Assembly: GCF_013087515.1 (NCBI RefSeq)
Contig: NZ_JABFCN010000003.1
Location: forward strand, 124,001-188,000
Reading direction: 5' to 3'
Origin: Rhizobium sophorae
GTDB lineage: Bacteria; Pseudomonadota; Alphaproteobacteria; Rhizobiales; Rhizobiaceae
Length of the DNA stretch: 64,000 bases
The notes beneath the pieces were generated by a model. It was given only the letters and a program-made list of their open reading frames with translations, was not told the origin of the DNA and searched no databases. This document shows positions 1 through 64,000 of this stretch, piece by piece. The position numbers and the translations under genes are program-made. Numbering within the stretch: the stretch's first letter is position 1; each line of letters opens with the position of its first letter.

Positions 1-56
1 TCGATCGTGGGCGGCGCCGAGCTGAAGATGATCGATGGAGAATTGGTGGCGCTCAC
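1..56 (-). CDS. start of a further operon gene, partial (product unknown)
   Basis: Reading the minus strand, a GTG codon at 56-54 overlaps the TGA stop of the GntR gene in the pattern GTGA. This is the same 4-nt overlap seen at the other junctions of this operon. The frame stays open to the window edge and encodes about 18 residues beginning MSATNSPSIIF. Too little is visible to name a product. The call rests only on the overlap pattern and the open frame. Confidence 0.4.
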   Translation of the reverse strand, partial: MSATNSPSIIFSSAPPTI

Positions 57-820
57 TGTTTCTCTCCGAGAATGGCGACGGGTTTGGAGGGACCCTTGGT
101 GGATCGTGCTTCCAGCCGATATTGCGCGCCGGGATAGTATAACAGCGCACATGTGACGACGGCCTCGCCCGACCAGGTCCGTCGAAAGACGCGCAAACAA
201 GGATGATCGTTCTTCAGGCCAAGATATTTGCGTATGGCCGTATCCGGTTTGACAGCCTGGACGATATGTTCGAACGCCGTTATCGGAGCCACCTTCGTGA
301 GATATTCATGCGGCGTCATGCTGCGGAAGTCGGTCGAGAGATAGTCGGGCGCGACCAGGGGATTGACGTAGCGTTCCTCGACCTGAATGGGCTGGTCGTT
401 TTCCATGTGCACGATCAGCGAATGCATCACTTCAGCGCCGAGGATGAGCTCAAGCGCATCGGCAACGTTGGCATCCGCCTTCATCAAGCCGGCCTTAACG
501 ACTGCCGCCGTATGCTTGTGGCCCCGTTCCAGTATTTCGTCGGCTATGTTGCGGATCTGAAGCAGATCGACGTCGAGGTGTTTTGGCGACACGAATGTTC
601 CGATCCCGGCGGATCGCTTGAGAACACCTTCGAACATCAGCTCCCGCAGCGCCCGGTTCGCCGTCATCCGGCTGACGCCGAATGCCGCCACCAATTCGCT
701 TTCGGAGGATACCCGGTCTCCCGGCTGCAGCTTGCCCTCGGCGATCTCGGTCAGGATCTGATCCTTGATCCTGATATAATGGCGCGCCTCGCCGGCGGCC
801 GGTTTGACCGCTTTCGTCAT
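53..820 (-). CDS. GntR-family transcriptional regulator, HutC subfamily (UTRA domain)
   Basis: This is a 255-aa DNA-binding repressor candidate. Residues about 12-80 form the GntR winged helix (SESELVAAFGVSRMTANRAL). The rest is a UTRA effector domain (QVEERYVNP, RVFRRTWSGEAVVTCALLYYPG) of the HutC type, which senses small carboxylates. A longer reading frame exists upstream, but the ATG at 820 is preferred because it overlaps the stop of the MaoC gene as ATGA, like its operon neighbours. It is encoded inside the operon it probably controls. A palindrome matching the HutC-type operator lies before the first gene (4042-4055), which suggests autoregulation. Histidine-utilisation genes are absent, so the effector is more likely an acyl or carboxylate intermediate than urocanate; that part is inference. 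Confidence 0.88.
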   Translation of the reverse strand: MTKAVKPAAGEARHYIRIKDQILTEIAEGKLQPGDRVSSESELVAAFGVSRMTANRALRELMFEGVLKRSAGIGTFVSPKHLDVDLLQIRNIADEILERGHKHTAAVVKAGLMKADANVADALELILGAEVMHSLIVHMENDQPIQVEERYVNPLVAPDYLSTDFRSMTPHEYLTKVAPITAFEHIVQAVKPDTAIRKYLGLKNDHPCLRVFRRTWSGEAVVTCALLYYPGAQYRLEARSTKGPSKPVAILGEKQ

Positions 821-1671
821 GACAACCTCGCGATGCCATTGTCGAGGATGGTCGCGCCGCGAGAAGCAACGAGGCCGCGGAAGCGGATCTCGGCATCGTT
901 CCGCCACATCTGCACGGTGATCGTTTCGCCGGGAAAGATCGGCGCGCTGAAACGCGCCGCGATCGCGCTCAAGCCGCTGGCCATGCTTGGATCGATAGCA
1001 GCGACAATGGCGTAGCCCGCATAACCGAAGCTGCAGAGCCCATGCAGGATCGGCCGGTCAAAGCCGCTCCTGCCGGCTGCCTGCGGATCGACATGCAGCG
1101 GATTGAGATCGCCGTTCAGGCGATAGAGCAGTGCGGCGTTGTCAGGGATGTCGATATTGAATTCAAGGTCCGGCTCTCTGTCCGGGACTTTCGGCAAGGG
1201 TTCGGGCGCAGATCCCGCCGAGCCGCATCCACCGTCGCCGCGGCACGCATTGGTCTGGACGATGGTCGCGATCGGCTCATCACTGTCTGCGGTTGCGATT
1301 AGGCGCTCGAAGCTGACGAACACTCCTTTCTCAACGCCGCGATCGACCACCGACAAGACGCGCGACCGAGAGATGAGCGGCACATCGAGGGGGACCGGCC
1401 GATGGATCGTCAGGCGATGTTCGGAATGCACCAGACGCGCCCAGTCGACGCCTGCGTCCTTCATCCATGGCCCCGGATGCGCCACGATATTGGCAAGGGT
1501 CGGTGCGGTCACGAGATCGCGTTCATAGACGTACTTCAATGTCTTGTTGTCGTCAGGCCCGTCGGTGCCGTAGCCAACCGAGAGGGCGTAGAGGATGGCA
1601 TCCCTTGCCGTAACTACATGTGTCGCCTGCGGCACCGGGAAATCGAGAATGGATTGAGCCGACAGCATCAC
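817..1671 (-). CDS. MaoC-family (hotdog) enoyl-CoA hydratase/dehydratase
   Basis: The 284-aa protein has a double-hotdog layout like the hydratase-2 part of peroxisomal multifunctional enzymes. The hydratase-2 signature is clear near residues 185-205 (YRLNGDLNPLHVDPQAA), with the Asp and His expected for (R)-specific hydration of 2-enoyl-CoA. It overlaps the upstream SDR gene by 4 nt (ATGA at 1671-1668) and the downstream GntR gene by 4 nt, so translation is probably coupled. With the CoA-transferase and SDR it would form a short route: CoA activation, hydration or dehydration, and dehydrogenation of a carboxylic acid. The substrate cannot be read from the sequence. Confidence 0.85.
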   Translation of the reverse strand: MMLSAQSILDFPVPQATHVVTARDAILYALSVGYGTDGPDDNKTLKYVYERDLVTAPTLANIVAHPGPWMKDAGVDWARLVHSEHRLTIHRPVPLDVPLISRSRVLSVVDRGVEKGVFVSFERLIATADSDEPIATIVQTNACRGDGGCGSAGSAPEPLPKVPDREPDLEFNIDIPDNAALLYRLNGDLNPLHVDPQAAGRSGFDRPILHGLCSFGYAGYAIVAAIDPSMASGLSAIAARFSAPIFPGETITVQMWRNDAEIRFRGLVASRGATILDNGIARLS

Positions 1672-2474
1672 GATGCAGCTCCCCCCGATGTCGCGGGTTT
1701 GCGAACGCCACCGGACAGGCGGATGCCGCCGTCAACGGAAAGCAATTCGCCGGTGACGAAGTCGGCACCCTGAACAAGCCAGACAATGGCGCCGGCAACG
1801 TCTTCCGGTGTTGCAACCCGGCCAAGCGGGGCGGTTTCCGAAAATCGCTTGGCAATGGCTCCATAGGCATCCGGCCCGAGCGTATCGCGCATCCAGCGCG
1901 TATCGATGATGCCGGGACAAACGGCATTGACGCGGATATCGGGACCGCAGGTGCGGGCCAAGGCCAAAGTCAGCGCATTGAGCGCACCCTTGGAGGCCGT
2001 ATAGGCAAGCGAGCTGCCGCCACCGGTAAAGGCAACGTTGGATGAGACATTGACGATCGCACCACCGCCGCTATTCCGCATCGCAGGTACCGCCGCCCGG
2101 CACATCTGATAGGCACCGATGACGTTGACACTGAAAACGTTCTGAAAGTCTTCGGCCGACAGTGTCTCCAGATCGAAAGGATCTGATTTGACCGTCATCG
2201 CGGCATTGTTCACCAGGGCGTCGAGCCGCCCCCATCGATTGACGGCAACCGCGACCATCCTACGGCAAGCCGCGTCATCGGCAACGTCGGCTTGGACGAC
2301 CTCGATCTCCGCGCCCAGACTGCGGCAGATATCGCCAGTCTCCTCGGCTTCTTTTTTGCTGCGGCTGTAGTTGACGACCACCCGGGCGCCGCCCTCGGCG
2401 AATTGCTTCACGCACGCGGCCCCGACACCCGTTGCCGAGCCCGTGACGATGACGGCGGCTCCATCGATTTTCAT
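1668..2474 (-). CDS. short-chain dehydrogenase/reductase (SDR), 3-oxoacyl reductase type
   Basis: This is a 268-aa classical SDR. The nucleotide-binding motif TGSATGVG sits at residues 11-18, and NNAAM and the active-site YTASKG (Tyr-x-x-x-Lys) with an upstream Ser are present, as is a C-terminal substrate-loop region. The start at 2474 was chosen over a much longer frame because it gives the usual SDR N-terminus (MKIDGAAVIVTG), overlaps the CoA-transferase stop by 4 nt and has AAGGA upstream. It probably oxidises or reduces the hydroxyacyl/ketoacyl-CoA handled by the neighbouring MaoC hydratase. Cofactor choice (NAD or NADP) was not determined. Confidence 0.9.
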   Translation of the reverse strand: MKIDGAAVIVTGSATGVGAACVKQFAEGGARVVVNYSRSKKEAEETGDICRSLGAEIEVVQADVADDAACRRMVAVAVNRWGRLDALVNNAAMTVKSDPFDLETLSAEDFQNVFSVNVIGAYQMCRAAVPAMRNSGGGAIVNVSSNVAFTGGGSSLAYTASKGALNALTLALARTCGPDIRVNAVCPGIIDTRWMRDTLGPDAYGAIAKRFSETAPLGRVATPEDVAGAIVWLVQGADFVTGELLSVDGGIRLSGGVRKPATSGGAAS

Positions 2475-4021
2475 GGGGCAAAGTCCTTCATCGCATGGGT
2501 CGAAAACAAGCGCGCATCCATCTGCTTCAGCTGCTCCGACACCGCGATGCCCTTCGGCAGGCGGTCGAGAACATGGGCGGCAAGATCGATGCCGGGGGCA
2601 AACTCCGTCAGCGTCAAGCATCCGCCGATCACCCGAAAAACAGCCCGCTCGGTGACGATGAGCTGTGACTGTCCCTCCGGCGCAAAGGCTGGGCTTGAAC
2701 TGATCTGTTCGACAGCCTCGACGATCTTGCAAACTCTGCCGTCCCTGACGATGTCGAGCCTGCCGTCGGCAACCACAATTTGCGCGCCGCCGGCTGAAAA
2801 TGCGCCGAGATAGACAACGTGCTTGGCTGTCTGCGAAATATTGGTGAAGCCGCCGACCCCGACGATGGAATTGTTGAAGCGGCTGACATTGACCGCCCCA
2901 TGCCGATCCACCTCGGCCATGCCGAGGAAGGCGATATCCAGGCCGCCGCCGTCGTAAAAGTCAAACTGCGATGCCTGTGGGACGATGGCGGTCGGATTGA
3001 CGGCGGCGCCAAAGGACAACTCCTCAGCCGGCACGCCGCCGATGACGCCGGATTCGATCGTCACGGTATAATCGTCGAATCCCTCTTCGCTGGCGATACG
3101 GCCAATACCGGCGGCGATGCCGATGCCGAGATTGATCGTCGGGCGGTTCAGCGGCGCCAGTTCCAGGAAGGCGCGTCGCTGAATAATCTTATCGGCCGAC
3201 AGCGGCGCCGGCTGCAGACGGCTCACCGCCATCCGGACGCGCCCGGTATAAGCGATATTGTCCGTCTCGGCGAAACTGACGCCGTGCTGGGCCGGATCAT
3301 CGCAGACGACGACATAATCGACCAGCGTCGCCGGGATGCGAACATCGTTGGGCTGCAGCGAGCCGCGCTCGGCAATCCGCTTGACCTGGACGATAACGAT
3401 GCCACCGGAGTTTCGGCCGGCCTGCGCCATGGCGAGCACGTCGAGCGGGAAGGCCTCGTCCTCGAGGGTGATGTTACCGTCTTCGTCGGCCGTCGTTCCG
3501 CGCAAGAGCACGCAGTCGAGCGGCATCGACGGATAAAGCAGCCACTCCTTGCCGCGCAGCGACACACGCTCGACCAGCGAACGCGGTGTCGTCGCATTCA
3601 TGCGGCCGCCGCCATGAAGCGGATCCATGAAAGAGCCGAGCCCGATATGGGTGACCACGCCGGGCTGACCGGCGGCAATCGCCCGATAGAGCTGCGCGAT
3701 GACGCCCTGCGGCCAGCAATGCGCTTCGATCTTTTCCTCGATCGCGAGGTTTCCAAGGCGCGGCGTTCCGCGCCATCCCCCGGCAATCACGCAGGCGACC
3801 AGGCCTTCATAACCGAAGTGCCCCATACCGCGCGTCTGACGATCGCCCGTACTGGCAGCAAACAGAAGCGTCAGGTTACGGGGCTTTCCAGAGGCGAGGA
3901 AACGCTCCTCGACGGCGGCCGTGATGGCCTCGGGATGGCAGCAACCTCCAAAACCGGAAGCAGCAACAGTCATCCCGTCTTCGAGAAGATCCGCAGCCTG
4001 TTGTGAAGAGATGACCCGCAT
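2471..4021 (-). CDS. family I CoA-transferase, YdiF/propionate CoA-transferase type
   Basis: The 516-aa single chain carries both the alpha-like half (ASGFGGCCHPEAI near residue 21) and the beta-like half of family I CoA-transferases, the arrangement of YdiF and propionate CoA-transferase. The catalytic glutamate is visible as E323 in TIESGVIGG. It should move CoA from a donor such as acetyl-CoA to a carboxylic acid. It is the first gene of the operon CoA-transferase, SDR, MaoC, GntR. The ATG at 4021 replaces a spurious upstream frame that runs to 4741 inside the exporter gene. The nearest purine-rich ribosome site (GGAG) is about 14 nt away, a little far. A HutC-type operator palindrome lies 21 nt upstream. 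Confidence 0.9.
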   Translation of the reverse strand: MRVISSQQAADLLEDGMTVAASGFGGCCHPEAITAAVEERFLASGKPRNLTLLFAASTGDRQTRGMGHFGYEGLVACVIAGGWRGTPRLGNLAIEEKIEAHCWPQGVIAQLYRAIAAGQPGVVTHIGLGSFMDPLHGGGRMNATTPRSLVERVSLRGKEWLLYPSMPLDCVLLRGTTADEDGNITLEDEAFPLDVLAMAQAGRNSGGIVIVQVKRIAERGSLQPNDVRIPATLVDYVVVCDDPAQHGVSFAETDNIAYTGRVRMAVSRLQPAPLSADKIIQRRAFLELAPLNRPTINLGIGIAAGIGRIASEEGFDDYTVTIESGVIGGVPAEELSFGAAVNPTAIVPQASQFDFYDGGGLDIAFLGMAEVDRHGAVNVSRFNNSIVGVGGFTNISQTAKHVVYLGAFSAGGAQIVVADGRLDIVRDGRVCKIVEAVEQISSSPAFAPEGQSQLIVTERAVFRVIGGCLTLTEFAPGIDLAAHVLDRLPKGIAVSEQLKQMDARLFSTHAMKDFAP

Positions 4022-4041
4022 GACGATTTTTGCTTCTCCGC

Positions 4042-4055
4042 CCTGTATATACAGG
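4042..4055. promoter_or_regulatory. HutC/GntR-type operator palindrome
   Basis: CCTGTATATACAGG is a perfect 14-bp palindrome. Its core GTATATAC fits the published HutC-subfamily operator consensus (GTMTAKAC core). It lies 21 nt before the CoA-transferase start and downstream of the exporter gene, the expected place for the operon's own GntR/HutC regulator to bind. The match is seen directly; binding is inferred. Confidence 0.65.
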
Positions 4056-4119
4056 CTAGCCGCTGACCGTTTGGAAGGCAACGGGAATCTTTGCAAGTAA
4101 TTTGAGCATATCAGCTCGA

Positions 4120-5145
4120 TCAGACGATGTTCAGCAGCCCGATCAGGCAAAGCCCGAGAACCCCCAGCGCCAACAGCGACAGCGCCGCCGCTGCGAGGAC
4201 ACGACCGCCGGTATGGGCGACGGATCTGACATCGACGGAGAGGCCCAAAGCGGCCATGGCGGTGACGGTAAAGGCGGCGGAGATAGCCGCCATCCCGGGC
4301 AGCAGCGCCGCCGGGATGGCGTCGAGGGAACGAAGCGTCGCCATGACTGCAAAACCGAGGATGAACCATGGGAGAAGATGGCGAAGATTGACAGCTGAAC
4401 CGCCAGGGCGGCGGCCATGAACTGCGCCGAGCACGAGGATGACGGGTCCGAGCATCATCACGCGGATCAGTTTGACGAGCGTGCCAACCTGGATGCTGAC
4501 CGCTCCGGCAGCGGCCGTGGCCGCCAAGACCTGCGGGACGGCATAGGCTGTCAGGCCTGCGAATACGCCATATTGTACGGCGCTGAGACCCAGGAACAGA
4601 TGCAGAAGCGGCAGCGTCAGCACTGCACCAACGCCGAGCAGCGCGGTAAAGGCTATCGAGGCGGCGACATCGTCCGGTTTGGCGCCGATCACGGGCGCTG
4701 CGGCGGCAATTGCAGAATTGCCGCAGATCGAGTTGCCGCAAGCAACCAAGGTCGCCAGGCTGGCCGACAGCCCGAAGAGCCGCCCGATAACAAAGCTGCC
4801 GGCCAAAGACAGAGCAACCAGAACGGCAATTCCGCCGACAAGCGGCAGTCCGGCCTGCCTGATGGCAGCCGTGCTGAGCGAGGCGCCGAGCAAAACGACC
4901 GCAATCTCGAGCAGTGTCTTGGCGGCGAATTGAATGCCGGGAATGAATGTCTGCGGCAGGCAGATCGAGGAGCGCACGGCAACGCCGATCAGAATGGCGA
5001 GCACGAGGCTCTCGATCCAGTGCGAGCCGAAAATCATCATCTGCAGCTGCTCAATGAGATACGCAGAGAACGTGACTGCCGCACAAAGGACGAGTCCCGG
5101 CAGGACGGCAGGAAGCGACAGGGAACGTGAGGCGGAAACGAGCAT
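4120..5145 (-). CDS. YeiH/YadS-family putative sulfate/sulfite-type exporter
   Basis: The 341-aa protein has about ten hydrophobic segments and the family signature GNSICGNSAIAAAAPVIGA near the middle. This family (UPF0324, YeiH) is predicted to export inorganic anions, and sulfite or sulfate has been proposed. The ATG at 5145 has AAGG eight bases upstream; a GTG at 5181 would add 12 residues but has a poorer ribosome site. It is divergent from a LysR regulator, reproducing the yeiH-yeiE arrangement known in enterobacteria. The acyl-CoA operon begins 98 nt downstream on the same strand, with its own operator between. Confidence 0.85.
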   Translation of the reverse strand: MLVSASRSLSLPAVLPGLVLCAAVTFSAYLIEQLQMMIFGSHWIESLVLAILIGVAVRSSICLPQTFIPGIQFAAKTLLEIAVVLLGASLSTAAIRQAGLPLVGGIAVLVALSLAGSFVIGRLFGLSASLATLVACGNSICGNSAIAAAAPVIGAKPDDVAASIAFTALLGVGAVLTLPLLHLFLGLSAVQYGVFAGLTAYAVPQVLAATAAAGAVSIQVGTLVKLIRVMMLGPVILVLGAVHGRRPGGSAVNLRHLLPWFILGFAVMATLRSLDAIPAALLPGMAAISAAFTVTAMAALGLSVDVRSVAHTGGRVLAAAALSLLALGVLGLCLIGLLNIV

Positions 5146-5212
5146 CGGTAAGACCTTGCGGAGGACTGTAATCTCCCACACTCAATTGTCGACTTCCATT
5201 GAATAGTATAGC

Positions 5213-5247
5213 ATGGTTCATTCGCTAAAATCGAACGATTGAACCAT
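5213..5247. promoter_or_regulatory. inverted repeat, probable LysR-regulator operator
   Basis: Nested dyads lie between the divergent exporter and LysR genes. The outer arms are ATGGTTCA (5213-5220) and TGAACCAT (5240-5247). The inner arms are TTCG (5221-5224) and CGAA (5232-5235), which contain a T-N11-A LysR box. The outer right arm overlaps the LysR start codon, which would suit negative autoregulation together with control of the exporter. Confidence 0.55.
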
Positions 5248-6169
5248 GACATTTGAACAGCTTTCCATTTTTGTCGCGGTTGCGGAACGTGAGCATCTGA
5301 CCAAAGCCGCCTTTGCGATCGGGCTGACGCCATCGGCCGTCAGCTCGGCTATCCGTAATCTCGAGACCTCCTATGGAGTCGAGCTTTTCCACCGCGTCGG
5401 ACGCCGCATAGAGCTGACATATGAGGGGCGGGTGTTTCTGGAGGAGGCAAGAGCCACACTCGCGCGCGCAAAAGCCGCAGCGCTCGTCTTGTCCGATCTC
5501 GGCGGCCTGCAAAAGGGTGAACTGGTCGTTTTTGCAAGCCAGACGATCGCAAGCTATTGGCTGCCGGCGATGCTGATGCGTTTCAAGATCCGCTACCCAG
5601 GCATCGACCTGAAGCTGATGATCGGCAACACGACCACGGCGGCAAAAGCGGTTCTCGATGGATTGGCCGAAGTCGGCTTCGTCGAAGGCAGCGTTGACGA
5701 GCCGGCGCTGCATGTTCAGCCGCTTGCCGAGGACGAACTCCTTGTCGTCGTCGGTCCGCGCCATCCCTGGGCGCGTGGCAAGCCAATTGCACCGACAGAG
5801 CTGGTTTCGGGCACGAAATGGGTCATGCGGGAAAAAGGGTCCGGAACCCGGTCGGCTTTCGAGGCGGCGATTTCCAATCTCGGCATAGACCCCGCAGATC
5901 TGGCTGTCGCGCTGCAACTGCCATCGAACGAGGCAGTCATATCGGCGGCAAGAGAGGGCATCTGCGCGACGGTCGTTTCGGGTGCCGTTGCCGCACCGCT
6001 CTTGACGCAGGGTCTTCTGGTGAAGGCGCGCTTCCCTCTCCCATCCCGCCAATTTTCAATCCTGCGGCATAAGCAAAGGCACTCCAGTCGAGCCTCGCTG
6101 GCGTTGGAAACAATTTGTCGCGAGGACAAAGCGGCCGAAGTCCAGAATTGGGATGATTGGGCGCTCTAG
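5246..6169 (+). CDS. LysR-family transcriptional regulator, YeiE-like
   Basis: The 307-aa protein has an N-terminal winged HTH (residues 1-60, LTKAAFAIGLTPSAVSSAIRNLE) and a CysB-like LysR effector domain from about residue 90 (VFASQTIASYWLPAMLMRF), typical of the YeiE/CbbR branch. It is transcribed away from the YeiH-type exporter, with a dyad of LysR-box form in the 100-nt gap. By analogy with YeiE it may activate exporter expression in response to a sulfur oxyanion. The family and context are seen; the ligand is inferred. Confidence 0.88.
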   Translation: MTFEQLSIFVAVAEREHLTKAAFAIGLTPSAVSSAIRNLETSYGVELFHRVGRRIELTYEGRVFLEEARATLARAKAAALVLSDLGGLQKGELVVFASQTIASYWLPAMLMRFKIRYPGIDLKLMIGNTTTAAKAVLDGLAEVGFVEGSVDEPALHVQPLAEDELLVVVGPRHPWARGKPIAPTELVSGTKWVMREKGSGTRSAFEAAISNLGIDPADLAVALQLPSNEAVISAAREGICATVVSGAVAAPLLTQGLLVKARFPLPSRQFSILRHKQRHSSRASLALETICREDKAAEVQNWDDWAL

Positions 6170-6267
6170 GCGTCTGATCCTCCGCGCCGGCGGCTTGACA
6201 TCGGCAGGGTTAAGGCAGAAGCCGCACTCGGCCACGCATGCGCGGCTGCTTTGCGAGGAGGCCAAAG

Positions 6268-7185
6268 ATGACAACCAAGACTGGCGTCGCCAACGCCGGA
6301 AACCTGATCATGACCGGCGTCGTGCTGATGCTGCTCGGCGATCTGCTTTTTGCGCTGAATGATGCTATGGGCAAGTGGCTGGTCGCAAGCTTTGCCGTCG
6401 GCCAAGTATTGGTGATCCGCTCGGTCGGCGCTTTCATCGTGCTCGGGCCAATGATCCTCCGGCAAGGGCCGATGGCCTTGTTCCGCGTCGAGCAGAAGGG
6501 CCTGCAGTTCATCCGTGTTTTCATGGCGACTGTGGATGTCGCCCTGTTCTACGCTGCCGTCGCCTATCTGCCGCTCGCAGACGTCATGACTTTCTATATG
6601 GCCGGGCCGATCTACATTGCGGCGCTCTCGCATTTCTTTCTCGGAGAAAAAATCGGCTGGCGACGTTGGCTCGCTGTTCTCATCGGCTTCGCCGGCGTCG
6701 TCATCGCGCTGCGTCCGTCCACGGCGATGCTGTCGCTTCCATCGCTCTTCGGTCTTGCGGGCAGCCTTGCCTTTGCGCTGTCGCTGGTGATGAGCCGCTA
6801 TCTGCGTTCGACGAGCGACACGACGCTGGTGACATGGCAGACGATCGCCGCGCTCATCACCGGCATCGTTTTAAGCGTCGGCCACTGGCAGTCGGCAACG
6901 ATTGTCGACTGGTCCGGCATGCTGCTGCTCGGCATCGTTGCCACCTGCGCACATCTGCTCATCACCCGCTCGCTGAAGCTCGCACCGGCATCGCTGCTCG
7001 CGCCGCTACAATATACGCTGCTGCTCTGGGCGATCGTCCTCGGCTACCTCTTCTTCAACGATATTCCCGATGCGCAGGTCATCATTGGCGCCGCAATCAT
7101 CGTCGTGGCGGGGCTCTTCATCTTCCATCGGAAGAATCTGAAAGAGACGGTTCCAGCCGAAGCCGTCCCGCTCGACGGTCATTGA
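6268..7185 (+). CDS. EamA/DMT-family transporter (RhaT/RarD-like exporter)
   Basis: The 305-aa protein is built of two EamA repeats with about ten transmembrane helices, the second repeat beginning near residue 150. It is a drug/metabolite transporter superfamily permease of unknown substrate. The ATG at 6268 is preferred to an upstream one at 6238 because GAGGAGG lies 6 nt before it. It follows the LysR gene on the same strand with about 100 nt between, so co-transcription is possible. Metabolite efflux would suit the neighbouring YeiH exporter, but the substrate is unknown. Confidence 0.85.
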   Translation: MTTKTGVANAGNLIMTGVVLMLLGDLLFALNDAMGKWLVASFAVGQVLVIRSVGAFIVLGPMILRQGPMALFRVEQKGLQFIRVFMATVDVALFYAAVAYLPLADVMTFYMAGPIYIAALSHFFLGEKIGWRRWLAVLIGFAGVVIALRPSTAMLSLPSLFGLAGSLAFALSLVMSRYLRSTSDTTLVTWQTIAALITGIVLSVGHWQSATIVDWSGMLLLGIVATCAHLLITRSLKLAPASLLAPLQYTLLLWAIVLGYLFFNDIPDAQVIIGAAIIVVAGLFIFHRKNLKETVPAEAVPLDGH

Positions 7186-7277
7186 AGCTACAGCGCTGCT
7201 TATCTTTAGCTTCGTGTCACCGCCGGAAGGAAGCTTAAAAGTCAAACGGAACGAGACTTAGTCACGTGGACTTTCCC

Positions 7278-7302
7278 GGAACAATCTGGACGCTTGCACG
7301 CT
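7278..7302 (+). promoter_or_regulatory. weak EcfG-type promoter candidate
   Basis: GGAAC (7278-7282), 16 nt, then CGCT (7299-7302). The -35 is perfect and the -10 differs from CGTT at one base. It lies 31 nt before the start of the PNPOx-like stress protein. Taken alone this is weak evidence. Confidence 0.3.
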
Positions 7303-7333
7303 ACTCCCGAGCATTCAAACCCGGGAGATCGCA

Positions 7334-7783
7334 ATGGCGTCCATGACCCTCGAAGACCTATCCTCGCAACTGAAGAAGATCGATTTCTGCATGCTGTCGA
7401 CGAACGCCGGGTCCGGCCGTATCTCGGCCCGACCGATGAGCAATAACGGCGACGTCGAATATGACGGGGATTCCTGGTTCTTTTCCTATGAAGACAGCAG
7501 GAAAATCACGGAGATCGAAGGCATCGACACCGTCTCGCTGACGTTCACGGCGCCTCCCAGCCTCCTCGGCAAACCGGGGATTTTCATCGCTGTCGAGGGC
7601 TTCGCCTCGCTGGTACGGGACAAGGCGACACTCGAAGAACATTGGGTCCCCGATCTCGAGCGGTGGTTTCCTGAAGGAGTGAACACGGCCGGGATCGTTC
7701 TCATCAAGGTTTCCGCATCCTCCATCCGGTACTGGGATGGTGAGGAAAACGGCGAGGTTACCCTGCGTGGCTCAACGAGCTAA
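7334..7783 (+). CDS. pyridoxamine 5'-phosphate oxidase-family protein (general stress protein 26-like)
   Basis: The 149-aa protein has the split-barrel flavin-binding fold of the PNPOx-like family: CMLSTNAGSGRISARPMS near residues 20-37, then DGDSWFFSYEDSRKITEI. It is too short for a true PdxH and matches the general-stress-protein-26 group. It probably binds FMN or F420-like cofactors in the cytoplasm; the reaction is unknown. GGGAG lies just before ATG 7334. A one-mismatch EcfG promoter upstream would suit stress induction. Confidence 0.85.
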   Translation: MASMTLEDLSSQLKKIDFCMLSTNAGSGRISARPMSNNGDVEYDGDSWFFSYEDSRKITEIEGIDTVSLTFTAPPSLLGKPGIFIAVEGFASLVRDKATLEEHWVPDLERWFPEGVNTAGIVLIKVSASSIRYWDGEENGEVTLRGSTS

Positions 7784-7805
7784 GATAGTGGCATAAAGGG
7801 GTGCC

Positions 7806-9050
7806 CTACTCTGCGGGCGGCTCCTCCCAGCCGAAGACGCTCCGGCCGCCGAAATCGGCAGACTGGCGGAATTCGCCGGCGATGATTTCCTTGAGGTCGG
7901 GGCCTGTCACATAGCGTTCCATCTGCCTGGACTGATCGTCCAGGCGCTTGAGCGCCTGTAACTCCTCCTCACGCCCGAGCCTACCCTTCTGCACCGCCGA
8001 TTTCATCACGGCAATCGTCTCGTCATAGACTTTGAGCGGGACCGGAAAAGGATGGCGGTCCTTACCACCATGGGCGATCGAGAAGCGCGCCGGATCGGAA
8101 AAACGGCAGGGGGCGCCGTGGACGACTTCCGCCACCATCGCCAACGCCTTCACGGTGCGGGCACCGACGCCTGGAACGAGCAACAGCTCTGCGAAATCCG
8201 CCGGCCCGCGGTCGGCCGCGGCAGCCAGATTTCCGTGCAGGCGCCGCATGTTGACGTCGCTCTCGCGGACATCGTGATGGGAAGGCAGGATCAGGTGCGG
8301 CAGCATCAGCTGTTGGGCAGGTTCCGGCGCCGGCTCTTCGGCACGCTGCAAGGCGGCGGCTTCGCGGATGATCCGGTCGGGCCCGAAGGTCGCCAGCAGA
8401 TCGAGCTGACCGCGCCGCGAGCGTTCGGCGCGCCTGTCGGCAAGATTGACGATCTCGCCCTGGCTCCTTCCCTCGATTGCCGCATGCGGCGAGTCGACGA
8501 AGCTCTCCAGCCCTTCGGACAGCCAATGATAACGCCGGGCCTGCCGCCTGTCGCCGTTCATGCCTTGCTGCACAACCACCCAATGGCCGTCATCGGCGAC
8601 GATGAACCCGTGCAGATAAAGGTCGAACCCGTCCTGAAGGGCGGCGCTGTCGACCTTGGCGATGAGACGGCTCGTGGTCGCGAGCCCCTCGCCGTCGAGA
8701 CCGACTCGCTCGCCGATCGAGACGAGTTCCTGTGGCGTCTTCCGAGAATGCGCGCCACGACCCCCGCAGACATGCAGGCCGAGCTCGCCGGCACGCGGCT
8801 TCAGCCCACGCTTCAGCGCGCCGAGAACGCTGGTGGTGATACCGGAAGAATGCCAGTCCATGCCCATGACCGAGCCGAAGGACTGGAACCAGAAGGGATG
8901 CGCGAGCCTGCGCAGGAATTCGTCGCGGCCATAATGATGGACGATCGCCTCGGTGATCAGTGTTCCCAACCGCGTCATCCGGTCGCCGAGCCAATGCGGC
9001 ACGCGTCCCCCGTGAAGGGGAAGATCGGCGCTGCCTGCTCGTTGTGACAT
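7806..9050 (-). CDS. DUF763-family protein
   Basis: The 414-aa protein matches the DUF763 family of archaea and bacteria, of unknown function. The characteristic N-terminus (SADLPLHGGRVPHWLGDRM) is followed by FGSVMGMDWHSSGITTSVLGALKRGLK, and a helix-hairpin-helix-like stretch is visible (ELLLVPGVGARTVKALAM), hinting at nucleic-acid binding. The ATG at 9050 has AGGAAA 4 nt before it; an upstream extension to 9308 has no such support. It is divergent from the phospholipase D gene. Confidence 0.85.
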   Translation of the reverse strand: MSQRAGSADLPLHGGRVPHWLGDRMTRLGTLITEAIVHHYGRDEFLRRLAHPFWFQSFGSVMGMDWHSSGITTSVLGALKRGLKPRAGELGLHVCGGRGAHSRKTPQELVSIGERVGLDGEGLATTSRLIAKVDSAALQDGFDLYLHGFIVADDGHWVVVQQGMNGDRRQARRYHWLSEGLESFVDSPHAAIEGRSQGEIVNLADRRAERSRRGQLDLLATFGPDRIIREAAALQRAEEPAPEPAQQLMLPHLILPSHHDVRESDVNMRRLHGNLAAAADRGPADFAELLLVPGVGARTVKALAMVAEVVHGAPCRFSDPARFSIAHGGKDRHPFPVPLKVYDETIAVMKSAVQKGRLGREEELQALKRLDDQSRQMERYVTGPDLKEIIAGEFRQSADFGGRSVFGWEEPPAE

Positions 9051-9112
9051 CTCGTTTCCTTGCATTTTGCATCGCAGGCTGCCGGTAGCTCGCCACTGGC
9101 CGACGCTATCGG

Positions 9113-9137
9113 GGAACTCAGGCAAATTCCGGGCGTT
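9113..9137 (+). promoter_or_regulatory. EcfG-type (general stress) promoter, perfect match
   Basis: GGAAC (9113-9117), 16 nt, CGTT (9134-9137). This is exactly the alphaproteobacterial EcfG/RpoE4-type consensus with allowed spacing. The -10 lies 28 nt before the phospholipase D start at 9166. Confidence 0.65.
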
Positions 9138-9165
9138 TGTGCTCCAGTTAGAGGCCGAGGCAATC

Positions 9166-10689
9166 ATGACGACATTCGAAACCATCTTCAATAACCCGAG
9201 CTTGCCCCAGACAAAATCACAACGGCCGGGCGACCGCCAAAAACAGGGGGGCAGCGCCTTGTCCCTGGAAGGGAGCGCTGCCAAGGCGGCCTTCCTGATC
9301 AACGGCAACAGCTATTTCGCCGAGCTGGCGCGCGCGTTGCGGCAGGCGCGGCGCACCATCTGGATCGTCGGGTGGGATTTCAATCCGGACATCCGGTTGG
9401 AACCCGATAAGTCCGACGAAACGCTGGCCGACCTGTTGCATGCCCTGGCAGCGGCAAATCCGAAGCTCGAAATACGCATCCTCATCTGGGCGCTCGGTCC
9501 CGTTTATTCTGGCAAGTCCCTGCAGCCGCTACGGAAGAAGAACTTTCCCAGAAGTGCACAGATCGATCTGCGCTTCGAGCTTCAGCCGACATTGCGCGGC
9601 TGCCACCATCAGAAACTCGTCTGCATCGACGACGCCGTCGCCTCCATCGGCGGCATAGACCTGACGTCGCGCCGGTGGGACACCTGGTTCCACCGCGCCA
9701 AGGATAAGTTGCGGCGTGACCCCGAGGGCGTTTCCTACGATCCGTTGCATGACGTTCAGGCAATGGTCACCGGCGACGCCGCCAGGATGATCGGCGATAT
9801 CGCCAGGCAGCGCTGGGAAAACGCCACCGGTGAAAGCCACCTGCCGCTGGCCGAAGATGTCCCTTTCTGCTGGCCGGACGATCTCGCCGTTTCGATGAGG
9901 GAGGTCGCGGTCAGCTTCGCGCTGACGGAGCCGTCGACCGCTTTTCGCCCCGGCATCAGCGACGGCATCGCCATGACATTGGACGTCATCGCCCGGGCGC
10001 GGCGGCAGCTTTACATCGAGGCGCAATATCTCGCCTCCTTCCGCGTCGCCGACGCCATTGCCGCGCGGCTCCAGGAGGAAGACGGGCCTGAAGTCGTCAT
10101 CATCTGCACGCGCAGCTCTCACGGGCTGATCGAAAGGATTGTCATGGGTGGCAATCGCGACCGGGTCATCCGCCGCCTGAAACGCGCCGATCGTGCGGAC
10201 CGCCTGCGCGTCTATTATGCCGTCGTGCCCGGGCCAATCGTGCCCGGGCCAGTCACGGCGAAAGAGAGCGAGGTGGAGGTGCTCGTTCATTCCAAACTGA
10301 TCATCGTCGATGACGAGCTGGTCCGTATCGGCTCCTCCAACCTCAACAATCGCTCGGAAGGGCTGGATGGCGAATGCGACATGCTGTTCGAGGCCGGCAA
10401 CAACGAGCATCGCCGCGCGATCGTGGATCTGCGCAATCGCCTGCTTTCGGAATATCTCGGAACCACCCCGGAAAGCTTTGCCGCAGCCTTTATGCAAAGC
10501 GGCTCGTTGATCGAGGCAGTTGAGGCGCTCAATGACGGGCCTCGGGGTTTACGGGAATTCACCGTCGAACTGTCGGGCAGCATTTCACCGATTTTTGGCA
10601 CGGCGATCTTCGACCCGGCTCGACCCTTCGCACCCCTAGACCGACTGGGCCTCGGCGCGCTCGTCCGCCTCCTCATCCGCCCCGCGTGA
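9166..10689 (+). CDS. phospholipase D-family protein (two HKD motifs)
   Basis: The 507-aa protein has both HxKx4D motifs of the phospholipase D superfamily: H148/K150/D155 in HHQKLVCIDD, and HSKLIIVDD starting at H375, followed by GSSNLNNRS. It is a cardiolipin-synthase/PLD-type phosphodiesterase that could act on membrane phospholipids. No signal peptide is seen, so a cytoplasmic or membrane-face location is likely. The start at 9166 is chosen because the upstream extension contains the promoter. A 15-bp tandem duplication (10225-10254) doubles VPGP[IV]. The 3' end overlaps the convergent UPF0104 gene by 54 nt. Confidence 0.88.
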   Translation: MTTFETIFNNPSLPQTKSQRPGDRQKQGGSALSLEGSAAKAAFLINGNSYFAELARALRQARRTIWIVGWDFNPDIRLEPDKSDETLADLLHALAAANPKLEIRILIWALGPVYSGKSLQPLRKKNFPRSAQIDLRFELQPTLRGCHHQKLVCIDDAVASIGGIDLTSRRWDTWFHRAKDKLRRDPEGVSYDPLHDVQAMVTGDAARMIGDIARQRWENATGESHLPLAEDVPFCWPDDLAVSMREVAVSFALTEPSTAFRPGISDGIAMTLDVIARARRQLYIEAQYLASFRVADAIAARLQEEDGPEVVIICTRSSHGLIERIVMGGNRDRVIRRLKRADRADRLRVYYAVVPGPIVPGPVTAKESEVEVLVHSKLIIVDDELVRIGSSNLNNRSEGLDGECDMLFEAGNNEHRRAIVDLRNRLLSEYLGTTPESFAAAFMQSGSLIEAVEALNDGPRGLREFTVELSGSISPIFGTAIFDPARPFAPLDRLGLGALVRLLIRPA

Positions 10690-11598
10690 TCTCCGCCTGA
10701 AGATCACCTCGCTGATGACGAGAAGCGTAGAGCCGAGCGCCAGCGGGATGAAGAAATAGGCGCAGCGGAACGCAATCAGCGCGCCGATCGAGGCCTCCTT
10801 CGGCACGACATAGGAGACGGTCGCCTCGAGCACGCCGAGACCGCCCGGAACATGCGTTGCGAGGATTGCCGAATTGGCGAGCACGTAAGCCGTCACCGAC
10901 CTAAAGAAGGCGACGTCGCCGAAGGCCGAAAGCATCTGGTGCAGGCAGGCGGATACAAGCATGAAGTTGACCGTCCCGACCCCGACCTGGGCGAGCGCGA
11001 TCGAAAACCGCGGCAGCTGAAACGACCAGCGCCACAGCCGCAACGTGCCGCGGATGAAGAACGCCAGGCCCGCATAGACAACCGGCACGACCAGCGCCAC
11101 CACGCCGAAGATGCGCACGCTTCCCGGATCGATGCGCAGCAGGCGCCCGGCATCGCCGGGATTGACGATCATGGCGAGACCGCCAAGCGTGATCAACCCC
11201 AGCCCCACCGTGACGCCGCAAAACAGGATGATCTTCGCCACGTCCTCCGCCGTCAGCCCCCAGCGAGAATAGAAACGATAGCGGAAGGCGCCGCTGCTCA
11301 GGCCGGCAAAGCCGACATTGTGGCCGAGCGACAGGCTGATGAACGAGGTCAGCGCGATCCTGGAATAGGGCAAGGATTTGCCGAGCGAACGGATCGCCAG
11401 GAGATCGAAGCAGCTCAGGCACAGATAGGACCCCGCCGCAAAAAGAAGTGCCGCGCAAAAGCTCGATAAAGGGATGCTGCGAACCGATTGGACGATCTGA
11501 TCGAGGCTGTATTGCTGGAAGATCCGATAGAGGAGAAAGATCGCAAGACAAAGGGCAGCAACGAGCAGTCCATTCCATATCATGCTTTTCAAGCTCAT
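10636..11598 (-). CDS. lysylphosphatidylglycerol synthase-type transmembrane protein (UPF0104)
   Basis: The 320-aa integral membrane protein has about eight hydrophobic helices and the UPF0104/LPG-synthase flippase-like signature (FISLSLGHNVGFAGLSSGAFRYRFY and ATHVPGGLGVLEATV). It has no soluble aminoacyl-transferase domain, so it resembles the flippase half of MprF rather than a complete synthase. Convergent overlap with the phospholipase D gene, plus a divergent EEP phosphatase, forms a small membrane-lipid cluster like the PLD/EEP/UPF0104 groupings seen in other alphaproteobacteria. A perfect EcfG-type promoter lies upstream on this strand. Confidence 0.85.
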   Translation of the reverse strand: MSLKSMIWNGLLVAALCLAIFLLYRIFQQYSLDQIVQSVRSIPLSSFCAALLFAAGSYLCLSCFDLLAIRSLGKSLPYSRIALTSFISLSLGHNVGFAGLSSGAFRYRFYSRWGLTAEDVAKIILFCGVTVGLGLITLGGLAMIVNPGDAGRLLRIDPGSVRIFGVVALVVPVVYAGLAFFIRGTLRLWRWSFQLPRFSIALAQVGVGTVNFMLVSACLHQMLSAFGDVAFFRSVTAYVLANSAILATHVPGGLGVLEATVSYVVPKEASIGALIAFRCAYFFIPLALGSTLLVISEVIFRRRSRGADEEADERAEAQSV

Positions 11599-11639
11599 CG
11601 ATTGTCCTCAGGAGTGCGAGCGCCATGGTTCGATAATCG

Positions 11640-11666
11640 GGAACGATCAAACGAGTTTTGTGTTCC
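11640..11666. promoter_or_regulatory. overlapping divergent EcfG-type promoters
   Basis: On the minus strand GGAAC (11666-11662), 16 nt, CGTT (11645-11642) is a perfect EcfG consensus, 43 nt before the UPF0104 start. On the plus strand the same DNA reads GGAAC (11640-11644), 16 nt, TGTT (11661-11664), one mismatch, pointing at the EEP phosphatase. Both promoters would occupy the same 27 bp. Confidence 0.6.
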
Positions 11667-11700
11667 CTGGAGAACAAGTTCTATGTTCTCCAGGGGGAAC
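11662..11700. repeat. inverted repeat (long hairpin) in a divergent intergenic region
   Basis: GTTCCCTGGAGAAC (11662-11675) and GTTCTCCAGGGGGAAC (11685-11700) pair over about 14 bp, with two unpaired G and a 9-nt loop. The left arm contains the -35 of the minus-strand EcfG promoter. It lies in the untranslated leader of the EEP gene and may be an operator or an RNA hairpin. Confidence 0.55.
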
Positions 11701-11716
11701 GAGTTCAGCGGGGCCT

Positions 11717-12445
11717 ATGCCGGATCAATCAATCAAACTCCTGACCTATAACGTGCACAGTTGTATCGGCGGCGACCGGAAGCTCGATCCCGGCCGCATC
11801 GCTTCTGTCATCGCCGAGGCTGAGGCTGATATTGTCGCTCTTCAGGAGGTCGACGTCCTCAGGCGCAGGACCGGCGGCGTCGACCAGGCCCATGCGATCG
11901 CCTCGCTTTTGAAGATGCAAGCTCATTTCCATCCGGCACTGTCGATTGCCGAGGAGCAGTATGGCGATGCGATCATCACTTCTCTGCCGACAGGCGCGGT
12001 CAAGGCCGGACCATTGCCATCCATCGGCGAACAGCGCGGCGCCATTTCCGTCGAAATACTGGTTGGCGACAGAAAACTGCTGGTCGTCAATACTCATCTC
12101 GGCCTTCGTGGCCGCGAGCGCATCCGGCAGATGACGACATTGCTGAATCCCGGCTGGCTGCACGGGACGGCGGGTGCCCCTCTTCCAACTATCCTCTGCG
12201 GCGATTTCAATGCCATCCCGTCATCGGCGACTTACCGACTTGCCGCACGGTCATTGAAAGACGCCCAGCTCGCAAGCGGCAACGCGCCGAGAGCGACCTT
12301 TCCCTCGCGCTACCCGCTGATGCGCCTCGACCACATCTTCGTCACTGACGATCTCATCGTCAAACAGGCGACAGTCCTGGAAAACCGGCTGACAAGGATT
12401 GCCTCGGACCACCTGCCTCTGCTCGCGGAAATCGGCTTCGCCTGA
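11717..12445 (+). CDS. endonuclease/exonuclease/phosphatase (EEP) family protein
   Basis: The 242-aa EEP-fold hydrolase shows the metal and catalytic motifs in order: LLTYNVHSC near residue 8, VALQEVD, NTHLGL, CGDFNA and SDHLPLLAEI at the end. Members cleave phosphodiesters in lipids, DNA or inositol phosphates. The ATG at 11717 is preferred over an upstream ATG at 11582 because the extension would translate the promoter and hairpin. It lies next to phospholipase D and UPF0104, so phospholipid head-group hydrolysis is a reasonable guess. Confidence 0.85.
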   Translation: MPDQSIKLLTYNVHSCIGGDRKLDPGRIASVIAEAEADIVALQEVDVLRRRTGGVDQAHAIASLLKMQAHFHPALSIAEEQYGDAIITSLPTGAVKAGPLPSIGEQRGAISVEILVGDRKLLVVNTHLGLRGRERIRQMTTLLNPGWLHGTAGAPLPTILCGDFNAIPSSATYRLAARSLKDAQLASGNAPRATFPSRYPLMRLDHIFVTDDLIVKQATVLENRLTRIASDHLPLLAEIGFA

Positions 12446-12468
12446 TTAGCCATCGACGCTGACGGCTT

Positions 12469-12975
12469 TCACCTGGCAAACTTCCGATTCATCGCCGCCA
12501 CCACCAACGGTAGCGCCGTCGTCGCCACGGCTCCCAGAGGCAGCCGCCTGATGCCCCTCGTGACGACGAAGGTCGCCGCCATTGCACCTGCCAGCTTGAG
12601 CCAAGGCTGATTGCCGAGTTGCGCATGGGCGCTTGCATCGGCCCATCGGACATTCTCCGCAACCACGGTCGCGGCCTGACGTTGGATCACGTGAAGGCGA
12701 GCATGGAGGTTTTCGAGTTCTTCTCTCAAATCTCGCAGGTGGCCTTCCAGGGCATGACCATCGGAGACCTGGAGAGGCTCCTCGACGATGCCTCCAACCG
12801 GAGCATCACCTCCGAGTGTCGCAATATACGCTCGATATTCAGCCTCGCTGGCGAAACCCTCGCGTCTGATAAGATCAGGGTTGATGCTCGCCTCTTCGAA
12901 GGAGGCCGGCGCGGTTTCCACACCGTCGCGCATATCCTTGTTTGTGCCGGTAACCCCGAGTTCGTCCTTGAACAT
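12469..12975 (-). CDS. hypothetical protein with coiled coil and C-terminal hydrophobic region
   Basis: This 168-aa protein is not from a family I recognise. The N-terminal 60 residues are polar. Residues about 75-105 are a predicted coiled coil (LEGHLRDLREELENLHARLHVIQRQ). The last 45 residues are hydrophobic with basic ends (WLKLAGAMAATFVVTRGIRR, VATTALPLVVAAMNRKFAR), suggesting one or two membrane segments. GGAG lies 7 nt before the ATG. The general shape recalls DUF883/DUF3618-type inner-membrane stress proteins, without clear homology. Confidence 0.65.
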   Translation of the reverse strand: MFKDELGVTGTNKDMRDGVETAPASFEEASINPDLIRREGFASEAEYRAYIATLGGDAPVGGIVEEPLQVSDGHALEGHLRDLREELENLHARLHVIQRQAATVVAENVRWADASAHAQLGNQPWLKLAGAMAATFVVTRGIRRLPLGAVATTALPLVVAAMNRKFAR

Positions 12976-13055
12976 GATGCGTCTCCAGTTGTTCCTGGCG
13001 ATAGAACGCTCGACGGCTCAGAAGGATGCATCGGCCTCCGCTGCTGCCTTCATCT

Positions 13056-14186
13056 TCATGACGCGCTGAAACGCTCCGGCCGAAAGTCCGCCAGCAGCGG
13101 ATGGCGGCGTCCGGTGACGATTTCGTCCGCCAGCAGCTCGCCGGCAATCAGGCCGAGGGTGGCGCCGCTATGGCTGAAGGCAACGAAATAACCCGAGATT
13201 GACGGCAATTCGCCGAAGACGGGCTCGCCGTCACCCGGGATGGGCTTCGGGCCGACGCCATAGTCATCGACCTCCAGCGCCGGATTGCCCTCGAGAACCC
13301 TGGAGGCCTCACGCAGCAGCCCCTCCAGCGTCGATTGCCTGACATCATAGCTGCCGTCGGGCCTTACGCTAACCTCTTCCTCGGACCAGGCGGAATCGAG
13401 CGCGAAGCCGCCGTTGGGCGTTGGGCGGATGGCAATGCGAGGCGTGTTGAGTACGGCCTTCAGCGGGTGGCGGATCGGCTTGGTCCGGACGAGAAGCGCG
13501 ACAGGTGTTGCGTCCTCGATATGCTGGCCGGCCTCGGCCACGATTGCCGGAACCTCGCCGCCGGCAGCAAGCAGCACGGCATCCGCATCGCGGCGCATGC
13601 CGTCTGCCGTGATCACGCCACGGGCACGCCCACCTTCGACATCGACCGTCGCGCGACCCGCGTCCGTGACGATCTGGCCGCCCAGCGTGCGGAATTCCTC
13701 CGCGAGCGTGCCGATCAAGGACGGAAGATCGACCCAGCCCTCCCCGGGGTTGAAGATCGCGCCTTGCCGCGTCACCGCGCTTGCGTCGACACCCGGCGTC
13801 GCCGCAGCAATTCCCTCCGGGGCGAGCCATTGCGCGTGATAGCCGAGATCGCGCTCATAGTCGAAGATCTCGGCGATCTCGTTGCCGGCATCGTCCGCAT
13901 CCCAGGTCAGGCCGCCGTCGAAGCGCAGCCACGGCGCATCGGGGATCCGAACGGCCAGCGTGCGATAGCGATCTATGCCGGCCAAACGCAGCCGGTGATA
14001 GGCATCGGAGCGTTTACGCGCCGAGTTGAGCCAGGCTAGCGAACGGCCGGAGGCGCCGTTGGCGAGCGGGCCGTCATTGATGAGCACAGTGCGGACCCCG
14101 AGCCGTGCCAGATGGACAGCGGTCGAGACGCCAAAGATCCCGCCGCCGATGACGACGACCTTCGAAGGTTTGATGGAAGCATTCAT
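13056..14186 (-). CDS. FAD-dependent oxidoreductase, DAO (D-amino-acid oxidase) family
   Basis: The 376-aa flavoenzyme has an N-terminal dinucleotide motif (VVVIGGGIFGVSTAVHLA), the GASGRSLAWLNS segment typical of DAO/glycine-oxidase-like enzymes and a C-terminal FAD-closing motif (FSHSGATLGLIAGELLADEI). It would oxidise an amine or amino acid. It lies 96 nt after the fused amino-acid ABC transporter on the same strand, so it probably degrades the imported compound. Regulation is likely shared with that operon through the LacI protein. The substrate is unknown. Confidence 0.85.
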   Translation of the reverse strand: MNASIKPSKVVVIGGGIFGVSTAVHLARLGVRTVLINDGPLANGASGRSLAWLNSARKRSDAYHRLRLAGIDRYRTLAVRIPDAPWLRFDGGLTWDADDAGNEIAEIFDYERDLGYHAQWLAPEGIAAATPGVDASAVTRQGAIFNPGEGWVDLPSLIGTLAEEFRTLGGQIVTDAGRATVDVEGGRARGVITADGMRRDADAVLLAAGGEVPAIVAEAGQHIEDATPVALLVRTKPIRHPLKAVLNTPRIAIRPTPNGGFALDSAWSEEEVSVRPDGSYDVRQSTLEGLLREASRVLEGNPALEVDDYGVGPKPIPGDGEPVFGELPSISGYFVAFSHSGATLGLIAGELLADEIVTGRRHPLLADFRPERFSAS

Positions 14187-14282
14187 GTCGATAACCTTGT
14201 TTTCTTCTCTTGCTAGATCGAATGAAATCCGGCCCGCCCGGCGTGAGGACGACCGGGGGCACCATGCGTTGCCTCAAGCGCT

Positions 14283-15818
14283 TCACAGAACTTCCGCAAG
14301 GAAGCGCTTCAGCCGCTCGCTTCGGGGATTGTCGAAGATCTGCTGGGGGCAGCCGGCCTCGACGATGCGGCCCTCATCCATGAAGACGACCTGATCGGCC
14401 ACCCTGCGCGCAAATCCCATCTCATGCGTCACCACGGCCATCGTCATGCCCTGGCGGCCGAGAGCGGCCATCAGGTCGAGCACGCCCTTCACCAGTTCGG
14501 GATCGAGTGCACTCGTCACTTCGTCAAACAGCATGACCTCCGGATCCATGGCCAGCGCGCGTGCGATGGCGACGCGCTGCTGCTGCCCGCCCGACAGACC
14601 TGCCGGCCGATGATCCCTGCGCTCTGCCAAACCGACCTCGGCCAGACGTGCTTCGGCGATGCGCCGCGCCTCCTGCCTCGGCATTTTCTTGATCTTCGTC
14701 AGCGAAAGCATGACGTTCTCGAGTGCCGTGTGGTCGGGAAACAGGTTGAAGTGCTGGAACACCATGCCCACACGCCGGCGCAGCCTCTCCGGCTTCATCG
14801 CCAGGATGCTCTCGCCATCGAGCAGGATGTCGCCGCCTTTCGGTTCGACAAGCCTGTTCATGCAGCGCAGCAGCGTCGACTTACCCGAGCCGGAAGGGCC
14901 GATGATGCAGGTGACGGTACCGGCGGCGATGTCGAGATCGACACCCTTCAACACGTCGAGATCGCCATAGGCCATGGTGAGGTCCCGGATGTTGAGTGCG
15001 CCGCCTTTGAAGCGCGGCGTACTCTCCTCGGCCGTGCCCGTAGGATGGGGACCGGCAGCGGCCCGCAATTCGCTTACCTCGACCAATCCGCTCGCAGCAC
15101 CCGAGCCGCGGCCTTGTTTTCCCAGGCGCAGTCTCGCATCGATATAATTGACGAAATGGGTCAGCGGCACGGTGATGACGAGATAAAAGACGCCCGCCAG
15201 CAGCAGTGGTGACAGATTGCCGGTGACGACAGCGTGATCCTGGCCGACTCGGAAGATCTCCCGCTCGGAGGCGAGCAATCCGAGGAAGTAGACAAGGCTG
15301 GAATCCTTGACGTTTCCGATAAATTGATTGACCAGCGCCGGCAGAACACGCCTGACGCCTTGTGGGATGACGATCAGGCGCATGCCCTGCCCATGGCTCA
15401 TGCTGAGCGCCCGGCAGGCTTCCATCTGGCCGCGCTCGACGCTTTGAATGCCCGACCGGAAGATTTCGCCGATATAGGCTCCGGCAATCAGGCTGAGCGC
15501 CAGGATGCCGAGCGGAAATGGCGACGGACCGAAGATCTCGCGCCCGATCCGGGCAAAACCCTGACCGATGATCAGGATCGTGACGATCGCCGGCAGCCCG
15601 CGGAAGATATCGGTGTAGATGCGCGCCGGCAGCCGCAGCCAGCGGGACTGCGAGATTCCCATCACGGCAAGCGCCATGCCGATGATGACGCCGAGCACGG
15701 TCGAGGCGGCGGCCAGGATCAGCGTGTTCTTCAGGCCGACGCTGATCATGCTCGGCAGGACTTCCGCCATGGCGCCCCAGTCCAGGAAGCTGCGGCGCAG
15801 ATTTTCAAGCCAGTTCAT
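14283..15818 (-). CDS. polar amino-acid-type ABC transporter, permease fused to ATP-binding protein
   Basis: The 511-aa protein joins two usually separate subunits. Residues 1-240 are a HisM-type permease with about five membrane helices and the EAA-loop region ([21 protein letters not shown]). Residues about 270-511 are an ATPase with Walker [10 protein letters not shown], signature LSGGQQQR, Walker [13 protein letters not shown] and the switch His in VTHE. A Gly/Ser-rich linker connects them. One chain can therefore supply both subunits of a homodimeric importer, working with the binding protein encoded 89 nt upstream. No frameshift is needed, so this is a true fusion. Confidence 0.93.
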
Positions 15819-15875
15819 TCAGATCCCCATGAATTCTTACCCGGCGCGGACGCCGCCGTCCCGCAGTGCCTTGGT

Positions 15876-15907
15876 AGCCGCCCGCCGTGAGCGGGCGGCT
15901 CACGGCG
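15876..15907 (-). promoter_or_regulatory. two mutually exclusive hairpins between binding-protein and transporter genes
   Basis: Two perfect 10-bp stems overlap here. One pairs 15876-15885 with 15891-15900 (AGCCGCCCGC / GCGGGCGGCT). The other pairs 15883-15892 with 15898-15907 (CGCCGTGAGC / GCTCACGGCG). Both sit right after the stop of the binding-protein gene. Such intercistronic hairpins typically protect the binding-protein mRNA and reduce read-through into the transporter. No U-tract follows, so a simple intrinsic terminator is unlikely. Confidence 0.6.
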
Positions 15908-16735
15908 TCACTTCTTGGGAAGATACTGTTCTGGCATCGGCGAGCCGGGGAACCATTTTTCATAAAGGGTCTTCCAGGTTCCGTCCTGCATCGCGTCGTG
16001 AAGCGCGCCGTTCAACGCCGTGCGGAAGGCATCATTTCCTTTCCGGACCACGAAACCAGCAGGCGCATCGAAGGACGGGATATTCACGGCGACCTTCAGC
16101 GCGGGATAGCGCTCGCCATATTGCTTGGCGGCCTCGTAGTCGAGAAAATGCGCATCGACCGTTCCGTTGTTGAGGGCGGCTACGGCGGAATTGTTGTCGG
16201 GAAATTTCACCAGATCAGTTCCCCCGAAATTCTTGGCTGCATAGATTTCCTGCAAAGTCCCCTGCACGACGCCGAGACGCTTGCCCTTGAGACCATCGGC
16301 GTCCTTGATGCCAGCATCAGGGGTTAGGACGGAGAGATAACCGGCAAGATAGCCGTCGGAAAAGTCGACGGTCTTCTTGCGGGCTTCGGTGGTTCCGATC
16401 GCTGCAACGGCAACGTCGAACCGTTCGTTTGCGACCGACGGCAGGAGTGCTGAAAATTCCTGACCCGTGAACGTCACCTTGTCCTTTTGAAAGCCGAGGC
16501 GGGAGACGACATTGAGAAACAGCTCGATATCGAAACCGGTGAACTGGCCGTCCGCCGTTGCAAACGTATATGGCTTGGAATCGCCCATCGTGCCGACGCT
16601 GATCACCCCGGGCTCGATGAGGTTATAGGGATTGTCGGCCGCGGCCGCAGGCCCTGCCCCCATTGCAAGAAGGCATGTCAAAAGACCGGCCCGCAACGGG
16701 GCCATGATGGCCGGAAATGATAAAAAAGGCTTCAT
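15908..16735 (-). CDS. polar amino-acid-type ABC transporter substrate-binding protein
   Basis: The 275-aa periplasmic protein has a Sec signal peptide (about residues 1-33, [18 protein letters not shown]) and the SBP_bac_3 fold: [30 protein letters not shown], then [20 protein letters not shown] and [12 protein letters not shown]. The ATG at 16735 follows GGAG by 8 nt; the upstream ATG at 16774 would disrupt the signal peptide. It is the first gene of the operon with the fused transporter and FAD oxidoreductase, and is divergent from a LacI-type regulator with operators in the gap. The ligand may be an amino acid or opine-like amine; this is inferred. Confidence 0.92.
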
Positions 16736-16827
16736 CGTCGTTCTCCGCTCTGAAAGGAATGCTCTTGTCGGCATTGTGGATCGTCCCGCCGCTGCCGCTC
16801 ACTGCGACAGAGATTTGTGGACAAGAT

Positions 16828-16895
16828 ACCGGTCTCCGATATAAAGAGACCGGTCTCACGACATATTTGATATCTGTCAATTGACCGGTCGTCAA
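16828..16895. promoter_or_regulatory. LacI-family operators (three ACCGGT cores)
   Basis: A perfect inverted repeat ACCGGTCTC (16828-16836) and GAGACCGGT (16846-16854) is followed by a third ACCGGT (16884-16889). The third lies inside TTGAC-N5-GTCAA (16881-16895). Palindromes with a central CG are typical of LacI/GalR-family operators. They lie between the divergent binding-protein gene and the LacI gene, so one repressor could control both directions. Confidence 0.7.
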
Positions 16896-16917
16896 CAATT
16901 CTTGTAGTCCTCGGCCC

Positions 16918-17988
16918 ATGGAAGATTCCGCTCATCCGAAACGTGCAGTCACGGTCGCCGACGTCGCGAAGGCCGCAAAGGTCTCGAAGGCGACAGCCGC
17001 CCGCGTGCTCGGCAGCTACGGCGTGGTCAGCGCCAAGATCACAGATCGGGTCATGGCGGCGGCTGCCGCCCTCGAATACCGCCCGAACGAGCTCGCCCGG
17101 AGCATGAGCACCGGCAGGTCCGGCATCATCGGGGTCGTGGTCGGCGATATCGAGAACGCTTTCTTCAGCCTGGCGGTGCGCGGCATCAGCGATGCGGCCC
17201 GCCTTGCGGGATTCAATGTCATCATCGCGAATTCAGGCGAAGAACTCGATGCGGAAAAATCTGCCGTCGACCTCCTGATCGGCAAACGCGTCGATGGTCT
17301 GATCGTGACGCCGGCTCGCTGCGACAGCTTTGACCATCTGCAGCACGTCCGCCGTGCCGGGGTGCCGCTGGTCCTGTTCGACCGGGCCGTCCCGGAACTC
17401 GATGCCGACGCCGTGACCGGCGACGACCGGGAGGCGGCCATCGCGGCGACCCGATATTTGATCGGGCAAGGACATCGCCGCCTCGCCTACGTCTCTGCCA
17501 TGGATGCCGAGGACGGTGGGCTCACCGATATTGGACGGATCTCGAATTCCGCCGTGCGCGAACGCGTGGAAGGTTTTGTCAGCGTCCTGACCGAGGCGGG
17601 TTTGCCGAACCCTCTTCGTTATGTCAGGCTCGGCGCCACGAACCAGCAACAGACGGACGGCGTGATCAAACACCTGCTCTCGGACAGTGCTGCGCCAACG
17701 GCGCTCCTGGCATCGGACAGCCTCGTCGGCTTGCGGATCTTCAAATCGCTGCAGTCGCTCGGCCTGTCGATCCCCAAGGACGTGTCGATGATTTCGTTTC
17801 TAGACGCGGACTGGACCAGCGTCACCGTTCCGCCGATCACCATCGTCGACCAGCGCGTCTACGAGATGGGCAAGCTCGCCGGCGAGCGGCTCATCGCCCG
17901 TATCGAACGCACCCCTCTTGCCGTCGAACGTCTGCGCGTCAGCACGAGCCTCATTGTGCGCGGCTCCGTCGCCACGATTGGCCGGTGA
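16918..17988 (+). CDS. LacI-family transcriptional regulator
   Basis: The 356-aa protein has an N-terminal LacI HTH (residues 11-35, VTVADVAKAAKVSKATAARVL) with hinge helix (ELARSMSTGRSGIIGVVV) and a periplasmic-binding-protein-like effector domain (FDRAVPELDADAVTGDD, PTALLASDSLVGLRI, SMISFLDADWTSVTVPPIT). It is divergent from an amino-acid-type uptake operon, which is slightly unusual because LacI regulators mostly sense sugars. The imported compound could be a sugar-amine or nucleoside-like molecule. Palindromic ACCGGT sites in the shared promoter support direct control and autoregulation. Confidence 0.93.
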   Translation: MEDSAHPKRAVTVADVAKAAKVSKATAARVLGSYGVVSAKITDRVMAAAAALEYRPNELARSMSTGRSGIIGVVVGDIENAFFSLAVRGISDAARLAGFNVIIANSGEELDAEKSAVDLLIGKRVDGLIVTPARCDSFDHLQHVRRAGVPLVLFDRAVPELDADAVTGDDREAAIAATRYLIGQGHRRLAYVSAMDAEDGGLTDIGRISNSAVRERVEGFVSVLTEAGLPNPLRYVRLGATNQQQTDGVIKHLLSDSAAPTALLASDSLVGLRIFKSLQSLGLSIPKDVSMISFLDADWTSVTVPPITIVDQRVYEMGKLAGERLIARIERTPLAVERLRVSTSLIVRGSVATIGR

Positions 17989-18164
17989 GACCTACTGAGT
18001 TGGCTATACCCGCATCGCCTTGAGAAGCAGAGTAGTACCGCATGGCAATCAGTCACGAATGCCCGTGGTCGCCGATTTGATATTACATGGGGGTTGCTGT
18101 TGTCTTTGCCTGACCAACGTTATTTAATACAGAAAATACTCGCTATGGGATTTTCAGAGAGATC

Positions 18165-19268
18165 ATGCTCCAGTCAAAAGACGCTTCACCTGAGCTGATA
18201 GATTTGATCTATGGAAGTCTATTCGGTGAGTGCAACTGGCAGGATTTTCTGGATCGCGTTGCGCAAACTTCGCCGAATGGAAAGGCTGCCCTCCATTACC
18301 ACGATCTGGCCTCGCCTGTGGCCTATGTTCCTTACGTATCGGGGTTCTCGAAGACCGAAGTCGACCAGTTCAGCAGCCACTTTGCTGCAGTCAATCCCTG
18401 GATTCCGAGATTGAGCTTTGTGCCCGTCGGCCAGGGTGTCTGCGGAGACGAGATCTTTCCACGCGAGGACTTGCTCAAATCGGAATTCTACAATGATTGG
18501 CTGAAGGGTCAGGCCCAATGCGAGACGAGCATCGGTGTCTCCATCATTCGGGAGGAAGCCCGCACTTTCGTCCTATCGACCTGCACGTCGTCAGCGGACC
18601 CCGATTTCAACAAAGAAGCAGCCGGGCGTTACACGATACTCGCTCCCCATTTGAAAAGGGCTTTCGACTTCATCCGGAAGCGCGATCTACTCGGCCCGCA
18701 ACGACAGACAACGCAAACCCTGTTTGATAGCATCGGCGTCGGACTGATCTACGTTTCGGAGAAAGGGCGAGCACGCCAATGGAACAAGAGCGCGGACGCC
18801 TTATTGGCGGCTGGCTTTCCTGTGCATGTCGCCCCAAGCGGCAAGCTCGAACTTCAATGCGAGAGATCTACTGCCGTTCTCGAATTCCTGACTTCCAGAA
18901 AGGGTGTGCAAACAAGGCCGCATACGGCGACTGCAAAGGGGAAGGACAAGGCTAGTTATCGCATCACACTCCTCCGGCTCCAGTCGGATGCATTCACTGA
19001 GTTCTTGGAGGGGCCGACCGTGGCCGTCATTGTCGAGCCGCTGGTGGCCACGCCGCTCAATGAGCGGCGAGACTTCTTAATGGAAGCCTACAAACTGACC
19101 GCGACGGAGATCCGGATCGCATCAAGCATCGCCTCCGGTCATTCTCCAAAAGAAGTGGCCATAGCCGATCACATCAGCTACGAAACGGTCAGAACCCACC
19201 TCAGAAACATCTATTCCAAGCTCGGGGTAAACTCCCGGGCTGGTTTGGTCGCGCTGCTCATGCGCTGA
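18165..19268 (+). CDS. LuxR-family transcriptional regulator
   Basis: The 367-aa protein has a C-terminal LuxR/FixJ HTH at about residues 300-365 (LTATEIRIASSIASGHSPKEVAIADHISYETVRTHLRNIYSKLG). Its long N-terminal region lacks a recognisable autoinducer, receiver or PAS signature, although residues 180-280 could form a PAS-like fold. No N-acyl-homoserine-lactone synthase is nearby. The 176-nt upstream gap shows no clear operator. The target is unknown; it is a stand-alone gene between the LacI regulator and an accessory-looking region. Confidence 0.85.
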   Translation: MLQSKDASPELIDLIYGSLFGECNWQDFLDRVAQTSPNGKAALHYHDLASPVAYVPYVSGFSKTEVDQFSSHFAAVNPWIPRLSFVPVGQGVCGDEIFPREDLLKSEFYNDWLKGQAQCETSIGVSIIREEARTFVLSTCTSSADPDFNKEAAGRYTILAPHLKRAFDFIRKRDLLGPQRQTTQTLFDSIGVGLIYVSEKGRARQWNKSADALLAAGFPVHVAPSGKLELQCERSTAVLEFLTSRKGVQTRPHTATAKGKDKASYRITLLRLQSDAFTEFLEGPTVAVIVEPLVATPLNERRDFLMEAYKLTATEIRIASSIASGHSPKEVAIADHISYETVRTHLRNIYSKLGVNSRAGLVALLMR

Positions 19269-19863
19269 CGACAGTGTTGCAATTCGTCCCTACCGCCCGC
19301 TTGACTAGCAAGCCTCTGCATATCGAGAACAGGTTCCGAGAGCAAAGACGCCCAACACTCGGACAAGAAATCCGGCAACCTTGTCTCCTTGCGTCGGAAA
19401 ACCGTAACCGATGTTCCGCTCCCACGTTGTGCGCGCCGCCCTGATCTGTGATCGGCTTTCCATCGACGAACAAAAGGAGTGGACGCTCGCCCGTGATGAC
19501 CCAGCACCTGTATGGTTCTCTGCTTGATCCTTGCGTCGGGCTCCCGGACCACAACGGCTTTTGCCGAGGACGGTATCGTATTGCATCTCGGCAAAAGACA
19601 GTCCGGCGCTGCACATACCCGTCGGAGACCAGGACGCGGCGCAGAAGGTTTGATTTCACTTCCACGCAGCGGGGGAGTATCCTGATAGGGCCAATGTTCG
19701 ACCCGCCTTCCCATGTGCCTCCACGCATCACGGTGATGGCCCTTCAGGCGCAGGCTGGTAGCAAAAACAACTAATCGAGGTATCGGAAAAAATCGCGCGT
19801 TCTTGGTAATCAGTGCGCAACCTCCCGGCGTTTTTCGAGGGGCCGCCTCTAAGGTGGTATGCT
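19269..19863. other. no confident gene; possible decayed reading frames
   Basis: Three overlapping minus-strand frames (about 19211-19731) are open but none has a recognisable motif, good ribosome site or rhizobial codon pattern. Partially coherent stretches switch between frames, which would fit a frameshifted relic, but I cannot identify a parent family. Confidence 0.3.
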
Positions 19864-20220
19864 ATGACACTTGCCACATCAACAGTATCCCTGATCATAC
19901 TTGGGGCGATCTCTGTCTCCACTATCGTTCGAACCGACGCCCATGAAGCGAAGAGCGGCTGGACCTACCCTCCGGCGTGCTGCAAGGCTCAGGGTTTGCT
20001 TGGAGATTGTGAGTCCATTCCCACTCAGGGCATCAGTCGAGGGCCTCGCGGCTTTTCCGTCTTTCTGCATGCGGGCGACCACCACCTCGTGACAAAACCA
20101 CACCTGTTCTTCATTCCGTATGGGGACGAAATCCCCTCCGGCGATGGGCGGTATCATATCTGCCTTCATCCCACGGAAGACGACGTGAACTGTTTCTTCT
20201 CGCCGCCTGACAGTACCTAA
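19864..20220 (+). CDS. hypothetical secreted protein, Cys-rich (Rhizobiales-type)
   Basis: The 118-aa protein has a hydrophobic N-terminus (TLATSTVSLIILGAISVSTI) that looks like a signal peptide or anchor. A compact domain with four to five cysteines follows (GWTYPPACCK, LLGDCES, HICLHPTEDDVNCFF). The cysteines suggest an oxidised periplasmic location. The ATG at 19864 follows AAGGTGG by 6 nt; an ATG at 19813 would extend it without such a site. The layout resembles short conserved hypotheticals of rhizobia; function unknown. Confidence 0.7.
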   Translation: MTLATSTVSLIILGAISVSTIVRTDAHEAKSGWTYPPACCKAQGLLGDCESIPTQGISRGPRGFSVFLHAGDHHLVTKPHLFFIPYGDEIPSGDGRYHICLHPTEDDVNCFFSPPDST

Positions 20221-20372
20221 CCACCTTTGAAGCTGCCGTCCCTTCGTAGCGGCGTCCTCGAAACCGCATAAAGCATAGTGGTCAAGGTGCGGGAGGGACT
20301 GCGCTTACTGATGACCGACCGTGGGGCGATGGCGCTCCACTAGGTGTCGCCTTCACCTCTCGACAAAAGCTT

Positions 20373-20424
20373 CACCAGGGAGGTTCTGACTGGAGACGGC
20401 AACATTGATAAAACCTCCCTGGTG
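20373..20424. repeat. 13-bp perfect inverted repeat in a gene-free stretch
   Basis: CACCAGGGAGGTT (20373-20385) and AACCTCCCTGGTG (20412-20424) are separated by 26 nt and followed by TCCTTTTAAC on the plus strand. The surrounding 20221-20713 interval shows no convincing gene. It could be a weak terminator for the upstream gene, a mobile-element end or an RNA structure; the sequence does not decide. Confidence 0.45.
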
Positions 20425-20713
20425 TCCTTTTAACAAGGATCAGGAAAATCTAAGCTGGATCGCGCCGAGGGGAAGACGGACCTAAGTCGGACTGGCGACC
20501 CCAGAACCCGCTTCTCAGTAAGCGCTGGTTTCTTCGCACATTGACCAAGCGCGGTAGGCCGTTCAGAAAGCTACCGCTGCGACATCGGTGGCAACACTGC
20601 GCCAAGAGCAGTCGCACAGCGAGAGTCCCATCAGCGGCCACGATGCCCCGTTGCGGACAACTCCTAACGCGACTATCCAGATGATCTCCTTTGAGGTGAC
20701 GAGGGTCGTTTGA

Positions 20714-21196
20714 ATGGACAGTCAGGAGTCGGCGGTCGCAAAACTGGATGCCTGCCGCCACATATTCCTTGCCAAACTCGGGACCGGGCCTTCGCTCGAC
20801 CTTCGTATTTTTGTTGTGGAAGGGCGCGTCCAAGATGAACTTGCTTCGGTTGGGGCCGGTGACAGAGACTTGGACGCGATTTTTGCGGAGGCGCATCCTA
20901 TCATGACAAAGGAAGGATACGACGCCTTTACAATCATATTTGAAAGTTACGTTTGCTTTTCGGTTAGGAACGAGACTTACGCAATTCCCGAAGATGATGA
21001 GGATTATTCGCGCCGCTTACGTACGCACGAACAATCCGCCTTTTTGGATTTTGTGTCGAAGGGCACTTGGGCGTCGTCGGACCATCCAGGACCATTCGTG
21101 CATTATGCAGTGATTTGCGAGGATCATGTAATTGATGTTGCGTGCAATTCCGAGCCGATAATCGAGCATCGAATTGTAACAGCCCATGATTTGTGA
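20714..21196 (+). CDS. hypothetical protein, low-GC, possible immunity-type
   Basis: The 160-aa soluble acidic protein is from no family I recognise. Its base composition is clearly more AT-rich than the neighbours, suggesting recent transfer. It lies beside an IS66 remnant and a hairpin. Features include YDAFTIIFESYVCFSVRNETYAIP and a C-terminal HYAVICEDHVIDVACNSEP segment. The size, acidity and isolated low-GC context resemble small immunity or cargo proteins carried by mobile DNA, but that is only a suggestion. The ribosome site is weak (GAGG about 15 nt upstream). Confidence 0.6.
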   Translation: MDSQESAVAKLDACRHIFLAKLGTGPSLDLRIFVVEGRVQDELASVGAGDRDLDAIFAEAHPIMTKEGYDAFTIIFESYVCFSVRNETYAIPEDDEDYSRRLRTHEQSAFLDFVSKGTWASSDHPGPFVHYAVICEDHVIDVACNSEPIIEHRIVTAHDL

Positions 21197-21282
21197 GCTC
21201 GTATTGAGAAAGGGCAACGATGGCCTCCCACCCAAGGCGAACCTCACCATCCTAGAGGTCCGCGACGGGCCGCAAGCAGACT

Positions 21283-22365
21283 TCAGTCGCTTGTTCGTCT
21301 TGCGAAGTTCCACGGCATAAGCTCATTCACCCGGCTCTGTTTGTGGCCATAGACAATGGATGTGAGCGTGGCGGTCAGATACGCAAATGGATCGACGCCA
21401 TTGACCTTACAAGTTTCGATGAGCGAGGCGATGGTCGCCCAGTTCTCCGCCCCCGCGTCGTGTCCGGCGAAGAGAGCATTCTTGCGACTGATGGTTCGCT
21501 CTACGGTGTTGTTGTCGATCTCGATGCGTCCGTCGGTCAGGAAGATACAAAGGCCGTCCCAGTATTTCGCGATATAGGCAAGCGCTTCGCCGAGCGGCGA
21601 CTTACAAGCGACGCGGGCGCGATGATGCGTCAGCCAGGTCCGCATGTCGGCGGTCAATGGCGCTGACCGTCCCTGCCTCCCAGCGAGACGATCGTCGGCG
21701 TCGAGACCGCGCAGCTCCGCCTCGATACGATAGAGTTCGCCGATCCGACTCACACCTTCCTCGGCAATCGGCGCTGATCCGTTGCGGGTGATCTCGACCA
21801 GCTTGCGCCGAGTATGGGCCCAACAATAGGCGAGCCGGATGTCAGGCCCGGCACGATCCGGTGCGATCAGCCGGTTGTATCCGGCGTAACCGTCCACCTG
21901 GAGGACGCCCTTGAATCCTTGCAATATCCGCTCAGCATGTTGCCCGCCACGACCAGGAGCATAGGTAAAGGCGACGCCAGGCGGCGCACCTCCGCCCCAC
22001 GGGCGGTCGTCACGGGCTAGGGCCCAGAAGTATCCGGTCTTGGTTTTACGGGAGCCGGGATCAAGCACCGGCGCACGGGTCTCGTCCATGAATAGCTTGG
22101 TTGAACGCTTCAGGTCGGCAATCAACGCGGCTGCAAACTCCAACGGGTCTTCGGGAGCGGGCAGAATCAATTTGCCCTGCCGCGCCATCGTTCTCCAAGT
22201 GGACAGGTGGTTCGGCTTCAACCCATACCGCTCGGCGACCTCATTCACCATCGCACCCGGGCGCAGGCTCTCCGAAACGATCTGCGCCTTGAACTCGTCC
22301 GGCCAGTGCCGGTGAACCTCACGTCCAGACTTCCTGGTCGTGAGAACCTCCAATGTAGTCTCCAT
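21283..22365 (-). mobile_element. IS66-family element, internally deleted (OrfA-TnpC in-frame fusion)
   Basis: The 360-aa frame joins two IS66 proteins. Residues 1-80 are the N-terminal HTH part of TnpA/OrfA (EFKAQIVSESLRPGAMVNEVAERYGLKPNHLSTW). Residues about 82-360 are the catalytic half of the TnpC transposase (SRKTKTGYFWALARDDRPW, LQVDGYAGYNRL, DNNTVERTI). The rest of orfA, all of tnpB and the N-terminal zinc-finger/leucine-zipper part of tnpC are missing. The transposase acidic triad appears intact (D94, D158, E289). The simplest reading is a deletion inside the element that by chance restored the frame. A GTAA-type end may lie at 22447 (minus); the other end was not found. It is probably inactive. 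Confidence 0.85.
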
Positions 22366-22467
22366 GGAGAAACTCCCGTTGCTCATCCACGGAATCCGAT
22401 CACAGATTATGACGTCCGGGACAATGTGGGAGCGGGACACCGGTTACGGAAAACCAACGCTATCCCA

Positions 22468-22728
22468 CTAATCGTAGAGCTCGCCGTGACCAATCTGCTC
22501 CCGAGCAGGCGCATCGCTGATCGAGGGGTCGTCGGCCGGATCGGGATCTCTCTTGTTGGAATCGCTCAGAAACTGCGCGGCCTTCAGGAGCGCCGCGGTT
22601 ATCTCCTCGGTGCCCCAACCGGCTTCATTGGCGGCTGCAATCAGCCTTTCCAAAGCGTTGCGCGCGACCGCGGTCGCCTCTTCGAAGCGCGGTGCGGGAG
22701 ATTCGGTCTTCGGCGGTGGAAAGGTCAT
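22468..22728 (-). CDS. small conserved hypothetical protein
   Basis: The 86-aa acidic, helical protein (MTFPPPKTESPAPRFEEATA, RNALERLIAAANEAGWG, DPADDPSISDA) has no signal or membrane segment. The ATG at 22728 has GGAGGGAAC immediately upstream and is preferred to the longer frame from 22797. Short proteins of this style are common in Rhizobium genomes; no function can be assigned. It stands alone between the IS66 remnant and another small gene. Confidence 0.65.
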   Translation of the reverse strand: MTFPPPKTESPAPRFEEATAVARNALERLIAAANEAGWGTEEITAALLKAAQFLSDSNKRDPDPADDPSISDAPAREQIGHGELYD

Positions 22729-22867
22729 CGGCGTTCCCTCCATGTCTCTGGCTGCTGGAGGATGAACGCAGGCCGCGGGAAATGGATGCACGATCATTCC
22801 GATTTAACAAGCGGCGACCCTATACGCACGCACGGGACCGACAACGGTCAGCGACGACTTTTCCGCC

Positions 22868-23098
22868 TCAGATGACCGTCTGCAATAGAAACGGAGAGCG
22901 CTCCAGCGGACGCTGGGCGAGGATCCTCAGCATCGCGGGACCTTGTATGCCGGAAGTCGTGGACGAGCGGCCGTCGTGATAGACCACCGTCATGACGCGG
23001 CTCAGACTATCGTATCTGATCGCTGCGATCGTCCGGGTGTGAACCGGAAAGATGAATTCATGGGGTTGAGATTCCTCCCCCGCGGTTTTCAAGGTCAT
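22868..23098 (-). CDS. small hypothetical protein, KTSC-like
   Basis: The protein is 76 aa from ATG 23098 (84 aa if it starts at 23122). The segment IAAIRYDSLSRVMTVVYHDGR followed by GIQGPAMLRILA weakly resembles the KTSC fold, a small beta-rich domain often found near nucleic-acid enzymes. The typical C-terminal K-T-S-C residues are not present, so the assignment is tentative. It belongs to a run of four short minus-strand genes. Confidence 0.5.
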   Translation of the reverse strand: MTLKTAGEESQPHEFIFPVHTRTIAAIRYDSLSRVMTVVYHDGRSSTTSGIQGPAMLRILAQRPLERSPFLLQTVI

Positions 23099-23220
23099 TG
23101 CGATGCCCCAACGAAAAAGCAATTTTGGCTCGACCCTGCTGGTCTAAGCCTAACAGCGCCTAACAAGCACAGATTGCTGCGCCGGTCGCGTGACAACAGC
23201 GTGACACGCAGAATCAGCCG

Positions 23221-23469
23221 TCAATGCAATGTCCGACGGATCCCGTGGGCGAGAGCGGTCTGCGGCCAGCATTCGACCGTGCGCGCCAGCGATCGAACGG
23301 CTTCGTCCACGTTGAAAACCACGTCCCCAAGTCGCTCGATCTCATAATCGAGCTCGTAGACCTCGACTTCGTCGAGACCGTCACTCTGGAGCAATCGCCT
23401 CATTGCATCGATAAGGCGCTCGGTTTGCCCAACGATATCAAGAGCACTGCGTATGATGATGTCGAACAT
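23221..23469 (-). CDS. small helical hypothetical protein
   Basis: The 82-aa protein is almost wholly alpha-helical and acidic (MFDIIIRSALDIVGQTERLI, EVYELDYEIERLGDVVFNVD). No family recognised. The start at 23469 has AGGGG just upstream, but that site lies inside a stem-loop (arms 23480-23486 and 23491-23497, extended by CCGA/TCGG flanks), so translation could be sensitive to RNA folding. An alternative start at 23505 would translate through the hairpin. Confidence 0.6.
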   Translation of the reverse strand: MFDIIIRSALDIVGQTERLIDAMRRLLQSDGLDEVEVYELDYEIERLGDVVFNVDEAVRSLARTVECWPQTALAHGIRRTLH

Positions 23470-23535
23470 GCCGACCCCTCGCTTCGATAACGAAGCGTCG
23501 GCCATAATCGCGATGCTGACAATCCTGAAATCTTG

Positions 23536-23943
23536 TCAGACGCGCTCGCGGATCGTGTCGTAGAAATCCCTCAACTCACGCAGTGCGGGTTGAGGCCGAT
23601 GACGCGGCAGAGCGGCTCGACGAACGGCGAATGCAAGCGCGCCGGTGACCGCCGCGACTAGCAGGAGCGTCGAGGCGGGGTAGAGCTTCACCGTTGCCTC
23701 CGTCTGACGCATGGCTTTCCCGGCGTTTCCCTTTGCCGATCGGGCGGCATCGAGGACCTGTTGCTGGAGCGCGCCGATCTGCTTTCGCAGCGCGCCAAGC
23801 TCTTCGCCCAGGTCATGATCAGGCTGCCGGGGAACGCCGACGGAGGCCGTATTCGTATCGATGATGGCTTTCGGAACGGGCTGGCCGATCTTGGCTCCCT
23901 TGGGGTCGAGGGTCGTCGTCTCAGTGCTCTTGCGGCGCGGCAT
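23536..23943 (-). CDS. DUF883/ElaB-YqjD-like inner-membrane protein
   Basis: The 135-aa protein has a polar N-terminus, an amphipathic coiled-coil stretch (EELGALRKQIGALQQQVLDAARSAKG) and one C-terminal membrane segment (YPASTLLLVAAVTGALAFAV) followed by basic residues. This is the plan of ElaB/YqjD/YgaM proteins, which anchor ribosomes to the membrane in stationary-phase E. coli. The ATG at 23943 has GGAAGGAG 8 nt upstream, better than the ATG two codons earlier. A stress or stationary role is plausible from the family, not from a visible promoter. Confidence 0.7.
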   Translation of the reverse strand: MPRRKSTETTTLDPKGAKIGQPVPKAIIDTNTASVGVPRQPDHDLGEELGALRKQIGALQQQVLDAARSAKGNAGKAMRQTEATVKLYPASTLLLVAAVTGALAFAVRRAALPRHRPQPALRELRDFYDTIRERV

Positions 23944-24035
23944 GATCATTTCTCCTTCCTAAAGCTTGATGCCGAAAGGTATAAGCGGTCTTTAGCCGAC
24001 ATCATGTAACTATCTAATGTAGAACAAGATTCAGA

Positions 24036-24058
24036 TTTTAGGGCGGCCGGGCCTAAAA
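24036..24058 (-). terminator. probable terminator after the small lipoprotein gene
   Basis: TTTTAGG (24036-24042) and CCTAAAA (24052-24058) form a 7-bp stem with a GC-rich loop, starting about 11 nt after the lipoprotein stop. The symmetric A/T ends could serve either strand. Confidence 0.5.
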
Positions 24059-24068
24059 TTATACTGTT

Positions 24069-24359
24069 CTAGTCGTCGTCGAGCGAGAAGACGGGCCGGT
24101 AGTGACGCGCGGCGATCAGCAAGCTCCGGTCGGGCCGAATGATGTAGATCTCCTCGACCTCGCGTCCCCACTGATCTGTGAAGGTGTGGGGGAAGGAGGA
24201 GCCCACCGGCGATTTCGTCAACTTCGTGCGAGGCTGGCCATTATACGTGATGCTGCCGGGAATGGGCGCCAGTCCTGCCGACGAATAACTGCCTGCGCTG
24301 GTCGTGCAGCCTGTCAGCACAAGCGCAAAAACCAGCCCAAATCCTATGCTCCGCTTCAT
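24069..24359 (-). CDS. small lipoprotein, hypothetical
   Basis: The 96-aa lipoprotein has a clean signal and lipobox (MKRSIGFGLVFALVLTGC, Cys near residue 18), then a short domain (IPGSITYNGQPRTKLTKSP, WGREVEEIYIIRPDRSL). It should be lipidated and held at the inner or outer membrane. The ATG at 24359 follows GGAGGG; the longer frame upstream is discarded. A candidate EcfG promoter (one mismatch) lies 54 nt before the start. Function unknown. Confidence 0.75.
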   Translation of the reverse strand: MKRSIGFGLVFALVLTGCTTSAGSYSSAGLAPIPGSITYNGQPRTKLTKSPVGSSFPHTFTDQWGREVEEIYIIRPDRSLLIAARHYRPVFSLDDD

Positions 24360-24412
24360 CGATCCCTCCAGCTGCCTCGTCTTCACGCGACACTCGCTTT
24401 TATTGTCAATGT

Positions 24413-24437
24413 AACAGGAGACGACAGACATTGTTCC
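24413..24437 (-). promoter_or_regulatory. candidate EcfG-type promoter (one mismatch)
   Basis: On the minus strand GGAAC (24437-24433), 16 nt, TGTT (24416-24413). It points at the lipoprotein gene starting at 24359. The rest of the 24360-24727 gap shows only an opposite-strand GGAAC-N16-CGCT (24486-24510), too far from the next gene to be convincing. Confidence 0.4.
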
Positions 24438-24727
24438 AGAATTTGGCCGGAGACATCGGTGCAGGCGAGACCTCGGCCCGAAACCGGAACGACCGCGCCA
24501 TTGCGTCGCTCGGTCGGAGCGCACGCAGTCGTCTATCCCCTCACGTTGACGTTGAATTTTTCAGAGGCCGGTGGCATTAAAAGTCCATTCAAAGCGTGGT
24601 TGTGCTTCAAAAAATGATCCCCTTTCTCAGAGCATGCAGTCGAAGGCGTTTTCTTGCCATGACTTTGGCCTGTAGTGCCGCGCCGGCCCGGTCTGCCACG
24701 TCTGCATGGAATGGAGAGATGGTGACG

Positions 24728-25336
24728 ATGCCAGGAGCAGAAACGACATCCTTCAATGCACACCGTCGCGCCGTTTATGAGAATGAATTGGACGAACCGG
24801 AATACTCCTTCGCAGACAACCGATCGGACGGTATTGAAATTCATGCGTTCGGACGCGACTTCGCGCCGGTCGGTACGGACGAAGGTTACGTGCTCCTGAC
24901 CAACGGCATGCGCGATCGGCGCATGACGCTGCCGGCCTCGCACCTGGAAAAGGGCGAGAAGCCCAGAGCCGAACTGATGTGGTACGTGCGGGAGCCGACG
25001 CCCGAAAATATCGTCAATCTGCGCTGGCTCGCCGAACTTCCATTCATGGACGCGACCTGGTTCGGTTTCGGCCATCGGGTGCCGATGCCGACCCCACCGG
25101 TCGAGGGATGCGATTTCAGGACATTTCTCTTTCTCACGCCGATCATAGAAACTGACCAGCGCATCGCGGAAGCACTTATGATCGAGAATGATCCGGTCGA
25201 GATCCTCACGGTGAATTTGATTTCCGATGCGGAGTACCGCTTCATCAAGGAGAAGGGACTGAACCCTTTTCTCGACATGCTGGACGAAGAGGATTATCTG
25301 CCGATATTCGACCCGAAGCGAAAATCCTACCTATAG
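24728..25336 (+). CDS. suppressor-of-fused (SUFU) domain protein
   Basis: The 202-aa protein matches bacterial SUFU-domain proteins. These usually act as immunity or chaperone-like factors in toxin systems, or have unknown roles. Visible motifs are YVLLTNGMRDRRMTLPA, AELMWYVREPTPENI and a C-terminal LDEEDYLPIFDPKRKSYL. The start at 24728 follows GGAG by 11 nt. A longer frame from 24614 would add SRRRFLAM and a weak hydrophobic stretch resembling a Tat signal, but it has no ribosome site. A secreted protein gene begins 9 nt after the stop, so the two may be co-transcribed. Confidence 0.75.
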   Translation: MPGAETTSFNAHRRAVYENELDEPEYSFADNRSDGIEIHAFGRDFAPVGTDEGYVLLTNGMRDRRMTLPASHLEKGEKPRAELMWYVREPTPENIVNLRWLAELPFMDATWFGFGHRVPMPTPPVEGCDFRTFLFLTPIIETDQRIAEALMIENDPVEILTVNLISDAEYRFIKEKGLNPFLDMLDEEDYLPIFDPKRKSYL

Positions 25337-25345
25337 CGATGGCAC

Positions 25346-25750
25346 ATGCGAGTAAGTCCTGAAGCTATCCTTCTGGCCATCGCGACCATTTTAGGCGCAC
25401 CGGTCTTCGCGCGTGCCGAAGCGGTGAAACCACCTGATGTTTCCACCGTCATTCTCTCCGTCTCACTGCGGACCGTTCGCTGGGCCACCGTCCACAAACA
25501 TCCGGAGCCCGCCGATCACGATCTTTACTACCATGTCGAGGTGATCGAGAAGGAGCGAGCTTCGCCGCCATGGCAATTCAAACGGCTTGCTGCACATGTT
25601 GTCGTAACGGCGGACGCTTTGGACAGGAGCCGCGTGCTTCGAAAGGCCAAGACCTATTTTTACAAGGACATCGAATTCCGGATCGCCTACCGAGCCTGGC
25701 GCGCACCCCCCCATGCAGCAGGCCGGTGTTTGCCGCACGACAATTCTTGA
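25346..25750 (+). CDS. hypothetical secreted protein
   Basis: The 134-aa protein has an N-terminal signal peptide (SPEAILLAIATILGAPVFARA) and no recognisable domain. The middle (DHDLYYHVEVIEKERASPPW) is beta-rich and acidic. The last 20 residues, after a run of seven C at 25707-25713, are proline- and histidine-rich and unlike the rest, so a slip in this homopolymer might have changed the C-terminus. It lies 9 nt after the SUFU gene. Confidence 0.6.
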   Translation: MRVSPEAILLAIATILGAPVFARAEAVKPPDVSTVILSVSLRTVRWATVHKHPEPADHDLYYHVEVIEKERASPPWQFKRLAAHVVVTADALDRSRVLRKAKTYFYKDIEFRIAYRAWRAPPHAAGRCLPHDNS

Positions 25751-25816
25751 ATGCGTTGGCGCCGCAGATAATATGCGCCCGTAATAGTCAGAGTGTGAAC
25801 AAAAGGAAGTTCGGCG

Positions 25817-26179
25817 ATGCTAGCAAGACCAGCCGGATATGCGGGGGCCGCAATCGCGGCTCTGTGGGCGGCGCGCCAGATGGGCCGACATTATTCCTTC
25901 GCCGAACCGTTTGGTCCTGAGCTCATGAATGTTGCGAGAAATCTCGGCATTTTCATTGTGCCGGCGCTGGTTCTGCTCCTGGCGGGGCCCTTCAGGATGT
26001 GGTTCGACAGATTTGCGCCGCTATACCCCTTGGTGCTCGGAGCCGGTATCCTCAACATCTATGTGCAGGACGATGCGCTGGCTGCCGGTCTGCCGCTGAT
26101 TGTGCTCGTCTACCCCTTCCTGGTGATTTTTGCGCTTGCCTATTTGTTGCGCGGGCGAGTGTCGGAAATGCGCAATTGA
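25817..26179 (+). CDS. hypothetical small integral membrane protein
   Basis: The 120-aa protein has three or four hydrophobic segments (YAGAAIAALWAA, NLGIFIVPALVLLLAG, LYPLVLGAGILNIYV, LPLIVLVYPFLVIFALAYLL). No family recognised. AGGAAG lies 8 nt before the ATG. It follows the secreted-protein gene by 66 nt and could belong to the same transcript. Confidence 0.65.
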   Translation: MLARPAGYAGAAIAALWAARQMGRHYSFAEPFGPELMNVARNLGIFIVPALVLLLAGPFRMWFDRFAPLYPLVLGAGILNIYVQDDALAAGLPLIVLVYPFLVIFALAYLLRGRVSEMRN

Positions 26180-26588
26180 ATCCGACAGCGCCGCGCTTTT
26201 TCCGATGCGTAAAGGAGGCTGTAGCACTTTGAATGGTCGCATAATTTTGTCCTAATCGATGCCGATTTAGGGAATTATGCAGGAGGCGAGTGACTCTTAT
26301 CCCGGCGTCCGAAGTTCGAAGGGTTGCAAGAATCGAAGAAATACACTTTTTGTGTAATGGATGAGTCGCAACGCTACCTCTGCTAGAGAAAATACTACCG
26401 CCCATCGCCGGCGGAAGCCAAGCGTTCCGGCTGATCCTGATCTCACCGCCCCCAAGTTAGCTGACCGGATGAAGGCCGTGATATCGAGCGGCGCTCTTCG
26501 TGGACCGCCCTTGCGGCCTGAGAGCGGAAGTCGGCCCGTCTGGGAATTTCGAAATCTTCGCATGCATTTTCCACATAAGGACATCTCC
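26180..26588. other. intergenic, no gene seen
   Basis: This 409-nt gap holds no convincing coding region. A small perfect dyad TACAC-N5-GTGTA lies at 26342-26356. The reading frame of the next gene stays open upstream to 26361 but lacks a ribosome site and would bury the signal peptide. Confidence 0.4.
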
Positions 26589-27776
26589 ATGAAGCATATG
26601 CGTAATCTGCGCCTGATGATGGCAAGCACCGCGTTCCTGACGCTGGCCGGCCCGGCGCTTTCCCTTGATGGCACGGACATGATGAAGAAGCTCAATGCCG
26701 CAACCAGTGCCGGCGGTACGGTCATCACCTTCGAAAAGGCGGAAGCCGATGGCGACACGGTAACGGCTACGGGTGTCCAGGTGGGATCTTCGAGCCTGCC
26801 CGGCGACACTTTAAAGATCGGCGACCTCACCTTCGAGGGCGTCGAGGAAATCGAAGGCGGTGGCTATCACGCCAAGACCGTCTCCTTCCCGGATATCGAT
26901 ATCAGCCAGGAGGAAGGACGCTTTTCCGCAAACGAGATCCAGATCACAGGCCTCACGATTCCCGCCAACGCAACGGGCGATACGCTGAACGACATCCTCC
27001 TCTATGAAACCGTCAGCACCGGGCCGATCGCTCTCAACATCAAGGGCAAGGACGTGCTCGCGATCGAGAGCATCGAGTCGAACCTCGGACGCCAGGATGG
27101 CGGCTTTACTTATGACGCCAATGTCGCTGGTCTCAAGGCCGATCTGTCGCAGGTCGAGGATGCGAATGCGAAGGACGCCATAGAGAAACTGGGCCTGACG
27201 ACGCTGGACGGCACGGTGACAATGAAGGGCATCTGGGAAATCGAAAGCGGCAAGGTCGCTGTCGATGAATACGCTTTCGACTTCAAGAATATCGGCCGGC
27301 TGAATTTCGCCGTGGACTTCTCCGGTTACACGTTGGGCTTCATCAAGTCGCTGCAGGAGGCGGTGAAGACCGCCGAGGCCAATCCGAACAAGGAAGAGGC
27401 CAATCAGGCCGCCGGCCTTGCAATGCTGGGGCTGATGCAGCAGCTGACGATCAACAGCGCCTCGATCCGCTTCGACGATGCCTCGATCACCAAGAAGGCA
27501 CTCGACTATGCCGGCTCGCAGCAGGGCGTGACGGGCGACCAGCTGGCGCAATCACTGAAAGGTCTCGTGCCGATGATGATGGCGCAGCTCAACATGCCCG
27601 AGCTGCAAAACCAGGTGGCGGCTGCCGTCAACACCTATCTCGACGGACCGAAAAGCTTGACGATCAGTGCCGCGCCGGAAAAACCGGTTCCCGTCCCGAT
27701 GATCATCGGCGCGGCCATGGGTGCACCGAACACCATTCCTTCGGTGCTCGGCGTCAAGGTCACGGCGAACGACTGA
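26589..27776 (+). CDS. hypothetical periplasmic protein
   Basis: The 395-aa protein has a Sec signal peptide (LRLMMASTAFLTLAGPALSL) and a large beta-rich mature part with repeated short strands (VTATGVQVGSSSLPGDTLKI, SFPDIDISQEEGRFSANEI), then a helical C-terminal half (LGFIKSLQEAVKTAEANPNK, LAQSLKGLVPMMMAQLNM). This may be a lipid- or envelope-binding fold. I do not recognise the family. The ATG at 26589 follows AAGGA by about 10 nt. The gene stands alone. Confidence 0.75.
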   Translation: MKHMRNLRLMMASTAFLTLAGPALSLDGTDMMKKLNAATSAGGTVITFEKAEADGDTVTATGVQVGSSSLPGDTLKIGDLTFEGVEEIEGGGYHAKTVSFPDIDISQEEGRFSANEIQITGLTIPANATGDTLNDILLYETVSTGPIALNIKGKDVLAIESIESNLGRQDGGFTYDANVAGLKADLSQVEDANAKDAIEKLGLTTLDGTVTMKGIWEIESGKVAVDEYAFDFKNIGRLNFAVDFSGYTLGFIKSLQEAVKTAEANPNKEEANQAAGLAMLGLMQQLTINSASIRFDDASITKKALDYAGSQQGVTGDQLAQSLKGLVPMMMAQLNMPELQNQVAAAVNTYLDGPKSLTISAAPEKPVPVPMIIGAAMGAPNTIPSVLGVKVTAND

Positions 27777-27925
27777 CTATTCGCAGAGGCGTTTCACCAA
27801 CGCTGGGTGCCGGAGGCGGGTTTACCGACCTGCCTCAGGATCCCCTTCTCTGGGAAAGCAGAGTAACGACGAAAGGTGTCCACCACCTCGAGGAGAAGTA
27901 GGAAGCGGTTTTCCCGCAAATTGCT

Positions 27926-28087
27926 CTAGAACTCGTCGCTGCGACGCTTCACGGCGTGCTTCAACGCCACCATATGCCTTCGCCGCTCCAGCAGATAATC
28001 GGCATATCCGACGCAGATGAACAGCAATGTCGGACCGGCGTAGATGATGATCAGAGCCAATGCGATAAGGATGAATGCGCTCGTCAT
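27926..28087 (-). CDS. 53-aa membrane protein, hypothetical
   Basis: A short minus-strand frame starts with ATG at 28087. GGAA lies about 8 nt upstream in an A-rich stretch, and the stop is TAG at 27926-27928. It encodes MTSAFILIALALIIIYAGP and continues with a second hydrophobic part (LLFICVGYADYLLE) and a basic C-tail (RRRHMVALKHAVKRRSDEF). This looks like a one- or two-helix membrane protein with the tail inside the cell. Small membrane proteins are often missed because of length; the codon use and ribosome site support it. Confidence 0.6.
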   Translation of the reverse strand: MTSAFILIALALIIIYAGPTLLFICVGYADYLLERRRHMVALKHAVKRRSDEF

Positions 28088-28279
28088 GGTCTTTTTTCCA
28101 TCAATATAGTCGCCGCATCCGACGCGGCGAAAGCGGACGGGTCCTCATCTCGGCAATGCCTGTCCCTATTCCTTCAAAATTCGCCGGCTTCCTATTCGTT
28201 CCCTGCGCGAAGCCATTTCCATATGCGCGGCAGGCTCGATCGAACGACTATGACGAAGCTGACGGCCCGCCAGCCTTAA

Positions 28280-30145
28280 TCACTCCCGCGGCCTCTCCTC
28301 CCGCATTGCCGCCGTCACGCTCTTCAGCAGCGGGCTCGACATCAGATCCGCGAGCAAAACCGATAGCTTCGGCTTCCAGTTCGGATAGCTGTTGCTGGTG
28401 CCTGGCACATTGGTCGGTCGTTTCTCGTCGGTGAGATCGGCGAGACGGACCGCGGCGAGAAGCGAAGGAGTCCTGGCGATGAAGCGATAGGCGCTGACGG
28501 TCAATTCCCTGAGTGTGTCCTCGCTTGCCCGCGCTTGGGAAAGCCTGGCCGGCAGGTCGAGGCCGGCAGCCTTTAGCGCCGCTTTCAGGTTCCTCCGTTC
28601 GCGCTTGCGGTCTTCGAGATGTTTCTCGGTGAGATCGGGCGGCACGATGCCATGGTCGCACCGGGCCCGAATGTCGGCACCGCGCCACCAGCCGGCAAGG
28701 GTCTGGTGGTCGTGTGTCGAAATGCAGGCCAAAGCCAGGACGGGATAGACGTCCGCCGGCTTGAAGCCCTTCTCGTCCTGTTCATAGGAAAGGATGCGAT
28801 AGGAGAGAATCTGGGCCGCCGCCAGATCGTCTTGCAATCCTTTGGGGATCAGTCCTAGATCTTCTCCGATAACGAGGCACCGATGCTCGGCGGACACTTC
28901 TGCGAGGATCTGCAGAAGCCGATCCTGGGGATAGCGGACATAGGCGCCGCCGTCCGGCCTGCTGCCCAATGGCACCAGGAAGAGGCGGCGAAGTGCTGCG
29001 GCGTGGTCGATGCGGATGGCGCCCGCATATCGCATGGCAGCGCTGACCATGCGCCGGAAAGGCGACATTTCTCCTGCGGCAATCGCGGAAGGCAGGTATC
29101 CGGCAAGGTGCCAGTCCTGCCCTTCCACGGCGAATGGATCGGGTGGGCTGCCGATGGTGGCCTTGGCGACATAGGTATCCGGCTCGCTCCATGTGGCCGA
29201 GCCGTCGACCGCCTCCCCGACGGCAAGATCGAGATAGAGCCCGATCCGCAGGCCTGCCTTCCGCGCCCGGTCCGCCGCCTGCATCAACTGCCGGTGAGCA
29301 AGCCATTGCAGCCACATGTGGAAACGAACATCGTCCGCGTGTCCCCGCTCGAATTCGGTGACGACGGCGCTGTCGAAGCGCCGGAAATCGGCCGGCCACC
29401 ATTGCCAGCCGGCGCCCGCACCGCGCTCGACCATGGAAAACGAGAGACATTCGAAAAGTGCGTGCAGTCGCAGGCTGTCACCGCCTTGCGTGATGAAGGC
29501 GTCGAAATCGGCCGGATCATATGCGTCGTCGATCACGCTGCGCTGCCGCCAGGCTGGCCAGAGATCGCGCAGGGCCCTCAGCTTGATCTGTGCGACGCCG
29601 GCGTAGTCGACGAGATCGGTTTGGCGAAGGCTTGCCAGTTGCCGTTCGAGTTCGGGACTGCAGGCAAAACCCGGCAACCGGTCGACCGCGATATAGAGCG
29701 GGTTGAGATGCTGGCGGCTCGAGGGCTCATAGGGGCTGCAACGGTCGGGATCGGCGAGAAATGGCGCGTGAAGCGGGGTGAGGCCGATGAAATCGGCACC
29801 CAGCGACCCCGCGAGATCCGCCATATCGGACAGATCCTCGAAATCTCCTATGCCCCAGTTGCGTGCCGAACGAAGCTCATAAAGCTGCAGACTCACGCCC
29901 CAGACGCGCGTGCGGGAAAGGAAATCCGGCAGAAATGACCGGGCTATCTTCTTAGCCGCCGACTTGGGTTCCAACCGCGGCGTGCCGTTCTCGGGATCGG
30001 CCGTTCCCGGCAAGTCGATCTTCAGAGCCGAGAGGATCTTGCGTTTGGTCTCGCCTGATATCGCCACCTCCCGATTGTCGGGACTGGGCCTGGTCAGGCT
30101 GATGCCGTGCCGGCGGGCGAGCTTGTCGAGCTCAGCAGATTTCAT
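28280..30145 (-). CDS. malQ: 4-alpha-glucanotransferase (amylomaltase, GH77)
   Basis: The 621-aa enzyme transfers glucan segments between maltodextrins. Conserved GH77 elements are visible: SLQLYELRSARNWGIGDFED, SPYEPSSRQHLNPLYI, the nucleophile D380 in IRIDHAAAL, acid/base E428 in VIGEDLGLI, and STHDHQTLAGWW. The 48-residue spacing of D380 and E428 agrees with known amylomaltases. It follows treZ with a 29-nt gap on the same strand. It could process glucan released by glycogen or GlgE-glucan turnover, or supply TreZ/TreY substrates. Confidence 0.95.
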   Translation of the reverse strand: MKSAELDKLARRHGISLTRPSPDNREVAISGETKRKILSALKIDLPGTADPENGTPRLEPKSAAKKIARSFLPDFLSRTRVWGVSLQLYELRSARNWGIGDFEDLSDMADLAGSLGADFIGLTPLHAPFLADPDRCSPYEPSSRQHLNPLYIAVDRLPGFACSPELERQLASLRQTDLVDYAGVAQIKLRALRDLWPAWRQRSVIDDAYDPADFDAFITQGGDSLRLHALFECLSFSMVERGAGAGWQWWPADFRRFDSAVVTEFERGHADDVRFHMWLQWLAHRQLMQAADRARKAGLRIGLYLDLAVGEAVDGSATWSEPDTYVAKATIGSPPDPFAVEGQDWHLAGYLPSAIAAGEMSPFRRMVSAAMRYAGAIRIDHAAALRRLFLVPLGSRPDGGAYVRYPQDRLLQILAEVSAEHRCLVIGEDLGLIPKGLQDDLAAAQILSYRILSYEQDEKGFKPADVYPVLALACISTHDHQTLAGWWRGADIRARCDHGIVPPDLTEKHLEDRKRERRNLKAALKAAGLDLPARLSQARASEDTLRELTVSAYRFIARTPSLLAAVRLADLTDEKRPTNVPGTSNSYPNWKPKLSVLLADLMSSPLLKSVTAAMREERPRE

Positions 30146-30174
30146 CGTTCGATCGCCTTCCTGTCAGCACGCCG

Positions 30175-31935
30175 TCACGCCTCGCTGATCTTCCAGATCA
30201 CCGTCCAGGGCGCGAGATTGCCGCCGTCGCTGCCGCCGAGACGGTAGATCGTCTCGACGTCGTCCTGCTGCGAGATAAGCGGCGCCACCTCGGAGCCGAG
30301 GTTGGCATGCAGATGAAGACGCCGGTGTTGCGCCAGGGTCCAATCCACCGCGAGCGCGCTTCCCGCCGAGCGATAGACCGCGCTTCCGGCGCCGGCACCC
30401 TTCAGCAAAGGCACGATCCTTCGGTGTCGGAGGTCGAGAAGCGTTCTGTAAAAGCCAAGGACCTCGGAAGAGGCGAGCTTCGACCAGTCCAGCTTGGCGG
30501 CGGCGAAGGTCGATGGTGCCGTCGGGTCGAGAAGGTCGTCGGCGTCGAAGCCCGGCAGACGGGAAAGCTCCTCGCGACGGCCTTTCCTGACCTTCTCGTT
30601 CAGATCCTCGTCGAAATCGCAGAAGAAGGGGAAAGGCTCTTTGGCGCCCCATTCCTCCCCCATGAACAGCATCGGAATCTCCGGCGCCAGCAGGTAGATG
30701 GCGGCGACGGCCTTGACAACATCAGCTGGGCTAGAAGCCAGAACCCGGTCCCCCAGCGCCCGATTGCCGATCTGGTCATGGTTCTGGATGAAGGAAATGA
30801 AAGCGGTGGGCGGCAAGTGGACGCTCGGCCTGCCGCGGCTTCCGCCGCGGTAGGGCATGTGCTCCCCCTGAAACACGAAGCCTTCCGCCAGCGCTCGGCC
30901 GAGCTTGCCGGCGTCACCGGCGTAATCGGCATAATAGCCGAAGGTTTCGCCGGTGGCAGTGATATGCAGCACATGGTGGACATCGTCGTTCCACTGGGCG
31001 GTGAACAGTCTCACTTCCCCGTCTTCGTCACGCTCCAACAACTCGCTGTCGTTTTCCTCGTTTTCGACGATCAGGTGCACATGCCGGTCGCCGGCGGCGG
31101 CCCTGACGCGGCGGACAAGCGCATGGAGCAGATGCTCGGCGCTGTCGTCCTTGATGGCGTGGACGGCATCGAAGCGGAAACCGTCGAGCCTGAACTCGGT
31201 GAACCAGTAGATGGCGTTCTCGATGATGAACTCACGGATCATCTCAGATCCGTCGCCATCGTAATTGATGCCGTTGCCCCAGGGCGTCTTGTGATGGTCG
31301 GTAAAGAGCGGCGCATAGGAGGGGATATAGTTCCCGTCAGGCCCGAAGTGATTGTAGACCACGTCCAGGAAAACCGAGATGCCGCGCTGGTGCGCTGCGT
31401 CCACCAGCGCCATGAAATCTTCCGGCCGGCCGTAGCTGCTGTCCGGAGCATAGGGAAGCACGCCATCATAACCCCAGCTGTAACGGCCGGGAAATTCACT
31501 CAGCGGCATGATCTGCAGTGCCGTAACGCCCAGCGCCTGCAGATGGTCGAGCCGCTCGATCGCGGCCGTGAAAGTACCCTCCGGCGTGAAGCAGCCGATA
31601 TGCATCTCGTAGATGACCATCTCTTCCCAAGGCCGACCCGTCCAGTCACTCGTCTTCCAGCGATAGAAGGAAAGGTCGACCACTTCGCTCGGCCCATGCA
31701 CATCCTGTGGCTGGAACCGCGAGGCGGGATCGGGAACTTCGGAACCGTCCGGCAGGACAAAGCGATAAAGCGTACCGGCACGGGCTTGCGCGACCGTGCA
31801 GCGGTGCCAACCGTCCCCAGCCGCCTGCATTGGGCGCAGGCCAGCACCTTCCAGCTTCAGAGACACGCTTTCATGCAAGGGAGCCCAGAGGCGAAACAGA
31901 ATGCCCTCTTCGGTGAATGCGGGGCCGAAAGTCAT
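30175..31935 (-). CDS. treZ: malto-oligosyltrehalose trehalohydrolase (GH13)
   Basis: The 586-aa protein fits TreZ in length, with an N-terminal beta-sandwich (GILFRLWAPLHESVSLKLEG) and a TIM barrel. Catalytic residues appear as D256 (DGFRFDAVHAI), E291 (LIVENEEND) and D387 (FIQNHDQIGNR), with GYDGVLPYAPDSSYG, typical of TreZ rather than GlgB. It hydrolyses maltooligosyltrehalose to release trehalose. The partner synthase TreY is not in this window, so it must be elsewhere or the enzyme acts differently. The ATG at 31935 lacks a strong ribosome site. It lies upstream of malQ. Confidence 0.92.
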   Translation of the reverse strand: MTFGPAFTEEGILFRLWAPLHESVSLKLEGAGLRPMQAAGDGWHRCTVAQARAGTLYRFVLPDGSEVPDPASRFQPQDVHGPSEVVDLSFYRWKTSDWTGRPWEEMVIYEMHIGCFTPEGTFTAAIERLDHLQALGVTALQIMPLSEFPGRYSWGYDGVLPYAPDSSYGRPEDFMALVDAAHQRGISVFLDVVYNHFGPDGNYIPSYAPLFTDHHKTPWGNGINYDGDGSEMIREFIIENAIYWFTEFRLDGFRFDAVHAIKDDSAEHLLHALVRRVRAAAGDRHVHLIVENEENDSELLERDEDGEVRLFTAQWNDDVHHVLHITATGETFGYYADYAGDAGKLGRALAEGFVFQGEHMPYRGGSRGRPSVHLPPTAFISFIQNHDQIGNRALGDRVLASSPADVVKAVAAIYLLAPEIPMLFMGEEWGAKEPFPFFCDFDEDLNEKVRKGRREELSRLPGFDADDLLDPTAPSTFAAAKLDWSKLASSEVLGFYRTLLDLRHRRIVPLLKGAGAGSAVYRSAGSALAVDWTLAQHRRLHLHANLGSEVAPLISQQDDVETIYRLGGSDGGNLAPWTVIWKISEA

Positions 31936-31994
31936 TTTGGTCAAGGGAAAGCCTTCGATGAAATTGGGATGCGATTTGGGTAACTTTTGCGGGA

Positions 31995-32021
31995 GCAAAA
32001 AGTTTCGTCCGCAAGCGGACG
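31995..32021 (-). terminator. rho-independent terminator after the 558-aa hybrid kinase
   Basis: On the minus strand CGTCCGC and GCGGACG (32021-32015 and 32012-32006) form a stem with a 2-nt loop, followed by AAACTTTTT. It lies 57 nt after the kinase stop and before treZ, so treZ-malQ probably has its own promoter. Confidence 0.5.
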
Positions 32022-32077
32022 CACGAAAGCGGCCGCTGTCACCAGGATGGCCGCTCGGCATGTTTACGCTTTGATCG

Positions 32078-33754
32078 TCAGGCCGCCGCGACTTTGCCCG
32101 AGAGCGCCTGATCCATGGCCGCCTGAAGCTGTTCCTGCGTGAATGGCTTCTTCATCCGCAGCATCCGGCCGAGGCCGTGATCTTCGGAAAACTCGGCATA
32201 GCCCGAGGCAAGGATGATGGGCAGGCCTGGAAAGGAAGAGCGAAGGTGACGCGCAAGCTCGGCGCCCGTCATGCCCGGCATGGCATGATCGGTGATGACG
32301 AGATCGCAACCCTGCCCATCGGCAAAGAACTCCAAAGCCTGGGAAGCGGAAGACGCTTCCTGCGGCAAGTGCCCGAGATCCTCCAGCATCGCCACGGTTC
32401 CCGTCCTGACAAGGGCATCGTCGTCGACGACCAGAATGGCAAGCGGCCGCGACGCCGGTTTCAAAGGCTCCGTCGCCGGAGGCTCAACGGGAGGCTGCAC
32501 CTTGACGAATGTCTCGGCAACGGGAAGCCACAGGGAAACGGTCGTGCCCTTGCCCCTGACGCTCGATATCTGGATAGAGCCGCCGGATTGCGCCGCCAGA
32601 CCATGAACCATGGACAGCCCTAGACCGGTACCCTTGCCGACCCCCTTGGTGGTGAAAAACGGTTCGGCGGCACGCGAGACCGTTGCCTCGTCCATACCCT
32701 CGCCATCGTCCGACACCGATATCCTGATGTAATTTCCGCCCGCGAGGCCGGCCGGCCGGGCTTCTTCGGCAGCCGCCGCGGCAACCGTCACCGCTCCGCC
32801 GCTTTCGAGCGCATCGCGGGCATTGACGAACAGGTTGAGCAGCGCCAATTCCAGCTGGTTGCTGTCGACCAGGAGGGGTGCCAGATCCACCGGGATGCTT
32901 TTACGGATTTCGATGCGCGGCCCCACCGCCTTGGCGAGAAGATCTTCGACATTTTCAAACAGCCTGAAGAAGTCGACCGCCTGCGGCTTGAGCTCCTGGC
33001 GGCGAGCGAAGGCAAGCAGGCGCTGGGTCAGCGCGGTACCGCGCTCGGCCGCCTGGATCGCGTTCGTCACCAGCCGCTCACTGCGTTCATCGGCCGGAAG
33101 CCGCTTCTTCAGAAGGTTCAGGCTGCCGAGAACCGCCATCAGGAGGTTGTTGAAGTCGTGGGCGACGCCACCCGTCAGGTGGCCGATCGTGTCGAGCTTC
33201 TGCGCCTCGAACAGCTGTGCGAGCGCCTCTTCGCGCTCCCGCGTCCTTTGATCAATTCGGTGCTCGAGTTCCTCGTTGAGCTCACGCAACTGCGCTGCCG
33301 ACGCCTCGAGCTCAGCGGTGCGCTGGCGAACGCGCGCCTCCAGCTCAACGTTCAGGCGTTCGAGCTCCCGCGTCTTTCTGTAGAGATCGGCAAAGACCCG
33401 CACCTTGGCTCTCAGCACCTCGGGGACGATCGGGACGGAGACGTAGTCGACGGCGCCCACCGCATAACCGCGCAGCCGGTCCGGTTCCGCCAGCATCACG
33501 GCGGAAACGAAGATGATCGGCGTGTTCTGATAGCGCGGATGCTGCCGGATCATGCTGACGAGTTCGAACCCATCCTGTTCGGGCATGCAGACATCGACGA
33601 GGATTACCGCGATTTCGGTGCGCAACAAATGTTCGAAGGCTTCGCGAGCGGATTGCGCCTTGATAAGGTTCTCTTCGAGCTCTTCGAGAATGACCTCGTA
33701 ACTCAGGAGTTTTGCCGGTTGGTCGTCGACGAGGAGGATGTTGACGGGGTTCAT
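32078..33754 (-). CDS. hybrid histidine kinase, REC-HisKA-HATPase-REC
   Basis: The 558-aa soluble protein has an N-terminal receiver (phospho-acceptor D54 in ILVDVCMPEQDGF), a coiled coil (about residues 125-185), HisKA with phospho-acceptor H199 (GGVAHDFNN), an HATPase (N311, DDGEGMD, GTGLGLSMVHGL) and a second receiver (D489 in VITDHAMPGM). No membrane or sensor domain is present, so input probably comes through the first receiver, for example from the giant kinase encoded just upstream (10-nt gap). Output may pass to a separate regulator, as the second receiver has no DNA-binding domain. Confidence 0.92.
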   Translation of the reverse strand: MNPVNILLVDDQPAKLLSYEVILEELEENLIKAQSAREAFEHLLRTEIAVILVDVCMPEQDGFELVSMIRQHPRYQNTPIIFVSAVMLAEPDRLRGYAVGAVDYVSVPIVPEVLRAKVRVFADLYRKTRELERLNVELEARVRQRTAELEASAAQLRELNEELEHRIDQRTREREEALAQLFEAQKLDTIGHLTGGVAHDFNNLLMAVLGSLNLLKKRLPADERSERLVTNAIQAAERGTALTQRLLAFARRQELKPQAVDFFRLFENVEDLLAKAVGPRIEIRKSIPVDLAPLLVDSNQLELALLNLFVNARDALESGGAVTVAAAAAEEARPAGLAGGNYIRISVSDDGEGMDEATVSRAAEPFFTTKGVGKGTGLGLSMVHGLAAQSGGSIQISSVRGKGTTVSLWLPVAETFVKVQPPVEPPATEPLKPASRPLAILVVDDDALVRTGTVAMLEDLGHLPQEASSASQALEFFADGQGCDLVITDHAMPGMTGAELARHLRSSFPGLPIILASGYAEFSEDHGLGRMLRMKKPFTQEQLQAAMDQALSGKVAAA

Positions 33755-33764
33755 GGCCAGATCC

Positions 33765-36700
33765 TCAGCGATGCAGCCACATGCGAAGAGCCGATAGCAG
33801 CTGTTCGGTATTGACTGGCTTGGCCAGGTAATCCGAGGCGCCTGCTTCCAGGCATTTCTCGCGGTCGCCCTTCATCGCCTTTGCCGTCAGCGCCAGGATC
33901 GGCAGCCGCCGGAAGCGCGGCTCCGAACGGATGACCTGCATCGTCTCGTAGCCGTCCATTCCGGGCATCATGATATCCATCAGCACGATTGCGACAGAAG
34001 GTTCGTTGTTGATGACGTCAATGGCTTCGCTGCCTGTCGTCGCGGTCAGCACCTTCATGCCCCGGCGTTCGAGGACGCTGCTCAGCGCGAAGATGTTGCG
34101 GGCATCGTCGTCGACGAGCAGCACGGTCTCACCGACCAGATCCTCATCGGAGCTGTGCAGTTCCTGCAACGTCGCCTGTTTCGCGGCCGGCAGGTCGGCG
34201 ACGACCCGATGCAGGAACAGGGCGGTCTCATCCAGCAGGCGCTCGGGCGACTCGACGCCCTTGACCACGACACTGCGGGCCATGCTGTGCAGCGTCGCAT
34301 CTTCCTCGGCGGAAAGCTCCCGGCCAGTGAACACGACCACCGGCACCTCGCCGATCTCGGCATCGTCGCGGATTTGCTCCAGCACGTCGAAGCCGGACAT
34401 GTCGGGAAGCGAAAGGTCGAGCACCACGCAGTCGGCGGCATTCTGCCGAAGAGCGACAAGAGCCTCCGATCCGGAGCCGACACTGGTGATGTCGATGTCG
34501 TCGTGCCCGAGAAGAGCAGTGACGCTCAGACGCTCGGCCTCATTGTCTTCGACGAGCAGCAGATGCTTGCGGCGCGGCTCAGCATAGGCCTTCAATCGCG
34601 CCAACGCCTTGCCGAGCCCTTCCGGCGTCGTCGGCTTGCTCATGAACGCGAAGGCGCCGCGGGTGAGCCCATGCTGGCGATCCTCGTCGAGGCTGATGAT
34701 CTGGACCGGAATATGCCGCGTCTGCGGATTCTGCTTGAGCTGGCTTAGCACCGTCCAGCCGAGCATGTCGGGCAGGAAGATGTCGAGCGAGATCGCCGCC
34801 GGCCTGTAGTCCTGAGCGAGTGCGAGCGCATCGCTGCCGCGCATCGCCACCAGAACCTTGAATCCGTTGTCGCGGGCGAGGTCCACCAGGACGCGGGCGT
34901 AATGCGCATCGTCCTCGACGACGAGCAGCACCGAGTCGCCGGCCGTTATCTGGTGGCGATCGTCTTCGACATGTTCGATGGTCTTCTCGGCGCGGCGGTT
35001 TGCTGCCGCCTCGGCGAATTCCACGACATTTGCCGGCGGAACGGACTTTGGCGCAACCGCGCCGGCGCCGACATAGGTGAGCGGCAGGTAGAGGACGAAG
35101 GTACTGCCGACCCCGGGAGTGCTGCGCAGCTGGATCTCGCCGCCCAAGAGGTTCGCCAATTCGCGGCTGATCGCCAGGCCGAGGCCAGTGCCGCCATATT
35201 TGCGGCTTGTCGAGGCATCCGCCTGCTGGAACGCCTCGAAAATGATGCGCTGCTTTTCAGGCGGGATGCCGATGCCGGTATCGACGACTTCGAAGGCGAT
35301 CACCGAAGGCGCGTGCCTGAGCGAGGGATGATCGGACGACCAGCCGCTCGTCGCCGAGGCAACGCGAAGCGTCACGCCGCCCTGCGCGGTGAACTTGAAG
35401 GCATTCGACAGCAGGTTCTTGAGGATCTGCTGCAGTCGCTTCGAATCCGTGATGAGGCTCTTTGCGACATCGGCGCCGACCTCGACTGCGAACGACAGGC
35501 TCCGGTTTTCTGCCTCGTGCCGAAATGGCCGCGCCATCATCTCAAGCAGGTTGCTGACGAAGATCTCTTCGGCATCGACCGAAACCGTTCCGGACTCGAT
35601 CTTCGACAGGTCGAGGATGTCGCTGATGAGGTTCAGGAGATCGGTTCCCGCGCCGTGGATCGTCTTGGCGAACTCGACCTGTTTTCCAGACAGGTTGCCA
35701 TCCGGATTTTCTCCCAGCTGCTGGCCGAGGATGAGGATCGAATTCAGCGGCGTGCGCAGCTCATGCGACATGTTGGCGAGGAATTCGGATTTGTACTTCG
35801 ATGTGAGCGCGAGCTCGGTTGCCTTTTCCTCCAGCGCGCGCCGGGCCTGTTCGATCTCCTGGTTCTTCGCCTCGACTTCGACGTTGCGTTCCTCCAGCTG
35901 CTGCGCCTTCTGCCCGAGCTGCTCGTTGGTCTGCTGCAGTTCGCGCTGCTGCGTCTGAAGCTCGGCGGCGAGCTGCTGGGACTGCTTGAGCAGGCCTTCG
36001 GTCTGCATGGTCGCTTCGATCGAGTTGAGGACAATGCCGATGGATGTCGTCAGTTGGTCGAGGAAAGACAATTGCAGTTCGGTGAATTCGCCTACCGAAG
36101 CAAGCTCGATTACCGCCTTCACCTGCCCCTCGAAATGCACCGGCAGCACGATGGCGCTTCTCGGCAGGGTCGTGAACACGCCGGAGCTTATCGGAACGAC
36201 GTTATCGGGAAGGTCGGTGACCAGGATTCGGCGGGCGTCGCTGGCGCACTGGCCGACAAGTCCCTGGCCGAATTCGAGCCGGGCCGGATGCGCCGCCTCG
36301 CCGCCTTTCGCGTAGACCGAGAGCAACGACAAGACCGGCTGCCGCTCGTCGGCATCCACCTGGTAGATGACCCCCTGATGCGCGCCGACCAGCGGCGCCA
36401 GCTCCGACAGTAGCATCTTGCCGACCAGCGTCAGGTCGCGCTGTCCCTGCAGCATGTTGGTGAAGCGCGCCAGGTTGGTCTTCAGCCAGTCTTGCTCGGT
36501 GTTGCGCTCGGTGGTGAGCCGGAGGTTGTCGATCATCGTGTTGATGTTGTCCTTGAGCTCGGCCACTTCGCCGCGCGCGTCGACCTTGATCGAGCGCGTC
36601 AGATCGCCCTTGGTGACGGCGGTCGCCACCTCGGCGATGGCGCGCACCTGTGTCGTCAGGTTGGCGGCAAGCAGGTTGACGTTGCCGGTCAAATCCTTCC

Positions 36701-39700
36701 AGGTTCCCGCGGTACCCGGAACGTTCGCCTGACCGCCGAGGCGGCCTTCCACGCCCACCTCGCGTGCCACCGTGGTCACCTGGTCGGCAAAGGTCGCGAG
36801 TGTGTTGGTCATGTTGTTGATGGTTTCGGCAAGAGCGGCCACCTCGCCCTTGGATGCGACGGTGAGATTCTGCTTGAGGTCGCCGTTCGCCACCGCCGTC
36901 ACCACCTTGACGATGCCGCGGACCTGCTCGGTCAGGTTGGCGGCCATGACGTTGACGGTGTCGGTCAGGTCCTTCCAGGTGCCGGCGACACCGGGCACCT
37001 GCGCCTGGCCGCCGAGCTTGCCTTCGGTGCCGACTTCGCGGGCAACACGCGTCACTTCGCCGGCAAAGGCATTGAGCTGGTCCACCATCGTATTGATGGT
37101 GTTCTTCAATTCAAGGATCTCGCCCTTCACGTCGACGGTGATCTTGCGCGACAGGTCGCCGCGCGCCACGGCCGTCGTCACCTCGGCAATGTTTCGAACC
37201 TGGGTCGTCAGATTGGCGGCAAGCAGGTTGACGTTGTCGGTCAGGTCCTTCCAGGTGCCGGCGACGCCGGGAACGACCGCCTGACCGCCGAGCCTGCCAT
37301 CGGTGCCGACTTCACGGGCCACACGCGTCACCTCGCCGGCAAAGGAGCGAAGCTGATCGACCATGGTGTTCAAAGTATCCTTCAGCAACAGGATTTCGCC
37401 GCGCACGTCGACGGTGATCTTGCGCGACAGGTCGCCGTTGGCGATCGCGGTCGCCACTTCGGCGATGTTGCGCACCTGCGCCGTCAGGTTGCCGGCCATG
37501 GAATTGACGCTGTCGGTCAGATCCTTCCAGGTGCCGGCGACGCCGGAGACCTGCGCCTGGCCGCCGAGCTTGCCTTCGGTGCCGACTTCGCGGGCGACAC
37601 GCGTCACCTCGCCGGCAAAGGCGTTCAACTGATCAACCATCGTGTTGATGGTGTTCTTCAGTTCGAGAATTTCGCCCTTCACATCGACGGTGATCTTGCG
37701 CGACAGGTCGCCGCGCGCCACGGCCGTCGTGACTTCGGCGATGTTTCTGACCTGGCCGGTGAGGTTGGAGGCCATGGAATTGACGTTTTCGGTCAGGTCC
37801 TTCCAGGTGCCGGCGACACCCGGCACCTGCGCCTGGCCGCCGAGCTTGCCTTCGGTGCCGACCTCGCGGGCGACGCGCGTCACTTCCGAGGCGAACCGGT
37901 TCAGCTGATCGACCATGGTGTTCAGCGTTTCCTTGAGCTCGAGGATTTCACCCGAGACCGACACCGTGATTTTCTTCGACAGGTCGCCATTGGCGATTGC
38001 GGTCGAGACTTCGGCGATGTTGCGCACCTGCGCCGTCAGATTGCCGGCCATGGAATTGACGCTGTCGGTCAGGTCCTTCCAGGTGCCGGCGACGCCGAGC
38101 ACGTTCGCCTGGCCGCCGAGCCGCCCTTCCGTGCCGACCTCGCGCGCCACGCGCGTCACCTCGCCGGCAAAGCCGTTGAGCTGATCGACCATCGTGTTGA
38201 TGGTCTCCTTCAGTTCGAGGATTTCCCCCGACACGGTGACGGTAATCTTCTTGGACAGGTCTCCCTGGGCCACGGCGGTCGCGACCTCGGCGATGTTGCG
38301 CACCTGCCCGGTCAGGTTGGAAGCCATGGAGTTGACGCTGTCGGTCAAATCCTTCCAGGTGCCGGCGACGCCGCGCACATTGGCCTGGCCGCCGAGCCGG
38401 CCCTCCGTGCCCACTTCGCGGGCGACGCGGGTCACTTCCGAAGCGAAGGCATTCAGCTGGTCCACCATCGTATTGATGGTTTCCTTCAATTCGAGGATCT
38501 CGCCCTTCACGTCGACGGTGATCTTCTTCGACAGGTCGCCATTGGCAATCGCAGTCGAGACCTCCGCGATATTGCGCACCTGCGCCGTCAGGTTGCCGCC
38601 CATGGAGTTGACGTTCTCGGTCAGATCCTTCCAGGTGCCGGCGACGCCGCGCACATTGGCCTGACCGCCGAGCCGTCCCTCCGTGCCCACTTCGCGAGCG
38701 ACGCGGGTGACTTCTGAAGCGAAGGCATTTAGCTGATCGACCATCGTATTGATGGTCTCCTTCAGCTCGAGGATTTCCCCCGACACCGTCACGGTGATCT
38801 TCTTCGACAGGTCACCATTGGCGATCGCAGTCGAGACCTCGGCGATGTTGCGCACCTGCGCGGTGAGGTTCGAGGCCATGGAATTGACGTTGTCGGTGAG
38901 GTCCTTCCAGGTGCCTGCCACGCCGGGCACCTGCGCCTGTCCGCCGAGCCGACCTTCGGTGCCGACTTCGCGCGCCACGCGCGTCACCTCACCGGCAAAG
39001 CCGTTCAGCTGGTCGACCATCGTGTTGATGGTTTCCTTGAGCTCCAGGATTTCGCCGGAGACGTCGACGGTGATCTTGCGCGACAGGTCGCCGCGCGCCA
39101 CGGCCGTCGTCACCTGAGCGATGTTGCGGACCTGGGCGGTCAGGTTGCCGCACATGGCGTTGACGCTGTCGGTCAGGTCCTTCCAGGTGCCGGCTACGCC
39201 CGGCACCAGCGCCTGTCCGCCAAGCTTGCCTTCGGTGCCGACTTCGCGGGCGACACGGGTCACTTCCGAGGCGAAGGACCTGAGCTGGTCGACCATGGTG
39301 TTGATCGCCTCCTTCAGCTGCAGGATCTCGCCGCGCACGTCGACGGTGATCTTCTTGGAAAGATCGCCATTCGCAACGGCGATCGTCACTTCCGCGATGT
39401 TGCGCACCTGCGCCGTCAGGTTCGACGCCATCGAGTTCACGCTTTCGGTGAGATCCTTCCAGACACCCGTCACCTCCGGCACCTGCGCCTGGCCGCCGAG
39501 TTTTCCGTCGGTGCCGACCTCGCGGGCGACGCGTGTCACTTCCGATGTGAAGACGCTCAGCTGCTTGATCATCGTGTTGACGATGTCGGCCGAGCGCAGG
39601 AACTCGCCCTTTAGCGGCCGCCCGTCGACATCCAGCGGCACGGTCTGCAAGAGATCTCCCTTAGCGACGGCCGTGATCGTGCGCGTGACGGCGGTCGTCG

Positions 39701-40064
39701 GCCATAGGAGATCGTCGATCAGACCGTTGATCGATCCTTCCATTTCGGACCAGGAGCCGTCCGACAGGCCGAAGCGTACGCGTGTGCTCGTTCGCCCGTC
39801 CCGGCCGACCACCTGCCCGACATGCTCGAGCTGCTGGGCCATGCGCTGATTGGCGGCGATGATGTCGTTGAGGGCATCGGCGACCTTGCCGGTGAGACCC
39901 GTCAGGTCGGACCGCATCCGTACGGAAAAGTCGCCGCGTCTGACCGAGACAAGGACTTCCAGAAGCGCGCTGGCGTCGTCGAATGCCATCGTTTTGTGGT
40001 CATGCCCATTGAGGCTGTCTATCGCAACGCTGTCGCGCGCGAATTCGCTGGTTTGGTTGCTCAC
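33765..40064 (-). CDS. giant soluble hybrid histidine kinase with HAMP-repeat array, GAF and three receivers
   Basis: The 2099-aa protein starts at GTG 40064 (GGGGGA upstream). Order: N-terminal HAMP-like segments (1-180), eleven near-identical 92-residue HAMP-pair repeats (181-1192), GAF (about 1200-1340), coiled coil, HisKA (H1434, [12 protein letters not shown]), HATPase ([20 protein letters not shown]), then three receivers with acceptors D1761, D1883 and D2030. No membrane span is seen. The plan matches fungal group III (Nik1/Os1) and related bacterial HAMP-array kinases, which sense osmotic stress. The 558-aa kinase follows by 10 nt, and treZ-malQ lies beyond. A link to trehalose or osmoadaptation is an attractive inference. 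Confidence 0.93.
36489..39524 (-). repeat. eleven tandem 276-bp repeats encoding HAMP pairs
   Basis: Eleven in-frame 276-bp units fill this span exactly (11 x 276 = 3036 nt). Each encodes a 92-residue unit beginning REVGT[ED]G[KR]LGGQA and ending EVTRVA. Units differ by a few residues and share blocks in mosaic fashion, for example units 7 and 10 in the [20 protein letters not shown] stretch, suggesting gene conversion or unequal crossing-over. Confidence 0.95.
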
Positions 40065-40234
40065 GAAAATCCCCCTGTTCGACGACTGGTAATTTAGTGC
40101 TCAACTCAGAAAATGGTATGGGCCGTCCCGCGTGCATCCTAACATGATTCACCGCCCAAAATGAGCCTGTAAGTTGCAGATATCGGAAATGCTCGCCGTA
40201 AACCGTCTCGGTGGAATTTGCGGTTTTTCGCGCG

Positions 40235-40260
40235 GGAACACTTTGCTGCCGGCTGTCGTT
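40235..40260 (+). promoter_or_regulatory. EcfG-type (general stress) promoter, perfect match
   Basis: GGAAC (40235-40239), 17 nt, CGTT (40257-40260), ending 24 nt before the start of the 150-aa gene. The spacing and both hexamers match the EcfG/RpoE4 consensus. Confidence 0.65.
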
Positions 40261-40284
40261 TCCATCCAGACAATGGAGAGCGAC

Positions 40285-40737
40285 ATGTCGAACGTCTCAA
40301 GGACAGGCAAGGAAGAGATCAACAACGCGACCAGCCCGACCACCTTCGGAAAGTCGGTCGAGAGCCAGGCGCAAATTGAGGATGCGGCGGCGCAAGCGTC
40401 GCCCGGCGCTGGCGGCGAGATGCTCAACATCTACCGGTTGGAGCCGATCGCCGCACCCGACGATCCGAGATGGGACAATTCCCCCGGACATGGTACCGTC
40501 GTCGTCGCCGCGAGAACGCCAGGCGATGCCAGGATCGTCGCCGCGGCGCGCGAACTTGACTTCATGGAAGTCGACGCAGCGCCCGCCGAGGATGTGACGA
40601 CAGTCAATGCCAGCGCCTTCCGCGACGACAAGCTTTACACCGTGATCGAAATCGATCGGAACAGACGTGATATAAAGCGCGGCATCCTCGACGGTACGGT
40701 CTCCGTCGACACGATCCGGCCGGTCGAACCGGACTAG
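40285..40737 (+). CDS. hypothetical protein, stress-promoter associated
   Basis: The 150-aa soluble protein has a polar, probably disordered N-terminus followed by a compact domain (LNIYRLEPIAAPDDPRWDNS, GTVVVAARTPGDARIVAAARELDFMEVD, SAFRDDKLYTVIEIDR). No family recognised, although the second half looks like a small alpha/beta unit. The ATG at 40285 follows GGAGAG. It has its own predicted EcfG promoter, so general-stress induction is likely. The next gene begins 27 nt downstream. Confidence 0.7.
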   Translation: MSNVSRTGKEEINNATSPTTFGKSVESQAQIEDAAAQASPGAGGEMLNIYRLEPIAAPDDPRWDNSPGHGTVVVAARTPGDARIVAAARELDFMEVDAAPAEDVTTVNASAFRDDKLYTVIEIDRNRRDIKRGILDGTVSVDTIRPVEPD

Positions 40738-40764
40738 AAATCCTTTCTTCACCTGGGAGTTCTC

Positions 40765-41046
40765 ATGAATACCGCCAATCTGCAGCTCAAGGGCCTGATC
40801 ATGGCGATGGCCTCGATATGTGATGCGATCGTCGATAAGCAACTGCTCACGCGCGAGGAGATCGACGCTGCGCTCTCGAAGGCTCAAGAGGCGATCGAGG
40901 AGGATGACGACCACGAGCTGTCAGGCGCCAACCGGGCGGCGATCCTGTTTCCGATCCGCGTGCTGCAGCTTGCCAGCGAAGCCGGTCGGAAGGGTGAAGG
41001 GGCCACGTTTTCAGACTATGCCAAGCGTGTGGGGAAGCTCAGCTGA
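40765..41046 (+). CDS. small conserved hypothetical protein
   Basis: The 93-aa helical protein (LKGLIMAMASICDAIVDKQL, TREEIDAALSKAQEAIEEDD) ends in AKRVGKLS, with no membrane segment. It resembles short cytoplasmic proteins of rhizobia of unknown function. GGGAG is 7 nt upstream. It ends 2 nt before the hydrolase start and probably shares the EcfG-promoted transcript. Confidence 0.65.
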   Translation: MNTANLQLKGLIMAMASICDAIVDKQLLTREEIDAALSKAQEAIEEDDDHELSGANRAAILFPIRVLQLASEAGRKGEGATFSDYAKRVGKLS

Positions 41047-41048
41047 GC

Positions 41049-41912
41049 ATGTTCGAAGGCTTTTCTCTCGATACCGTCGACGCCGGGCCGGGGTCGCTTC
41101 GCGTCCGTCACGGCGGAACGGGACCGGCCGTTCTGCTTCTCCACGGCCATCCCAGGACACATATGACCTGGGGCAAGGTGGCCGATCTGCTGTCGCCCCA
41201 TTTCACGGTCGTCTGCCCCGACCTTCCCGGTTTCGGCCGCTCCTACCAGCCGCTCGATGCTCCCGACAGCCGCAACTCTTCGAAGCGCGCAAAGGCGGAA
41301 GCCCTGGTTGAACTGATGCTGAGACTGGGGCACGAGAACTTCGCGGTGGTCGGTCACGACCGCGGAAGCTTGACTGCCTTCCGCATGGCGATGGATCATC
41401 CCGACCGTGTGCAGAGACTCATCATCGCCGACGGCATCCCCGTGATCGAGCATCTCGAACGCGCCGACTGGAAATTTGCGAGAGACTGGTACCACTGGTT
41501 CTTCTTCGCTCAACCGGAAAAGCCGGAACGGGCGATCTTGGCCGATCCCCTCGCGTGGTATGACAAACTCTCGCCAGCGCTGATGGGAAGGCAAGCCTAT
41601 GACGACCTCGTCGACGTCGTCCGCGATCCAGCCGCGATCCATGGGATGATCGAGGACTACCGCGCCGGCCTCCGCATCGACCATCTCCACGACCGCGAGG
41701 ACCGCGACGCCGGCCGGAAAGTGACCTGCCCCATGCTCTGTCTCTGGTCGCTACGCGACGACATGGAGCAGATCTATGGCGATCCCGTCGCCATCTGGCG
41801 GAACTGGGCGGATGACGTGCACGGCTGCGGCATAGACAGCGGCCATCACGTGGCCGAAGAGAATCCTGAAGCGCTCTCGCAGACGATCCGGGAGTTTCTC
41901 GAACACCGATAG
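41049..41912 (+). CDS. alpha/beta hydrolase, haloacetate dehalogenase-like
   Basis: The 287-aa alpha/beta hydrolase carries an Asp nucleophile rather than Ser: D104 in VVGHDRGS, with the supporting D128 in IADG and His in DSGHHV (266/267). H149 and W150 (DWYHWFFF) match the halide-binding pair of fluoroacetate dehalogenase, as does the spacing. It should hydrolyse haloacetates or related esters. It begins 2 nt after the small hypothetical gene and so belongs to a stress-promoted unit. Epoxide hydrolases share the fold, but the HW pair favours dehalogenase. Activity is untested. Confidence 0.8.
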   Translation: MFEGFSLDTVDAGPGSLRVRHGGTGPAVLLLHGHPRTHMTWGKVADLLSPHFTVVCPDLPGFGRSYQPLDAPDSRNSSKRAKAEALVELMLRLGHENFAVVGHDRGSLTAFRMAMDHPDRVQRLIIADGIPVIEHLERADWKFARDWYHWFFFAQPEKPERAILADPLAWYDKLSPALMGRQAYDDLVDVVRDPAAIHGMIEDYRAGLRIDHLHDREDRDAGRKVTCPMLCLWSLRDDMEQIYGDPVAIWRNWADDVHGCGIDSGHHVAEENPEALSQTIREFLEHR

Positions 41913-42020
41913 AACTTGAAATCGAGACACGCTTCGGTAGTGCGCCATCAGGGAGAATGTTCAGCGCTGCCGGTTTTTGCTATAAGTTGATCCATTTGGT
42001 CTTGTTTCTCGGCGGCTCCT

Positions 42021-43091
42021 GTGGCTATACCCCGGCCGTACACACTCATGCACCGGGATCTCTACGTGACCAGCCTCAAATCGCTTCTGGCCGCCTGCGG
42101 CCTCTCCGCCATGATCGGCCTTGCCGCAAATCCGTCTCTGGCCGGTTCGACGACCTACCCGCTGACTCTGGAAAACTGCGGCGCGCAGGTGACTTTCCAG
42201 AAGGCGCCCGAACGGGCGATCGGTCTCGGCCAGAACAGCGCTGAAATCCTGCTGCTGCTCGGCCTTCAGGACAAGATGGCCGGCACAGCGTTCTGGCCGA
42301 GCAAGGTCCTGCCGCAGCTCGCAGAAGCCAATGCCAAGGTCAAGCTTTTGACCGTCGAGATGCCGACCTTCGAATCGATGCTCGCCGAAAATCCCGACTT
42401 CGTCGCGGTGGCTTTGCCGAGCCTGGTCGGGCCGAACAGCAAGATCGCCAAGCGCGAGGATTTCGACAAGGTCGGCGTCGCGACCTATCTCTCGCCCAGC
42501 ACCTGCCTCAGCACCAAGGACGTCAAGGACCAGTATGGCAGCCGCGGCGAGCTGTGGAACATGGATCTTCTCTACAAGGAGATCGACGAACTCTCGCAGA
42601 TCTTCGACGTCGCCGATCGCGGCCAAGCGCTGATCGCCGACTTCAAGACGCGTGAGGCCAAGCTTCGCTCCGGCGTTTCCAAGAACGGCAAGAACTTGTC
42701 CTATGTTTTCTGGTTCTCGAGCCCCAGCCCGTCGGCCGATGCCTATGTCGGCGGCAAGAACAGCGCCTCCGGCTTCATTGCCGACCTGCTCGGCGGACAC
42801 AATGCGATATCAGCGGAAGCGGAATGGCCGACGATCGGCTGGGAAGGCATCATCGCCGCCAATCCTGACGTGATCGTCGTGGCCAGCCTCGACCGCAACC
42901 GTTGGGAACTCGACAAGCCGGAGGCCAAGATCAAGTTCCTGAACACCGACCCGGCCGTCAGCCAGACCCCGGCTGTCAAGAACAAGGCGATCGTCGTCAT
43001 GGACGGCCAAGCGATGAACCCGACCATCCGCACGATCTACGGCGCCGAGCAGGTGGCCGAGCAGCTAAAGGCTCTCGGTCTGCTGAAGTGA
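42021..43091 (+). CDS. iron-siderophore/cobalamin-type ABC transporter binding protein
   Basis: The protein is up to 356 aa from GTG 42021; a start at 42048 is also possible. It has a signal peptide (SLKSLLAACGLSAMIGLAAN, then PSLAGSTT) and a TroA/BtuF-type fold (PERAIGLGQNSAEILLLLGL, NPDFVAVALPSL, IIAANPDVIVVASLD). It would capture a metal chelate in the periplasm. It is the first gene of a tight operon with a FecCD-type permease and FecE-type ATPase (4-nt overlaps). No TonB-dependent receptor, riboswitch or iron box is visible, so the ligand is open. Confidence 0.88.
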   Translation: MAIPRPYTLMHRDLYVTSLKSLLAACGLSAMIGLAANPSLAGSTTYPLTLENCGAQVTFQKAPERAIGLGQNSAEILLLLGLQDKMAGTAFWPSKVLPQLAEANAKVKLLTVEMPTFESMLAENPDFVAVALPSLVGPNSKIAKREDFDKVGVATYLSPSTCLSTKDVKDQYGSRGELWNMDLLYKEIDELSQIFDVADRGQALIADFKTREAKLRSGVSKNGKNLSYVFWFSSPSPSADAYVGGKNSASGFIADLLGGHNAISAEAEWPTIGWEGIIAANPDVIVVASLDRNRWELDKPEAKIKFLNTDPAVSQTPAVKNKAIVVMDGQAMNPTIRTIYGAEQVAEQLKALGLLK

Positions 43092-44128
43092 CGGAAGCGG
43101 GCAGTCTCTTCCGGCAACTGGGAGCAGTCACGGCACTGCTGCTTGCCTCCCTCTGTCTCATCACTGTCGCCGTCGGTGTCAGCGTCGGGATCGGCGACCT
43201 GCCGATCCCGCTGGCGACCACCTTTTCGGCCGTCACCAACCGGCTCGGATGGTCCGCGGTCGAACTGAACCGCATCCACGAGACCGTCATCTGGGATTAT
43301 CGCCTGAGCCGGGCGCTCGTCGCCGCCTTCTGCGGCGCGGGCCTTGCGCTGTCGGGCGCGATCATGCAGTCGCTGCTGCGCAACCCGCTTGCCGAACCCT
43401 ATGTGCTTGGCATCTCCGCCGGCGCCTCCACCGGCGCCGTCGCGATCGTCATCTTAGGCGTCGGCTCGGGCGCGGTATCGCTATCGGCCGGCGCCTTTGC
43501 CGGGGCTTTCGCAGCCTTCTTCTTCGTCGCACTGCTGTCGAATGGTACGCGCGGCGGGGCGGACCGCACCATTCTCGCCGGTGTAGCCGCATCGCAGCTC
43601 TTCAACGCCTCGACCTCCTATATCGTCACCACCTCGGCCAATGCGCAGCAGGCGCGCGACGTCATGTTCTGGCTGCTCGGCAGTTTCGGCGGCGTGCGCT
43701 GGCCGGAATTCGCGCTGGTCTCGATCGTCGTCGGGTTCGGCCTCGCCGCCTGTCTGTTCTATGCCCGCGTGCTCGACGCCTTCGCTTTCGGCGACGAGGC
43801 GGCATCCTCGCTCGGCGTCAATGTCGGCCGCGCCCGCATGGTGCTCTTCGCGCTGACGGCGATGATGACGGCGACGATCGTCAGCATGGTGGGGTCGATC
43901 GGCTTCGTCGGCCTCGTCGTGCCGCATGTCGCCCGCTTTGTCGTCGGACCGCTCCATATCCGCCTCCTGCCGGCCTGCGCCATCGCGGGGGCGATCTTCA
44001 TGGTGCTCGCCGACATCGCGGCCCGCGCCCTCATTCCCAACCAGATCCTGCCGATCGGCGTGGTCACGGCGCTGGTCGGCGTTCCCTTCTTCTCGATCAT
44101 CCTCTACCGGTTCCAGCGCGCGTCATGA
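43088..44128 (+). CDS. FecCD-family ABC permease
   Basis: The 346-aa integral membrane protein has about ten helices and the FecCD/BtuC signatures (PRLSRAL-like DYRLSRALVAAFCGAGLALS, LRNPLAEPYVLGISAGASTG, SIGFVGLVVPHVAR). The GTG start at 43088 overlaps the binding-protein stop as GTGA. It forms the membrane channel of the importer as a homodimer, coupled to the next gene's ATPase. Confidence 0.93.
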   Translation: MTEAGSLFRQLGAVTALLLASLCLITVAVGVSVGIGDLPIPLATTFSAVTNRLGWSAVELNRIHETVIWDYRLSRALVAAFCGAGLALSGAIMQSLLRNPLAEPYVLGISAGASTGAVAIVILGVGSGAVSLSAGAFAGAFAAFFFVALLSNGTRGGADRTILAGVAASQLFNASTSYIVTTSANAQQARDVMFWLLGSFGGVRWPEFALVSIVVGFGLAACLFYARVLDAFAFGDEAASSLGVNVGRARMVLFALTAMMTATIVSMVGSIGFVGLVVPHVARFVVGPLHIRLLPACAIAGAIFMVLADIAARALIPNQILPIGVVTALVGVPFFSIILYRFQRAS

Positions 44129-44886
44129 GCATCAAGGCCGACAACCTCACCTGGAAAATTGGCAGGAAGACCATTCTCGATGGCGTTTCCCTGGAAGCGC
44201 CCCCCGGCAGGATGCTCGGCCTGCTCGGGCCGAACGGCTCGGGCAAGACCTCACTCCTGCGGCTTCTGGCTGGACTCAAGCGGCCGCATTCCGGCCGGGT
44301 CACGCTCGACCGCAGCGACATCGGTACCATCAGCCGCCGCTCGATTGCCAGGCGGATCGCCTTCGTCGAGCAGCATGCCACGACGAATGCCAATCTGAAG
44401 GTCGTCGACGTCGTCAAGCTCGGAAGGTTTCCGCACCGGTCGATGTTCTCGGGCTGGACGAGGGCCGACGAAGAGGCAGTCGAAGAGGCGCTGGCGCGCG
44501 CCGGCATGGCGGAGAAGCGCGACGATCGCTGGCAGAATCTCTCGGGCGGCGAAAAGCAGCGCACCCATATCGCGAGGGCGCTCGCTCAGTCGCCCCAGGA
44601 ACTAATCCTCGACGAGCCGACGAACCATCTCGACATCCAGCACCAGATCGGCCTGATGCGGCTCGTCTCCGGCCTGCCGATCACCAGCATCGTCGCCCTG
44701 CACGATCTCAACCATGCCGCCATGTTCTGCGACCAGCTGATCATCATGCAGCAGGGCAGAATCGTCGCCTCCGGCGCACCGCAGGACGTGTTGAGCGAGG
44801 ACCTTCTCAGAAATGTCTTTTCCGTCGAGGCCCGCATCGAAACCTCTCGCTATCATTCGCGCCCGCATATTCACTATCTCAGGTGA
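44125..44886 (+). CDS. FecE/BtuD-type ABC transporter ATPase
   Basis: The 253-aa protein has Walker A GPNGSGKTS (residues 35-43), Q-loop region VEQHAT, signature LSGGEKQR, Walker B LILDEPTNHLD and switch His in VALHDLNH. The ATG at 44125 overlaps the permease stop (ATGA). It energises the importer encoded upstream. It ends 42 nt before the convergent glgB stop. Confidence 0.95.
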   Translation: MSIKADNLTWKIGRKTILDGVSLEAPPGRMLGLLGPNGSGKTSLLRLLAGLKRPHSGRVTLDRSDIGTISRRSIARRIAFVEQHATTNANLKVVDVVKLGRFPHRSMFSGWTRADEEAVEEALARAGMAEKRDDRWQNLSGGEKQRTHIARALAQSPQELILDEPTNHLDIQHQIGLMRLVSGLPITSIVALHDLNHAAMFCDQLIIMQQGRIVASGAPQDVLSEDLLRNVFSVEARIETSRYHSRPHIHYLR

Positions 44887-44928
44887 CGGTGGAACCGTGA
44901 CCGAGATAACCGTTCCGCGGCCGCGCCG

Positions 44929-47139
44929 TCAGCGTGACGGCCCCTTCAGAAAAATCGTCGATAGCGGCGGCAGTGTCAGCGACAGGGAGACGGGCCTGCC
45001 GTGGGCGGGCACGGGTTCAGTCGACACCGCGCCGTTGACCAGGCCCGAGCCGCCATATTCCCGCGCGTCCGTCGTCATCCGCTCGATCCAGACACCGTCG
45101 CTGGGCACACCGATCCTGTAGCCGTAACGCGGCACCGGCGTGAAATTCGACATGACCAGCACCGACGAAGCGCGATTGGGCGCATAACGGAGCATCCCGA
45201 GGACGGAATTGACGGCGTCGTCGGCGGCCGCCCATTCGAAGCCCTCGGGATGAAAGTCGCCGAACTGCAATGCCGGCTCGTCCGCGTAGAGGCCGTTCAG
45301 ATCCTTCACCAGCCGCTGAATCCCCACATGCTGAGGCCGGTCCAGCACATCCCAGCTCACCGAACCATCATGGTTCCACTCGCCCGGCTGTGCGACTTCG
45401 CTCCCCATGAACAACAGTTTCTTGCCGGGATGACCCCACATGAAGGCGAGATAGCTGCGCAGATTGGCAAATTTCTGCCATTCGTCACCCGGCATCTTCG
45501 TCAGCAGCGAGCCCTTTCCATAGACGACCTCGTCATGTGAGATCGGCAGAATGAAGCGTTCGGAATAGGCATAGATCATTCCGAAGGTCATCGTGCCATG
45601 GGCGTAGCTCCGGTAAATCGGATCCTTCTCGATGTAGCTCAGGCTGTCATGCATCCAGCCCATGTTCCATTTGATGTCGAAGCCCAGCCCCCCTTGCTCC
45701 GGTGGCTTCGTCACCCCGGGCCAGGCCGTCGATTCCTCGGCGATGGTTATCGCGTGCGGGCAGCGCTCATGAATGATGCTGTTCAGGTGCTTGAAGAATT
45801 CGACAGATTCCAGATTTTCCCGGCCGCCATATTGGTTGGGAATCCATTCGCCCTCGTTGCGGCTGTAGTCGCGGTAAAGCATCGAGGCAACGGCATCGAC
45901 CCGCAACCCGTCGATATGGTAGCGCTCCAGCCATTCCAGCGCGCTGGCGATCAGGAACCCTTTCACCTCGTTGCGGCCGAGATTGTAGATCAGCGTGTTC
46001 CAGTCGCGGTGAAAGCCTTCGCGCGGATCTTCGTGTTCGTAGAGCGCGCTGCCGTCAAAGCGGGCAAGCCCCCAGACGTCTGTGGGAAAATGGGCCGGTA
46101 CCCAGTCGAGGATGACGCCGACCCCGGCGCCATGGCACCGGTCGATGAAATAGGCGAAGTCCTCAGGCGTCCCATATCGGCCAGTGGGAGCGAACAGGCC
46201 GAGCGGCTGATAGCCCCAGGACCCGCCGAACGGATGCTCCATGATCGGAAGCAGCTCGATATGGGTAAAGCCCATGTCGCTGACATAGGGAACCAGCCGC
46301 TGGCTGAGTTCGACCCAGTCGAGCGACCTGTTGCCGTCTTTTTGATCGCGAAGCCAGGAGCCGGCGTGTACCTCATAGACGGAGAACGCGCCCTCGAGCC
46401 TGTCTTGTCGGGACCGGCCCTTCATCCAGCGGTCATCATTCCATCGGAAGGGCGTCGACGATGCGACGATGGAGGCGGTGGACGGAGCGGCCTCGCTCGC
46501 CCTCGCGACCGGATCGGCCTTCTGCGGCAGGCAGGTCCCGTGCGCATCGATGATCTCGAACTTGTATCTTTCGCCGGGGGCCAGCCGGGGGATAAACAGC
46601 TCCCAGACCCCCGCCGACTGTCTCAGCCGCATCGGGTTTCGTCGCCCATCCCAGGCGTTGAAGTCGCCGACGACCGAGACGCGGCGCGCATTTGGAGCCC
46701 ACACGGCGAAACGAACGCCCGATATCCCGTCGATCGACATCGCCACCGCGCCGAGCGTCCGGCTCAGACTATAGTGAGTACCCTCCGATATCAGATGCAG
46801 ATCTAGCTCTCCGAGCAGCAGACCGAAACTGTAGGGGTCCTCGGTGATTTGGACCGCATCGGGCCATGTGATCCGCAGCCGGTATCCCGTCCTAGAGGCG
46901 GCCGCCGCGGCAAACAGGCCGGACGGGTGGGCGATACTGAACGGCGTCACCACCCGGCCGCTTGTCGTATCGATGAGATCGACCGCTTCGGCGCCAGGCA
47001 GGTATACCCGCACGATCGTCATGCCGCCGCTTTCGTGAGGACCCAGGATCGAAAAGGGATCGCCGTGGCGGCCCTCTATCAGAGCCCAAAGCGCATCCTG
47101 TCCAATGCCTGCGAGAAGTTCCATGCGTTCAACATTCAT
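44929..47139 (-). CDS. glgB: 1,4-alpha-glucan branching enzyme (GH13_9)
   Basis: The 736-aa enzyme introduces alpha-1,6 branches. It has an N-terminal CBM48-like region and a TIM barrel with catalytic residues D415 ([16 protein letters not shown]), E468 (IAEEST) and D536 ([12 protein letters not shown]). The spacings 53 and 68 equal those of E. coli GlgB. The ATG at 47139 overlaps the treS-maltokinase stop by 4 nt. It is the last gene of the glgE operon, so it probably branches the glucan made by GlgE as well as glycogen. Confidence 0.96.
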
Positions 47140-50100
47140 GCCGTTACCCCCGCTAAGCGCGATGCGATTTCGGTAAGGCCGGCGAGCGGGATCGGCAGCC
47201 ACTTCGGCCTGTTGCGCGCTTCGTAGGCGATTTCATAGGCAGCCTTTTCGAGAAGAAAGGCATCGAGGACCCTCCGTCGTTGGTCGGGCGGCATAGCGAG
47301 CGCCTTCGATGCGGCGACCTCCTGCCAATAGGCATTGAGAAAGGCTTCCTCGGCACCGCGCCCGAAGCGGGCGATGGCGTCCCGTCGCACCTCATTCTCG
47401 TGTTCGGTAACCGCGTCATTGTCGAGCTGCGCGGTGGCGACGAGATAGTTCAGTGATCTTAAAAGCCCGGCGACGTCGCGGAGCGGAACGGTCTTGGCTC
47501 GACGCTCGGCGAGATTTTTTGCGGGCTCGCCTTCGAAGTCGATGATGACGGCATCGCCTTCGCTGACCAGAATCTGGCCAAGATGGAAATCGCCATGCGT
47601 ACGCGTCATCAACATGCCGCGAGTGCTCTCCGCCAGGCTTGCGCCAAGCTCGACGAGTTCGGCGCGGCGCTCCAAAAGCGGGTGAGCGAGCAGATCGACC
47701 GCGGGATCGGCATTTTCCTCGCGTTCGGCAAGCTTCGACATCGCATAGGCGATTTCGCCCGCCACCGCCTTCTTGATAGCCTTGACCTCGCCGTCGCCGG
47801 CGATGAGAGGGTTGAACGCCTCGTCCGCGCTCTCCCCCGCGAGGACAACATGCAATTCGCCGAGCCTCAGGCCCACCATTCCAACGAAGCTGATCAGTGA
47901 CTGGAAGACATCATCACCTGGTTCCACCGCCGGATCGTTCATCACGAGCTCGTCGGCCGCGCGGCGCAGATTGCTCAACATCCAGTTCCAGGCGTCGCCC
48001 TGATTGCGAATGGCGCCCTGAACGATGATCAAAGTCGAGCGACGCCCGGTGGAATCAGTGTGCGCCACCTCGCCAAGCAGCGGCGCGGTGTGGTCGTAAC
48101 CGGCGCTGGTGAGAAACCGTGTCATCTCGACTTCCGGATGGACGCCGGGGAAAATATGTCTGATTAGCTTGATCATTGCGACGTCACCGACGATCATCGA
48201 GCTGTTGGATTGTTCGGCTGAAAGCCAACGGACTGGCATATCGTCGGTGATATTAAGCCGGTCGAGCCGCTCGGTGCCGAGGAATTCGAGCGTGCCGGTA
48301 CGCCCGGTTATGCTGGAACGGTCGGCAAGCCCGCGCAGGACGCCGCGCGCCATCGGCTCTACGGCAAACCCGTCCGTCAGGAAGCCGACCCGCTTGCCGT
48401 GGCGAATCCGCCCGAGCGCAAGCTGCTGCGTCAAAGCAGAGGGTTGCGCATCGTCCCACGCGACCGCGAGCGGCAGCTGATAGGATTCGGTATGATCCGG
48501 CAGCACCGCTTCCAATTCGCCGAGAACGACACCATCTGCAAAGGGGATCGGTGTTGCCGAGATCAGCCGCGCCGCCTGGAGCGGCTGGTCCTTCGCCCCG
48601 AACCAGCGGCGCCTGGCGAGGTAAGCCGGCAGAATTTCGTTGCTGAGGACGCGTCCCAGCCGCGGCTCATCGACGAGATCGAGCAGGCCGCGGCGAATGA
48701 CCATCGTCGTGAGGTCGGGCAATTGCTCGGGCGGCGCGGTGCGCCATGCCGGCGGATCGGCATCGGCCTCCAGCTGGAACCAGAAGAAGCCGTAGGGCGG
48801 CAATGTCAGGAGATAGGTCAGCTGCCCGATCGGCGGAAAGGGCGACATACCGGTCAGCTCGATCGGCACATGGCCCTCGAAAGCCGAGAGGTCGAGCTCG
48901 ACTGCCTGAGGCAACCGGGAAAGGTTTGCGACGCACATCAGCGTCTCGCCGTCATATTCCCTCAGATAAGCGAGAATCTTTCGGTTCTCAGGCGAGAGGA
49001 AACGCAACGAGCCGCGCCCGAAGGCCGGATGCCTGCCGCGCAGCGCCAGCATCTTGCGCGTCCAGTTGAGCAGAGAATGGGCATCAGTGCTTTGGGCCTC
49101 GACGTTGACCGCCTCGTAACCGTATAGCGGATCGGCAATCAGCGGGAGGACGAGACGAGCCGGGTCCGTGCGTGAGAAGCCGCCATTGCGGTCCGGCGAC
49201 CATTGCATCGGCGTCCGCACCCCGTCCCGGTCGCCGAGATAGATGTTGTCGCCCATGCCGATCTCGTCGCCGTAATAGATGACAGGTGTTCCGGGCATCG
49301 AGAGCAGAAGCGCGTTCATCAGTTCGATGCGCCGGCGGTCGCGCTCCATTAACGGCGCCAGCCGCCGCCTGATGCCGAGGTTGATGCGGGCGCGTTTGTC
49401 CGATGCATAGGTCTCCCAGAGATAGTCCCGCTCGGCGTCGGTCACCATTTCGAGGGTCAGCTCGTCGTGATTGCGCAGGAAGATCGCCCATTGGCAATTC
49501 TCGGGGATTTCGGGCGTCTGGCGCAGGATGTCGGTAATCGGGAACCGATCTTCCTTGGCGATCGCCATATACATGCGTGGCATCAGCGGGAAATGGAAGG
49601 CCATATGGCATTCGTCGCCCTCACCGAAATATTCGCGCGTGTCCTCTGGCCATTGATTAGCCTCGGCAAGCAGCATCACGCCGGGATGAGTGGCGTCGAG
49701 GGCGGCGCGGATCCGTTTGAGGATCGCATGGGTCTCGGGAAGATTTTCGTTGATCGTTCCCTCGCGCTCGACAAGGTAGGGAATGGCGTCGAGACGGAAC
49801 CCGTCGATACCGGTTTCCAGCCAGAAGCGCATCACCTTCAGCAGTTCCTCCATGACGAGAGGACTGTCGAAATTAAGATCGGGCTGGTGGGAATAGAAGC
49901 GGTGCCAATAATAGGCGCCGGCAACGGCATCCCACGTCCAGTTGGATTTTTCCGTGTCGAGGAAGATGATGCGGGTTTCAGGAAATTTCTGGTCGCTGTC
50001 CGACCAGACGTAGAAGTCGCGCTCCGGCGACCCCACCGGGGCTTGGCGCGCGCGCTGGAACCAGGGATGCTGGTCGGAGGTATGGTTGATGACGAGCTCG

Positions 50101-50417
50101 ATGATGACGCGGATATTGCGCTGATGGGCGGCGTCGACGAAAGCCCGGAAATCCTCCATCGTCCCGTAGTCGGGGCTGACATTGCCGTAATCGGCAATGT
50201 CGTAACCGTCGTCTCGGCGCGGTGAGGGAAAGAAGGGCAGCAGCCAGATGGCGTTGACGCCGAGGGCTGCGATGTGATCGAGCTTCTGGTGCAGGCCGGC
50301 GAAATCGCCGACCCCGTCACCATTGGCGTCGTAGAACGACTTGATGTGCAGCTGGTAGATGATAGCGTCTTTGTACCAGAGCGGCTGGTTCATACCATCA
50401 GGATTCAACGTGTCCAT
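47136..50417 (-). CDS. treS: trehalose synthase fused to maltokinase (TreS-Mak/Pep2)
   Basis: This 1093-aa bifunctional protein has two parts. Residues 1 to about 560 are TreS, which interconverts trehalose and maltose (D210 in [11 protein letters not shown]252 in LLAEANQ, D318 in [11 protein letters not shown]). The C-terminal part is a maltokinase with an eukaryotic-kinase-like fold ([23 protein letters not shown]) that makes maltose-1-phosphate. The fusion passes maltose directly to the kinase and feeds GlgE, encoded directly upstream; the stop and start touch (TGAATG). It is central to the GlgE route and removes trehalose for glucan storage. Confidence 0.95.
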
Positions 50418-53400
50418 TCATGCCTCCGCTACGCGAACGCGCCAGATGGCAAAGGGCAGGATCTGAGGGTTGAAGCTCACTCTCTGCCACTTGCCATTCC
50501 ATCTGAACCGATGCCCAGTGACCAGATCTTCGGCGTCGAGCGCTCCGCCGTCTCCGAGCGACCACTTCCAGAGCGGCAGCTCGACGTCGCTTTCCTGAAA
50601 GTTGTGTGGATCGAGACTGATGGCGATCAACAAAACATTGTCGCGGGCGCGGCTCGCCTTCTCGAAGAACAAAATGTTGTCGTTCGCGGCGTTTAGCAGC
50701 GTTAGCCCGAGATGCGAATGCAGGGCAAGATTTTCGTTCCGGATGCGGTTGAGCATCCTGATCTCGGCGATGATATTGCCTGGACGGTCGTAATCCCAGG
50801 CGCGGATCTCATACTTCTCGCTGTCGGCATATTCCTTGCGCTTGGCATCGGGACGCCCTTCGCAAAGTTCGAAGCCGTTATAGACGCCCCACAATCCGGA
50901 AAGCGTGGCAGCAAGTGCTGCGCGGATCAGGAAGGCCGGGCGCGGGGCGTTCTGCAGGAAATCCGGATTGATATCATGCGTGTTGACGAAGAAATGCGGA
51001 CGGAAGAATTCCTTCGGCGCCGTTTCTGTCAGCTCCCGCATATATTGCTCAAGTTCCCACTTGGCATTGCGCCAGGTGAAGTAGGTGTAGGACTGGGAGA
51101 AGCCGATCTTCGCCAAGCGATACATCACCTTCGGCTTGGTGAAGGCTTCCGACAGGAAGACGACATCGGGATGACGGGCCCTGATATCACCGATCAGCCA
51201 TTCCCAGAACGGAAAGGGCTTTGTGTGCGGATTGTCGACGCGAAACAGCTTGACGCCCTGGTCCACCCAAAGCTGGACGACATCCCTGAGCTCCACCCAT
51301 AGTGAAGGCAGCGCATCTTTTGTGTAGAAATCGACGTTGACGATGTCCTCGTATTTCTTCGGCGGGTTTTCGGCATATTTGATCGTGCCGTCGGGACGCC
51401 AGTCGAACCAGCCGGGATGCTCCTTCAGCCAAGGGTGATCCGGCGACGCCTGGATCGCGAGGTCGAGAGCGATCTCCAAGCCATGCCGCCCTGCCGCCTC
51501 GACCAGCCGCCGGAAATCCTCGAACTCGCCGAGCTCGGGATGGATGGCGTCATGGCCGCCGTCCTCGGAGCCGATGGCATAGGGGCTTCCGGGGTCGTCG
51601 GGCGCGGCTTTCAGGCTGTTGTTGCGGCCTTTCCGGTTGGTCGAACCGATCGGATGAATCGGCGGGAAATAGAGCACGTCGAAGCCCATGTCACGGATGG
51701 CGGGCAGTCGAGGAATGACGTCCTCGAACGTGCCGTGCCGGTCCGGATCGCCGCTCTGCGAGCGCGGGAAGATCTGGTACCAGCTGGCAAAGGCAGCCTC
51801 CTTGCGTTCGGCATCGACGGCGCTTGCCGTCGAGCGAAGCCGAAACGGCCGCCTGTCCGCCTTGTTCATCAATTCAGATGTTCCGGCATCGAGCAGGATC
51901 GCCGTACGCTCGGCATCTGAGGCGCTTTCGAGATTGGCGAGCAGCGCCTTTAATTCGGCGCGGAGCGTGTCACCTGCATGGATCTCGGCCGAACGGACGA
52001 GCTCTATCCCCTCCTGGAGCTCAAGCTTCAGATCCAGCCTGGCATCGTTCTTCTTCATCAGTTCGTAGCGAAAAATCGCAAACGGGTTCTTCCATGCCTC
52101 GACGGCAAACTCATAGCGTCCGACCCGTTCCAATAGGAATTCGGTGCGCCAGCGGTCATTCTCGACCAATTGCATCTCCGTCTCGTTCCAGTCCGCCGCA
52201 TCGAGCGGCCGCCAGAGCAGGACCGCGGCGATCGGGTCGTGGCCGTCGGCGAATATATCCGCCTCCACGGTGACGATGTCGCCGACCACCCGCTTCACGG
52301 GAAAGCGCCCGTCATCGACCCGCGGCATGATGCGCTCGATCGCGAGGCGCGGCGAAGCGACCGCCTGCTCGACATCGAGGATCGGCCGCGATGTGATCGG
52401 AGCCGGCGCCTTGCATTCGACCACCAGGGTCTCCCCTGCCCGCAGTCGCAGAGCCGTACCGTCGGCTGCGGCGGGAAGAAAACCGGAGGCCGCTTCACGC
52501 AGTGCGGTTACCGGAGCGGGCGCACTTTTCCGAAGGTCCCTGTTGAGCAGGATGAACCGCACATTCTCGGCGCCGCGAAGGTCTTCCGCCGCCGATTGCA
52601 GCAGCGCAGAGACAGGTCCATTGGCGTTGCGGATGAGCCGAAGCGAGGCAAGCGCAGAGGGAGCCTTGCCGACCTCGGTGTTCGCAAGGCGAATTTCGGA
52701 GGAGATATCGAAAGCGAGGTCATGACGCAGCCCCCGCAAACCCGTTCCGTTCCCATGGGTCGGATCAAGCGGCGCGGCTGCGCCATATTCGAAGCCCATC
52801 GGAACCATCAGGCCGCCGCCGAGCGAGGCAGCTAGGCGTAGCGCCCTTATGGCGCGCCGTTCAACGATTTCGCGGCTCTCGGTTCCGTGCGCGATCCGCC
52901 TGGCGAATGGCGGCTCCGGAAAAGCGATCTGCCAGCCAAGCTGCTTCTGGACGCGGTGTTCTTCGACGAACCATCTCTCGTCAAAATCCCACCAGGCCAT
53001 CGATGAAAAACATCCATCAAAGCCTGTATTCTTGACCGCGACTCTGGCTCCAAAATCAGTGCCGGGCGTCCAGGCGAAGAATTGCGCGTCCGCCTTCTCG
53101 CGCACCGCCGCAATCAGCGCTTTGAAAACCGCCGGCGCAATGCGATCGATCCCGAGGGTCCGGTAGCCGGAGAGGCCGAGACCGGCAAGTTCTTGCAACC
53201 GTTCTGTCCACTCTTCCAACAGCCGGGACTCCGCCTCCATCGCGATCATCGGCTCTGCCGGATCCAATGGTGAGCGTCTTGGGTCGACGGGGCGAAAGCC
53301 CGCCTCGGAATTCTGGGCCTTGCCGTCGAGCATCAGGTCCATCATCAAGGCGACGCCGCTCTTGCGGGCAGCCTCCGCCAGGCGTCCCACCCCGTCCTCG

Positions 53401-53633
53401 ATTGCGCTTCCGAGCGACAGTTGAGGATCAAGGCGATTTAGATCCTGGGATGCAAAGATACTGCGCTCCCCGCCCCGATCGAAGAGAGGTGCCGTCAGCA
53501 CGCGGTCGAAACCGGTATCCGCCGCATGGTCGAAAACCTCGCGCCACGCATCGATACCCTGAAGTAGGAGTGGATTGACATAATAGATCCGGGGTGGGGT
53601 GCTCAACACACCCTGGTTCGCAGAGAATAACAT
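50418..53633 (-). CDS. glgE: alpha-1,4-glucan:maltose-1-phosphate maltosyltransferase with extra N-terminal domain
   Basis: The protein is 1071 aa, about 400 residues longer than Streptomyces GlgE. The C-terminal part from about residue 405 is standard: a DUF3416 beta domain (VEADIFADGHDPIAAVLLWR) and a barrel with D800 (LFRVDNPHTKPF), E829 (FLSEAFTKPK) and D887 (NTHDINPDFL). The spacings 29 and 58 match known GlgE (29 and 57). Residues 1-400 resemble a degenerate GH13 barrel (NPLLLQGIDAWREVFDHAAD) without obvious catalytic acids. It transfers maltose from maltose-1-phosphate to glucan. It is the first gene of the operon; ATG 53633 follows GAGG. Confidence 0.93.
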   Translation of the reverse strand: MLFSANQGVLSTPPRIYYVNPLLLQGIDAWREVFDHAADTGFDRVLTAPLFDRGGERSIFASQDLNRLDPQLSLGSAIEDGVGRLAEAARKSGVALMMDLMLDGKAQNSEAGFRPVDPRRSPLDPAEPMIAMEAESRLLEEWTERLQELAGLGLSGYRTLGIDRIAPAVFKALIAAVREKADAQFFAWTPGTDFGARVAVKNTGFDGCFSSMAWWDFDERWFVEEHRVQKQLGWQIAFPEPPFARRIAHGTESREIVERRAIRALRLAASLGGGLMVPMGFEYGAAAPLDPTHGNGTGLRGLRHDLAFDISSEIRLANTEVGKAPSALASLRLIRNANGPVSALLQSAAEDLRGAENVRFILLNRDLRKSAPAPVTALREAASGFLPAAADGTALRLRAGETLVVECKAPAPITSRPILDVEQAVASPRLAIERIMPRVDDGRFPVKRVVGDIVTVEADIFADGHDPIAAVLLWRPLDAADWNETEMQLVENDRWRTEFLLERVGRYEFAVEAWKNPFAIFRYELMKKNDARLDLKLELQEGIELVRSAEIHAGDTLRAELKALLANLESASDAERTAILLDAGTSELMNKADRRPFRLRSTASAVDAERKEAAFASWYQIFPRSQSGDPDRHGTFEDVIPRLPAIRDMGFDVLYFPPIHPIGSTNRKGRNNSLKAAPDDPGSPYAIGSEDGGHDAIHPELGEFEDFRRLVEAAGRHGLEIALDLAIQASPDHPWLKEHPGWFDWRPDGTIKYAENPPKKYEDIVNVDFYTKDALPSLWVELRDVVQLWVDQGVKLFRVDNPHTKPFPFWEWLIGDIRARHPDVVFLSEAFTKPKVMYRLAKIGFSQSYTYFTWRNAKWELEQYMRELTETAPKEFFRPHFFVNTHDINPDFLQNAPRPAFLIRAALAATLSGLWGVYNGFELCEGRPDAKRKEYADSEKYEIRAWDYDRPGNIIAEIRMLNRIRNENLALHSHLGLTLLNAANDNILFFEKASRARDNVLLIAISLDPHNFQESDVELPLWKWSLGDGGALDAEDLVTGHRFRWNGKWQRVSFNPQILPFAIWRVRVAEA

Positions 53634-53663
53634 CGTCCGCCGCCTCGAGTTGGTTTTGAGGCA

Positions 53664-53688
53664 AACTTTTCTTGGCGGCGGTTGTTCC
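53664..53688 (-). promoter_or_regulatory. candidate EcfG-type promoter for the glgE operon
   Basis: On the minus strand GGAAC (53688-53684), 16 nt, AGTT (53667-53664), 31 nt before glgE. The -10 has one mismatch. Position and spacing suit general-stress control of the glgE-treS-glgB operon. Confidence 0.45.
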
Positions 53689-53840
53689 ACCAAAACTGGC
53701 AATTCGCGATGCGCCAGATACCGTAGACCGCATTGGCGCGGGATCGATGGGGCGCGTTCCGAGGCGCTCGCACTGCGGTGAGGCCTTGAAGGTTCGTGCC
53801 GTATTTGGGTAGTCTTCCGCCTCCCGGGAGGGTGACTCAT

Positions 53841-54248
53841 TTGGCTGCTGACGGCGCACCATTGCTTCGATCGATACTCTTTGGCACTGCCCTTTCGGCT
53901 TGCGCCTTCGGCCTGGCTTCCTGGGGCATCGAGACTGATCGCTCCACGGAGCACACGCATGGCCTGTTCGAAGTCCGCGCGGAGGCCAGGCGCTTCATTT
54001 CGCACGAAAACGCCAAGGGGCATCAGCAATGGGAGGTGCTGGAGCCCAACCTGAAGACACTGGTTCCCCGATGTAAGGTCTCGCTCGAAGTGGACGCCGA
54101 AGAGCTACGACCGCTCGAAACCGAGCGTGATGGTAATATGCACGGTCGCGGTGTCGAACGCCGTGATGAGACGCTGGGATGTCCACGTTCCCGTCGAGCC
54201 GAAGCCAAATCAGACGGGAAGCCCCGCGGCTGGCTCTCACCATTCTGA
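53841..54248 (+). CDS. hypothetical protein with N-terminal membrane segment
   Basis: A frame open from GTG 53796 has its best ribosome site (GGGAGG, 8 nt) before TTG 53841, giving 135 aa. An early hydrophobic segment (LLRSILFGTALSACAFGLAS) could be a signal or anchor. The rest is hydrophilic (ENAKGHQQWEVLEPNLKTL) and the C-terminal third is Arg-rich and unconvincing. No family recognised. It is divergent from glgE. Confidence 0.4.
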   Translation: MAADGAPLLRSILFGTALSACAFGLASWGIETDRSTEHTHGLFEVRAEARRFISHENAKGHQQWEVLEPNLKTLVPRCKVSLEVDAEELRPLETERDGNMHGRGVERRDETLGCPRSRRAEAKSDGKPRGWLSPF

Positions 54249-54320
54249 AAGAGCAGGCGCCCGAACGAGACTTGATGTATCCGAATGAAATCACTGTGAT
54301 TGCAATAGAGGCGACCAGAC

Positions 54321-55199
54321 GTGAATCCATCGGTGGAATTGTGTTCATACCCCGAACTCGATGATCGAATCGTGATCGTCAGGGCGGAAGACGAAGTTGA
54401 TGCAGTGTTCGTCCGGACCGAGAGGTTCAATGTCCTGATCGACACGCTCGGCACGCCCGAACTCTGCAAGGCGGCGCTGGACCTGCTCGCGGTACAGACG
54501 AACGCCCGCCCGCTGATCGTTATCAATTCGCACATGGATTGGGATCATTTCTGGGGGAATGCCGCCGTTGCGGGGCGCGCGTCCATTATCGCGCATGCCG
54601 CCGCGCTCGACCGTTTACGCGACCCTTCCGCACGCGAAGTCCTGAGGGACAAGGCGAGCCAGGAGTCGAGGTTTCGGAATGTCGACCTCATCGGTCCCGA
54701 TATCACGTTCGCCGGCTCGATGGCCCTCAACGGCGGCGATCTGACACTGGAGCTCATTCATACACCGGGACACACTCCCGACCATATCGCAGTGTGGATT
54801 CCCGAACTTCGCATCTGCCTAGCCGTCGATGCGGTGGAATACCCCATTCCCGAAGTCTGGAGCAAAAATGCAGGCGACCTCCGCCTGATCCGTTCCTCGC
54901 TCGAGCGGATACGTGACCTCAATGCCAGACTGGTCATCCCTGCGCACGGTCGGACCTACTCTCCTTCGGCGGTGGATGAGAACCTCGCCTATTTCCAAGC
55001 CCTGGCCGATCGTGTCGGCAGCTTGAGCGAGAGCCAACTGGCGGATCCGCAACTCGACGGTTCCAGCGGCCTGCGGCTTGAAGACTTCGTCCCCATCCCC
55101 GACGGAATGATTTCCGACGTGGTGGCTTTCTATCGGAAATGCCATGAGACAAACCTCGGCGCCACGGTTCAGGCCCATATCGCAAAGGCCGGACAATGA
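54321..55199 (+). CDS. metallo-beta-lactamase-fold hydrolase
   Basis: The 292-aa protein shows the metal motifs of the MBL superfamily: NSHMDWDHFWGN (variant HxHxDH with Met-Asp-Trp-Asp-His), HTPGHTPDH, AVDAVEYP and a final IPAHG. It is a glyoxalase II/MBL-type hydrolase of unknown substrate. The first His of the usual HxHxDH is replaced (SHMDWDH), so metal binding may be altered. It overlaps the phosphotransferase gene by 4 nt (ATGA), implying joint function. Confidence 0.85.
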   Translation: MNPSVELCSYPELDDRIVIVRAEDEVDAVFVRTERFNVLIDTLGTPELCKAALDLLAVQTNARPLIVINSHMDWDHFWGNAAVAGRASIIAHAAALDRLRDPSAREVLRDKASQESRFRNVDLIGPDITFAGSMALNGGDLTLELIHTPGHTPDHIAVWIPELRICLAVDAVEYPIPEVWSKNAGDLRLIRSSLERIRDLNARLVIPAHGRTYSPSAVDENLAYFQALADRVGSLSESQLADPQLDGSSGLRLEDFVPIPDGMISDVVAFYRKCHETNLGATVQAHIAKAGQ

Positions 55200-55966
55200 A
55201 ACTGTTGGAGGGCGGGCGAACCGGGCAGATCTGGCTTGACGGCAACACCGTGATCAGGCCTTCCGGCGCATGGACGCCGACGGTCCACCGGTTCTTGCGC
55301 CATCTCAGGAACAGAGGTTTTCCGGGAGCGCCGGATCCCATTGAGATAACCGGAAACCAGGAAGTCGTCAGTTATGTCAGCGGGCGCGTCTGCGAAGACC
55401 TGAGCGACCAATTTGTCGGATCGGAGCGCATGCTGCTTTCCGCAGCCAAGCTCCTGCGCGAATTTCATTCGGCATCTCAAGGGTTTCTCGAATCGGATCG
55501 CGAGATCCAGACATGGATGCTGCCGCCGCGCGAACCGTGCGAGATCGTATGCCACGGTGACTATGCGCCCTATAACGTCGCCACGGCAGGTCATGCGGCT
55601 GTCGGGATCATCGATTTCGATGCCGCCCATCCCGCGCCGCGCATATGGGATCTGGCCTACTCGGTTTACCGCTGGGCGCCTCTATCCAATCCCGTCAACT
55701 CACATCTGGGGTTCAGCCTTGACGAACAGCTGCGGCGAGCAGAACTCTTCTGCACGGCATATGGAGCGACGGTGGAAGAACGGCTCCAGCTCCCCGAAAT
55801 GATTTGCAGGCGGCTTGAGGCGCTCGTCGATTTCATGCTGGCGAGTGCCTCGGCGGGAGAGGCGACATTCGCGGAGGACGTCGCTACAGGAGATGCCCGG
55901 CTGTATTTGAGCGATACGGACTATGTTCAAAGCCATCGGGACCGGCTGCTGAAAGCCCTGTGCTGA
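55196..55966 (+). CDS. aminoglycoside-phosphotransferase/choline-kinase-like protein
   Basis: The 256-aa protein belongs to the APH/choline-kinase fold, with catalytic HGDYAPYNV (residue about 121) and metal-binding IIDFDAAHPAPRIWDLAY. The N-lobe is short. It probably phosphorylates a small hydroxyl compound. Its start overlaps the MBL-fold gene, so the two may act on the same metabolite. Antibiotic resistance is not implied; similar proteins occur widely in rhizobia. Confidence 0.85.
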   Translation: MKLLEGGRTGQIWLDGNTVIRPSGAWTPTVHRFLRHLRNRGFPGAPDPIEITGNQEVVSYVSGRVCEDLSDQFVGSERMLLSAAKLLREFHSASQGFLESDREIQTWMLPPREPCEIVCHGDYAPYNVATAGHAAVGIIDFDAAHPAPRIWDLAYSVYRWAPLSNPVNSHLGFSLDEQLRRAELFCTAYGATVEERLQLPEMICRRLEALVDFMLASASAGEATFAEDVATGDARLYLSDTDYVQSHRDRLLKALC

Positions 55967-55995
55967 CGCGCCTTCGCCAAGCTCAGGCTTGATGT

Positions 55996-57039
55996 CTAGA
56001 GCCACTTCCTCCGACGGAAGAAAGTGAAGAGGAACAGGCACAAGAAGGCGATAACGCCGAGCACGACAAAATAGCCATATTGGAATTTCAGTTCCGGCAT
56101 ATCGTTGAAATTCATCCCGTAAATACCGGCAATCGCGGTGGGAACGGCGAGGATCGCCGCCCAGGCGGCGAGCTTGCGGGCGATCGCCGTCTGCTCCGTC
56201 TGGCCGATCATCACGCTGGCCTCGAAGGCAAAGGCGAGAACCTCACGCAGCGCGTCGATATCCTCCTGAACCCGGCGCACATGATCGGTTACATCGCGAA
56301 ACAGCGACTGGAGCGTCGGGTCCATCCCGGGAAGATCGATATGCTCGTACCGCCGACAGACGTCGACGAGCGGCACCACAGCGTTGCGCAACCGCAGCAG
56401 CTTGCGCCGCAACAGGTAAAGCCGCTCGATATCGGACTTTTCCAGCTGTTCGCGCAGCACCAGATCCTCGAGCTTCTCGACTTCCTCCTGCACGACCTCG
56501 ATCACCGGCATGTAGTTGTCGACGATGAAATCGAGGATGGAATAGAGAATATAGTTCTCGCCGTGGGCAAGTGCCGCCGGCGTGGCCTCGCATCGCTGCC
56601 GCACCGCCAGATAGGAGGATGAATCCCCGTGGCGAACGGAGACGACGTAACCGCGACCGACGAACAAATGCGTTTCGCCGAAGACGATTTCTTCATCCTT
56701 CATATGGGCAGTCCGGGCGACGATGAACATCGCGTCCCCATAAATCTCCAGCTTTGGGCGCTGGTGAGGCTGTGCTGCGTCCTCGATCGCCAGAGCATGG
56801 AGATTGAACTCGGCCTGAACCTGGTGCAGCAGCACTTCATCCGGCTCGTGCAGGCCAATCCAGACGACGGCATTCTCCCGGCTTCGCCATTCGCCGGCCT
56901 CTTCTATCCTGATGTCGCGAATGCGTTGCCCATGCTGGTAAACGGCGGCGGCCACGACGCCGGGCCGTTCATACGGAGGCGATGTGGAACCGCCATCTGC
57001 CCGCGCGAGAGCACTATCCAGATCCTTCAGCCGTTCCAA
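55996..57039 (-). CDS. corA: CorA-family magnesium/cobalt transporter
   Basis: The 347-aa protein has a large cytoplasmic N-terminal domain and two C-terminal helices, with the signature YGMNF at the first helix (about residues 310-314) and a basic end (FFRRRKW). It starts at TTG 57039 with AGAGGA 9 nt upstream. It forms a pentameric Mg2+ or divalent channel in the inner membrane. Its stop lies 29 nt from the convergent phosphotransferase stop. No regulatory leader like mgtA is seen. Confidence 0.92.
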   Translation of the reverse strand: MERLKDLDSALARADGGSTSPPYERPGVVAAAVYQHGQRIRDIRIEEAGEWRSRENAVVWIGLHEPDEVLLHQVQAEFNLHALAIEDAAQPHQRPKLEIYGDAMFIVARTAHMKDEEIVFGETHLFVGRGYVVSVRHGDSSSYLAVRQRCEATPAALAHGENYILYSILDFIVDNYMPVIEVVQEEVEKLEDLVLREQLEKSDIERLYLLRRKLLRLRNAVVPLVDVCRRYEHIDLPGMDPTLQSLFRDVTDHVRRVQEDIDALREVLAFAFEASVMIGQTEQTAIARKLAAWAAILAVPTAIAGIYGMNFNDMPELKFQYGYFVVLGVIAFLCLFLFTFFRRRKWL

Positions 57040-57235
57040 ATCCAGCTATCCTCTCCATTCCCGCACGGGATCATATATCCGCGGGCCAATCCCTTCGCCG
57101 GTCAGGCGCTCAGCCGATCATAATGCTATTTCGTAAAACATGCATCACCGCGTCGGTGCGGGGTCTCACCAGCCGTGGCCAGGCGCCAGCCTAGCATCAC
57201 GTGTCCGTGGAAATATCGTCCACCATATGGATTCG

Positions 57236-57376
57236 ATCGCCACCTCTGCGGAAGTGCAGCCGATGGACCAGGCCACGCAGCAGAATGCAACCAAAGTGCA
57301 ACAATTGACCGAAGCATCCGATTCTCTCGCCCAGGAAGCCCCGATGCATCGCGAACTCATCGCCCAGTTCAGCTCG
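57236..57376 (+). pseudogene. remnant of a methyl-accepting chemotaxis protein C-terminus
   Basis: The plus-strand translation reads IATSAEVQ then PMDQATQQNATKVQQLTEAS, DSLAQEAPMHRELIAQF. This is the conserved C-terminal adaptation region of chemotaxis receptors. About 12-14 residues are missing between ATSAE-Q and MDQATQQNA, and the rest of the receptor is absent. The downstream frame is random. It is a decayed gene end still followed by its terminator at 57511. Confidence 0.8.
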
Positions 57377-57390
57377 ACGATGCGGTCAGT

Positions 57391-57693
57391 CATTCCTCGG
57401 CCCTTCGCTCGACGGCGAGAACGATGGCGCAGCCCGCGGCCCGTGCAGCCGTGCATCCGGTTGCCGCTCGCCGCTGAAGCGGGCGGCGACAGGAAACCCC
57501 GACTTAAAAGGCGCCCGGCCATTGCCGGGCGCTTTTCATTCGGTCAGGACGCGAAGGCCGGATTGCGCCGCGCGCCCATTCTCAACACGAAACGCCGATC
57601 ACGACGCCGAAGGACCAGCCGTAGGTGCCCCACCATGCAGGCAGGATGGTGGTGAAAGTCGGCAGGATCGAGGAGAACAGCGCCTAGCTCTCG
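57391..57693. other. decayed sequence between receptor remnant and lipoprotein gene
   Basis: No intact gene is seen. On the minus strand 57683-57582 encodes ALFSSILPTF and PAWWGTYGWSFGVVIG before a stop, bounded upstream by TAG. It resembles the last helix of a membrane transporter (perhaps NCS1-like), which would be another relic; this is weak. Confidence 0.3.
57511..57536 (+). terminator. rho-independent terminator (orphan)
   Basis: GCGCCCGGC (57511-57519), loop CATT, GCCGGGCGC (57524-57532), then TTTT. It follows the chemotaxis-receptor remnant and is probably that lost gene's terminator. Confidence 0.75.
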
Positions 57694-58875
57694 TCACTGC
57701 GAGCCGACGACACGCCCGGCCAGACGAAACGGACTTGCGACTGCGGCGCCGGCGGCATTGAAGACATAGGCGCCAACATCTCCGGCGGTCGACCGTCTTC
57801 CGCTTTCGAAGGAGGCAAGCTGCGCTCCGAACTTGGCGAGCGATGCGTAGCGGTCATGCCCCAGCCCGTCGGATGCGTGGATCGACGTGATGTCGATGAC
57901 CCGAAGCCTTTCCTTCAAAGCAGCCTCCCTGATGACGGGATCGTCGATATCGAGGCGTCCGACACGCGCCCGCTCTCCCGCTATGAAGCTCGAGGCCACC
58001 AGCGCCCGGTCGTCCTTCGAAACGAGAAGGGATATGGGGATAGGCATCCGCCCGATATCCTTCAGCTGGGACCGGAAAACATCGACGTCAATGTCAGGGG
58101 CTGCCAGGATCACCGCCAGTTTGCCGATGACGTCGTCGCGATGCTGCAGTTTGAGCTGGCGCACCGTTTCCATCACCAGGAAGCCACCCATGCTGTGGCC
58201 GAAAAGGATGATGCGTTTCACCTTCCGGGAAGCCGAAAGCGATCTGACGAGAGAGTCGAGGTCGCTGCGCGAGGAGAGCGCCGCATCGCGGTCGGCGACA
58301 TAGCCGGCGACGGCCGCGGCCGAAGGCCACGAAAACAGAATCGGAGAGCCTGGAATATTGGCATCCGCGGCGATCTGCGCGGTGCGAAACAGTGCCTCCT
58401 GATAGCTATAGTTATAGCCATGCACGAAGATGCCGACGGTGCCGTCGGACTGCGTGGAGCGGAGCGCCTCCTCTACGAAGGCGTCCCTTGCAAGCTGCTT
58501 GCGCCTGATGACGGCAAATTGGCGCTCGGGATCCGGCCTCGAGGTCGGATATGTGATCGCGGTGTCCTTCCGGTCGGGAGGGACCGAAAACGCATATTGC
58601 TCGTAGGTGAGATTGTCAGCCCAGGTGCTCCCGAACCCGCCGCGCGCGGTGTCGAGGCTCCTGTTCGTCGCGGCGAGCACGTTCACCCGGCTTGGGGCGG
58701 CTTTATCGGAATGAAGCGATGCATTCAGATGAGCTGGGAGATGAACGGGCTGATGGACCGGGTTCAACACATCAGGCGACGGTCTCGTGGCGCAACCGGC
58801 GAGCATCGCCAGGCCGATTGCGACCAGCATCGCCTTGGCTCCCATTGGAAACCCGTTCAAACGCTGTTCCGTCAT
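57694..58875 (-). CDS. alpha/beta hydrolase lipoprotein (DUF900)
   Basis: The 393-aa protein has a lipoprotein signal (MLVAIGLAMLAGC) and a DUF900 alpha/beta hydrolase domain: VGIFVHGYNYSYQEA, the nucleophile elbow ILFGHSMGGF (catalytic Ser), then ASDGLGHDRY near the catalytic His. It should be anchored in the envelope and hydrolyse an ester or lipid. The ATG at 58875 follows GAGGAGAG; the upstream Ala-rich extension is discarded. It lies 82 nt after the RND pump gene in the same direction and may belong to that operon. Confidence 0.85.
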   Translation of the reverse strand: MTEQRLNGFPMGAKAMLVAIGLAMLAGCATRPSPDVLNPVHQPVHLPAHLNASLHSDKAAPSRVNVLAATNRSLDTARGGFGSTWADNLTYEQYAFSVPPDRKDTAITYPTSRPDPERQFAVIRRKQLARDAFVEEALRSTQSDGTVGIFVHGYNYSYQEALFRTAQIAADANIPGSPILFSWPSAAAVAGYVADRDAALSSRSDLDSLVRSLSASRKVKRIILFGHSMGGFLVMETVRQLKLQHRDDVIGKLAVILAAPDIDVDVFRSQLKDIGRMPIPISLLVSKDDRALVASSFIAGERARVGRLDIDDPVIREAALKERLRVIDITSIHASDGLGHDRYASLAKFGAQLASFESGRRSTAGDVGAYVFNAAGAAVASPFRLAGRVVGSQ

Positions 58876-58906
58876 CGAGCTCTCTCCTCGGAGACCAGGA
58901 TATGCA

Positions 58907-58932
58907 GCGGCGGCCGCCGCGGCGGCGGCCGC
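58907..58932. repeat. GC-only self-complementary tract
   Basis: An uninterrupted tract of GC bases made of GCC/GGC triplets lies between the RND gene stop and the lipoprotein gene start. It can fold on itself in several registers. It may slow read-through or result from triplet slippage. Confidence 0.5.
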
Positions 58933-58957
58933 ATGTGATGGATGTCGAAGCCTGTCC

Positions 58958-61900
58958 TCATGCCTTTGCCACAGCATCAGCCTGAACGCCTTCATCCTTC
59001 GGAATCCTGAACCACGCGACGTAGAGAGCCGGCAGGAACAGCAGGGTGAGCGCGGTTCCGACGACGATGCCGCCCATCATGGCGTAGGCCATCGGCCCCC
59101 AGAAGATCTCGCGCGAGATCGGGATCAGCGCCAGCGTGGCTGCCGCCGCCGTCAGCATGATCGGCCGCATGCGGTGTTCGGTGGCCTCGATGACCGCCTG
59201 CCAGGGCGCCATTCCTTCACTTCGCAGATGTTCGATCTGGACGACCAGAATGACGGAGTTGCGGATCAGGATGCCGATGAGCGCCAGCACGCCGAGGATC
59301 GCGACGAAGCCCATAGGAGCATTGCTCAACAAGAGTGCTGCGACCACGCCGATCAGAGCCGTCGGGGCGACGGCGAATACCAGGAAGAGGCGGCTGAAGC
59401 TTTGCAGCTGGATCATCAGGATCGTCGCCATCGTAAACAGCATCAGCGGTGCGACCGCTGCGATCGGCCCCTGGGCTTCAGCGCTGGATTCGACCGCGCC
59501 GCCCACTTCCACCTTGTATCCCACTGGAAGGCTTTTCTGGAACTCTTCCACCTTGGGCTTCAGCTGGTCGACGATCGTGGCCGGTTGCGTCGGACCGACG
59601 ACGGCTGCCTTGACCGTTATCGTGGGTTGCCTGTCGCGACGCCAGATCGTCGGCTGCTCGAGCTCGTAGCGGAAATTCGCCACGGCAGAGAGAGGCACGA
59701 CCTTACCGTTGGAGGTGGAGAGCTGCAGGTTCTGCAGCGTTTGGATGGAGTCACGTTCGGATGCCCTGGCGCGGCCGATGACGTTGACCAGGTAGATGTC
59801 GTCTCGAACCTGGGTGGCTGTCGAGCCTTCGACGATGCCGTTGAGGGCGGTGGCGATGTCTTCGGAGGATACGCCGAGCTGGCGCGCCTTGTCCTGCAGG
59901 ACATCGACCTTCACCACCCGAGAGGGCTCGTTCCAGTCCAGGACCATGTTTGCCAGAAGCGGGTGCGATCCCATGACGCCGGCAAACTGCTGCGAGAGGT
60001 CGCGGACCTTTTGAATATCGGGACCGCTGATCCGGTACTGGACCGGCTTGCCCACCGGCGGACCGATGTCGAGAAGCTTGACGAAGGCGTCGGTGCCGGG
60101 GAAGGTTTTCGTCAGATAGGCCTGCAGTTCCGCCCGCACCTTGTCGCGCACGTCAAGCCCATTCGTGACAATGATCGTCTGTCCGAACGACACGTCAGGC
60201 GTCTGCACGTCAAAGGACAGGATGAAGCGTGGTGCGCCTTGGCCCACATAGGTCGTCCAGTGATCGATATCCTTGTTATCGGCCAGCATCTCCTTTTCGA
60301 ACCTGGTCATCTGCCTATTGGTTTCGGCGATCGAGCTGTTGTGGGGAAGGCTCCAGTCGATGACGAGCTCGGTCCTGTCCGAGTTGGGGAAGAACTGTTG
60401 CTGCACCAGCCCCATGCCGCCGATAGAAAGGCCGAAGACGCCGACCGTCAGGATGATAGTGACCCAGCGCCAGCGCATCGCCAGCCCCAGAAGCCAGGAG
60501 AAGATGGAAGCGAAGCGGCCCTTCTTCTCGTGATGCGATTTCATCGTCTTTGGCAGGATCGTAACGCCGAGAAGCGGCGTGAACAGCACCGCCACCACCC
60601 AAGAGACGATCAGCGAAACTGCGATGACCACGAAAAGCGTGAAAGTGAATTCACCGGCAGCACTGTTGTTGAGACCAACCGGAATGAAGCCGGCAACGGT
60701 GACGAGCGTTCCCGTCAGCATCGGGAAGGCGGTCGATGTATAAACGTGGGTGGCGGCTTTCCTGAGATCGTCGCCCGCCTCGAGGCGGGCTACCATCATC
60801 TCGACGGCGATCATGGCGTCGTCGACAAGCAGTCCGAGCGCGATGATGAGCGCGCCGAGCGAGATGCGCTGAAGCGAAATGCCGGAATATTCCATCACCA
60901 CGAAGGTGATGGCGAGCACGAGAGGTATGGAGATCGCCACCACCATGCCGGCGCGCAGGCCGAGGCTGATGAAGCTGATGACGAGCACGATGACGATCGC
61001 TTCGAAGAGCGCCCGCGTAAAGCCCGAGACGGCTTCGTCGACGACATGTGGCTGGTCGGAAACGCGGTGGACATCCACACCAACAGGAAGATCGGCAACG
61101 ACACGTTTCATCTGCGCGTCCAGCCCCTCGCCGAACTCCAGCAGGTTGGCGCCCTGCTTCATGCCGATGGCAAGACCAATCGCCGGCTCTCCGTTGAAGC
61201 GGAACAGTGCCGAGGGTGGATCGACATAGCCGCGCTTGATCGTAGCGACGTCGGTCAGCGGGAAGAAGCGGTCGTTGATGCGAAGGTTGATCGAGCGCAG
61301 ACTCTCCTCCGAGGAAAACTGTCCGCTCACCCGCAAGGCAATGCGCTCCGGCCCGGCATCGACGAAGCCGGACTGGGTGACGGCATTCTGGGCCTGCAGG
61401 GTCTGGATGACCGACTGCTGGTCGATACCGAGCGCTGCGATCTGGCGCGTGGAGAATTCCAGATAGATCGCCTCGTCCTGGGCGCCGATCACGTCGACCT
61501 TGCCGACGTTCGGCACCGTCAGGACCTCGGAGCGGGCATTTTCCACGAGATCGCGAAGCTGGCGCTGGGTCAGCCCGTCGCTCGTGAAGGCGTAGATGTT
61601 TCCGAACACATCGCCGAAGCGGTCATTGAAGAATGGACCGACGACCCCACTCGGGAAATCGCCCTGGATATCGGCGATCATGTTGCGGATTCGCAGCCAG
61701 GTCGGCGCCACGTCTTTCGCCTTGGTCGTCGGTAGCAGCTCGACGAAGACGGTCGTCTGGCCGGCAACGGTCTGGCTTTTGGTGTAGTCAAGCGATTCCA
61801 GTTCCTGGAGCTTCTTCTCGATCCTGTCGGTCACCTGCCGTGTCACTTCCTCAGCGGAAGCGCCCGGCCACTGAGCGGTGATGACCATGGTCTTGATGGT

Positions 61901-62029
61901 AAAGTTGGGATCTTCCTCGCGGCCGAGGTTCAGATAGGAGAAGGCGCCTGCGAGAATGAAGACGATCATGAAGTACCAGACGAGCGAACGGTGTTCGAGC
62001 GCCCAGTCGGAAAGATTGAAGGACTTCAC
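58958..62029 (-). CDS. RND-family efflux pump (inner-membrane transporter)
   Basis: The 1023-aa protein has the AcrB/TriC layout of twelve helices with two large periplasmic loops. The proton-relay Asp pair is present in helix 4 (D403, D404 in LLVDDAMIAVE). It starts at ATG 62029, overlapping the adaptor stop by 4 nt. Two adaptor genes precede it, as in Pseudomonas TriABC. No outer-membrane channel is encoded here, so it would borrow a TolC-type protein. The substrate is unknown. Confidence 0.93.
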   Translation of the reverse strand: MKSFNLSDWALEHRSLVWYFMIVFILAGAFSYLNLGREEDPNFTIKTMVITAQWPGASAEEVTRQVTDRIEKKLQELESLDYTKSQTVAGQTTVFVELLPTTKAKDVAPTWLRIRNMIADIQGDFPSGVVGPFFNDRFGDVFGNIYAFTSDGLTQRQLRDLVENARSEVLTVPNVGKVDVIGAQDEAIYLEFSTRQIAALGIDQQSVIQTLQAQNAVTQSGFVDAGPERIALRVSGQFSSEESLRSINLRINDRFFPLTDVATIKRGYVDPPSALFRFNGEPAIGLAIGMKQGANLLEFGEGLDAQMKRVVADLPVGVDVHRVSDQPHVVDEAVSGFTRALFEAIVIVLVISFISLGLRAGMVVAISIPLVLAITFVVMEYSGISLQRISLGALIIALGLLVDDAMIAVEMMVARLEAGDDLRKAATHVYTSTAFPMLTGTLVTVAGFIPVGLNNSAAGEFTFTLFVVIAVSLIVSWVVAVLFTPLLGVTILPKTMKSHHEKKGRFASIFSWLLGLAMRWRWVTIILTVGVFGLSIGGMGLVQQQFFPNSDRTELVIDWSLPHNSSIAETNRQMTRFEKEMLADNKDIDHWTTYVGQGAPRFILSFDVQTPDVSFGQTIIVTNGLDVRDKVRAELQAYLTKTFPGTDAFVKLLDIGPPVGKPVQYRISGPDIQKVRDLSQQFAGVMGSHPLLANMVLDWNEPSRVVKVDVLQDKARQLGVSSEDIATALNGIVEGSTATQVRDDIYLVNVIGRARASERDSIQTLQNLQLSTSNGKVVPLSAVANFRYELEQPTIWRRDRQPTITVKAAVVGPTQPATIVDQLKPKVEEFQKSLPVGYKVEVGGAVESSAEAQGPIAAVAPLMLFTMATILMIQLQSFSRLFLVFAVAPTALIGVVAALLLSNAPMGFVAILGVLALIGILIRNSVILVVQIEHLRSEGMAPWQAVIEATEHRMRPIMLTAAAATLALIPISREIFWGPMAYAMMGGIVVGTALTLLFLPALYVAWFRIPKDEGVQADAVAKA

Positions 62030-63111
62030 TGGCTGATCTCCTGGTCGATCCTGATGGCCTGGCCATCTTCAAGTTTATGCACGCCCGCTACGACCACCCG
62101 CTCTCCCGGAGCGAGCCCTTCAGTGACGCGGACGGTGCCGCCGTCTTCGACGTCGCCGTCGATCTTCACGCGGCGAAGCGATACCTTCCCGGCAGGCGCA
62201 TCGACGATCCAGACGCTCGGGCCGTCGCTGCCGATAAGGATTGCAGAGGCAGGCAGGACGATCTGCGGATCGGCGGCAATGGTTGCCGAGGCTGTGATGA
62301 CCGAACCGAGCCTGAAGGCTTCGGGCGGATTGGTGAGCGCGATCTTGGTCCTGCTCGTGCGGGTAGAGGTCTCCGCCTCCGGTGCTATTTCACGCACGAT
62401 CCCGGACGTGCGGATGGTCGGATCGAGCTGCAGCGTCACCTCGAAGGGCGCGCCGATTTTCAGTTTCTGAACGGCGGCCTGCGGCACATCGACCACGGCG
62501 TCGCGCTTGTCCGGCCGGGCGATGGTCACGACTGTCTGACCGGCCGACACGACCTGCCCGACTTCGGCCGAGGTCGCCGTCACGACCCCATCGAATTCCG
62601 CCCGAAGCTGCGCATAACCGAGCTGCTCCTTGGCCTTGTCGAGGTTGGCCTGCGCCTTGGCGACGGCGGCGGCCGCCGTTCGCCTTGCCTGCTCAGCCTC
62701 TTCGAGCGAGGCTTCCGTGCCAGAGCGCGACTCCAGCAGCGCGCGCTGGCGCTGCTCCGTGGTCACCGCATTCCTGAGTTGGGCGTCGCTGTTCTCGACG
62801 TCGGACTGCGCGTTGCGCACGGCAAGCTCCAGCGCCAGCGGATCGATGGCGGCAACGACGTCATCCTTCTTGACGAGATCGCCGACGTTGACGTTGCGCG
62901 CGATCATCCGCCCGAGAATCCGGAACCCGAGTTCGGTCTCGATCGTCGGGTCGATCGTGCCGGTCAGGCTCAAGCTGGAGGCCGAAGTCGGCTTGACTGT
63001 CATCGACAGCACGGGACGGGGCGCTTCCCCCTTCTCCTCATCCTGCGGCGCGCAGGAGGAGATCAGGGCCGTGCCCATCATCAGTGCGACTATGTTGAGA
63101 CGAATACTCAC
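62026..63111 (-). CDS. RND efflux adaptor (membrane fusion) lipoprotein, second of two
   Basis: The 361-aa protein has a lipoprotein signal (VALMMGTALISSC, Cys20), a barrel-sandwich domain (GRMIARNVNVGDLVKKDDVV and YAQLRAEFDGVVTATSAEVG), a helical hairpin between them and a C-terminal beta domain (VWIVDAPAGKVSLRRVKI). It links the pump to an outer-membrane channel. It overlaps both neighbours by 4 nt (ATGA). Confidence 0.92.
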   Translation of the reverse strand: MSIRLNIVALMMGTALISSCAPQDEEKGEAPRPVLSMTVKPTSASSLSLTGTIDPTIETELGFRILGRMIARNVNVGDLVKKDDVVAAIDPLALELAVRNAQSDVENSDAQLRNAVTTEQRQRALLESRSGTEASLEEAEQARRTAAAAVAKAQANLDKAKEQLGYAQLRAEFDGVVTATSAEVGQVVSAGQTVVTIARPDKRDAVVDVPQAAVQKLKIGAPFEVTLQLDPTIRTSGIVREIAPEAETSTRTSRTKIALTNPPEAFRLGSVITASATIAADPQIVLPASAILIGSDGPSVWIVDAPAGKVSLRRVKIDGDVEDGGTVRVTEGLAPGERVVVAGVHKLEDGQAIRIDQEISQ

Positions 63112-64000
63112 TTGGAAGCTTCCTTGACATAAGACACGATTTCACCTGCCCTGAGGAACTTGGTCCCGTCGGTCACCACGACATCTCCTTCCGACACGCC
63201 TGACTTCACGATGAAGCTGCCGGTCTCGTAGCCCGCGACATCCACTGCCCTTGCCGAAACCGCAGACGATGCGGGATCGACGATCCAGACGGCCGGCTTG
63301 CCGCCCTTGGACGTCATGGCCGACCAGGGAAGCTGGATGACGTCCTGCGAGACGTAATTGAATCTTCCGACGACAGGAGCGCCGAGCGGGATCGGAGCGT
63401 CGCTCGATATCGCGACCTTGACCTTGATGGTTCCGGTGGAGGAATCGATCGTCGGCGAAATCTCGCGAACCTTCGCCGTAATTTTCTGCGTCGGGTCCGA
63501 CAGAAGGGTCACGGTGCCGTCGCCGTCGATCGGGCGCAGGAAGGCGCTTTCGACCACCTCAAAGACGGCATCCCGGTCGCCGTCATGGGCAAGGGTGAAG
63601 ACGACCTGGGCGGCCTGCGCCACCTGCCCGACCTCGGCGTTGCGGGCGGTGATCACTCCGTCGGCATCCGCCTTCAACTCCGTATAAGACAGGGTATCCT
63701 GAGCGGTTTCGAAGAGTGCCTGCGCCGACTTCGTCGATGCCTGCGCGGTCAGAAGCGCCTCCTGCGCCTGGTCGAGTGCCGCACGCGTCGTCACCTGGGT
63801 TCGAAACAGGCTCTGCTGGCGGTCGTATGCGAGCTGCGCCTGAGTCTGCTGCGCCTCGGCCGACTGAAGATTGGCTGCGGCCACATCCAGGTCTGCCTTC
63901 TGTTCTTCCGGATCGATGCGCGCGAGGAGCTGCCCCGCCTTCACGGACTGTCCGACTTCCACCAGCCGCTCGGTGATCTTGCCGCTGACGCGGAAGGACA
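63108..64000 (-). CDS. RND efflux adaptor (membrane fusion) protein, first of two, partial
   Basis: The frame runs from the stop at 63108 out of the window. About 297 residues are visible, including the first lipoyl half (ERLVEVGQSVKAGQLLARID), the hairpin (AQLAYDRQQSLFRTQVTTRA), the second half (TELKADADGVITARNAEVG) and the C-terminal beta domain (AVWIVDPASSAVSARAVDV). The annotated start at 63962 is an internal GTG. The true N-terminus lies upstream. Its stop overlaps the next adaptor's start. Confidence 0.92.
   Translation of the reverse strand, partial: SFRVSGKITERLVEVGQSVKAGQLLARIDPEEQKADLDVAAANLQSAEAQQTQAQLAYDRQQSLFRTQVTTRAALDQAQEALLTAQASTKSAQALFETAQDTLSYTELKADADGVITARNAEVGQVAQAAQVVFTLAHDGDRDAVFEVVESAFLRPIDGDGTVTLLSDPTQKITAKVREISPTIDSSTGTIKVKVAISSDAPIPLGAPVVGRFNYVSQDVIQLPWSAMTSKGGKPAVWIVDPASSAVSARAVDVAGYETGSFIVKSGVSEGDVVVTDGTKFLRAGEIVSYVKEASK

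Follow-up and report, generated by a model that had tools for sequence, protein, structure and literature searches.

In Rhizobium etli, the available portion of PMC3892343 gives GGAAC-N16-CGTT as the EcfG1 motif, reports that ecfG1 is autoregulated, and describes a second EcfG whose targets are partly separate. EcfG is freed when PhyR antagonizes NepR, according to the accessible part of PMC8092242, in which treS and ots are placed under EcfG in Bradyrhizobium diazoefficiens. Up to 14 different -10 boxes are reported for EcfG of Sphingopyxis (PMC7083833), and the Sphingomonas motif is written as GGAAC-N17-20-GTT, with a treY-malQ-treZ-glgX trehalose/glycogen cluster under EcfG in Sphingomonas melonis (PMC6599016). 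Bidirectional promoters built on one shared -10 element have also been described: their start sites usually lie 18 bp apart (PMC10268837, partial text), polymerase occupies them in one orientation at a time, and competition between the two directions was not apparent at basal activity, arising once one direction had been strengthened (PMC12825309, partial text). In Salmonella, ybhP, clsB, and ybhN form an operon, and ClsB contributes to stationary-phase cardiolipin, as described in the available text of PMC9241728.

The window, i.e., the whole 64,000-nt stretch analysed here (G000:C23:124001-188000), belongs to a genome of 7.5 Mb in 88 contigs and, over most of its length, shows synteny with plasmid pRL12 of Rhizobium johnstonii 3841, the annotation of which has a matching arrangement of phospholipase D (PLD)-like, LPG-synthase-domain (UPF0104), endonuclease/exonuclease/phosphatase-family (EEP), small hypothetical, glgE, treS, and glgB genes. 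An earlier note on this DNA had claimed three perfect EcfG-type sites (GGAAC-N16/17-CGTT) and several one-mismatch sites in the window. All three perfect sites are indeed there, at 9113-9137 (+), 11666-11642 (-), and 40235-40260 (+), as are the near-matches before glgE, the small lipoprotein gene, and the PNPOx-like gene, each with one mismatch in the -10 box. The sites and genes concerned are as follows.

7278-7302, plus strand: EcfG-like site GGAAC-N16-CGCT, 31 nt 5′ of the PNPOx-like gene; same site in 3 of 3 relatives with the gene (7 examined)
7334-7783, plus strand: PNPOx-like protein, 149 aa (PF16242, 107 bits; cut-off 28.8)
9113-9137, plus strand: perfect EcfG site GGAAC-N16-CGTT, 28 nt 5′ of the PLD-like gene
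9166-10689, plus strand: phospholipase D-like protein, 507 aa (PF13091 and PF00614 over cut-off, two stretches each)
10636-11598, minus strand: UPF0104/LPG-synthase-TM membrane protein, 320 aa (PF03706, 36.5 bits; cut-off 33.4)
11640-11666, both strands: shared palindromic element GGAACG-N15-TGTTCC, between UPF0104 and EEP
11717-12445, plus strand: EEP protein, 242 aa (PF03372, 86.2 bits)
12469-12975, minus strand: 168-aa gene, 3′ of the weak candidate site
13005-13029, minus strand: weak candidate site GCATC-N16-CGTT with two mismatches, 29 nt 5′ of the 168-aa gene
24069-24359, minus strand: small lipoprotein gene, 96 aa, protein starting MKRSIGFGLVFALVLTGC
24413-24437, minus strand: EcfG-like site GGAAC-N16-TGTT, 53 nt 5′ of the lipoprotein gene; kept in 6 of 7 relatives
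40235-40260, plus strand: perfect EcfG site GGAAC-N17-CGTT, 5′ of the 154-aa gene
40273-40737, plus strand: 154-aa protein (150 aa from the ATG at 40285), function unassigned, without Pfam or NCBIfam match
40765-41046, plus strand: 93-aa protein, after a 27-nt gap from the 154-aa gene
44929-47139, minus strand: glgB (PF22019 and other branching-enzyme domains; glgB in the pRL12 annotation)
47136-50417, minus strand: treS with maltokinase domain (TIGR02456, 942.7 bits, and TIGR02457, 508.3 bits, over cut-off)
50418-53633, minus strand: glgE (PF11896, 174.6 bits; annotated in pRL12)
53664-53688, minus strand: EcfG-like site GGAAC-N16-AGTT, 30 nt 5′ of glgE

The window sites have a GGAAC -35 box and a CGTT-like -10 box at a spacing of 16-17, lie 12-53 nt before a start in the orientation of the gene, and are conserved before orthologues, on the basis of three relatives for PNPOx and weakly for the 168-aa gene. 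The GlgE/TreS-maltokinase route is recognizable from the N/S domain of GlgE and from TreS and maltokinase models over cut-off. A PLD domain and active-site motifs place the 507-aa protein in the PLD superfamily, and only this superfamily is claimed: cardiolipin synthase models score far below cut-off, and assignment as a ClsB-type cardiolipin synthase was rejected (NF008427, 31.7 bits; cut-off 281). The UPF0104 protein reaches 191 bits with the MprF model, below the cut-off of 600.

The genome encodes PhyR, NepR, and EcfG. Its one NepR is over the Pfam cut-off (PF18557) and below that of NCBIfam (26.8 of 100 bits); beside it lies PhyR (NF006623, 394.6 bits; cut-off 240), along with a sigma factor of the EcfG type (NF009169, 396.2 bits; cut-off 321). 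The stretch upstream of nepR-ecfG (approximately 4900-5300 of locus L122, G000:C68:58000-68000) yielded no GGAAC-N16/17-NGTT site, unlike what the autoregulation of ecfG1 in R. etli would suggest. Twelve weaker EcfG matches are present in the genome, the best being 40% and 36% identical, and the reader of the window sites could therefore be a paralogue. That an EcfG paralogue or a different ECF sigma factor, instead of canonical EcfG, serves the sites would parallel the second EcfG of R. etli with its partly separate targets; however, the motif found here matches that of R. etli EcfG1 (both as given in the available part of PMC3892343), and a perfect site lies 46 nt before phyR. This alternative is regarded as unlikely, and the window sites are, from their sequence, very probably EcfG promoters.

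The earlier note had proposed a check for motif enrichment; raw counts proved to be at control level, and it is position and conservation that stand above controls. The three perfect sites of the window compare with 0.97 expected, at least three being obtained in 8 of 100 shuffles; in the whole genome, 135 perfect matches stand against 144 for the reversed motif, with no bulk excess. Raw motif counts, being at the control level in both window and genome, were dropped as evidence. These counts are what favors reading the sites as chance matches, a reading opposed by both position and conservation. For the position test, the surroundings of all 135 genome matches were compared with those of 39 of the 144 reversed-motif matches (those in 30 loci plus contig C23). 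A match was called promoter-like when a start lay within 250 nt and it was not deep inside a gene, as judged by a crude codon-usage gene finder, with the same rule for controls. Intergenic positions were found for 78 of the 135 real matches and 10 of the 39 control matches (Fisher P 5e-4), and promoter-like positions, just before a start, for 65/135 and 3/39, respectively (Fisher P 1.6e-6); for 44 of the 65 promoter-like genome sites, the distance to the start is 21-59 nt. The earlier note had named an equal frequency within coding sequence as counting against its proposal; this was not found, and about half of the genome's perfect matches, including the three in the window, behave as promoters. 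The window holds 3 of the 65 promoter-like sites against 0.55 expected (P 0.019 if the window is taken as chosen beforehand). When 65 sites were placed at random, 1998 of 2000 placements gave some 64-kb stretch with at least three, so the suggestion of a special cluster in this window is not supported.

Conservation within the window was assessed from orthologue upstream regions of six relatives and pRL12, for the 31 genes with at least three relatives. Conserved perfect sites precede three of these genes, and sites with at most one mismatch precede seven, compared to means of 0.001 and 0.06 (maxima 1 and 2) for 1000 permuted motifs. The seven genes are those for PNPOx, PLD, UPF0104, EEP, the lipoprotein, the 154-aa protein, and GlgE, and their sites amount to six elements, because UPF0104 and EEP have one element in common; in the same comparison, no site of at most one mismatch was present upstream of treZ-malQ. 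At the PLD, 154-aa, glgE, and UPF0104 sites, the boxes are kept while the spacers diverge and the spacing flips between 16 and 17. Chance is contradicted for the sites of PLD, UPF0104, the 154-aa gene, and glgE, and may still account for those of PNPOx (three relatives only) and the 168-aa gene; as an account of the window sites in general it is hardly credible.

Individual promoters were followed in the best 30 loci per gene, own genome included, after a search of 80 relatives that found the 154-aa gene in 41, a PLD match in 39, and a glgE match in 32. Of the 30 PLD loci, 28 carry a perfect site and two carry none, the site lying up to 180 nt before the aligned start in more distant loci. Among the best 80 of 226 UPF0104 loci from GTDB genomes, 79 have a PLD match, and the perfect PLD site is present in 64 and absent in 15 of these. 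A gene-finder call that put the PLD site inside a divergent gene was ruled out: the pRL12 annotation and the sequence place the start of that gene at ~9050, and the PLD site is therefore intergenic. For the 154-aa gene, the site is perfect in 25 of 30 loci and has GGAAC with AGTT or TGTT in the other five. The earlier note was right about this perfect site, with a correction as to its distance from the start: the first ATG, at 40273, is 12 nt from the site and the second, at 40285, is 24 nt from it, the latter probably being the true start because several relatives lack the first ATG. The best plasmid matches of the 154-aa protein are in Rhizobium, mostly in the R. leguminosarum group, and the same strand and short gap suggest that the 93-aa gene is probably in one transcript with it.

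Upstream of glgE, GGAAC-N16/17-NGTT occurs in 29 of 30 loci (L092-L121), with a -10 box of AGTT in 20, GGTT in 8, and CGTT in 1. Given the flexible -10 boxes of EcfG promoters, TGTT, GGTT, and AGTT are plausible. The glgE -10 box stays non-consensus, as though a weaker -10 were selected. The 168-aa gene is preceded by GGATC-N16-CGTT at 28-29 nt in 3 of 6 relatives with the gene, and some members of the clade seem to have a decayed -35 box (GCATC here); with a weak, decayed site only, it was rejected as a clear target. S. meliloti SMb20705, reported as RpoE2-dependent by 5′ RACE, was set aside, its identity being without basis. At the sequence level, there is good support for the proposal of the earlier note, namely, EcfG-type promoters and a single general-stress regulon that includes both membrane-lipid-type genes and the GlgE route.

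Several neighboring features were recorded in addition. Divergent from the 154-aa gene with its EcfG site is a gene for a hybrid histidine kinase of 2099 aa (33765-40064, minus strand) that contains GAF, 11 HAMP stretches, and three receiver stretches; next comes a receiver/kinase protein of 558 aa (32078-33754, minus strand). Across the seven relatives compared, the 2099-aa kinase shows 97-99% identity, more than most of its neighbors do; a link to stress signaling is only a guess, and no paper on a poly-HAMP histidine kinase in Rhizobium was found in the open-access literature searched. An inverted repeat, GAAACTTTTTG...CAAAAGTTAC or nearly so, is conserved before treZ (31936-32077, minus strand) in the own genome and seven relatives and is possibly an operator. 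A SUFU-domain protein (24728-25336, plus strand; PF05076, 83.8 bits) has no match in the syntenic stretches of seven relatives compared.

The near-match claimed before the EEP gene exists but is not an independent site, being the other face of the UPF0104 element. The UPF0104-EEP gap holds GGAACGATCAAACGAGTTTTGTGTTCC at 11640-11666. On the minus strand, a -35 box at 11666-11662 and the -10 box CGTT at 11645-11642 form GGAAC-N16-CGTT, directed toward UPF0104 at 43 nt; on the plus strand, a -35 box at 11640-11644 and the -10 box TGTT at 11661-11664 form GGAAC-N16-TGTT, directed toward EEP at 52 nt. Each -35 box overlaps the opposite strand's -10 box by three bases, and one palindrome can hold both predicted promoters, GGAACG being the reverse complement of CGTTCC.

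Of the 30 PLD loci, one was left out for a flank without UPF0104; the other 29, from the own genome and 28 relatives, all contain GGAACG...GTTCC. In addition, GTDB genomes yielded 226 UPF0104 relatives, the best 80 of which were kept; these come mostly from Rhizobium and Sinorhizobium/Ensifer, with other Rhizobiales too, and single loci are titled Agrobacterium, Metarhizobium, Xaviernesmea, and Ferranicluibacter. Among these best 80 of 226, a single perfect UPF0104-side site lies within 260 nt in every locus, EEP is divergent from UPF0104 in 78, and 53 distinct spacers occur, with a spacing of 16 in 49 loci and 17 in 31. The dinucleotide CC, which completes the EEP-side -35 box, follows CGTT in 79 of the 80. 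The 80 loci are related by descent, so that a Fisher value for CC cannot be read as a probability, and the fair comparison is with the PLD sites of the same loci, where CC follows CGTT in 1 of 64. Among this genome's promoter-like sites, the count is 8 of 65, and the bases after the -10 box vary at the glgE and 154-aa sites. The CC contrast speaks for two directions because a one-way EcfG promoter needs no CC.

The same contrast counts against the reading that the UPF0104 site is an ordinary one-way EcfG promoter, its symmetry incidental and the EEP promoter elsewhere. So do the gene content and the size of the gap. The only one of the 80 loci without CC, L368, has a sulfatase gene (PF00884) in the place of EEP and no EEP match. 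L339 counts the other way, having CC although no EEP match was found there; its element is identical to the one in the EEP-bearing locus L337, consistent with a possible recent loss of EEP from L339. (An ORF beside UPF0104 in L339 had been taken by its look for the end of a glucanotransferase, an identity dropped when Pfam gave no match.) In 41 of 78 loci, no more than 100 nt (minimum 70) separate UPF0104 from EEP, which leaves little room for another EEP promoter. In favor of a one-way promoter, the EEP-side -10 box is never CGTT in the best 80 of 226 loci: the UPF0104 side has A (49 loci), C (26), or T (5) as its base 6, so that the consensus C does not occur in the EEP-side box. Palindromes of this kind are, furthermore, not a general class. 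The exact palindrome is present in 222 of 397 genomes of the order, the own genome having 1 against 3 for the reversed control, and no excess over the reversed control was seen across the 397 genomes (per-genome table judged by eye, not summed). In this genome, near-palindromes account for 11 of the 65 promoter-like matches and are no commoner there than in coding sequence, with 16 of 56; at other intergenic positions, they account for 1 of 14. Two-way EcfG promoters as a general class were rejected on both grounds, and the UPF0104/EEP element is, by its sequence record, a particular case. A second perfect palindrome of this genome, GGAACG-N16-CGTTCC (G000:C40:187301-187328, L204), lies between S49-peptidase and Nramp genes and likewise fits one-way use: of 30 loci, 8 have it in recognizable form, 7 have a perfect Nramp side, and only 2 have a perfect peptidase side. 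On this evidence, a one-way promoter with incidental symmetry is a rather improbable account of the UPF0104/EEP element, if the most serious one to weigh.

Since the element is a perfect inverted repeat, GGAAC-N17/18-GTTCC, it could also serve chiefly as an operator, its GGAAC half-sites being bound by a dimeric transcription factor. Against this, the spacing takes just the two EcfG values (16 and 17, in the best 80 of 226 loci), the asymmetry has the same sense in all 80, with CGTT on the UPF0104 side and never on the EEP side, and the sequence facing UPF0104 matches the EcfG promoter perfectly, at a distance typical of promoters. An operator is thus a very improbable main function.

The best explanation, held with good though not full confidence, is that the sites are promoters read by EcfG polymerase, with two-way docking at 11640-11666. 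In this mechanism, which we infer as regards the reader, the activity in two directions, the competition, the relative strengths, and the operon limits, PhyR would act under stress to release EcfG from the anti-sigma factor NepR, and the EcfG holoenzyme would transcribe the PLD-like gene, the 154-aa/93-aa pair, and a presumed glgE-treS-glgB operon; the lipoprotein and PNPOx-like genes may be targets too, less certainly. At 11640-11666, the holoenzyme would dock either way round, one orientation leading to UPF0104 and the other to EEP. The palindrome would be occupied in one orientation at a time, so that the two genes would be induced together and may compete, the UPF0104 side probably being the stronger for its consensus -10 box, CGTT. 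The fuller proposition, that this 27-28 bp palindrome of two opposed, box-swapping EcfG promoters has been selected across several Rhizobiaceae genera and co-induces UPF0104 and EEP as mutually exclusive transcripts under general stress, is favored on balance, with less assurance.

What was a list of motif matches becomes a part of the general stress regulon of rhizobia that is well supported and open to testing, and that connects the GlgE/TreS glucan route with membrane-lipid-type proteins. The UPF0104/EEP element is a natural, long-conserved candidate two-way promoter that would rely on box swapping instead of a shared -10. It offers a sharp prediction, namely, that two bases should uncouple one gene from the other, and a clean system for studying the choice of polymerase orientation under an alternative sigma factor. 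In the open-access literature searched, no EcfG or ECF promoter of such a two-way kind was evident, and no paper was found that ties EcfG to a cardiolipin synthase in the general stress response, or that combines EcfG with at least two of GlgE, UPF0104, phospholipase D, maltosyltransferase, and the general stress response.

EcfG promoters as such are ordinary. The closest described ones, the EcfG (ECF15) promoters of the close relative R. etli (PMC3892343, available part), have the same GGAAC-N16-CGTT motif and PhyR-NepR-EcfG control; here, in contrast, N17 spacing and AGTT, GGTT, and TGTT -10 boxes are conserved as well. As in the Bradyrhizobium and Sphingomonas examples (PMC8092242 and PMC6599016, as excerpted), trehalose and alpha-glucan enzymes appear to fall under the general stress response, whereas the predicted target here is glgE-treS-glgB, with a conserved non-consensus -10 box. 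By sequence, glgE thus adds a new case to a theme already known. The membrane-lipid-type genes have a counterpart of their own. We take ybhP, clsB, and ybhN of Salmonella to belong to the EEP, PLD, and UPF0104 families, respectively. EEP-, PLD-, and UPF0104-type genes adjoin one another there as well (PMC9241728, available text), but as an operon, whereas here they form three apparent transcription units, two of them on one putative two-way promoter. The novelty is the swapped -35/-10 geometry of that two-way element. Like the symmetric -10 bidirectional promoters (PMC12825309 and PMC10268837, in their accessible parts), it is one pseudo-symmetrical element that would serve two polymerase orientations and divergent transcripts. 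Those promoters use one shared -10 on both strands; in the UPF0104/EEP element, the shared bases instead join each -35 box to the opposite -10 box, the boxes being swapped between strands, with an alternative sigma factor as the predicted reader, and the two start sites should lie further apart, at about 40 bp. The element therefore looks like a two-way stress promoter with a geometry unlike that of the published shared -10 type.
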